A DNA stretch of 33,130 nt from assembly GCA_024280235.1 (NCBI GenBank), contig JAJRQN010000106.1, positions 1-33,130 on the forward strand, written 5' to 3'. Both the position numbers and the translations under genes were made by a program. Shown one piece after another: positions 1 to 33,130 of the stretch (positions within the stretch are counted from its first letter, which is position 1; every line of letters begins with the position of its first letter). Origin of the DNA: Bacteroidota bacterium (lineage in GTDB: Bacteria > Bacteroidota > Bacteroidia > Bacteroidales > F082). Under the pieces are notes generated by a model. That model was given only the letters and a program-made list of their open reading frames with translations, was not told the DNA's origin and searched no databases.

Positions 1-206
1 AACAAAGCAGACAAACATAAATTATTTGAACGTAATGTGCTATATCGGATTTTCTTGATGAAATTGAACAAAAAAAAATCCAATTCCGTCAGAAATTGCC
101 CTATTTTAGTTTCAGATTAATTTATTGCGGAATTAAGGTTTTATTAAATCCCCGCCTGTAAATTTTAGTACTACCTTTGTTCAAATTAACTTAAAAAAAC
201 AGAACT

Positions 207-707
207 ATGTCTGAAATAACATTAAAAGGAAACCCCATCCACACGTTGGGTACACTTCCTGCAAAAGGTACCAAAGCACCTGAATTTACACTGGTTAGAA
301 ATGACCTGAGTGAAGCAAAACTTGCTGACTACAAAGGAAAGAACGTGGTGCTAAACATCTTTCCCAGTCTGGACACGCCCACTTGTGCTGCTTCGGTGCG
401 GCATTTTAATGCAGAAGCTTCCGGCCTGGAAAACACGGTGGTTTTGTGCATCTCGAAAGACCTTCCTTTTGCTCAGGCACGTTTTTGCGGCGCAGAAGGT
501 TTGGACAACGTGGAAACATTGTCTGATTTCAGAGATGGAAATTTTGGCAGAAGTTATCAGGTGGAAATTACCGATGGGCCGCTGGCTGCTTTAGAATCAC
601 GGGCTGTGGTCATCCTTGACGAAAAAGGAGTCGTGATTTACACACAACAGGTTCCTGAGATTGTGGATGAACCTGATTATGAAGATGCTCTGTCGGTATT
701 GAAATAG
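207..707 (+). CDS. tpx: Thiol peroxidase (Tpx-type peroxiredoxin)
   Basis: 166 aa ORF; motif NIFPSLDTPTCAASVRHFN (peroxidatic Cys) and SKDLPFAQARFCGAEG typical of Tpx. Confidence 0.96.
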   Translation: MSEITLKGNPIHTLGTLPAKGTKAPEFTLVRNDLSEAKLADYKGKNVVLNIFPSLDTPTCAASVRHFNAEASGLENTVVLCISKDLPFAQARFCGAEGLDNVETLSDFRDGNFGRSYQVEITDGPLAALESRAVVILDEKGVVIYTQQVPEIVDEPDYEDALSVLK

Positions 708-785
708 CCCCCGGCGCTGTTCGAAGAAATATTTTTCTGAAAACGTTAACTTTACAGGCTTAAAAAGCAGAATGAAAAACCGTTT

Positions 786-2012
786 TTGATGAAAAAGCCG
801 AATTTTTACTATTTGTCGCTGCCTTTCAGCATCGTAAATGGTGTAGTGTGGGGCATTGGCATTGTGTCGTTACCGTTGCTGGCCAAAACGACTGCGCGGG
901 CAGGGCTGACCTTTGCCATGATAAATCTCGGCATTGCTGCCGGTGCCATTGTGTGGGGACGGCTTACCCGCAAATTTCGGCTGAACAACCTGATTTTTAC
1001 CGGAACAGTACTTTCTTTTCTTGCCTGGCTCGCCATTGTTTTGTTTAACGGAAAGTTTCTTATTCCGCTGGCTTTTATCTTCGGTACTTTCACTGCCAGC
1101 ATATTCACCTTTGCCAGCGTTATGATAACCAATACATACCCAAAAGACCTGTGGGATAAATATATTGCGCAAATGCAGGCTTTTATGACTTTCGGAACGG
1201 TAGTTGGCCTGTTGATTACCGCGTTGTATGCCAATGTTATTGTAGGTCTTCCCTTTTTGTTTTTTGCTATTTTGGCTTACCTTCCTTTTTACAAGCATCA
1301 CCGACATCTTGCAATGCATCATCATCTGCATCCGAGTATCCTCAAGCCGAAAATGCATTTTGCCGAGTTGTTTAATGGTTACTTTCACGAACACATTCGC
1401 TGGAGACATTTTCTGAATTTCAAAAACAAATCCCTTTTGCTGTTAAATATACGGTGGTTTTTTGTTTTGCTGGCACCGGCACCGGTGTATGCCATGTATC
1501 CGTTACTCATGCAAAAGGCGTTTCATTTGAGTGCTACGGGTTCGTCCCTTGTGTATGCGCTGAGTACGGCTTTTGGCGTTTTGCTGTTTATCACTGCCGG
1601 GAAAATAGCGAAAACGAAAAGTCCGTTTTTCACGATGAACCTCGGCACCTCATTATATGTATTGAGTTTTATTTTAATGCTTGCAGGTATCTGGACACAC
1701 CTCTTTATTCTCGGTATTCTTGGCTTTATGCTCATGATATTTTCCTGGGCTTTTATTTCAACAGGGATGAATATTGGGGTAGTAGAACTTACCACTGAGA
1801 AAAAAAGAGGTGAAGCACTGGGACTTGCCAATTCATTGCAAAGTATTGATAATGTATTAGGAGGAGCCATCGGTGGCTTTGTTGTCGCTTCGATGGGATA
1901 TCCCGTAATTATGTATTTTGGTATTTTATTTTCCGCTATTGCCATTGCTCTGAGTATCTTTCAACACAAATCTAAAATAGAAAATTATGCTGTCCAAAAA
2001 GAAAAAAGCTAA
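786..2012 (+). CDS. MFS-type transporter, about 12 TM
   Basis: 408 aa, hydrophobic throughout, with the loop motif [11 protein letters not shown]; His-rich central loop [15 protein letters not shown]. Confidence 0.8.
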
Positions 2013-3378
2013 CGAAAACGAAGCTGTCTCAACGACTTATGCAAACCGTTTTTTTACAAAACCCATCCCGCGATTCCGAATGCCTAATGATGGTTTGGAT
2101 GCAGATGTGGTTTACCAAATGATTCACGATGAACTAAATATTGACGGAAATCCGGCATTAAATCTTGCCACTTTTGTTACCACATGGATGGAACCCCAGG
2201 CAGAAAAACTCATCGTGGAAACGCTGAATAAAAATCTGGTAGATCAGGATGAGTATCCACAAACAGGAAAAATACAGGAACGCGTTATCAACATGTTGGC
2301 GCGCTTGTATCATGCTCCTGAAAGCAAGGAATATATCGGTACCGCAACCATTGGCTCTTCCGAAGCCATCATGCTGGGACTGTTGGCACACAAATGGACA
2401 TGGCGCGCAAACAGAAAAAAACAGGGAAAATCCACCCAAAATCCGAATATGGTCATTGGTGCGGATGTCCATGTGGTGTGGGAAAAATTTGCCCGTTATT
2501 TTGATGTGGAAATGCGCATTATTCCCATGCAGAAAAACCGCTTTACCATAACAGCAGATGAGGTAAAACAGCGTATTGATGAAAACACCATTTGTGTTGG
2601 GGTTGTTATGGGAACCACATTTACAGGACAGCTTGATCCGGTACAAGATATAAATACCATGCTCGAAGAGGTTGAGAAAGAGAAAGGCTGGAATATTCCT
2701 ATTCATGTAGATGGTGCAAGCGGCGGTTTCATCCTGCCTTTTTTATACCCCGCCTTTAAATGGGACTTCCGTCTCTCACATGTACGCTCCATTAATGTTT
2801 CCGGACACAAATACGGTTTGGTATATCCGGGAGTGGGCTGGCTCATTATGCGCGACAAATCGGATCTTCCCGAAGACCTTATCTTTTACGTAAACTATCT
2901 TGGAAGTGAAGAGGCCACTTATACACTTAACTTTTCACGCGGAAGCGCCATGATGATTGTGCAGTATTACAACCTGATACGTCTTGGGAAAAAAGGATAC
3001 CGGCTTGTCATGCAGCAAAGTCTTGAAAATGCCAGATACCTCGCTTCCAAAGTCAGGAGAATCAGAAATATCCGGCTGATAACCGAAGATATCAAGCTGC
3101 CTATTCTGGCATTAACCGTGAAGAAAAAAAGTGAGTTTACCGTTTTCCAAATGTCTGATAAACTTCGCGAAAGAGGGTGGATTGTTCCGGCCTATTCCCT
3201 GCCAGCCGATGCTTCCGAAGTAGAAGTTCTGAGAGTCGTTATCAAAGAAAACTTTAGCCACGACATGGCAGACATGCTTGTAACCGATATGCAACGTTTT
3301 GCCAAAGAATTGAGAGAACAATGTAAAATCAAACCGGGGCAACAGAACAAATCACAAAACCATAAACATATTTGCTGA
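1987..3378 (+). CDS. gadB: Glutamate decarboxylase (PLP-dependent)
   Basis: 463 aa; [14 protein letters not shown] and [18 protein letters not shown] (PLP lysine) as in GAD family; overlaps the 3' end of the MFS gene. Confidence 0.93.
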
Positions 3379-3419
3379 TACCGGATGCCAATAAGCAACC
3401 TGAATATAATTACCTGATT

Positions 3420-4457
3420 ATGAAACGATTTTATATAATTATTCTTCCTGTGCTATTCCTTTTTGTCTTATCGGGAATGGTTAGTGGCTGCACTTCAAAC
3501 ATACATGCTGAAAATGAGGGTAACTCCGGATTTCGTTTAATAAAAACCATTACTCTTCCCCATGTCAGCGGCAGGATAGACCATCTTTCCATTGATTTGA
3601 AAAACCATCGCCTTTTTATTTCGGCACTGGGATACAAATCAGTGATTGTACTGGACTTAAAAAACGAGAAAGTTATCCACGAGATTTCAGGTCTGGATTA
3701 TCCTCAGGGAGTATTGTACATCCCCAAGCTGAACAAACTGTTTGTTTCGACAGATGGTGATGGAAAACTGTTTGTTTACAACGCCGGCAATTACAAGTTG
3801 GAGAAAATAATAAATTTTGGAGATGATGCCGACAATCTGCGTTATGATTCCGTTTCGGACATTGTTTATGTTGCCTATGGAAGTGGTGGCCTCGGACTGG
3901 TAAATGTGAAAACCAACCATCTTATTAAAAAAATCCCCCTTGACGATCATCCCGAAGCATTCTCTGTTGATAATCAAAATAGCCTTGTCTTTGTAAACAT
4001 TCCCGATGCGAGAGAGCTGGCAACCATAAATCTGAAAACTGCTAAAGTGGAGAAAAAGCTCTCCTTTATCAGCAGTTTGGGGAATTTTCCAATGGCACTG
4101 GATTCCGTTCATCACCGTCTGTTTGTCGGATTCAGGATTCCGGCACGATTAAAGGTTTTTGATTCACAGACAATGAAACTCCTGACGACATTGAAGATTG
4201 ACCGCGATGCAGATGATATCTACTACGATGCACAAAAGAAAAATATTTATATCTCATGCGGCGGCGGTTATCTCGAAGTTATCCGGCAGGAAACGCCCGA
4301 TACCTACAAACTTCAAGAGAGGATTAAAACGGCGGAAGGTGCCCGCACATCGCTTTACGTACCACAACAGAAATATCTTTATCTCGCCGTACCGAAATCA
4401 GGACAGAACGATGCACAGATTAGAATTTATCAGCGAAAAAGTAATACAGCTCACTAA
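3420..4457 (+). CDS. YncE/NHL-like beta-propeller lipoprotein
   Basis: Start set at internal Met (MKRFYIIILPVLFLFVLSGMVSGC lipobox-like signal); repeated blades such as GRIDHLSIDLKNHRLFISALGYKSVIVLDL. Confidence 0.75.
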   Translation: MKRFYIIILPVLFLFVLSGMVSGCTSNIHAENEGNSGFRLIKTITLPHVSGRIDHLSIDLKNHRLFISALGYKSVIVLDLKNEKVIHEISGLDYPQGVLYIPKLNKLFVSTDGDGKLFVYNAGNYKLEKIINFGDDADNLRYDSVSDIVYVAYGSGGLGLVNVKTNHLIKKIPLDDHPEAFSVDNQNSLVFVNIPDARELATINLKTAKVEKKLSFISSLGNFPMALDSVHHRLFVGFRIPARLKVFDSQTMKLLTTLKIDRDADDIYYDAQKKNIYISCGGGYLEVIRQETPDTYKLQERIKTAEGARTSLYVPQQKYLYLAVPKSGQNDAQIRIYQRKSNTAH

Positions 4458-4489
4458 AAGAGTGGCAAAATACATTGATAGCAAGGTGA

Positions 4490-5578
4490 TTAAACATATT
4501 TCTCTCCCTTTTCTATTTTCACATCCGTTACAAACTGCCTTATTTTCTGCTCATCTTCCTTACGGCAAACCAATAAAATACCATCTTGTTCCACCACAAT
4601 ATAGCCATCAAGCCCCTGTAAAACAGCAAGTTTATCTTTTGGCATATGGACAATACAATTTTTTGAATCGTAGAGCATCACGTTGTCTCCCACCACGGCG
4701 TTTTGGTTCTCATCCTTTTCGCGAATGGTATAAAGTGACCCCCATGTGCCGAGGTCAGACCAGCCGAAATCTACACTAAGGACATACACGTTTTCCGATT
4801 TTTCCATAACCCCGTAGTCAATAGAGATATTTTTGCAAACGGCATAAGTTTCCTTAATAAAAGCATTTTCTTCGGTGGTATTATATTTACCAATACCTTT
4901 TTGAAAAAGGCTGTCCACCTCTTTCAAATGTCTGTCGAAAGCAGCCATAATACTTTTCAGCGACCAGATAAAAATACCCGAATTCCACAGAAAATCACCG
5001 CTTGCCACAAATGATTTGGCAATTTCAAGATTGGGTTTTTCAGTAAACGTTTTCACCTTATGCAACCTGCTGTCTTTGGGATAAACATTTTCCCCTTCGA
5101 GCTGAATATATCCATATCCCGTATCAGGGCGGTTTGGACGGATACCCATTGTAATGAGCCAGTCGTATTCGGAAGCTGCGGCCATTGCTGTTTTTACATC
5201 ATTTACAAACTCGTCCTCTTTCAAAATAATGTGGTCAGAAGGCGCCACCACAACAACAGCATTTTCGTTTTCCTGTTTTATCTTGTAGTTTGCATACGCA
5301 ATACAGGGAGCGGTATTACGGCGCGATGGCTCGCAAAGCACCTGTTTTCCCCCAATTTCCGGCAGTTGTTCCAGTACAAGATCCCTGTAAATTTCGTTAG
5401 TAACAACATATATGTTCTTTGCAGGAAGAATTTTAGCAAACCGGTCAAAAGTCAGCTGGATGAGGGTTTTGCCGGTTCCGAGTACGTCCATAAACTGTTT
5501 GGGATGTGCCGTTTTGCTCATAGGCCAGAAGCGGGAGCCTACGCCGCCTGCCATGATCACACAATAATAATTGTCCAT
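4490..5578 (-). CDS. manC: Mannose-1-phosphate guanylyltransferase
   Basis: MDNYYCVIMAGGVGSRFWPMSKTAHPKQFMDVLGTGKTLIQLT; VVVAPSDHII; FTEKPN; GFLWNSGIF-like motif. ORF track start (5677) is probably too far upstream. Confidence 0.93.
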   Translation of the reverse strand: MDNYYCVIMAGGVGSRFWPMSKTAHPKQFMDVLGTGKTLIQLTFDRFAKILPAKNIYVVTNEIYRDLVLEQLPEIGGKQVLCEPSRRNTAPCIAYANYKIKQENENAVVVVAPSDHIILKEDEFVNDVKTAMAAASEYDWLITMGIRPNRPDTGYGYIQLEGENVYPKDSRLHKVKTFTEKPNLEIAKSFVASGDFLWNSGIFIWSLKSIMAAFDRHLKEVDSLFQKGIGKYNTTEENAFIKETYAVCKNISIDYGVMEKSENVYVLSVDFGWSDLGTWGSLYTIREKDENQNAVVGDNVMLYDSKNCIVHMPKDKLAVLQGLDGYIVVEQDGILLVCRKEDEQKIRQFVTDVKIEKGEKYV

Positions 5579-5598
5579 TGTAATTTTTTTAGGTAGAG

Positions 5599-5606
5599 CA
5601 AAAGTA
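5599..5606 (-). promoter_or_regulatory. Candidate Bacteroidota -7 element (TACTTTTG) upstream of manC
   Basis: CAAAAGTA on + strand is TACTTTTG on -, matching TAnnTTTG, 20 nt upstream of the manC ATG. No clear -33 TTTG. Confidence 0.35.
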
Positions 5607-5669
5607 AAGGATTCTGTTAAAATATCCTCATTTTTCGGAGAATCAATTTGAACACTGCTTCCCCACTCA

Positions 5670-6287
5670 TCATTCATCTTTCCCTAACGCCTCTACCGGG
5701 GTCAGCGGCTGGAAGAAGTATGTCCGTTTGCTCGCCAACTCAACACATTTATAACGTTTCCGTAGTTTTTCAATCACCATATACTTCTCTTTGTTTCTGA
5801 AAAGAAACCTGTCGCCCGGTTGCAGGTCTTCAACATAGGTTTCCTGTTTATCTCTATCAAAAAGCATAAGCGTCCGGGTAAGCTCTTCATCGGCATGGCT
5901 TGAGGCTTTGATATTTTGCAAATGATGATAAACAGTTCGTTGCAGGTCTGCGGGAAAGACATTTTTTTCCAGAAAAGGCTTCATTAGCTTACGGTAATTG
6001 GCTTTCCATTCTTTGCCATGTGCATGAACCGTCCTGCCATATTGCTTGTGCGTCAGCAAATGTGCAAACTCATGTACAAAGGTGATAAAAAATGCATACG
6101 GATTCAGATCATAGTTTATGGTAATGCGGTGGTAAGCTTGTTTTCTGCCGGGCGGACGATAATCACCCAGTTTTGAAGCCCGGCTCCGGGTAATTCTCAA
6201 ATGAATTTGATGCCTTACGATCCATGCAAAGACCTGGTCAATCATGGCTTCGGGAAGATATTCGGATAAAATTTCTTTTTCCTTCAT
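5670..6287 (-). CDS. SprT-like zinc metalloprotease-fold protein
   Basis: HExxH motif in FVHEFAHLLTHKQYGRTVHAHGKEWKANYRKLM; start set at MKEKEILSEYLPEAM. Confidence 0.85.
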   Translation of the reverse strand: MKEKEILSEYLPEAMIDQVFAWIVRHQIHLRITRSRASKLGDYRPPGRKQAYHRITINYDLNPYAFFITFVHEFAHLLTHKQYGRTVHAHGKEWKANYRKLMKPFLEKNVFPADLQRTVYHHLQNIKASSHADEELTRTLMLFDRDKQETYVEDLQPGDRFLFRNKEKYMVIEKLRKRYKCVELASKRTYFFQPLTPVEALGKDE

Positions 6288-6298
6288 AAAAATATGTT

Positions 6299-7489
6299 CT
6301 AATGAACCTGATTTAACAATGAGACATTTTGCATTAGTTTCTCCAACGGCGCCGTTGCCTCTTTCCAACGATAATTTTGTTTAACAAAAGTAAAGGCTTT
6401 TTTCGCTAATTTTTCGCGTTCTGTAGAATTTTCCAATAAAAAAAGCAATGCATCGGCAAGTTCTTGCGCATTACTTCCCATAAGAATTTCCTCTTTTTCT
6501 CTTGCTTTCAGTGCAGCATTTGCGAGTGGCGTGGTAATACACGGCATCTTCATGGCCATAGCTTCCAACAGCTTGTTTTGCAGGCCGGTACCCATACGCA
6601 TGGGAGCAATAAAAACTTCGGAACAGGCATAAGCTTCCCTGATGTCGTCTAACCAACCGCTAATTTTTATTCTTCTGTTTTTCAGGTTCTTAACCTTCGT
6701 ATGGGGACTTGCTCCGGCAAGTAACAGATGTGTTTCCGGTTTTTTCTTCCACACCAGCGGCATAATTTCTTTGGCAAGAAACAACGCTGCATCTATATTC
6801 GGTGGATAGTTCATGTTTCCGGTAAAAACGATTTCCTGTCTTTTTTTTCGCGAAAATGGATGAAAAAATTTCATATCCACACCATTCCGAATCACTGTAA
6901 TCATCTGTCTTTCAGCATGAGGAATTAGATTTCTGTCCTGCTCCGAAATAATAATTTTATTGTCAAACCGGTCAAAAATTTCTTTTTCAAAAGCTTCCAT
7001 TCGTTTGTGCTCCATACGGAAAATGAGTTTCATAGGCCATCTTGCTTTGTCGGCACGTCGTTTTAACCCGTAGGAAAAAGCATCCTGATAATCCAGTGTT
7101 TTTTTGATGGGAATATCCATAAGATAACGGGCTGTTCGCGAAAGTTGTGCAAAAAGATGGTCGGGGTGGTATTCCTCAATCAGCGCTTTTATCTTTCCAG
7201 CGGCATGCCGGCTGTAGAAATAACCCGACTGTAACGGGAGATATGAAAAGAAGGCTCTGAGAATGTTTACCACACGTCCGCCTGCCGGCAGGTCTATAAA
7301 GTTTATGGAGCGACAATAAGGCTGCAATTGTGCAAAAGCTTTTTGTTTGTCAGCTTTTCGCAACGGATTTAATGCGCAAAGAATAATCTCATGCTTTTCC
7401 GACAACACTTTTATCTGATGAAAAGCCCGGAGTTTGTCTCCCTTTTCAAGCGGATACGGTATTCTGGAAAGCAAAACAAAGATTCTCAT
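6299..7489 (-). CDS. Glycosyltransferase, GT4-like (similar to PEP-CTERM-associated sugar transferases)
   Basis: 396 aa; RIPYPLEKGDKLRAFHQIKVLSEKHEI N-terminus; GNMNYPPNIDAALFL; GTGLQNKLLEAMAMKMPCITTP. Confidence 0.87.
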   Translation of the reverse strand: MRIFVLLSRIPYPLEKGDKLRAFHQIKVLSEKHEIILCALNPLRKADKQKAFAQLQPYCRSINFIDLPAGGRVVNILRAFFSYLPLQSGYFYSRHAAGKIKALIEEYHPDHLFAQLSRTARYLMDIPIKKTLDYQDAFSYGLKRRADKARWPMKLIFRMEHKRMEAFEKEIFDRFDNKIIISEQDRNLIPHAERQMITVIRNGVDMKFFHPFSRKKRQEIVFTGNMNYPPNIDAALFLAKEIMPLVWKKKPETHLLLAGASPHTKVKNLKNRRIKISGWLDDIREAYACSEVFIAPMRMGTGLQNKLLEAMAMKMPCITTPLANAALKAREKEEILMGSNAQELADALLFLLENSTEREKLAKKAFTFVKQNYRWKEATAPLEKLMQNVSLLNQVH

Positions 7490-7518
7490 AAGCTGCGTCT
7501 GTTCACCTCTGGCAAAGG

Positions 7519-8721
7519 TTATAAAATTTCCTGATAAAATGCCTCTAACCTCCCGATTATTTTTCGATTGTCATGGTTTGCTTCTATGAGCCTGCGGGCA
7601 TTTTTTCCAAGTCTGCGGGCTTCCTCCGGATTTTCATAAAGCCGGGTAATGGCGGACACAAAATCATCAGGAGTTTCGGCAATAAGAATATTTTCGCCAT
7701 CTTCATAATCAATCCCTTCGGCGCCTGTTTTTGTAGAAATCACCGCTTTTGCGAGACACATGCTCTCGATAATTTTAATTCGGACACCACTCCCGGAAAA
7801 AAGCGGCGCGATAGATATACTTTTCGACAGAATAAAATCCCGAGCTTCATGGACTTCACCCAAAACAATCACGTTTATTTCTTTCAAATTTAGAAGCCAC
7901 CGGGGCATAGCACGACCGGCAAGATAAAGTTTTAGATTTGGAAATTTATCTCTTGTCTTCGGCCATACCTCGTTTAAAAACCAGTGAATACCTTCTTCGT
8001 TGGGCATCCAGTTCATGGAGCCGATATGAAACAAAGCATTTTCCTGTGGGAGTTTGTCTTGTAATGAATAATCTTCAAGGTTTACACCAAACGGTATGGT
8101 CTCCACCGGCTTTTGGCAATAATTTTTAAAAAATCCGGCGTCTTTTTCCGTGATAGGTAATATGCCATCGAAACGGTTCAGTACGGTTTTTTCATAATTT
8201 TCGAGTGTGGTAAATAGGTGTTTCAGGTAAAACTTCTTTAGCGGATTCCGGCACGTAGAGAATATCCGTTTCCAGATAAGATGTTCGATATTGTGTGCAC
8301 GCAACACAATTTTAGCCTTGCTGTGTTCACGGATAATACCAAGATAAGGCGCCATAAAAAGCGTTTCCATCTGTATAATATCGAATTTTTCTTTTATCAG
8401 AATTCCAACAAGTTTTTCCTCAAAATCCTTTGAAATAAAGCGCTCAACGTGATATGATTTCTTTGAGAACAGATTTAAAAAGGCAGGAACAGACTTTACG
8501 GACAAATTGAGATGAACAAATTCGATACCGGTTTTTTCGCGATAAGCAGCAGGAATGTCTCCCGGAGCAACAGGATATTTATCCGAATCAACAGCGAGAA
8601 CTTTTACCAGAATTCCGGTGGCTGCCAGTCCTTCGATAAGGTTGTTCATTGCCATGGGGCCACCTTCCTTTGACGGCCAGGGCGATTTGTTACAAATAAA
8701 GAGTACCTTCAGCGGTTTCAT
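7519..8721 (-). CDS. Glycosyltransferase, GT4-like
   Basis: 400 aa; SPWPSKEGGPMAMNNLIEGL; IGSMNWMPNEEGIHWFLNEVWP; GSGVRIKIIESMCLAKAVISTKTGAEGI. Confidence 0.87.
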   Translation of the reverse strand: MKPLKVLFICNKSPWPSKEGGPMAMNNLIEGLAATGILVKVLAVDSDKYPVAPGDIPAAYREKTGIEFVHLNLSVKSVPAFLNLFSKKSYHVERFISKDFEEKLVGILIKEKFDIIQMETLFMAPYLGIIREHSKAKIVLRAHNIEHLIWKRIFSTCRNPLKKFYLKHLFTTLENYEKTVLNRFDGILPITEKDAGFFKNYCQKPVETIPFGVNLEDYSLQDKLPQENALFHIGSMNWMPNEEGIHWFLNEVWPKTRDKFPNLKLYLAGRAMPRWLLNLKEINVIVLGEVHEARDFILSKSISIAPLFSGSGVRIKIIESMCLAKAVISTKTGAEGIDYEDGENILIAETPDDFVSAITRLYENPEEARRLGKNARRLIEANHDNRKIIGRLEAFYQEIL

Positions 8722-8734
8722 AACGTTTAGAGGA

Positions 8735-10237
8735 CTATTTTTTTTTCAAAAACGGGATTTTCACATTGCGCAAAGCATCTACAATTTTTTTTAATCCTTC
8801 GTGTTTTTCAATATATTTCTGCCAGCTTTCCGTGTCCAACAACGGAGAATCGCTGGTTGCTTTGTAAGTCAAAAACAAGCCGAGAGGGAGAATGACGATG
8901 GTAGAAAGCCAAACGCCGAAAACCACACTCATCTCACCGGTACGGGCAGCTTTTTCGCCGGTAACCGAGATGACATGATAAATGACAAAGAAAATAACCG
9001 AAATAACTACCGGAAGTCCCAGCCCTCCTTTCCGGATGATGGCTCCGAGGGGCGCTCCAATGAAGAAAAAGATAAGACAGGCGAGAGAAAGTTTAAACTT
9101 CTGATTCCAAACAATCTCATGCCGGATAATCAGCTGCTCTTTAGGTTTAATAATACGGTTTACATGGAACAACAAATTATCTTTGGCACTCCGTGCCCGC
9201 TGCTGTGCATACCCTAATATTTGATTTTGTGCATCCATATTTGTTTCAAAGTTCTTCAGAAACGGATACAAAACAGGAATTATTTTTGCCTTATTTTTTT
9301 GTGGTATTTTTTTACGTCCTAAGATTAATTTCCTCGTTGTTTTATTCAAATTGAAACTGCGCAAAGAATTGTTCTGAAAAGCAATTTTTCTCTCTTTCAC
9401 AAACATTGACAAAGAGTCGATAGCATGGTCAAGTTGCTTTACATTCAGCATTGAATAATTGTTTTTAAAAAGTGCTTCGTTTGTATGATTCAGGTCGAGT
9501 TGGGACAGGTCGAAAGAAAGTATTTGTTTTTTAAATTTTATTTCTTCAAAGGGATGATTCCGCCTGTATCCTCGTTGGTTGACCACCTCGATGTAGTTAT
9601 AACCATCAAAGAGAGAGATAACCAAATGTCGTTGATTAGGCGACAGCTCCATAAGGCCTTTTTTGGCAACCGTTACTTTGGTATCTCCCATCCGGTTGGT
9701 ATGGTCATATATCATGACATCATAGATGGTTTTATTGTCTTTGGCTTTTCTTCCGGCTCTTAAAACATAACCATTCAACTCATTGTCAAAGACTCCCTCA
9801 TTGAGGTTAAAAGCAAGTTTTTTCTGGCGCACATCATAAAGTAGCGAACCAAATTTCAGGTTAGCAACAGGAAAGACATAATTTGAAAACAGGAAAGCAC
9901 TAATACTGATAATGACAGCGAGAATAATAAGTGGCTGCATGGCTTTTTGCAGGGAAATTCCAGAGCTTTTTATGGAAACTAACTCATAATGTTCTCCAAG
10001 GTTGCCGAAAGTCATCAGTGAGGAAAGAAGAACTGCGAGGGGTAGTGCAAGAGGAACAAATGTTGCAGAGGCATAAAACATAAGCCTCAGGATAACTTCA
10101 AGACCCAGCCCTTTTCCCACAAGGTCATCTACATATTTCCACAGAAATTGCATTAGCAGGATAAAAAGCGCAATGAGAAAGGTCATAAAAAACGGACCGA
10201 GATACGATTTCAGCATGTATTTATGGAGTCTTTTCAT
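8735..10237 (-). CDS. LptF/LptG (YjgP/YjgQ) family LPS-export permease
   Basis: 500 aa; MKRLHKYMLKSYLGPFFMTFLIALFILLMQFLWKYVDDLVGKGL N-terminus and GAPLGAIIRKGGLGLPVVISVIFFVIYHVI C-terminal segment. Confidence 0.9.
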   Translation of the reverse strand: MKRLHKYMLKSYLGPFFMTFLIALFILLMQFLWKYVDDLVGKGLGLEVILRLMFYASATFVPLALPLAVLLSSLMTFGNLGEHYELVSIKSSGISLQKAMQPLIILAVIISISAFLFSNYVFPVANLKFGSLLYDVRQKKLAFNLNEGVFDNELNGYVLRAGRKAKDNKTIYDVMIYDHTNRMGDTKVTVAKKGLMELSPNQRHLVISLFDGYNYIEVVNQRGYRRNHPFEEIKFKKQILSFDLSQLDLNHTNEALFKNNYSMLNVKQLDHAIDSLSMFVKERKIAFQNNSLRSFNLNKTTRKLILGRKKIPQKNKAKIIPVLYPFLKNFETNMDAQNQILGYAQQRARSAKDNLLFHVNRIIKPKEQLIIRHEIVWNQKFKLSLACLIFFFIGAPLGAIIRKGGLGLPVVISVIFFVIYHVISVTGEKAARTGEMSVVFGVWLSTIVILPLGLFLTYKATSDSPLLDTESWQKYIEKHEGLKKIVDALRNVKIPFLKKK

Positions 10238-10293
10238 AAGAGCTTTTAAAACCAGTTACAAAGATAGGGAAACTGTTGGGGATAAGAATATAA

Positions 10294-10326
10294 AAAAAGC
10301 CAATCTCCCGAGGAGACTGGCTTTTT
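10294..10326 (-). terminator. Rho-independent-type terminator downstream of the ExbD operon
   Basis: AAAAAGCCAATCTCC-CGA-GGAGACTGGCTTTTT: 15-bp stem with one mismatch, 3-nt loop, A/T tracts at both ends; lies between exbD2 and lptF. Confidence 0.8.
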
Positions 10327-10344
10327 CGATAAAAATGCAGAAAA

Positions 10345-10806
10345 CTATCGTTTCAATACTTTTCTGGTGGAATAGTTAATCTTCAAGGCATTGGCCTTAC
10401 GCAACTCCTGTTTCACATCGGTAACAATTCCCATCTTTGTATTTTCATCTACTTTTAAGGCAAAAGTCATCATGTTACGCTCAGCTTCGTTACGTGCCTG
10501 ACGTTCTTTGGTAACAAATTCCGGAATATCGTTCACAGTGGCATAACTGTCATTAAGTTGAATACGGGATTTGGTTCCAAGTGTTTTATTCACAGGCTCT
10601 CCAATATAAATATAGGCAACCAGCGATTTCTTTTGTAGCTTCTGAACCTGTGTAGCTTCGGGAAGTTTTATTTTCACCATCAGCGTATTCTCGCGCATGG
10701 TAGTAGTTACCATGAAGAAGAAAAGCAAGATAAAAATAATATCAGGAAGCGATGCGGTATTAATCGCCGGTTCTGCTTTGGTTTTGGATGTCTTAAATTT
10801 TGCCAT
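10345..10806 (-). CDS. ExbD/TolR-type biopolymer transport protein
   Basis: 153 aa; TSKTKAEPAINTASLPDIIFILLFFFMVTTTMRE with single N-terminal TM. Confidence 0.9.
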   Translation of the reverse strand: MAKFKTSKTKAEPAINTASLPDIIFILLFFFMVTTTMRENTLMVKIKLPEATQVQKLQKKSLVAYIYIGEPVNKTLGTKSRIQLNDSYATVNDIPEFVTKERQARNEAERNMMTFALKVDENTKMGIVTDVKQELRKANALKINYSTRKVLKR

Positions 10807-10807
10807 T

Positions 10808-11386
10808 CTATTGTCCTCCTACATTTTCAGGTTCAGCTTCTGAAACTCGTATTGGAACCAGCTTATTAATAACCTTAATCTTATTGGGATCAACAAGTTG
10901 GTCATATTTCACGCCATAGTACTTAAGCGATTGCTGGTCTTTCATTTCATTAAAAGCTTTTGCTATCGCATCCTGAACACTAATGTACATTTTATAAGAG
11001 GTTCCCCTGTCGTTTTTTAACGAAATAATACCCTTTGACATCAAAACTTTTTTCCCTAATAGAGGAATAAATTTTTCTTGCACTTGGGGATAAGATTTGT
11101 CGTTGGGATGCAACGACATAAACTCAACAACCTTAGTGGTAAGGTTACTCACGTTTGCCGGTTTTCCGTTAACAAGCATAAGATCGTGGCTGTTGATAAG
11201 GACTTTCAGAACGTTGCGCTCTTTCACATCCACATTTTCGTTTTTATTTTTGACAGGTGGTGGCAGAATCCTCGTAATACCGGTATCAACATCCATGGTG
11301 GTTGTAACCAGGAAGAATATCAGCAAAAGAAATGCGATATCCGCCATTGATCCGGCATTTATTTCCGGTGCTGCTCTTTTAGCCAT
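10808..11386 (-). CDS. ExbD/TolR-type biopolymer transport protein
   Basis: 192 aa; AAPEINAGSMADIAFLLLIFFLVTTTMDVDTG. Confidence 0.92.
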   Translation of the reverse strand: MAKRAAPEINAGSMADIAFLLLIFFLVTTTMDVDTGITRILPPPVKNKNENVDVKERNVLKVLINSHDLMLVNGKPANVSNLTTKVVEFMSLHPNDKSYPQVQEKFIPLLGKKVLMSKGIISLKNDRGTSYKMYISVQDAIAKAFNEMKDQQSLKYYGVKYDQLVDPNKIKVINKLVPIRVSEAEPENVGGQ

Positions 11387-11393
11387 AACTATC

Positions 11394-11810
11394 TTATTTA
11401 AATAATTTCATAACTCCTGAATACAGGATGGTAATAATAGACAATCCGAAAGTGATGTAGGTGGCAATGAGTCCCATTACTACAAGCTTGGATGTCTCTG
11501 CTGTTATATGGTAAGTTTCCAGTTTTAACGCTGACAATTGGTTTGTGGCAAAACCATAAGAAACACCAAGTATAATAACGAGAAGGACAATGCTCAAAAG
11601 CATTTTCATCAGGTTTTTAGGGTTGCTGATTATGGTATAAACCGGCGCAAGAATAAGGACGAGCACACCAAGAATCAACATCAATTTTCCCCAATTCAGG
11701 AAAGCGTCCGTACTCAGAACTCCGAAATAAAATAGAACTCCGGGGATGACTGATAAAATCAGCAGTACGTACAAAACCCATCTGGTTATGTTTGCTACTT
11801 TATCTTTCAT
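11394..11810 (-). CDS. Hypothetical small membrane protein in ExbB/ExbD operon
   Basis: 138 aa with about 4 hydrophobic segments; tightly spaced between exbB and exbD. Confidence 0.7.
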   Translation of the reverse strand: MKDKVANITRWVLYVLLILSVIPGVLFYFGVLSTDAFLNWGKLMLILGVLVLILAPVYTIISNPKNLMKMLLSIVLLVIILGVSYGFATNQLSALKLETYHITAETSKLVVMGLIATYITFGLSIITILYSGVMKLFK

Positions 11811-11816
11811 GGCTGA

Positions 11817-12638
11817 TTATTTTTTGTATTGTTTAGCCACCAAGTCTATAAAAGCAATGGAAGTATCTTCCATATCGCTAACCAGACTGTCAATTTTTGA
11901 AATAATGTAGTTGTAGAAAACCTGCAAAATAACAGCGACAATCAAACCAAATACAGTTGTCAACAACGCAATTTTAATACCAACAGCAACAACTGCAGGG
12001 CTAATGTCACCAGCTACGGCAATGTCATCAAAAGCTTTAATCATCCCAATAACCGTTCCCATAAACCCTAACATAGGAGCCAGCGCAATAAAAAGTGAAA
12101 TCCAGCTTACACCGCTTTCTAATCTTCCGGTTACGACACTACCATAAGCAACAATTGATTTTTCCACATCTTCCAATCCGTTGTCGTATCGATTAAGACC
12201 TTCCGCAAAGATAGCGGCAACAGGGCCACGAGTATTACGGCAAACTTCTTTTGCTGCTTCCACATCATTGTTCTCAAAGGCTTCTTCCACACTTTTCAAA
12301 AGTTTCTTTGAATTGATAGAGGCAAGGCTCAAATCAAGAATACGCTCAATAGCAATGGCCAGACCAAAGATAAGGGTTAACAGAATAGTACCCATAAATC
12401 CCGGGCCACCTTCTATAAATTTTTCCTTCAAAACCTGGTGAAACGACTTTGGCTGTGTAGCAGCGGGAGTCGCAGCAGCAGTTGTTGTAGCTACAGCCGT
12501 AGTACTGTCCTGAGCGGTTGAATCTTGTTTTACTACTGTTGTAGTGTCATTTGCTGCAGCGTCCTGGGCATAAACAAAATTTGATAACCCTATGGTTAAC
12601 AGGGCAGCAATTGAAATAAATGCAATTAATTTTTTCAT
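11817..12638 (-). CDS. MotA/TolQ/ExbB proton channel family protein
   Basis: 273 aa; signal-like N-terminus, Thr/Ala-rich linker, then LESGVSWISLFIALAPMLGFMGTVIGMIKAFDDIAVAGDISPAVVAVGIKIALLTTVFGLIVAV. Confidence 0.92.
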   Translation of the reverse strand: MKKLIAFISIAALLTIGLSNFVYAQDAAANDTTTVVKQDSTAQDSTTAVATTTAAATPAATQPKSFHQVLKEKFIEGGPGFMGTILLTLIFGLAIAIERILDLSLASINSKKLLKSVEEAFENNDVEAAKEVCRNTRGPVAAIFAEGLNRYDNGLEDVEKSIVAYGSVVTGRLESGVSWISLFIALAPMLGFMGTVIGMIKAFDDIAVAGDISPAVVAVGIKIALLTTVFGLIVAVILQVFYNYIISKIDSLVSDMEDTSIAFIDLVAKQYKK

Positions 12639-12747
12639 GATTGATAAAAATTGATTAAAACGATTTTACATTTTCTGAAATAAAGAGGTTACAAAAATAT
12701 AAATTAATTTGATTAAGAGCTATTTTTAAAATAATTATTCACATCAG

Positions 12748-12835
12748 CGGAGAGGGCGGGATTCGAACCCGCGATACCCTTTAGGGGTATACACGCTTTC
12801 CAGGCGTGCCTCATAAGCCACTCGAGCACCTCTCC
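12748..12835 (-). tRNA. tRNA-Ser (anticodon GGA)
   Basis: Reverse complement GGAGAGGTGCTCGAGTGGCTTATGAGGCACGCCTGGAAAGCGTGTATACCCCTAAAGGGTATCGCGGGTTCGAATCCCGCCCTCTCCG: 7-bp acceptor stem, CTGGAAA anticodon loop, long variable arm, GGTTCGAATCC T-arm. Confidence 0.97.
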
Positions 12836-12874
12836 CTTCCCCTTTTTTCGGTCGCCAAAAGTATAAAATTATTC

Positions 12875-13906
12875 TTAAAGTACAGAAATTTCTCCTCTTA
12901 GAGGCAAATTCATAATGACTCTAAATTTTCCGGAAGATAAATTCTCACCCAGCAAATACATTGTTTTTGTAAGTGCAGCCTCCGTCGTCATGTCGCCGCC
13001 ACTGATAATTCCCATCTTTTTTAATCTTAAGGAGGTGTCGTATTTTCCCTGTTCTACGGCACCGGCAGCACATTGGGAAATATTTATAATGTGTATTCCG
13101 TTTCCTATGGCTTTCTCCAGCAAATTGAGAAACCATTCTTCCGTAAGCGCATTTCCTGAGCCAAATGTCTCTAAAATTACAGCCCGTAATCCTGAAATAC
13201 CAAGTGTCGCTTCTACTACTTCTTTTGAGATGCCCGGAAATAATTTTAATATCGTTACACGGTTGTCCATGTTTTTATGAACTTTCAGCTTCTTAAAATT
13301 GGGTTTTAGAATATGGTGCTTATTATATTTAATGTAAACTCCCACATCGGCCAACACGGGATAGTTGGGCGAAACAAAAGCGTTGAAGTTCTCTGCATTA
13401 TATTTTATGGTACGGTTGGCACGCGTCAGGGAGTTCTCAAAATAGATGCAAACCTCCGGAATCAACGGCGTGTTGTCTTCGGTAGCCGCAGCCAGCTCAA
13501 TGGCGGTGATAAAATTCTCACGGCCATCGGTACGCAAAACACCAAGTGGCAATTGTGAGCCGGTAAAAATAACCGGTTTGTTCAGGTTCTCCAACATGAA
13601 ACTTAACGCCGAGGCAGTATAAGCCATAGTATCGGAACCGTGCAACACCACAAACCCGTCAAATGCTTCATAATTCTTCCCGATAATTTCGGCCAACTCC
13701 ACCCAGCGTGCAGGATTCATCTCGCTGGAATCGATGAGCGGATCAAAACAATGAAACTCCAAATGATAATGAAACCTTTTCAGCTCGGGAATCTGCTCAT
13801 AGATACCTTCAAAGTTAAAAGGTCGCAGGGAACCGGTTTTCGTGTCTTTTATCATCCCAATGGTTCCGCCGGTATATATAATGAGAAGGTTGATTTGATC
13901 TTCCAT
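12875..13906 (-). CDS. ansA: Type I (cytoplasmic) L-asparaginase
   Basis: Start set at MEDQINLLIIYTGGTIGMI; FVVLHGSDTMAYTASALSFML; FTGSQLPLGVLRTDGRENFITAIE. Confidence 0.93.
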   Translation of the reverse strand: MEDQINLLIIYTGGTIGMIKDTKTGSLRPFNFEGIYEQIPELKRFHYHLEFHCFDPLIDSSEMNPARWVELAEIIGKNYEAFDGFVVLHGSDTMAYTASALSFMLENLNKPVIFTGSQLPLGVLRTDGRENFITAIELAAATEDNTPLIPEVCIYFENSLTRANRTIKYNAENFNAFVSPNYPVLADVGVYIKYNKHHILKPNFKKLKVHKNMDNRVTILKLFPGISKEVVEATLGISGLRAVILETFGSGNALTEEWFLNLLEKAIGNGIHIINISQCAAGAVEQGKYDTSLRLKKMGIISGGDMTTEAALTKTMYLLGENLSSGKFRVIMNLPLRGEISVL

Positions 13907-13910
13907 ATTT

Positions 13911-14684
13911 CTATAATTTCTTAAAAAAGAGATTTTCGGCATTCATGGAGGTCATTTCGGCCACCTTTTCCACCGCAATGTTTTTTATTTCAGCTATTTT
14001 CTGTGCCACATAAAGCAGATAGGCGCTCTGGTTTCGTTTTCCCCGAAAGGGCGCCGGTGTCAGATAAGGGGCATCCGTTTCCAGCACCAGTGCTTCCAAA
14101 GGCAACTGAGTTACTACTTCGGCCAGCCCGCTGTTTTTAAAGGTAACAATCCCGCCAATGCCCATTTTAAATCCTAAATCCATGATTTGCTTAGCTTCGT
14201 CCACCGTTCCGGTAAAACAGTGAAAAACGCCTTTCATGTCATCGGTAAGCTCCTCTTTTACAATTTGATAAGTATATTCAAAAGCATTGCGTGTATGAAT
14301 GGATACTGCCAACCGGTATTTTTTGGCCAATTGCAATTGTGTACGAAAAACCTGCTTTTGGGCTTCTTCAAATGTACGATCCCAGTATAGGTCGATACCG
14401 ATTTCGCCCACGCCGCAGTAATTTCCCGTTTTCAATTCCTGTGCAACCAATGTGAGTTCGTCCTGATAGTTTTCTTTCACGGAAGTGGGATGGAGACCCA
14501 TCATTGCAAAACTATGTTCCGGAAAAGCGGCAGTCATCATTTTCAAATCGTGTAGTGTCGTGCTGTCAATGTTGGGGAGCAAAATCCGCTCCACGCCATT
14601 TTTTATTGCATTTAGCATTACCTCTTCGCGGTCTTCATCAAAATCGTCAAGATAAAGATGAGAATGTGTATCCGTTAAAAACAT
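13911..14684 (-). CDS. TatD family metal-dependent hydrolase
   Basis: 257 aa; TDTHSHLYLDDFDEDREEV; GVGEIGIDLYWD; HTRNAFEYT; FHCFTGTVDEAKQIMDLGF; LETDAPYLTPAPFRGKRNQ. Confidence 0.95.
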   Translation of the reverse strand: MFLTDTHSHLYLDDFDEDREEVMLNAIKNGVERILLPNIDSTTLHDLKMMTAAFPEHSFAMMGLHPTSVKENYQDELTLVAQELKTGNYCGVGEIGIDLYWDRTFEEAQKQVFRTQLQLAKKYRLAVSIHTRNAFEYTYQIVKEELTDDMKGVFHCFTGTVDEAKQIMDLGFKMGIGGIVTFKNSGLAEVVTQLPLEALVLETDAPYLTPAPFRGKRNQSAYLLYVAQKIAEIKNIAVEKVAEMTSMNAENLFFKKL

Positions 14685-14803
14685 TCGGCAAAAATAACTT
14701 ATTCAATCTTTTCAATCCACAGAATCTCTTTCCAAAGATAAATAGTGTCAACAAGAAAACCTCCTGTTTAGAAAGCAGCTGTCAAAATCATTCGGAAAGG
14801 AAG

Positions 14804-15016
14804 TTATTTTTCCGGCAGTTGTTCTTCCTGCATATCTTTCAGCACAGCATTGACTTCCTCTTCGGTTTTGTACAAAACGGTTTGGCAAATGCGAATAAGC
14901 TTAGCAGCCCTTTTTACTTTCGCCGAAAGCTCGTCCACCGAAATATCCTGGTTCTCAATTTCTGCAACAATTTGTTCCAGCTCTTCAATTGCTTTAGAAT
15001 AGTTTTGTTTTTCCAT
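14804..15016 (-). CDS. xseB: Exodeoxyribonuclease VII small subunit
   Basis: 70 aa; YSKAIEELEQIVAEIENQDISVDELSAKVKRAAKLIRICQ; immediately downstream of xseA. Confidence 0.9.
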   Translation of the reverse strand: MEKQNYSKAIEELEQIVAEIENQDISVDELSAKVKRAAKLIRICQTVLYKTEEEVNAVLKDMQEEQLPEK

Positions 15017-15021
15017 GGTAT

Positions 15022-16416
15022 TTATTTTTTGTTTTTTTGCTCAACAATACTCTCAATTTCACCTCTGTACAGCTTTGTTATCATTTTATCGCCTTGTTTT
15101 ATATCTACTACCGATTTCAATACTTTTCCGTCAACCGTGGATATGCTGTATCCCTTTTTTAGGATATTTTCAGGTTTCATCAGGTTGATTTTACTTTCTA
15201 ATAGTCTGAGCCGGCTGTTTGCTTTTTGAGTAGATTGTTCCGCATAAATAGCCATTAGGTTTTGAATGTTTTTTAGTTTCTGTCTCTCCTGACGCATTTT
15301 TTGAACCGGTTGATATTTCAGGTGTAAAGCAATATTTATCAACTGTTCGTTTGCTTTGCCGAGTATCCTGACACCCGATTGCTCCACTCTTTTTATCAGA
15401 TAAATCCATTGGGTTTTATGGTGGCTAAACAGGTTCCGGGTATGCACATCAAACATTTTTGTCAGTTGTGAAAAATGTTGTTTCCCGAAAGTAAGTATTT
15501 CCAAAGTATTTCGTATTGTTTTTGATTTGGCATTTTCGAGCCTTACGGCAAAATTGTGAAACTGTTGAATAAGAAAATTACCTGCTTCAGTAGGCGTAAT
15601 TTTGTTAGCAAAGGCCACCATTTGTACGACTGTCAGGTTGGTGGAGTGTCCGATACCTGTAATCACCGGTAGCGGGCAGGTGGCAACTGCTTTGGCAAGA
15701 TAGTAATTATCGTAAGCGTTCAATCCCACATCTCCTCCGCCCCCGCGGATAATGGCAACCATATCAAACTCTTTGCGGCGGGCTGCAATGGCATTGAGTT
15801 GTTCGCCAATGGAACGCACTGCACCATCGCCCTGTAGCAGAGCCGGAAACAGCGAAAGTGAAAACCGGTAATGCCAGGCATTGTTTTCCAAAATATTTTT
15901 GAAATCGCTGTACCCTTTGCTCGTTTCAACGGAAATAATGGCAATTCGTTTTGGCAGAAGGGGCAGCTTCCTCTTTTTGTTTTCTTCAAAGAGACCTTCC
16001 TGTTTTAATCTTTCAACAGTGAGTTGTTTTTCGCGTGCCATCTCTCCAAGTGTAAAGCTCGGTTCGATGTCGAGAATGTTCAATGCGAGGCCGTAATGTT
16101 CATGATAGCCCACTTTGGCAAGAAACAAAATTTTCAATCCGTCTTTCAACGGTTCGCCGGTTACTGTTTTGAACTTCTGATTGATTTTGTTGTAGTTTCC
16201 CGCCCATATATTGGCTCTTATTTGCGCTTTAATCAGGCCATTGTGTTTTTCCACAAGATCGGGATAGCAATGGCCGCTTTGGGGATAAAAGTTAAGTTTT
16301 GTAATTTCTGCTTTTACCCAGTAATAATCAGGAAAAGCCCGGCTGACAGCCCGGCTGATGCCTGAGGATATTTCCAGCAGGCTGTATATTTTTCTGTTAT
16401 TTGCTATTTCCGGCAT
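15022..16416 (-). CDS. xseA: Exodeoxyribonuclease VII large subunit (divergent)
   Basis: 464 aa; IYSLLEISSGISRAVSRAFPDYYWVKAEI OB-fold start; RIAIISVETSKGYSDFKNIL; PVITGIGHSTNLTVVQMVAFANKITPTEAGNFLI. Confidence 0.92.
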   Translation of the reverse strand: MPEIANNRKIYSLLEISSGISRAVSRAFPDYYWVKAEITKLNFYPQSGHCYPDLVEKHNGLIKAQIRANIWAGNYNKINQKFKTVTGEPLKDGLKILFLAKVGYHEHYGLALNILDIEPSFTLGEMAREKQLTVERLKQEGLFEENKKRKLPLLPKRIAIISVETSKGYSDFKNILENNAWHYRFSLSLFPALLQGDGAVRSIGEQLNAIAARRKEFDMVAIIRGGGGDVGLNAYDNYYLAKAVATCPLPVITGIGHSTNLTVVQMVAFANKITPTEAGNFLIQQFHNFAVRLENAKSKTIRNTLEILTFGKQHFSQLTKMFDVHTRNLFSHHKTQWIYLIKRVEQSGVRILGKANEQLINIALHLKYQPVQKMRQERQKLKNIQNLMAIYAEQSTQKANSRLRLLESKINLMKPENILKKGYSISTVDGKVLKSVVDIKQGDKMITKLYRGEIESIVEQKNKK

Positions 16417-16432
16417 AGGGCATTTTGTTCAG

Positions 16433-16440
16433 CAAAGATA
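16433..16440 (-). promoter_or_regulatory. Candidate -7 element (TATCTTTG) for xseA
   Basis: CAAAGATA on + strand; TAnnTTTG on - strand, 16 nt between element and xseA ATG. No clear -33. Confidence 0.35.
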
Positions 16441-16542
16441 AGCTGAAAAACCGAATATTTTCTCCGACAGTATCCCGCTGAATTTAGAATTTTTAAGATT
16501 TCTTTCGGTTTGATTAGTGTGATGCTTGCCAAAACTTTGGTA

Positions 16543-16550
16543 CTTTTGGG
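16543..16550 (+). promoter_or_regulatory. Candidate -7 element (TACTTTTG) for the GT4/GH130 cluster
   Basis: TAnnTTTG match 31 nt upstream of the ATG at 16582. No well-spaced -33 TTTG. Confidence 0.35.
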
Positions 16551-16581
16551 AACTATGTTCATATAAAAATCCTGAGATATT

Positions 16582-18819
16582 ATGAAAGCTGCTATTATCA
16601 CAACTTTTCCGCCGCGATAATGCGGAATTGCCACTTTTACCGAAAACCTTATCCGTGCGTTTCCGAATCAAACCCAAAACAACAAAGAAAATACTGCTGT
16701 TTTTGTAGTGGCTATGACCGATAAAGAAGGCGCTTATGCCTATCCCGACATTGTAAAATATACTATTCGTGAAAGCCATCAGAAAGATTACCTGAAAGCA
16801 GCCGACTTTATTAACTATTCGGCAGATATCTGTATTTTACAACACGAGTTCGGGATTTTCGGCGGTAACGATGGCGTTTATATCCTCCCACTGCTCAACC
16901 GGTTGAAAGTGCCGCTGCTGGTTACTTTCCATACTGTTTTGAAAGAGCCGACATTCAGCGAAAAAGCTATTCTTTCTGGAATTGGTAAGATAGCGGATAA
17001 AATTGTTGTAATGAGCAAGATGGCCGTTACCTTTCTCGAAGAGATTTATCAGATTCCGCGAAAAAAAATAGCCATTATCCAACATGGTTTCCCTGAATTT
17101 GATTACGAAAACCACGACCTCTACAAGCAAAAATTTCATTTGGAAGAAAAAATTCCGCTAATGACTTTTGGCCTGCTCAGCAGAGGAAAAGGCATCGAGA
17201 CCGTAATACGGGCACTGCCCCGTGTAGTTGAGAAATTTCCCAATGTGATATACTTGATTGTTGGAAAAACACATCCCGGTGTGGTTAAAGTTTCCGGCGA
17301 AAAATATCGTCACTTCCTGAGAAGACTGGTACAAAAAAACAAACTGGAAAAACATGTTGTCTTTATTGATAGTTTTCTTGAGGAACCGGATTTATGCGCC
17401 TATCTTTCGGCTACGGATATTTATATAACTCCCTACCCTGACGAAGCACAAATTACCAGCGGAACGCTTTCGTATGCGGTGGGTTCGGGAGCCGCAGTGG
17501 TTTCCACTCCATACTGGCATGCTACCGAATTACTCGACAAGGGTCGCGGTGTACTTTTCCCGTTTAACGACCACGAAGAATTGTCTAATGTATTACTTGA
17601 ATTGCTGGGGAACCCCGTAAAAATGAAGGCTATACGCAACCGGGCATTTGCCTATGGGCAAAAGATAAACTGGCCTTTGCAGGGGAAAAAATATCTGAGA
17701 GCAGCAGAACTGGCCATAAAAAAGTACGATGTGCCAAAAATTTACAAAGAAAAAATTATTGACCTCGCCTTATTGCCCTCTCTGAACCTGAGTCATATAA
17801 AACGGATGACGGATGTCACCGGAATTTTACAGCATGCACGGTATAATATCCCTGATTACAGACATGGTTACTGCCTCGATGATAATGCGCGGGCATTGTT
17901 GGTGATGAATATGGTTTATGAACGGCAAAAAGAGTCGGATGCTATTAACTTAATGTCCACCTACCTTTCTTATATAAACTACATGCAAAATCCGGATGGC
18001 TCTTTCCGGAATTTTCTCGGTTATGATCATTCATTTCTCGACAAAAAAAGCTCGGAAGATGCCTTTGGCAGAACCATCTGGGCGTTAGGGTTTCTATTGG
18101 CTCATTCGCCTAACGATGCTTTTTTCCAGATTGCACACCAGCTTTTTACTTTATCATCCGGCATCTTTCAGCAGTTGAAGAGCTTGCGGGGAATTGCCAA
18201 CACCCTTTTGGGAATCAACTATTATTTGAAACGCTTTCCGTGGGACGAAGGGATGGTGAACATTATGACCGGTTTGGCAGATAAACTAATCTATGCTTTT
18301 GAGAAAGAAAAAGAACACGACTGGCAATGGTTTGAACCGATTCTGACTTACGACAATGGTCTGATGCCGGCAGCTTTGTTTTGCACTTATGAAAATACCG
18401 AGCGAGAGAAATATTTGAAAGTAGCCGAAGAAAGTATGAACTTTCTGGAAAATGTTACGTTCAAAGGCGATCATTTCGCACTCATAGGAAACGATGGATG
18501 GTACCGGAAGGGAGAGAAACGCGCCAGGTTTGCCCAACAACCCGTAGATGCTATGGGAATGGTGCTTATGTACGAAAAAGCCTATCTTGTTACTGAAAAC
18601 AAAAATGATTATCTACACAAAATGTTTACTGCCTTCATGTGGTTTTTCGGCGAAAATGATTTGCACATACCACTGTACGACTATGAAACTAAAGGCTGTT
18701 GTGACGGACTGGAAAAAGAAGGCGTAAACCGCAATCAGGGCGCTGAAAGTATGTTGGCTTACTTACTATCGCATTTGACGGTTCTGGAAGCATTTGAAAA
18801 AGAAAAAATATTTAAATGA
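16582..18819 (+). pseudogene. GT4 glycosyltransferase with C-terminal helical (probably (alpha/alpha)6) domain; interrupted by an in-frame TAA at codon 13
   Basis: Manual translation from ATG 16582: MKAAIITTFPPR*CGIATFTENLIRAFPNQTQNNKENTAVFVVAMTDKEGAYAY..., continuing in frame into the 703 aa track ORF (16708..18819). GT4 motifs LLSRGKGIETVIRALP, YITPYPDEAQITSGTLSYAVGSGAAVVSTPYWHATELL; C-terminal YCLDDNARALLVMNMVYERQ and AFGRTIWALGFLL. It could be a functional gene with a sequencing error. Confidence 0.75.
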
Positions 18820-18829
18820 AAGGAGTGAA

Positions 18830-19759
18830 ATGGAACTTATCACCCGTTATTCACGAAACCCAATTCTTACCAAAGACGACGTGCCTTATCCGGTGGTAAC
18901 AGTGCATAACGCCGCTGTGGTGAAATATAATGAGAAATACATCATGGTTTTCAGGTCGCACCTGCACAACGGTCGTAGTATTTTGGGTATTGCCGACAGC
19001 AGCAACGGTGTCGATTTCAAAGTCAGGAAAAAACCATTTATGACGCCTGATGATAAAAGCCCTTATCATGAATATGAATCCTGGAGTATCGAAGACCCGC
19101 GGATTACCTTTATTGATAACGAATACATCATCACATACAGCGCTTACTCGCCCCATGGCATTCGTATCGGGCTGGCCAGAACCCGTGATTTTGAATCTGT
19201 GGAACGCTTTTCGATGATTACCGAAGCCGATTACCGCAATGTGGTCATCTTTCCTGAGAAATTCAACGGCCTTTATGCCCGCCTCGATCGTCCACACTCC
19301 GAAATAAGCCCATGGTCTGTTTGGATAACTTACTCACCTGATTTGCGTTATTGGGGTGAATCACAGCGAATTATGGACCCTGTGCCTTATCATTGGGACG
19401 AAATGAAAATTGGCCCCGGAGCGCCTCCCATCAAAACCGAAAAAGGTTGGCTCAGCATTTACCACGGCGTTTTCCCCACTATGGACGGCAGTGTTTACCG
19501 GTTGGGAGTAGCGTTACACGATCTACACAATCCCGCTAAAATAATCGGCGTGGGCGATGACTGGATTCTGCAGCCCGAAGACCCGTGGGAAATTACAGGA
19601 TATGTGCACAATGTGGTGTTTACCTGTGCGGCTGTCCCCGAACATAACGGCATGGTGCGTATCTATTGGGGTGGCGCCGACACGGTGATGTGTACCGGAA
19701 CGGCACGTATTGATGACCTTGTGGAATTGTGTTTGACAAAATCGAGAAAGGCTGTTTAG
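18830..19759 (+). CDS. GH130-family beta-mannoside phosphorylase-like protein
   Basis: Start at MELITRYSRNPILTKDDVPYPVVTVHNAAVVKYN with AGGAG 9 nt upstream; SWSIEDPRITFIDNEYIITYSAYS; KIGPGAPPIKTEKGWLSIYHGVF. Confidence 0.92.
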   Translation: MELITRYSRNPILTKDDVPYPVVTVHNAAVVKYNEKYIMVFRSHLHNGRSILGIADSSNGVDFKVRKKPFMTPDDKSPYHEYESWSIEDPRITFIDNEYIITYSAYSPHGIRIGLARTRDFESVERFSMITEADYRNVVIFPEKFNGLYARLDRPHSEISPWSVWITYSPDLRYWGESQRIMDPVPYHWDEMKIGPGAPPIKTEKGWLSIYHGVFPTMDGSVYRLGVALHDLHNPAKIIGVGDDWILQPEDPWEITGYVHNVVFTCAAVPEHNGMVRIYWGGADTVMCTGTARIDDLVELCLTKSRKAV

Positions 19760-19790
19760 AAATTTGATTTAAAGATATATTTTCAAAAGT

Positions 19791-19852
19791 CGGGATTGCA
19801 AACCCCGGCGAACAGTAAAATTATTTGCTCTTCCGGATTTGTAATCCGGAAG
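19791..19852 (+). repeat. REP-like double palindrome
   Basis: Two adjacent stem-loops: CGGGATTGCAAACCCCG (19791..19807, one mismatch) and CTTCCGGATT-TGT-AATCCGGAAG (19830..19852, perfect 10-bp stem), related cores GGATTxGxAAxCC; intergenic between GH130 and GT4. Confidence 0.6.
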
Positions 19853-19887
19853 TTTAGGCTAATCCAAAATCATAAACAGAGTTTATA

Positions 19888-20904
19888 ATGAAAAACATAA
19901 AAATAGCTATCCTGTCCCCTGCCTGCTGGCGGACACCGCCGCGGAAATACGGCCCGTGGGAACAGGTAGCTTCCAACATTGCCGAAGGACTGGTAGCAAG
20001 AGGTTATGATGTAACACTATTTGCCACAGCCTATTCTATCACCGGAGGGAGATTAGAAGCCGTTTGCGACCGACCTTATGGCGAACATCCCGAAATAGAT
20101 GCCAAAGTGTGCGAGTGCCTGCACATTTCGCATTTTATGGAAATGGCCGAAAACTTCGACATATTACACAACAACTACGACTTTCTTCCGCTGACTTATT
20201 CGCGGCTTATCAAAACGCCCATGGTAACCACTATCCATGGATTTTCGTCACCGAAAATTCTGCCGGTTTTCAAAAAGTATAACGACACCAGCTATTATGT
20301 CTCCATTAGCAATTCCGACCGAAGTCCGGAACTAAATTATGTGGCCACAGTTTACAACGGCATCAATCCTGAAGAATTTCATCTACAAGAAAAAACAGGA
20401 AATTATCTTTTGTTTTTCGGAAGAATTCATCCTGAAAAGGGAACATTCGAGGCTATTCAAATTGCCAAAAAATCAGGTAGGAAACTCATTATTTCCGGTT
20501 TAATTCAGGATGAAGCTTACTTTCAGAAAAAGGTGAAGCCTTTGATAGATGACAAGCAAATTATTTATGTGGGTAATTCCGGTCCGCAGCGCCGTGATGA
20601 ATTACTTGGCAACGCCTATGCGCTGCTGCATCCCGTTAGTTTTGAAGAACCTTTCGGACTAAGTGTAGCCGAAGCTATGATGTGCGGAACCCCGGTTGTT
20701 GCATTCAACAGGGGTTCCATGCCCGAACTGGTTCTCCCCGGAAAAACCGGATTTCTGGTGAACACAGTGAAAGAAGCCGTCAATGTTTTGCCACAAATAG
20801 AAAACATTCGCCGGAAAGGCTGTCGAACGATAGCACTGGAAAAATTCGGTATCGACAAAATGACATCAAGCTATCTTAAACTATATCAAAAGATTCTTTC
20901 ATAA
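19888..20904 (+). CDS. Glycosyltransferase, GT4 family
   Basis: 338 aa; CWRTPPRKYGPWEQVASNIAEGLVARGYDVTLFAT; FGRIHPEKGTFEAIQIAKKSG; FEEPFGLSVAEAMMCGTPVVAFNRGSMPELV. Confidence 0.94.
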   Translation: MKNIKIAILSPACWRTPPRKYGPWEQVASNIAEGLVARGYDVTLFATAYSITGGRLEAVCDRPYGEHPEIDAKVCECLHISHFMEMAENFDILHNNYDFLPLTYSRLIKTPMVTTIHGFSSPKILPVFKKYNDTSYYVSISNSDRSPELNYVATVYNGINPEEFHLQEKTGNYLLFFGRIHPEKGTFEAIQIAKKSGRKLIISGLIQDEAYFQKKVKPLIDDKQIIYVGNSGPQRRDELLGNAYALLHPVSFEEPFGLSVAEAMMCGTPVVAFNRGSMPELVLPGKTGFLVNTVKEAVNVLPQIENIRRKGCRTIALEKFGIDKMTSSYLKLYQKILS

Positions 20905-20909
20905 TAAGG

Positions 20910-22391
20910 CTACTCTTTAACCGCAACCATTTTATCTAACAAATCATCAAGTTTAAATTTTACAATACTCGATCGGGTGTCGGAAGCGGCATACGGCAAG
21001 ACAATCCATCCATTGTGATGGATGACACCACAAGCGTAAACCACATTGGGGACATAACCGTTTCGCTCGCTTTCCTGTGGAACAAGCAGTGGTTCTTTCA
21101 ACTCGGCAATCACTTTTGTCGGGTCTTTCAAATCGAGCAACAAAGCACCAAGAGCATAGGTCCTAACAGGACCTACACCATGAGTGAGCAGCAGCCATCC
21201 TCTTTCCGTTTTTATGGGAGAACCACTGTTCCCTATTTGGATAAACTCCCAGAAAAATTTAGGTTCACGAATAAGAATTGGATTTTCCCAGTAGTTCAGG
21301 CTATCGCTATACATAATGTACAGGTTCTCGTTATCGTTTCGCGAGATAATGGCAAATTTCCCATCAATGCGTTCGGGAAAAAGGGCCATACCTTTATTTT
21401 GCGAACCCGGCCCCATCATTGTACTGATTCTAAAACGGAAAAAATCTTTGGTTTCAATCAGCTGAGGCAAAATAGAAATTCCGTTATAAGCTGTGTACGG
21501 CGCATAATAAGTGTACGAGCCATTGCCATTTTTAAAAGCCACAAAACGAGCATCTTCTATGGCTCGAACATCGGTCGTAGATCGCGGGAAGATAACCCGT
21601 TCCGAAATGTCAGAATCATCGTGAAATTCAATCTCATAATTGGAGCGCAGTATCCAGTAGAGTGTATCAATAGCTGTTTCTTCGTTTCGGGTTAAAGTTC
21701 CTTTTTCACGAAAATGCTTCACACTTTCGTTGAGTTCTTCAGAAGTAAAAGTTTCCAGCAATTCATCAAAAATACTTTTCACCGTCTGAAAATGCCCCAT
21801 ATCCGAAAGCTTCATAATAAAATCCTGCTTGCTGTACTCCACAGAATGAATAATCTTGGCCATCTCAACAAGATGACTAAAGTCGTCCATCTCAATATTC
21901 CCATCGGTATCGAGTTTACCGCTCCGAAACACCACCGACGACATGTGCCCTTCGCCCACCGCCCGAAAACTAATGATTACTTTCAGGTTATGATTAAGCA
22001 TATCATCCGGAGTTTGAAAAGGATGCGGAACAATAGATGGATTAAACAAAGCAGCAGCTTCAATAGAGTATTCGAGGGTAAAAAAAGCACCTATGAGCAA
22101 CTTGTTTTCAAGTGGCAGGTCGTTGTAAATTGTAATATCAAGATGCTTGAGTATGTCGTCAAAGTTATCTTTAAAAACTCTTTTTACGTTCTTATGGCGA
22201 TTCTCAAAATTGGCAATTATCTGTTTCAGAATACGATTTCTTTCCTTATCGGAAAGTTTCAGAACACGATCGAAGACCTTATATATCCGAACCTTGTCCA
22301 GACCGAAAAGTTTTGTAATAACCCGCCTTTCATCGGGCAAAAAGGAAAGTTTCTGACGATAAATTTTCACTTTACTCTGGGCGTAATCCAT
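20910..22391 (-). CDS. GH130-family glycoside phosphorylase-like protein with N-terminal extension
   Basis: 493 aa; AIEDARFVAFKNGNGSYTYYAPYTAYNG; NKGMALFPERIDGKFAIISRNDNENLYIMYSDSLNYWENP; IGNSGSPIKTERGWLLLTHGVGPVRTYALGALLLD; about 200 aa N-terminal extension. Confidence 0.88.
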   Translation of the reverse strand: MDYAQSKVKIYRQKLSFLPDERRVITKLFGLDKVRIYKVFDRVLKLSDKERNRILKQIIANFENRHKNVKRVFKDNFDDILKHLDITIYNDLPLENKLLIGAFFTLEYSIEAAALFNPSIVPHPFQTPDDMLNHNLKVIISFRAVGEGHMSSVVFRSGKLDTDGNIEMDDFSHLVEMAKIIHSVEYSKQDFIMKLSDMGHFQTVKSIFDELLETFTSEELNESVKHFREKGTLTRNEETAIDTLYWILRSNYEIEFHDDSDISERVIFPRSTTDVRAIEDARFVAFKNGNGSYTYYAPYTAYNGISILPQLIETKDFFRFRISTMMGPGSQNKGMALFPERIDGKFAIISRNDNENLYIMYSDSLNYWENPILIREPKFFWEFIQIGNSGSPIKTERGWLLLTHGVGPVRTYALGALLLDLKDPTKVIAELKEPLLVPQESERNGYVPNVVYACGVIHHNGWIVLPYAASDTRSSIVKFKLDDLLDKMVAVKE

Positions 22392-22463
22392 GGTTTTATT
22401 TTTTGAAAAAGCTAAAATAAGTGTTTAACAATTAACTTCCAAATACCGAAAGCCAAATTCCTA

Positions 22464-23267
22464 TCACACTTCTGCAAAACATCTGTTCAGAAAACCCGCG
22501 AGGACAGGGAATATCTTCCCGGGAGCTTCCACAAATCCCATGTGGCCGGTATGATCAAGAAGCAGAGCTTCGGCATGTGCAGGTAAAGCCATCTGTTTAC
22601 TTATCTTCTCTACCGGAATTCGCGAATCCTGTTTGCCAGCAACAAAAAAAACCGGAAAAGTAAGTTTCGTCAACAGTTTCAGACCATCCTCACGGTCGCG
22701 CATTCCAGCTATGGCAGCTATAACTCCTTGTGCCTGTGTCTGCAACGACATTTCCCTGAGATGGGCTATTTCTTTGGCAAAACGATTTACGTTTTCTTCT
22801 GCAAAAAGTAACGGAATAAATTTTGAAATGAAATCTTTATGATCTCGCTTAACAACCTCGATGGTTCTGGAACGGTTTCGCTTCCCTTCTTCGTTGTCGC
22901 CGGCAGCCTGTGAGTGAAACAGCACCATACCAGCCAACATCTTCGGATAGATTTTGGCAAAAGCCAACGAAACATATCCTCCCATTGAGTGCCCAACCAA
23001 CACTGTTTGAGAAATGTTTTCGGTATCCAGCACCGCTTTTACAGCATCGGCCATGAAAGACATCTTGTGATTATCATGGAATACCGATGTTTTTCCGAAG
23101 CCGGGTAAATCTATCACAATTACCTTAAAACCGGACTTTAGAAAGTTGATGAACCCATCCCAAATATGAATATTTTCCAGAAATCCATGCAACAAAACAA
23201 CAGAATATCCTTTACCTTCAGTAAGGTAGTGAATATGACCTTGTTGCCAGACTATTTGCTTTTCCAT
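22464..23267 (-). CDS. Alpha/beta hydrolase
   Basis: Start at MEKQIVWQQGHIHYLTEGKGYSVVLLHGFLENIHIWDGF; nucleophile elbow VGHSMGG; DHTGHMGFVEAP. Confidence 0.92.
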   Translation of the reverse strand: MEKQIVWQQGHIHYLTEGKGYSVVLLHGFLENIHIWDGFINFLKSGFKVIVIDLPGFGKTSVFHDNHKMSFMADAVKAVLDTENISQTVLVGHSMGGYVSLAFAKIYPKMLAGMVLFHSQAAGDNEEGKRNRSRTIEVVKRDHKDFISKFIPLLFAEENVNRFAKEIAHLREMSLQTQAQGVIAAIAGMRDREDGLKLLTKLTFPVFFVAGKQDSRIPVEKISKQMALPAHAEALLLDHTGHMGFVEAPGKIFPVLAGFLNRCFAEV

Positions 23268-23373
23268 AATGTTTCTATTATTTTTGGTAAAAATAGAGAG
23301 ATTCCCTGAAATATGGAATGACAGCTTATCAGAAAAAAGAATATTTGTAACAATAACTATGGTAAACCAAAAC

Positions 23374-23841
23374 ATGACGAAAACAATTTTATTTATTGGT
23401 GGTTACAACTCAGTCGGCGGCAAAGCCGAAACACTGCGCCAAAAAAGAGGCTGGAAAGTTTATACCCTGCTTCCTGATTACGACATCGGCTTGCAGCAAT
23501 GGATTAATGTAGCAAGACAGATGCTTCTGGAACATCCTGTGGATGAGATTCATGCTTCTTCCACCGGTGCACTGGTGGCCTGCCGGTTTCCACACAAAAA
23601 AGTACTTTACAGCCCCGTGATAGACCCTTTCAGGCAACTTAGAGAAAAGCTTTTTACGGAGAAATTCCTCAACGAAGCTTATGTCATTGATGATTGCCGC
23701 CCCTGTACCATTATTATTCCGGAAAAGGACGACGTACTTTTTAATCAAATAACATGGGCTTTTTGCAAAATAAACAACCTAACACCCATCGTTTCCAAAA
23801 ATGATGACCACCGACTGACACGGTATTTCGGAAGTTTATAA
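23374..23841 (+). CDS. Small alpha/beta-hydrolase-like protein (YqiA/UPF0227-like)
   Basis: MTKTILFIGGYNSVGGKAETLRQKRGWKVYTLLPDYD; EIHASSTGALVACRF elbow-like motif (Ser-Thr-Gly); start could also be 23359. Confidence 0.6.
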   Translation: MTKTILFIGGYNSVGGKAETLRQKRGWKVYTLLPDYDIGLQQWINVARQMLLEHPVDEIHASSTGALVACRFPHKKVLYSPVIDPFRQLREKLFTEKFLNEAYVIDDCRPCTIIIPEKDDVLFNQITWAFCKINNLTPIVSKNDDHRLTRYFGSL

Positions 23842-23949
23842 TCTCAGAAACACATAGTCTCGTCATGTTATAAGTACGAATAAGAGATGTTTGCCTTATT
23901 TGTTTTTTCTAAATTTAATATCTTTACAAAAATTAACACTTTACCATAC

Positions 23950-24555
23950 ATGACAAAAGAAAATTCAGTATTAATGAAAATGGGGCGTGAATCTCTCAAA
24001 GGAAACTGGGGCCTCGCCATCGGTGCTTTTCTCGTTGTTTACTTAATCAGCGGAGCCATTCAATCCATTCACGAAGGAGGAGGCAGCATTCTTTATTTAA
24101 TTATTGCCGGACCTTTTACACTTGGCATGGCCAAGTTTTCGCTTGCATATTCCCGTCATCAGGAACCCCGATTTGAGCAGGTTTTTGAAGGATTTCAACA
24201 ATTCGGAAGAACGTTGGGGGCCTATCTTTTGATTGTTTTGTATGTTTTCTTGTGGTTATTACTGCTTATTGTTCCCGGAATCATTGCAGCCCTTGCTTAT
24301 TCCATGACTTTTTTTATTATGACCGATGACGTCTCTGTCAAAACTGCGGATGCTCTTAAAAAGAGCAAGCAAATGATGGTTGGTTATAAATGGAAACTCT
24401 TTGGACTGTACCTGCGATTTTTCGGATGGGCATTACTTTGTATTTTGACGCTGGGGATTGGCTTTTTGTGGTTGACACCCTGGATGCACGTAACTTTCGC
24501 CCATTTTTACGACGACATTAAAGACAATCCTGCCACAGTTGTTAAAACAGTTTAG
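23950..24555 (+). CDS. DUF975-like integral membrane protein
   Basis: GRESLKGNWGLAIGAFLVVYLI; FTLGMAKFSLAYSRHQEPRFEQVFEGFQQFGRTL; ADALKKSKQMMVGYKWKLFGLYLRFFGWALLCILTLGIGFLWLTPWM. Confidence 0.8.
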   Translation: MTKENSVLMKMGRESLKGNWGLAIGAFLVVYLISGAIQSIHEGGGSILYLIIAGPFTLGMAKFSLAYSRHQEPRFEQVFEGFQQFGRTLGAYLLIVLYVFLWLLLLIVPGIIAALAYSMTFFIMTDDVSVKTADALKKSKQMMVGYKWKLFGLYLRFFGWALLCILTLGIGFLWLTPWMHVTFAHFYDDIKDNPATVVKTV

Positions 24556-24563
24556 CCTATCGC

Positions 24564-24583
24564 TTTGAGCCTCTACGCTCAAA
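24564..24583. terminator. Possible terminator hairpin between convergent genes
   Basis: TTTGAGC-CTCTAC-GCTCAAA, 7-bp perfect stem, then AAAACTTTTT; between the DUF975-like (+) and ATPase (-) genes. Confidence 0.35.
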
Positions 24584-24611
24584 AACTTTTTCGCGATGCT
24601 TATCGCTCTGT

Positions 24612-25751
24612 TTATGGTAAAGAACGATACTGATTTTTCAACCATAATTTATAAACAGGGTCCAAAATTTCCGGTTTTCCGGGTGTTTGTTCATCAATAA
24701 TTTCTTTATTGATGAGTGCTTTTTTTATCCGAATCACGTTGGATGAGCTGTTCAAATGGTAGTTGCTAACGGTATTGTTAGAAGTCAGTTTTTCCACACC
24801 ATCAATCAGTGCCAGCAAAAAGTTCATCTGGGATGTCGTGAGTGCTTCTGTCATATTTTGAAAAAGGAGACTTAGTTGCAAAACCAACGATTCAATGGCT
24901 TCATCAATTATTTTGTCTGTTATTTTTTTTCCACTCCTGAGCCAGCAATTTTGTGCCAGCTGTTGAACGTAATAGGGATGATTCTCAACAAGTAAAGCAA
25001 TACGGGAGGCCTGTTTTCTGGTAATTGTTTTGCCGGTGTCAGTAAATCTTTCTCTGATAAAATCTTTCCAGTATTTTTCAGGAATCTTATTTAAAAACAT
25101 CAAATCTCCGAACTTGTAAAATGGCATGGAAGGAGAGGCAAATACCTCCATCAACATGTGTCGCTTGCTTCCATACAAACAATAGGAAGTGCGTTGGTGT
25201 GTTTGCCAAAACGACCGGACTTTCTTTTGAAAAGCGACCGGATTATCAAAAAAGCCAATATTTTGAAATTCATCAATACTGATGATAATTTTGTAATCTT
25301 TTTCTTTGGCAATAGCTTCGGGAAGATTCAAAATTTCATCCGGTTGCTTTTTTATTTCAGACCAGTCAAGTCCAAAACTGAATTCCTGTTGTGCATCGGG
25401 TGAAAACGTTATTCTGGGAGACCATTGTTTTAAAAATCTTTTCGTATCGGCAATAAGCTCTTCTATTTTCCCCGAAACTTCTTTGAATATTTTTTCCGAC
25501 AGGGTTTTATAAAAATCCTCCTCGGTACGAATATTGAACATGTCAAGATAAATAATTTTTATCCGGCTATTTTGCTTCGTTATTTCCTCCCCGGCTTTTT
25601 TTACCAGCGAAGATTTTCCCCACCTTCGCGGTGAAATTAACAGCGAGTTTATTCCGGGAAGAAAATTCTGCTTCAAATGGCGCAGTTCCTCCTCTCTGTC
25701 TGTAAAATTTTTATCGGTAGCAAGTTTCCCGAAAACAAAAGGTGTTTCCAT
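24612..25751 (-). CDS. AAA/ATPase_2-like (archaeal-type STAND) ATPase
   Basis: METPFVFGKLATDKNFTDREEELRHLKQNFLPGINSLLISPRRWGKSSLVKKA (P-loop variant); IIISIDEFQNIGFF (Walker B); winged-helix-like C-terminus. Confidence 0.85.
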   Translation of the reverse strand: METPFVFGKLATDKNFTDREEELRHLKQNFLPGINSLLISPRRWGKSSLVKKAGEEITKQNSRIKIIYLDMFNIRTEEDFYKTLSEKIFKEVSGKIEELIADTKRFLKQWSPRITFSPDAQQEFSFGLDWSEIKKQPDEILNLPEAIAKEKDYKIIISIDEFQNIGFFDNPVAFQKKVRSFWQTHQRTSYCLYGSKRHMLMEVFASPSMPFYKFGDLMFLNKIPEKYWKDFIRERFTDTGKTITRKQASRIALLVENHPYYVQQLAQNCWLRSGKKITDKIIDEAIESLVLQLSLLFQNMTEALTTSQMNFLLALIDGVEKLTSNNTVSNYHLNSSSNVIRIKKALINKEIIDEQTPGKPEILDPVYKLWLKNQYRSLP

Positions 25752-25766
25752 AGCTTTCTTTTTTCG

Positions 25767-25798
25767 CAAAGATAAATAAAAGATTTATAACTAACAAA
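25767..25798 (-). promoter_or_regulatory. Consensus Bacteroidota promoter TTTG-N20-TATCTTTG for the ATPase gene
   Basis: On the - strand: TTTG (25798..25795), 20-nt spacer, TATCTTTG (25774..25767), then ATG at 25751. Confidence 0.65.
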
Positions 25799-25836
25799 AA
25801 TATTAGTAACTATTTTGTTAGTAACGAATTTGTTAC
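25791..25836. repeat. Inverted/direct repeat array overlapping the ATPase -33 element
   Basis: CTAACAAAA (25791..25799) / TTTTGTTAG (25813..25821) inverted repeat; TTAGTAAC direct repeat at 25803 and 25818; GTAAC (25821..25825) / GTTAC (25832..25836) inverted repeat. Confidence 0.65.
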
Positions 25837-27218
25837 TTGTGCACTTTCCGAATGAATTCTTCTACTTCAGGCACACCTCCCTGATAAATAAGATAGCCAT
25901 TGTATGGCTCGCGCAACGTAATCTCATCATTCACCGGCGTGAGCATCATCTCTTTTACCTTTTGCGGATCGTCGGTTTGTCCCAGAATCCAGCTTAGCTT
26001 CACCCAGGCCACTTCAGGCAGCATATTTCCGGTGGGAATAATGCCACGCGCCATCATATCACGCCCCGTATCGTACACAAACATATGCACATAGCCCCAC
26101 AATGTCTGTAAGGTCATAAACATGTGAACACCTTTGGCATGGGCACGCTCAATGGCCGGATAAAGCTCTTTGTTGACGTGTCCCAAGCCGGTTCCCACAA
26201 AAATAATCCCCCGATATCCTTTGTCAATCATGGCATTTAGTACATCGGGATGCATTCCCGGATAATAGTAAAGCATGGTAACTTTTTCACTGAAATAGGG
26301 CAAAATTTTCACGTTTTTATCTGCCCGCCGTTTGTTGTAATGCTTTTTGATGGGGATAATCTCTTTACGGCTGATGCGTGCCAGCGGCGTATCGCCAATG
26401 GTTCGGAAAGTGGAGCGGTAAGAGGAGTGCATTTTCCTGACACGCGTACCTTTGTGCAGCAGACCGTATTCGTCTGAAGTAGGGCCAAACATGCAGACCA
26501 TCACCTCGGCAATATCGGAATGGCCGGCAGCTTTCATGGCATGCATCAGGTTCAGGGCTGCATCGGAGCTGGGACGGTCGGACGAACGCTGTGAACCCAC
26601 CAGTACTACCGGCACCGGCAGATTTTGACACATAAATGTCAGTGCGGCACCGGTGTGATGCAGCGTGTCGGTACCATGTCCAATGACAATACCATCAATG
26701 CCGTTTTTTATCTCTGCTCCAATGGCTTTGGCGAGAGCAATGTATTGTTTTGGCCCCATGTTTTCACTGAAAACGGCAAACACTTTTTCTGTTTCAAGGT
26801 TACAGATATCCGCCAGTTCGGGGACAGCACCGTAAAGTTCGCCGGGGGAGAATGCCGGAATCACAGCACCTGTCCGGTAGTCGAGCCGGGAGGCAATGGT
26901 TCCGCCCGTACCGAATAGTTTTACGCGTGGCAGTCCCGGAGTAATCGGAAATTCCTTTTCCGGAATTTTGTAATTCGCTTTGTGATAACCGGTTTCCTTC
27001 ATCTTTTTTACCGTCTTCACATCGATGCCAATGTTATATCCGGTAGCAATTTTCAATACAATATGCTGGTCATCATCGTTTTCGGCACGAGGCAATACGG
27101 TTCCTTCAAAATGTCCGCGGGTTGTTTCAATGCGGGTTGTTCCCCACACACGCACCTGAAATTTCTTCAGCAGCGTTAGTGCATCGCCTTTGTATCCCTG
27201 AAAAATATCATTGTCCAT
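25833..27218 (-). CDS. gatD: Glutamyl-tRNA(Gln) amidotransferase subunit D (archaeal-type GatD)
   Basis: 461 aa; about 90 aa N-terminal domain, then LFGTGGTIASRLDYRTGAVIPAFSPGELYGAVPEL; VFSENMGPKQYIALAKAI; GHGTDTLHHTGAALTFM; VGSQRSSDRPSSDAALNLM; VRKMHSSYRSTFR; MLPEVAWVKLSWILGQTDDPQKVKEMM. Confidence 0.94.
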   Translation of the reverse strand: MDNDIFQGYKGDALTLLKKFQVRVWGTTRIETTRGHFEGTVLPRAENDDDQHIVLKIATGYNIGIDVKTVKKMKETGYHKANYKIPEKEFPITPGLPRVKLFGTGGTIASRLDYRTGAVIPAFSPGELYGAVPELADICNLETEKVFAVFSENMGPKQYIALAKAIGAEIKNGIDGIVIGHGTDTLHHTGAALTFMCQNLPVPVVLVGSQRSSDRPSSDAALNLMHAMKAAGHSDIAEVMVCMFGPTSDEYGLLHKGTRVRKMHSSYRSTFRTIGDTPLARISRKEIIPIKKHYNKRRADKNVKILPYFSEKVTMLYYYPGMHPDVLNAMIDKGYRGIIFVGTGLGHVNKELYPAIERAHAKGVHMFMTLQTLWGYVHMFVYDTGRDMMARGIIPTGNMLPEVAWVKLSWILGQTDDPQKVKEMMLTPVNDEITLREPYNGYLIYQGGVPEVEEFIRKVHK

Positions 27219-27253
27219 TAGGTTCGGTTTTTGTTCGCTTTGGCGAAAATTTT

Positions 27254-29197
27254 TTATTGAAGCTGTTTCAACTTTTCACTCAGCACCGACAAGTCCATAT
27301 TGCCGAGTGCCGTTTTTCGCAACCGGCCCATTACCCAGTTGTGTTCTTTTGTTTTATCAGGATGAATTTTCCCTTCTGTGAATTTGGCCAACAGAATGGG
27401 AACACGCGCCAAAATTTCCTTTTCGGAATGCCGCTTGAATCCGATGGCTGTAAGCACGGAATCAAATTCCATCTTGGGATAAGCCACAATCGTTGGCAAC
27501 ATGCTTTCTGCCAGCTGATGATGCAGTCTGTTTTCTTTAAGAAATGAAAACAGCGGAGACAAAATCTTGAACGGAAAATTTTTTCTGTTACTGTAATGAT
27601 GCAAGGCAAATTTCAGCTTCTCGCCAAAAAAAATACCGAGATAAAGCGGAGAGATGTCGGTTTCTTTTGTGATTTTTTGCATCATTGGAAAAAGATTCTT
27701 TGAAAACAGGAAGGCATAAACATCTTCGGGTACATTCCACTTTTTCAGAGTTTTGTAACGCAGAATCATCTCTTCCGGCAGGCTTTTTCCGATATCCTCA
27801 ATGTATTTATCATCGAGAGGAATGGGCGCCGAATCGGTATCGGGATACATACGGTTGGCACCGGGAAGTACGCGCTCAAAAATGGTCGTCCCATCCGGAA
27901 GTGATTTGCGGGTTTCTTTGGGAACGCCTTCGAAAGCCATGCGACAACGTTCTTCGATAGTTTCCAGCGCAGTGGGAATATCTTCCTGTGCTCCCCATAT
28001 CACTATCCAGCCATCTTTTTCCTCCGGTTGAAGCTTCTGAATAATTTTTTCCCGATCTTTTTTCCCGGGCAATGGTTTCAGCTCCTCACTATGAATCATG
28101 TTGGGTTGCTCAAGACATGCTATCACTTTCAGTCTTCCCGAAAGTTCGTCGGCAAAGAGGCTGCCCGGCTGAATAAAATGCGACAGAATTCCCTGAAACT
28201 CAGGCAACCTGATAGCAAGTACCTTTTCTGCTTTTTTCAACGGAGTATAACGCAACATACCTGTAACATCCGCATAAAACATCTTCCATGAAGAAGCTTT
28301 TATCCGTTTGTTCAATATTTTTTTGATACGCAGCAATGCCCATTGCCGGAAAACCTCATTATGTGTAAGTTCGGGAATCCATTTGGTGTGGGCAACGCCT
28401 TTTATCTCGACACGTGTTCCGCCTTTGCAGCTTACATTCACGTCTTGCCGTGCAGCTCCCATACCGGTGCGCACTTTGCCGGTGCTGCGGTTCAAAAAAC
28501 GGATGTAGTTGCAGGCCTCGCACACCTCTTCCGGGTTGACACAATCGGGATAAGTTACCGTTTCGATGAGTGGCATGCCCAACCGGTCAGTTTTGTAAAT
28601 TCTTTTATGTCCGATGTCGGAAATTTCGCGACAGGCATCCTCTTCAATACTCAGTTGGATCAGCCGCACCTTTTTGTGAGGCAACTCCAGTTCTCCTTCG
28701 ATGCCCACAATAGCCGTTCGCTGAAAACCCGTGGGAATGCTACCGTCGAGATATTGCTTGCGGGTGATGTGTACCTCGCCCACAATGTTCATCTTGCAAA
28801 GCATGGAAATCTCCAACGCCTGTGCCAGTGCTTCACGGTTCATCGGAAACGGCGGTGTATCATCAATTTCATAAGTGCAGGCATTTTCGTTGTTGATGCG
28901 ATAGGTAATCTCTTTGCGGGTTTTAAATTCCATGAGTGCCGTGCCATCGTACTCGCCGAGTTCACTCAACGTGGGTCGCATATGCCGGACAATTTCTGCA
29001 TTAAAATCGTCATCATCGTTGTAAATCCCTGCCGGACAATGACAAAACAGCTTTTCCTGCGTCAGCAATTGCTGGTGTACTTCCAATCCGGACATAAATC
29101 CAAGTCGGTCATAAGTTTCCTGCGTTGCTTCTTTGCGGGGAAGGTAGCCGGTTTTGTGGCGGCTTTCTTCAAAATTCTTTTGGGGAGAAAAGGACAT
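27254..29197 (-). CDS. gatE: Glutamyl-tRNA(Gln) amidotransferase subunit E (archaeal-type GatE)
   Basis: 647 aa; GLEVHQQLLTQEKLFCHCPAGI; YEIDDTPPFPMNREALAQALEISMLCKMNI; DGSIPTGFQRTAIVGIEGEL; EEDACREI; RLGMPLIETVTYPD; RTGMGAARQDVNVSCKGGTRVEIKGV; C-terminal FTEGKIHPDKTKEHNWVMGRLRK. Followed by gatD. Confidence 0.94.
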   Translation of the reverse strand: MSFSPQKNFEESRHKTGYLPRKEATQETYDRLGFMSGLEVHQQLLTQEKLFCHCPAGIYNDDDDFNAEIVRHMRPTLSELGEYDGTALMEFKTRKEITYRINNENACTYEIDDTPPFPMNREALAQALEISMLCKMNIVGEVHITRKQYLDGSIPTGFQRTAIVGIEGELELPHKKVRLIQLSIEEDACREISDIGHKRIYKTDRLGMPLIETVTYPDCVNPEEVCEACNYIRFLNRSTGKVRTGMGAARQDVNVSCKGGTRVEIKGVAHTKWIPELTHNEVFRQWALLRIKKILNKRIKASSWKMFYADVTGMLRYTPLKKAEKVLAIRLPEFQGILSHFIQPGSLFADELSGRLKVIACLEQPNMIHSEELKPLPGKKDREKIIQKLQPEEKDGWIVIWGAQEDIPTALETIEERCRMAFEGVPKETRKSLPDGTTIFERVLPGANRMYPDTDSAPIPLDDKYIEDIGKSLPEEMILRYKTLKKWNVPEDVYAFLFSKNLFPMMQKITKETDISPLYLGIFFGEKLKFALHHYSNRKNFPFKILSPLFSFLKENRLHHQLAESMLPTIVAYPKMEFDSVLTAIGFKRHSEKEILARVPILLAKFTEGKIHPDKTKEHNWVMGRLRKTALGNMDLSVLSEKLKQLQ

Positions 29198-29219
29198 ACA
29201 GGTTCATTTTTTGGATTTC

Positions 29220-29250
29220 CAAAATTAAGAAAAGTTAGTGTCAGTACAAC
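29220..29250 (-). promoter_or_regulatory. Candidate promoter for gatE-gatD (GTTG-N19-TAATTTTG)
   Basis: CAAAATTA at 29220..29227 on + strand; CAAC at 29247..29250, one mismatch to CAAA/TTTG. Confidence 0.4.
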
Positions 29251-29280
29251 CGAAATACCGGAAAAGGGAAAAAGGAAGTG

Positions 29281-29298
29281 TCCAAGCGTCCGCTTGGA
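29281..29298. repeat. 18-bp near-perfect palindrome TCCAAGCGTCCGCTTGGA (REP-like or terminator for sir2)
   Basis: TCCAAGCG-TC-CGCTTGGA; intergenic, 5 nt beyond the sir2 stop, followed by a pyrimidine-rich tract on the - strand. Confidence 0.6.
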
Positions 29299-29303
29299 CC
29301 ATG

Positions 29304-30077
29304 TTATATATTGAACCCATCTCCGTTTTTATGGCAGGAGAGCAGGCGGCAAAGTTGTTTCATGCCGTCCACGGCACCAATGTTAAGGAAGATGTCGGTG
29401 TAGTGGTCGGTAAACGGGGATGGTTTCAGGTTGATTTCGATAATGATAGCTCCCTGTTCTTTAGCCAGTTGTGGTATGGTATTAGCCGGATAAACTTCAG
29501 CTCGTGTTCCAATGACAAGCAACACATCGGCTTTCTTTACCTCATCAAAAGCTTTTCTTTTGACAACAGGGGAAAGTTTCTCATTAAAAAAGACAAAATC
29601 GGGTTTCAATACGCCGCGACACACAAAACAGGTGGGGGGCAGGTAATTCAAATCGGCATAAGTGTAATCATATTCGGTAGAACATTTGGTGCAAACCAGC
29701 CGCCGGTAAGTGCCATGCAACTCAATTACCTTTTGGCATCCGGCTTCCTGATGCAAATGGTCAATATTTTGGGTAATAATGGACCGGATAACACCTTGTT
29801 GTCCCATAACCGACAAGATATGATGTGCCAGATTGGGTTTTACATCGGTGAGTGGTTCGTAAAAAATCTTTTTGATAATTTCCCAGGTAAGTCCGGGCTT
29901 TTTATGAAAAAAGTCGATGTTGAAATAGTTTGGATCCACCTCTTTCCAGATACCACCTTCACCACGAAATGTTGGTAGTCCGCTTTCTGCTGAAATGCCC
30001 GCACCTGTAAAAACAACAGTGTATTTTGCCTGACGTATGGCTTCGGCTGCTTCCCTGATATTCTTCGTTATTTTCAA
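29304..30077 (-). CDS. Sir2-family NAD-dependent protein deacylase
   Basis: 257 aa; VVFTGAGISAESGLPTFRGEGGIW; ITQNIDHLHQEAG; ELHGTYRRLVCTKCSTEYDY...CFVCRGVLKPDFVFFNE (zinc Cys motif); VIGTRAEVYPAN. Confidence 0.95.
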   Translation of the reverse strand: MKITKNIREAAEAIRQAKYTVVFTGAGISAESGLPTFRGEGGIWKEVDPNYFNIDFFHKKPGLTWEIIKKIFYEPLTDVKPNLAHHILSVMGQQGVIRSIITQNIDHLHQEAGCQKVIELHGTYRRLVCTKCSTEYDYTYADLNYLPPTCFVCRGVLKPDFVFFNEKLSPVVKRKAFDEVKKADVLLVIGTRAEVYPANTIPQLAKEQGAIIIEINLKPSPFTDHYTDIFLNIGAVDGMKQLCRLLSCHKNGDGFNI

Positions 30078-30324
30078 TCCGGTCTCATTTTAAAATCCTA
30101 AATCCAAGGTAATAAACACAGCCTTTTTCAAGGAGAGAAAAGAATTTCCACTTTTGAACCCTTTGGAATCGGATTTGTATTTTATCCTTTGTCTTAAAAA
30201 GTTGAATTATGAATCACTTATGACAAACAAAAGTACACAATTTCAATTATCCCCTAAAATTCCACAGATAAAATTTAAATGGGTAGATTCAACTATCAAA
30301 TGCGACTTTATGATATGGAATATT

Positions 30325-30332
30325 TACCTTTG
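30325..30332 (+). promoter_or_regulatory. Candidate -7 element (TACCTTTG) for pyruvate kinase
   Basis: TAnnTTTG match 14 nt upstream of the ATG at 30347. No well-spaced -33. Confidence 0.35.
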
Positions 30333-30346
30333 CAAAAAATTTAACA

Positions 30347-31750
30347 ATGGGACGTAAGGTAAAGATAGTAGCCACGTTGGGGCCGGTGAGTGATAATCGG
30401 GAAAGCGTTTATAAACTGATAAAAGCCGGAGTGAATGTTTTTAGGTTGAATTTCTCGTACGGGACGCATGAAAGTCATTTAAAAAGTTTTCAACTCATCA
30501 GGCAATGTGCTTCAGAGCTGGGAAGAGAAGTTGCTGTAATGCAGGATATCTGTGGCCCGAAAATTCGCATCAGGGGAATGGAAGACATTCGTGAGGTGAA
30601 TAAAGGTGATAAGCTCATCATGGCAAAAACAGCGAAAGATGAAGCCTTTTCCATCACCTATCCCCACATTATCGACCAGCTGGAGGAAGGTGATGAGGTC
30701 TATTTTGCCGATGGAACCGTCAAATCGAAAGTGGAAAAAAAATTAGCTAATACGCTGATTCTACGGGCTATGACCAGCGGCCAGCTGCGCGAAGGAAAAG
30801 GTGTCAACATTCCCAAATCAGGAATAAAAATGTCCGCGCTGACCGAAAAAGACAAAGCTGACCTGAAATTTGGCGCCCAAATTGGTATCGACATTGTTGC
30901 CGTTTCGTTTGTGGAAACAGCAAATGACATTCTCGAAGCCAGAAAAATTCTTACCGACAATGGCTCCGATGCCTGGATTATTGCTAAAATAGAACGGAAA
31001 TCTGCTATGAAAAATCTGGATGAAATTCTGGCTGTTACCGATGGTATCATGGTCGCCCGCGGTGATCTGGGTGTGGAAGCAGGTATTTATTCCGTTCCGG
31101 GCTTGCAAAAAGAGATGATTCGGAAAGCCAACGAACGGGCACTGCCTGTCATCACCGCTACTCAAATGCTGACCTCCATGTTGCATTCCGCGTCTCCCAC
31201 ACGTGCTGAGATTTCCGACATTGCCAACGCCGTTTATGACGGGACAGATGCAGTGATGCTTTCAGACGAGACAGCTGTAGGTGCTTTTCCGATAGAGGCC
31301 GTGGAAGTAATGGTACAAACCCTGATGGAAACACAGGCTCATCTGCCGAAAATAAAAAAGATAAAACCCGATAAGACGGAAGGATTTGCACATGCTGCTG
31401 CGGAAATATCCGGGGATGTACCTTGCAAGGCTATTGTTTCGTTTACCACTTCAGGATATACCGCCCGGCAAATTGCCAAATTCAGGCCACGGAAGCCATT
31501 GTATGCCGTTACGTTTGACGAAAAAATCAGCCATCGTCTCGCGCTTGTCTGGGGTGTGGAAAAGATTTTTTCTATCAAGCTGGACATTAGCGAAAACCAC
31601 ATGATTTACCGGTTTTTGCAAAAAGTAAACAAAGAAGAACAATACATTATTACTATGGGCTCGCATTCCGGCGTAAAAGGAAGTACTAATATGGTGCGCC
31701 TGCTTGACGAAGCTGCAAGAAGAAAGATTTTTGATCGTTTTGAGAAATAA
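30347..31750 (+). CDS. pyk: Pyruvate kinase
   Basis: 467 aa; KIVATLGPVSDN; AGVNVFRLNFSYGTHESH; DICGPKIRI; IIAKIERKSAMKNLDEIL; GIMVARGDLGVE; ITATQMLTSMLHSASPTRAEISDIANAVYDGTDAVMLSDETAVGAFPIEAVEVM. Confidence 0.96.
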   Translation: MGRKVKIVATLGPVSDNRESVYKLIKAGVNVFRLNFSYGTHESHLKSFQLIRQCASELGREVAVMQDICGPKIRIRGMEDIREVNKGDKLIMAKTAKDEAFSITYPHIIDQLEEGDEVYFADGTVKSKVEKKLANTLILRAMTSGQLREGKGVNIPKSGIKMSALTEKDKADLKFGAQIGIDIVAVSFVETANDILEARKILTDNGSDAWIIAKIERKSAMKNLDEILAVTDGIMVARGDLGVEAGIYSVPGLQKEMIRKANERALPVITATQMLTSMLHSASPTRAEISDIANAVYDGTDAVMLSDETAVGAFPIEAVEVMVQTLMETQAHLPKIKKIKPDKTEGFAHAAAEISGDVPCKAIVSFTTSGYTARQIAKFRPRKPLYAVTFDEKISHRLALVWGVEKIFSIKLDISENHMIYRFLQKVNKEEQYIITMGSHSGVKGSTNMVRLLDEAARRKIFDRFEK

Positions 31751-31811
31751 GACAGGCTATTCCTGTAATCAAAGCAGCGCAGGAAACCAACTGTAAACCC
31801 GTGGCTTTTTA

Positions 31812-31819
31812 TACCTTTG
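31812..31819 (+). promoter_or_regulatory. Candidate -7 element (TACCTTTG) just upstream of tilS
   Basis: TAnnTTTG match ending 4 nt before the ATG at 31824. No well-spaced -33. Confidence 0.35.
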
Positions 31820-31823
31820 CGCC

Positions 31824-33130
31824 ATGATTGAGGCTTTCAGGCAACATATTGAACAACACAATCTTTGTCGGCTGGATGAAAATATTCTTGTGGCGGTAAG
31901 CGGTGGTGTAGATTCGGTGGTAATGTTACATTTGTTACATTGTGCCGGATATAACCTTTCCATTGCCCATTGTAATTTCCAGCTCCGGGGCAAAGAATCA
32001 GATGGTGACGAAAATCTTGTCAGAAATAGGGCAACACAATATGGGATTCCTGTTTTTGTGAAACGCTGCGACACCCGTGCGTTTGCCGAAAAAGAAAAAA
32101 TCAGTATTGAACTGGCAGCCCGCCAACTTCGTTACGACTGGTTTGCCGAAATCATGGAAAAACATCATTTTCAAAAGTTGGCCATTGGTCATAACAAAGA
32201 TGATGATGCGGAGACTTTTTTTATTAAACTTTTGCGCGGTGCCGGTCCGGATGGATTGAAAGGCATTCTGCCCCGACGCGAAAACATTATCCGTCCTTTG
32301 TTGTTTGCTTCGCGCAAAGAGATTATGATTTATGCCAAAGAACATCAACTCTTGTTTCGGGAAGATTCGTCCAATGCTTCGGACGATTACCTCCGCAACC
32401 GTATTCGTCATCATCTGCTCCCTTTTTATGAAAAAGAATTTCCGGGCGCAACGAAGGCACTGATCGAAAGCCTGAAGAAATTGAAAATCACCGAAATCAT
32501 CTTTCACCAACTGCTTGAAGAAAAAAAAAACCTGCTTTTCATCCGAACGGAAAATAACATAAGGATAGACAAAACCGCTATTCAACATCTGAAGCCAAAA
32601 GTCGACTGGCTTTACCTTCTTTTGAAAGAGTTCGGATTTAACCACAGCACCATTGGTGAGCTCTGCCATACGTTGGAAATTTCAGGTACCGGACAGTTGT
32701 TTTATTCGGAAAACTACGCGTTACTCAACGACAGTAACCAGCTCATTATCAGAAAGAATACTACTTCTTCCCAAAAGGAATTTATCATAAAAGACTTGGG
32801 TAAGCCATTAACAGAACCGGTTCATTTAAATTTTGAAACTATCCCAAACCACCCTGATTTTACTTTTTCTCCGGATAAAACCGTGGCATGGTTTGATGCG
32901 GACAAACTTTTGTTGCCATTAAAACTGCGACACTGGCGTCAGGGCGACCGGTTTATTCCATTCGGTATGAATGGTAGTAAGCTGCTGAGCGATTTTTTCT
33001 CAGATGAAAAAATTGACCGCTTTGTGCGGGAAGAGCTGTGGCTGCTGTTTTCCGGCAATGAAATTATTTGGGTTACAGGCTATCGCGCTTCCAATCGTTT
33101 TCGGGTAACCGGCAAGACAAAAAATATATT
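31824..33130 (+). CDS. tilS: tRNA(Ile)-lysidine synthase, 3' truncated by window end
   Basis: Manual translation: MIEAFRQHIEQHNLCRLDENILVAVSGGVDSVVMLHLLHCAGYNLSIAHCNFQLRGKESDGDENLVRN...LAIGHNKDDDAETFFIKLLRGAGPDGLKGI...REDSSNASDDYLRNRIRHHLLPF. Open at position 33130, so absent from the ORF track. Confidence 0.93.
   Translation, partial: MIEAFRQHIEQHNLCRLDENILVAVSGGVDSVVMLHLLHCAGYNLSIAHCNFQLRGKESDGDENLVRNRATQYGIPVFVKRCDTRAFAEKEKISIELAARQLRYDWFAEIMEKHHFQKLAIGHNKDDDAETFFIKLLRGAGPDGLKGILPRRENIIRPLLFASRKEIMIYAKEHQLLFREDSSNASDDYLRNRIRHHLLPFYEKEFPGATKALIESLKKLKITEIIFHQLLEEKKNLLFIRTENNIRIDKTAIQHLKPKVDWLYLLLKEFGFNHSTIGELCHTLEISGTGQLFYSENYALLNDSNQLIIRKNTTSSQKEFIIKDLGKPLTEPVHLNFETIPNHPDFTFSPDKTVAWFDADKLLLPLKLRHWRQGDRFIPFGMNGSKLLSDFFSDEKIDRFVREELWLLFSGNEIIWVTGYRASNRFRVTGKTKNI

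Follow-up and report, generated by a model that had tools for sequence, protein, structure and literature searches.

The stretch of DNA analysed here, which we call the window, comprises 33,130 nucleotides from a draft Bacteroidota genome (G000; 3.14 Mb in 275 contigs, 95.65% complete, 4.84% contamination). An earlier note on it had pointed to adjacent, co-directional and full-length gatE and gatD genes within bacterial surroundings. Both open reading frames are found on the minus strand at the positions listed below, and the flanking genes that it named (sir2, pyk, tilS, lptF, xseA and xseB) are all present.

25833-27218, minus strand: gatD, full-length, 461 aa; glutaminase subunit D with GatD_N and asparaginase domains
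27219-27253, minus strand: gap of 35 bp between the two genes, gatE coming first
27254-29197, minus strand: gatE, full-length, 647 aa; Glu-tRNA(Gln) amidotransferase subunit E
29249-29220, minus strand: candidate Bacteroidota-type gatE promoter, TTG-N19-TAnnTTTG; a pattern match, suggestive only
29280-29299, minus strand: terminator-like hairpin between sir2 and gatE; a pattern match, suggestive only
29304-30077, minus strand: sir2-family NAD-dependent protein deacylase; upstream neighbour, outside the GatDE system
24612-25769, minus strand: ATPase_2-type AAA ATPase; downstream neighbour, outside the GatDE system
30347-31750: pyk, flanking gene
31824-33128: tilS, partial, flanking gene
8735-10237: lptF/G, flanking gene
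15022-16416: xseA, flanking gene
14804-15016: xseB, flanking gene

The TAnnTTTG-type promoter that had been proposed does precede gatE, as TTG-N19-TAnnTTTG just 5' of the gene, but about one match to this pattern is expected by chance per window. Conserved operon partners of gatDE were sought and rejected beyond close relatives, as the neighbours vary among genera: the neighbourhood is partly common to four genomes (G012, G013, G019 and G022), and the AAA ATPase is retained only in the nearest relative, G003. Elsewhere in the window, glycosyltransferases and two GH130 mannooligosaccharide phosphorylase-like genes (18794-19759 and 20910-22391) occupy positions 16708-22391.

As judged by profile and fold comparisons, both genes are confirmed to be full-length and orthologous to archaeal gatE and gatD, and the earlier description of a complete archaeal-type GatDE thus stands: curated cut-offs are passed, archaeal complexes are the best matches and the motif residues are kept. 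GatD reaches 503 bits with TIGR02153 (cut-off 324) and contains PF00710, PF17763 and PF18195, the last being the GatD_N domain (45.4 bits against a cut-off of 25.7); the extra N-terminal domain that had been said to set it apart from AnsA is therefore there. GatE scores 402.6 bits with TIGR00134 (cut-off 319.6) and 474 bits with PRK04028 (cut-off 456). For both subunits the best matches in the PDB are 2d6f, with chain A for GatD, and 1zq1. These archaeal GatDE complexes, from M. thermautotrophicus and P. abyssi, respectively, have the same domain order, catalytic motifs and curated equivalogs as the pair in the window. The profile of bacterial GatE aligns over nearly its full span to both archaeal GatE chains, and the best fold matches of an AlphaFold model (pLDDT 79) are again 2d6f (E=1.6e-37) and 1zq1. 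For a possible AspRS-like insertion domain in GatE, the segment aligns to archaeal GatE, but a GAD domain is absent from the Pfam matches of GatE and the folds of AspRS are matched weakly (E above 0.02). Identity to the archaeal proteins amounts to 46% for GatD and 36-41% for GatE.

Two other assignments were considered and discarded. A type I L-asparaginase (AnsA) is excluded for gatD by the GatD_N domain together with the score above the GatD cut-off. The window does encode a true type I L-asparaginase at 12875-13942 on the minus strand (TIGR00519, 300.9 bits), which gives 197.8 bits with the GatD model against the cut-off of 324 and is about 30% identical to the GatD of G003. GatE, in turn, is not the GatB of GatCAB, since GatB models yield 48-118 bits against cut-offs of 315-680 and every one is thus far from reached. 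Bacterial GatCAB catalyzes the same type of reaction, and GatB shares with GatE the catalytic domain PF02934 and a tail region, to which the bacterial GatE profile also aligns. Its glutaminase is GatA, while that of GatDE is the asparaginase-type GatD.

Are the two genes maintained as a working pair? In GatD, residues T107, T183-D184 and K262 are kept, and the motifs occur in 114-117 of 117 GatD sequences; T107, T183, D184 and K262 are what we take, from general knowledge of asparaginases, to be the glutaminase active site. GatE retains E39 and H41 (GLEVHQQL), E185-E186-D187 and E212 (DRLGMPLIE), with motifs kept in 132-136 of 136 sequences, and E39, H41, E185-E186 and E212 presumably form the kinase and transamidase site, going by what is generally known of GatB and GatE. 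Between the window and G003, dN is 0.03 for gatD and 0.09 for gatE with a dS of 1.3-1.6, which is near saturation; the resulting dN/dS of about 0.02 and 0.06, with dN far below dS, indicates strong purifying selection on both genes. At each of the 124 loci with both genes, gatE is followed by gatD on one strand, usually spaced within 100 bp, and from this genetic pairing the two proteins would be expected to form one complex. Four further loci (L341, L351, L378 and L394), whose GatE proteins share 67-83% identity, carry gatE with neither gatD nor an asparaginase-like frame in the 3.7-5 kb of downstream DNA; their GatD may be unlinked to gatE.

We consider it probable that gatE and gatD encode a working bacterial glutamyl-tRNA(Gln) amidotransferase. 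The single GluRS would load glutamate onto tRNA-Gln, GatE would use ATP to phosphorylate the glutamate side chain, and GatD would free ammonia from glutamine or another amide donor and hand it to GatE, giving Gln-tRNA(Gln). The earlier note had left open whether GatDE replaces or coexists with GlnRS and GatCAB, and had proposed searching the genome for glnS, gatA/B/C and gltX. Searching it by protein family revealed one GluRS and one intact GlnRS (751 bits, both anticodon-binding domains present) in G000, next to an AsnRS and tRNA-Gln genes with the anticodons UUG and CUG. GatB, through which the presence of GatCAB was judged, was not found in G000, where the sole PF02934 match is GatE. The archaeal setting, in which GlnRS is absent and GluRS non-discriminating, thus does not apply to G000; it describes the usual surroundings of the enzyme and is no structural criterion for it. 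Coexistence holds there and replacement does not: with GlnRS intact, GatDE is a second route. GlnRS would make Gln-tRNA(Gln) directly, while GatDE would add the second route and repair mischarged Glu-tRNA(Gln), which is the likeliest reason for keeping both. The division of labour between GatDE and GlnRS, the specificity of GluRS and the activity of GatDE itself are inferred. The position of R358 of T. thermophilus GluRS, tried as a reader of GluRS specificity, proved uninformative, being Arg in nearly all sequences including those of GatCAB-only and GatDE-only genomes.

The intact GlnRS also counts against a working GatDE, as the enzyme is not needed in G000 for coverage; the same is true of four genomes of the same genus that do without GatDE, and the genomes in which GatDE appears alone are two drafts. 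One could imagine that GatDE has been repurposed in GlnRS-bearing species, either as a plain asparaginase or glutaminase or for another amidation substrate. The redundancy with GlnRS in most hosts and the faster evolution of GatE (57-85% identity) compared to GatD (75-95%) would fit such a change of role. However, GatE has throughout retained its kinase motifs as well as its partner subunit, and the apparently GatDE-only genomes of genus g12 would need GatDE for Gln-tRNA. We regard repurposing as very unlikely.

The best evidence that bacterial GatDE works comes from this sister genus, g12, where GatDE apparently stands in place of GlnRS. Both sampled genomes are drafts, G022 in about 30 contigs at 96% completeness and G035 at 93%. 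They contain gatDE and a single GluRS, and neither GlnRS nor GatB was found when the two were searched; likewise, no glnS lies in the roughly 150 kb around gatDE of G022. Their tRNA-Gln(UUG) is of the ordinary Bacteroidales type with U1-A72 and A73. Should GlnRS and GatB truly be missing from g12, Gln-tRNA(Gln) has to come from GatDE there, which would then be the only route and has to accept U1-A72. The part of the earlier proposal that spoke of replacement thus seems to hold for g12. More broadly, GatE or GatB occurs in all seven glnS-lacking relatives that are more than 80% complete, a modest trend uncorrected for kinship. The missing glnS of G009, G017 (which also lacks gltX) and G033 was left out as proof because these assemblies are less complete or fragmented.

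A change in the identity elements of tRNA-Gln had also been anticipated, together with an inspection of the acceptor stem. The Bacteroidales tRNA-Gln examined here carries U1-A72 rather than the archaeal A1-U72, which archaeal GatDE is reported to read (PMC9499178). As a feature of the substrate, this pair says more about specificity than about whether the enzyme belongs to the GatDE family. It is hence not the tRNA that would differ from archaea, since it stays bacterial, but the recognition by GatDE, which in these hosts would act on a U1-A72 tRNA-Gln. The discriminator A73, an archaeal trait, was rejected as a signature of GatDE, since it is also found in G004 and G050, which lack the enzyme.

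Could the two routes instead be split between isoacceptors, with GlnRS serving mainly tRNA-Gln(CUG), and GluRS with GatDE serving tRNA-Gln(UUG)? The two species are unlike in D-loop and variable loop, and in 14 Bacteroidales genomes from several families tRNA-Gln(CUG) lies at most a few hundred bases directly downstream of glnS, a synthetase next to its own tRNA (G010, G013, G015, G018, G023, G025, G027-G031, G040, G041 and G059; the loci include L036, L037, L038, L045, L046 and L054). Moreover, G022, G033 and G035, all without glnS, have only tRNA-Gln(UUG) as judged by pattern. On the other hand, genomes without GatDE, such as the closed G004, hold both isoacceptors with GlnRS alone, and G016, G019, G026 and G032 possess glnS with no CUG match. 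In G000 itself, tRNA-Gln(CUG) (contig C49, locus L238, 160-233) comes after asnS (289-1755) and not beside glnS. Taken together, this split appears unlikely, and a second route combined with repair is preferred. The same contig contains a degenerate tRNA-Gln(CUG)-like copy (7475-7546, 35.8 bits) in opposite orientation, about 7.2 kb from the intact gene.

How widespread is the pair? In the window's family, GatE is found in 28 of 36 genomes, one of them as a fragment, and GatB in none of the 36; in other families of the order GatE is sporadic. A class-wide sample yields nine of 395 genomes above the GatE cut-off, and a phylum-wide sample 31 of 398 above that of GatD, three of which are single-contig genomes (G546, G552 and G698). 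Outside the window's class, genomes with GatDE mostly encode GatB and GlnRS as well. At L493 of G462, glnS adjoins gatD convergently, so that both routes lie side by side. A scan of named genomes gave at least 594 confirmed relatives, and among the 80 listed nearly all are titled Bacteroidales or Bacteroidetes. Within the window's own genus, four genomes lack GatDE, including a closed one. In closed G004 the genes acs-acd-sir2 are present without the gatE-gatD that follows them in G003, which shows a clean gain or loss of the pair at this site.

This distribution bears on the concern that the contig might be chimeric with archaeal DNA, or that such DNA was binned with a bacterium. A draft of 275 contigs with 4.84% contamination invites that thought, but the same pair and neighbours recur in G003, and the pair is present across the family and in the three single-contig genomes. 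The closed genomes and the shared neighbourhood as good as refute an artefact, which retains almost no probability, and the distribution across samples excludes archaeal contamination as a general explanation.

The trees inform on the origin of the pair. For GatE, the tree, which has very long branches, was rooted with GatB as a distant outgroup, and only three archaeal sequences were found, two from the PDB and one from a haloarchaeal plasmid fragment. Two large bacterial groups emerge, one of the window's class (100/100) and one of other classes (99/98), and the fork uniting all bacterial GatE has a support of 94/53. The GatE of G572, a genome from another class, sits within the group of the window's class, probably by transfer. 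L504 of G758 holds a very divergent GatE/GatD pair, whose GatE sits apart from the remaining bacterial groups on a long branch. In the GatD tree, the bacterial sequences form one clade (100), as do those of the window's family (96). Both subunits are deeply separate from their archaeal counterparts and largely track bacterial families.

The earlier note had offered two origins, horizontal acquisition from archaea or a little-described bacterial lineage. Published accounts place the GatDE family in archaea, and the GC content of gatDE (46-48%) is slightly above that of its neighbours (37-45%), as might be expected of a recent import. Yet long stems part the bacterial from the archaeal sequences in both subunits, the GatD clade follows the family, the two archaeal PDB GatE proteins are 52% identical to each other and only 36-41% to that of the window, and many families as well as closed genomes carry the pair. 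Given this deep separation, family-following pattern and presence in closed genomes, recent acquisition from archaea is highly improbable, and the bacterial lineage is favoured by trees and distribution alike. Bacterial GatDE would then probably be an old resident of the Bacteroidota, inherited for the most part vertically, though lost repeatedly and at times transferred.

Direct and indirect routes within one cell have a precedent in Deinococcus, Thermus and Bdellovibrio, where GlnRS, AsnRS and GatCAB occur together (PMC4206432), as direct and indirect routes do in the window's genome. There, GatCAB is explained by the formation of asparagine on tRNA-Asn; this explanation does not carry over to GatDE, whose described substrate is Glu-tRNA(Gln). 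Compared to archaeal GatDE, the pair described here differs in residing in bacteria, in having GlnRS alongside in most hosts and in facing U1-A72 instead of A1-U72. Recent papers describe GatDE as "exclusively" archaeal (PMC8762117, 2022), as now found only in archaea (PMC9499178, 2022) and as occurring in archaea only (PMC8007984, 2021). In the open-access literature, to which the search was mostly confined with few subscription papers, no paper describing a bacterial GatDE was found; automatic annotation pipelines probably already name such proteins GatD and GatE. With due care, we regard as new the bacterial GatDE lineage, its coexistence with GlnRS, the apparently GatDE-only bacteria and the U1-A72 tRNA-Gln of the hosts.

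A bolder reading, which we hold to be doubtful, sees GatDE as an ancient bacterial enzyme and not an archaeal import, with its own U1-A72 rule and sharing glutamine decoding with GlnRS by isoacceptor. If it were true, both the view of GatDE as archaeal only and its tie to the archaeal tRNA-Gln would be wrong. A study that surveyed GluRS, GlnRS and GatCAB across bacteria found that 12 of 14 Bacteroidetes have GlnRS without gatCAB, and it read a lack of gatCAB as a sign that the indirect route is defunct and GluRS discriminating (PMC3927822); bacterial GatDE would break this inference wherever it is present. It also makes two questions testable: is GatDE older than the split between bacteria and archaea, and how does an amidotransferase come to read a different base pair in its tRNA?
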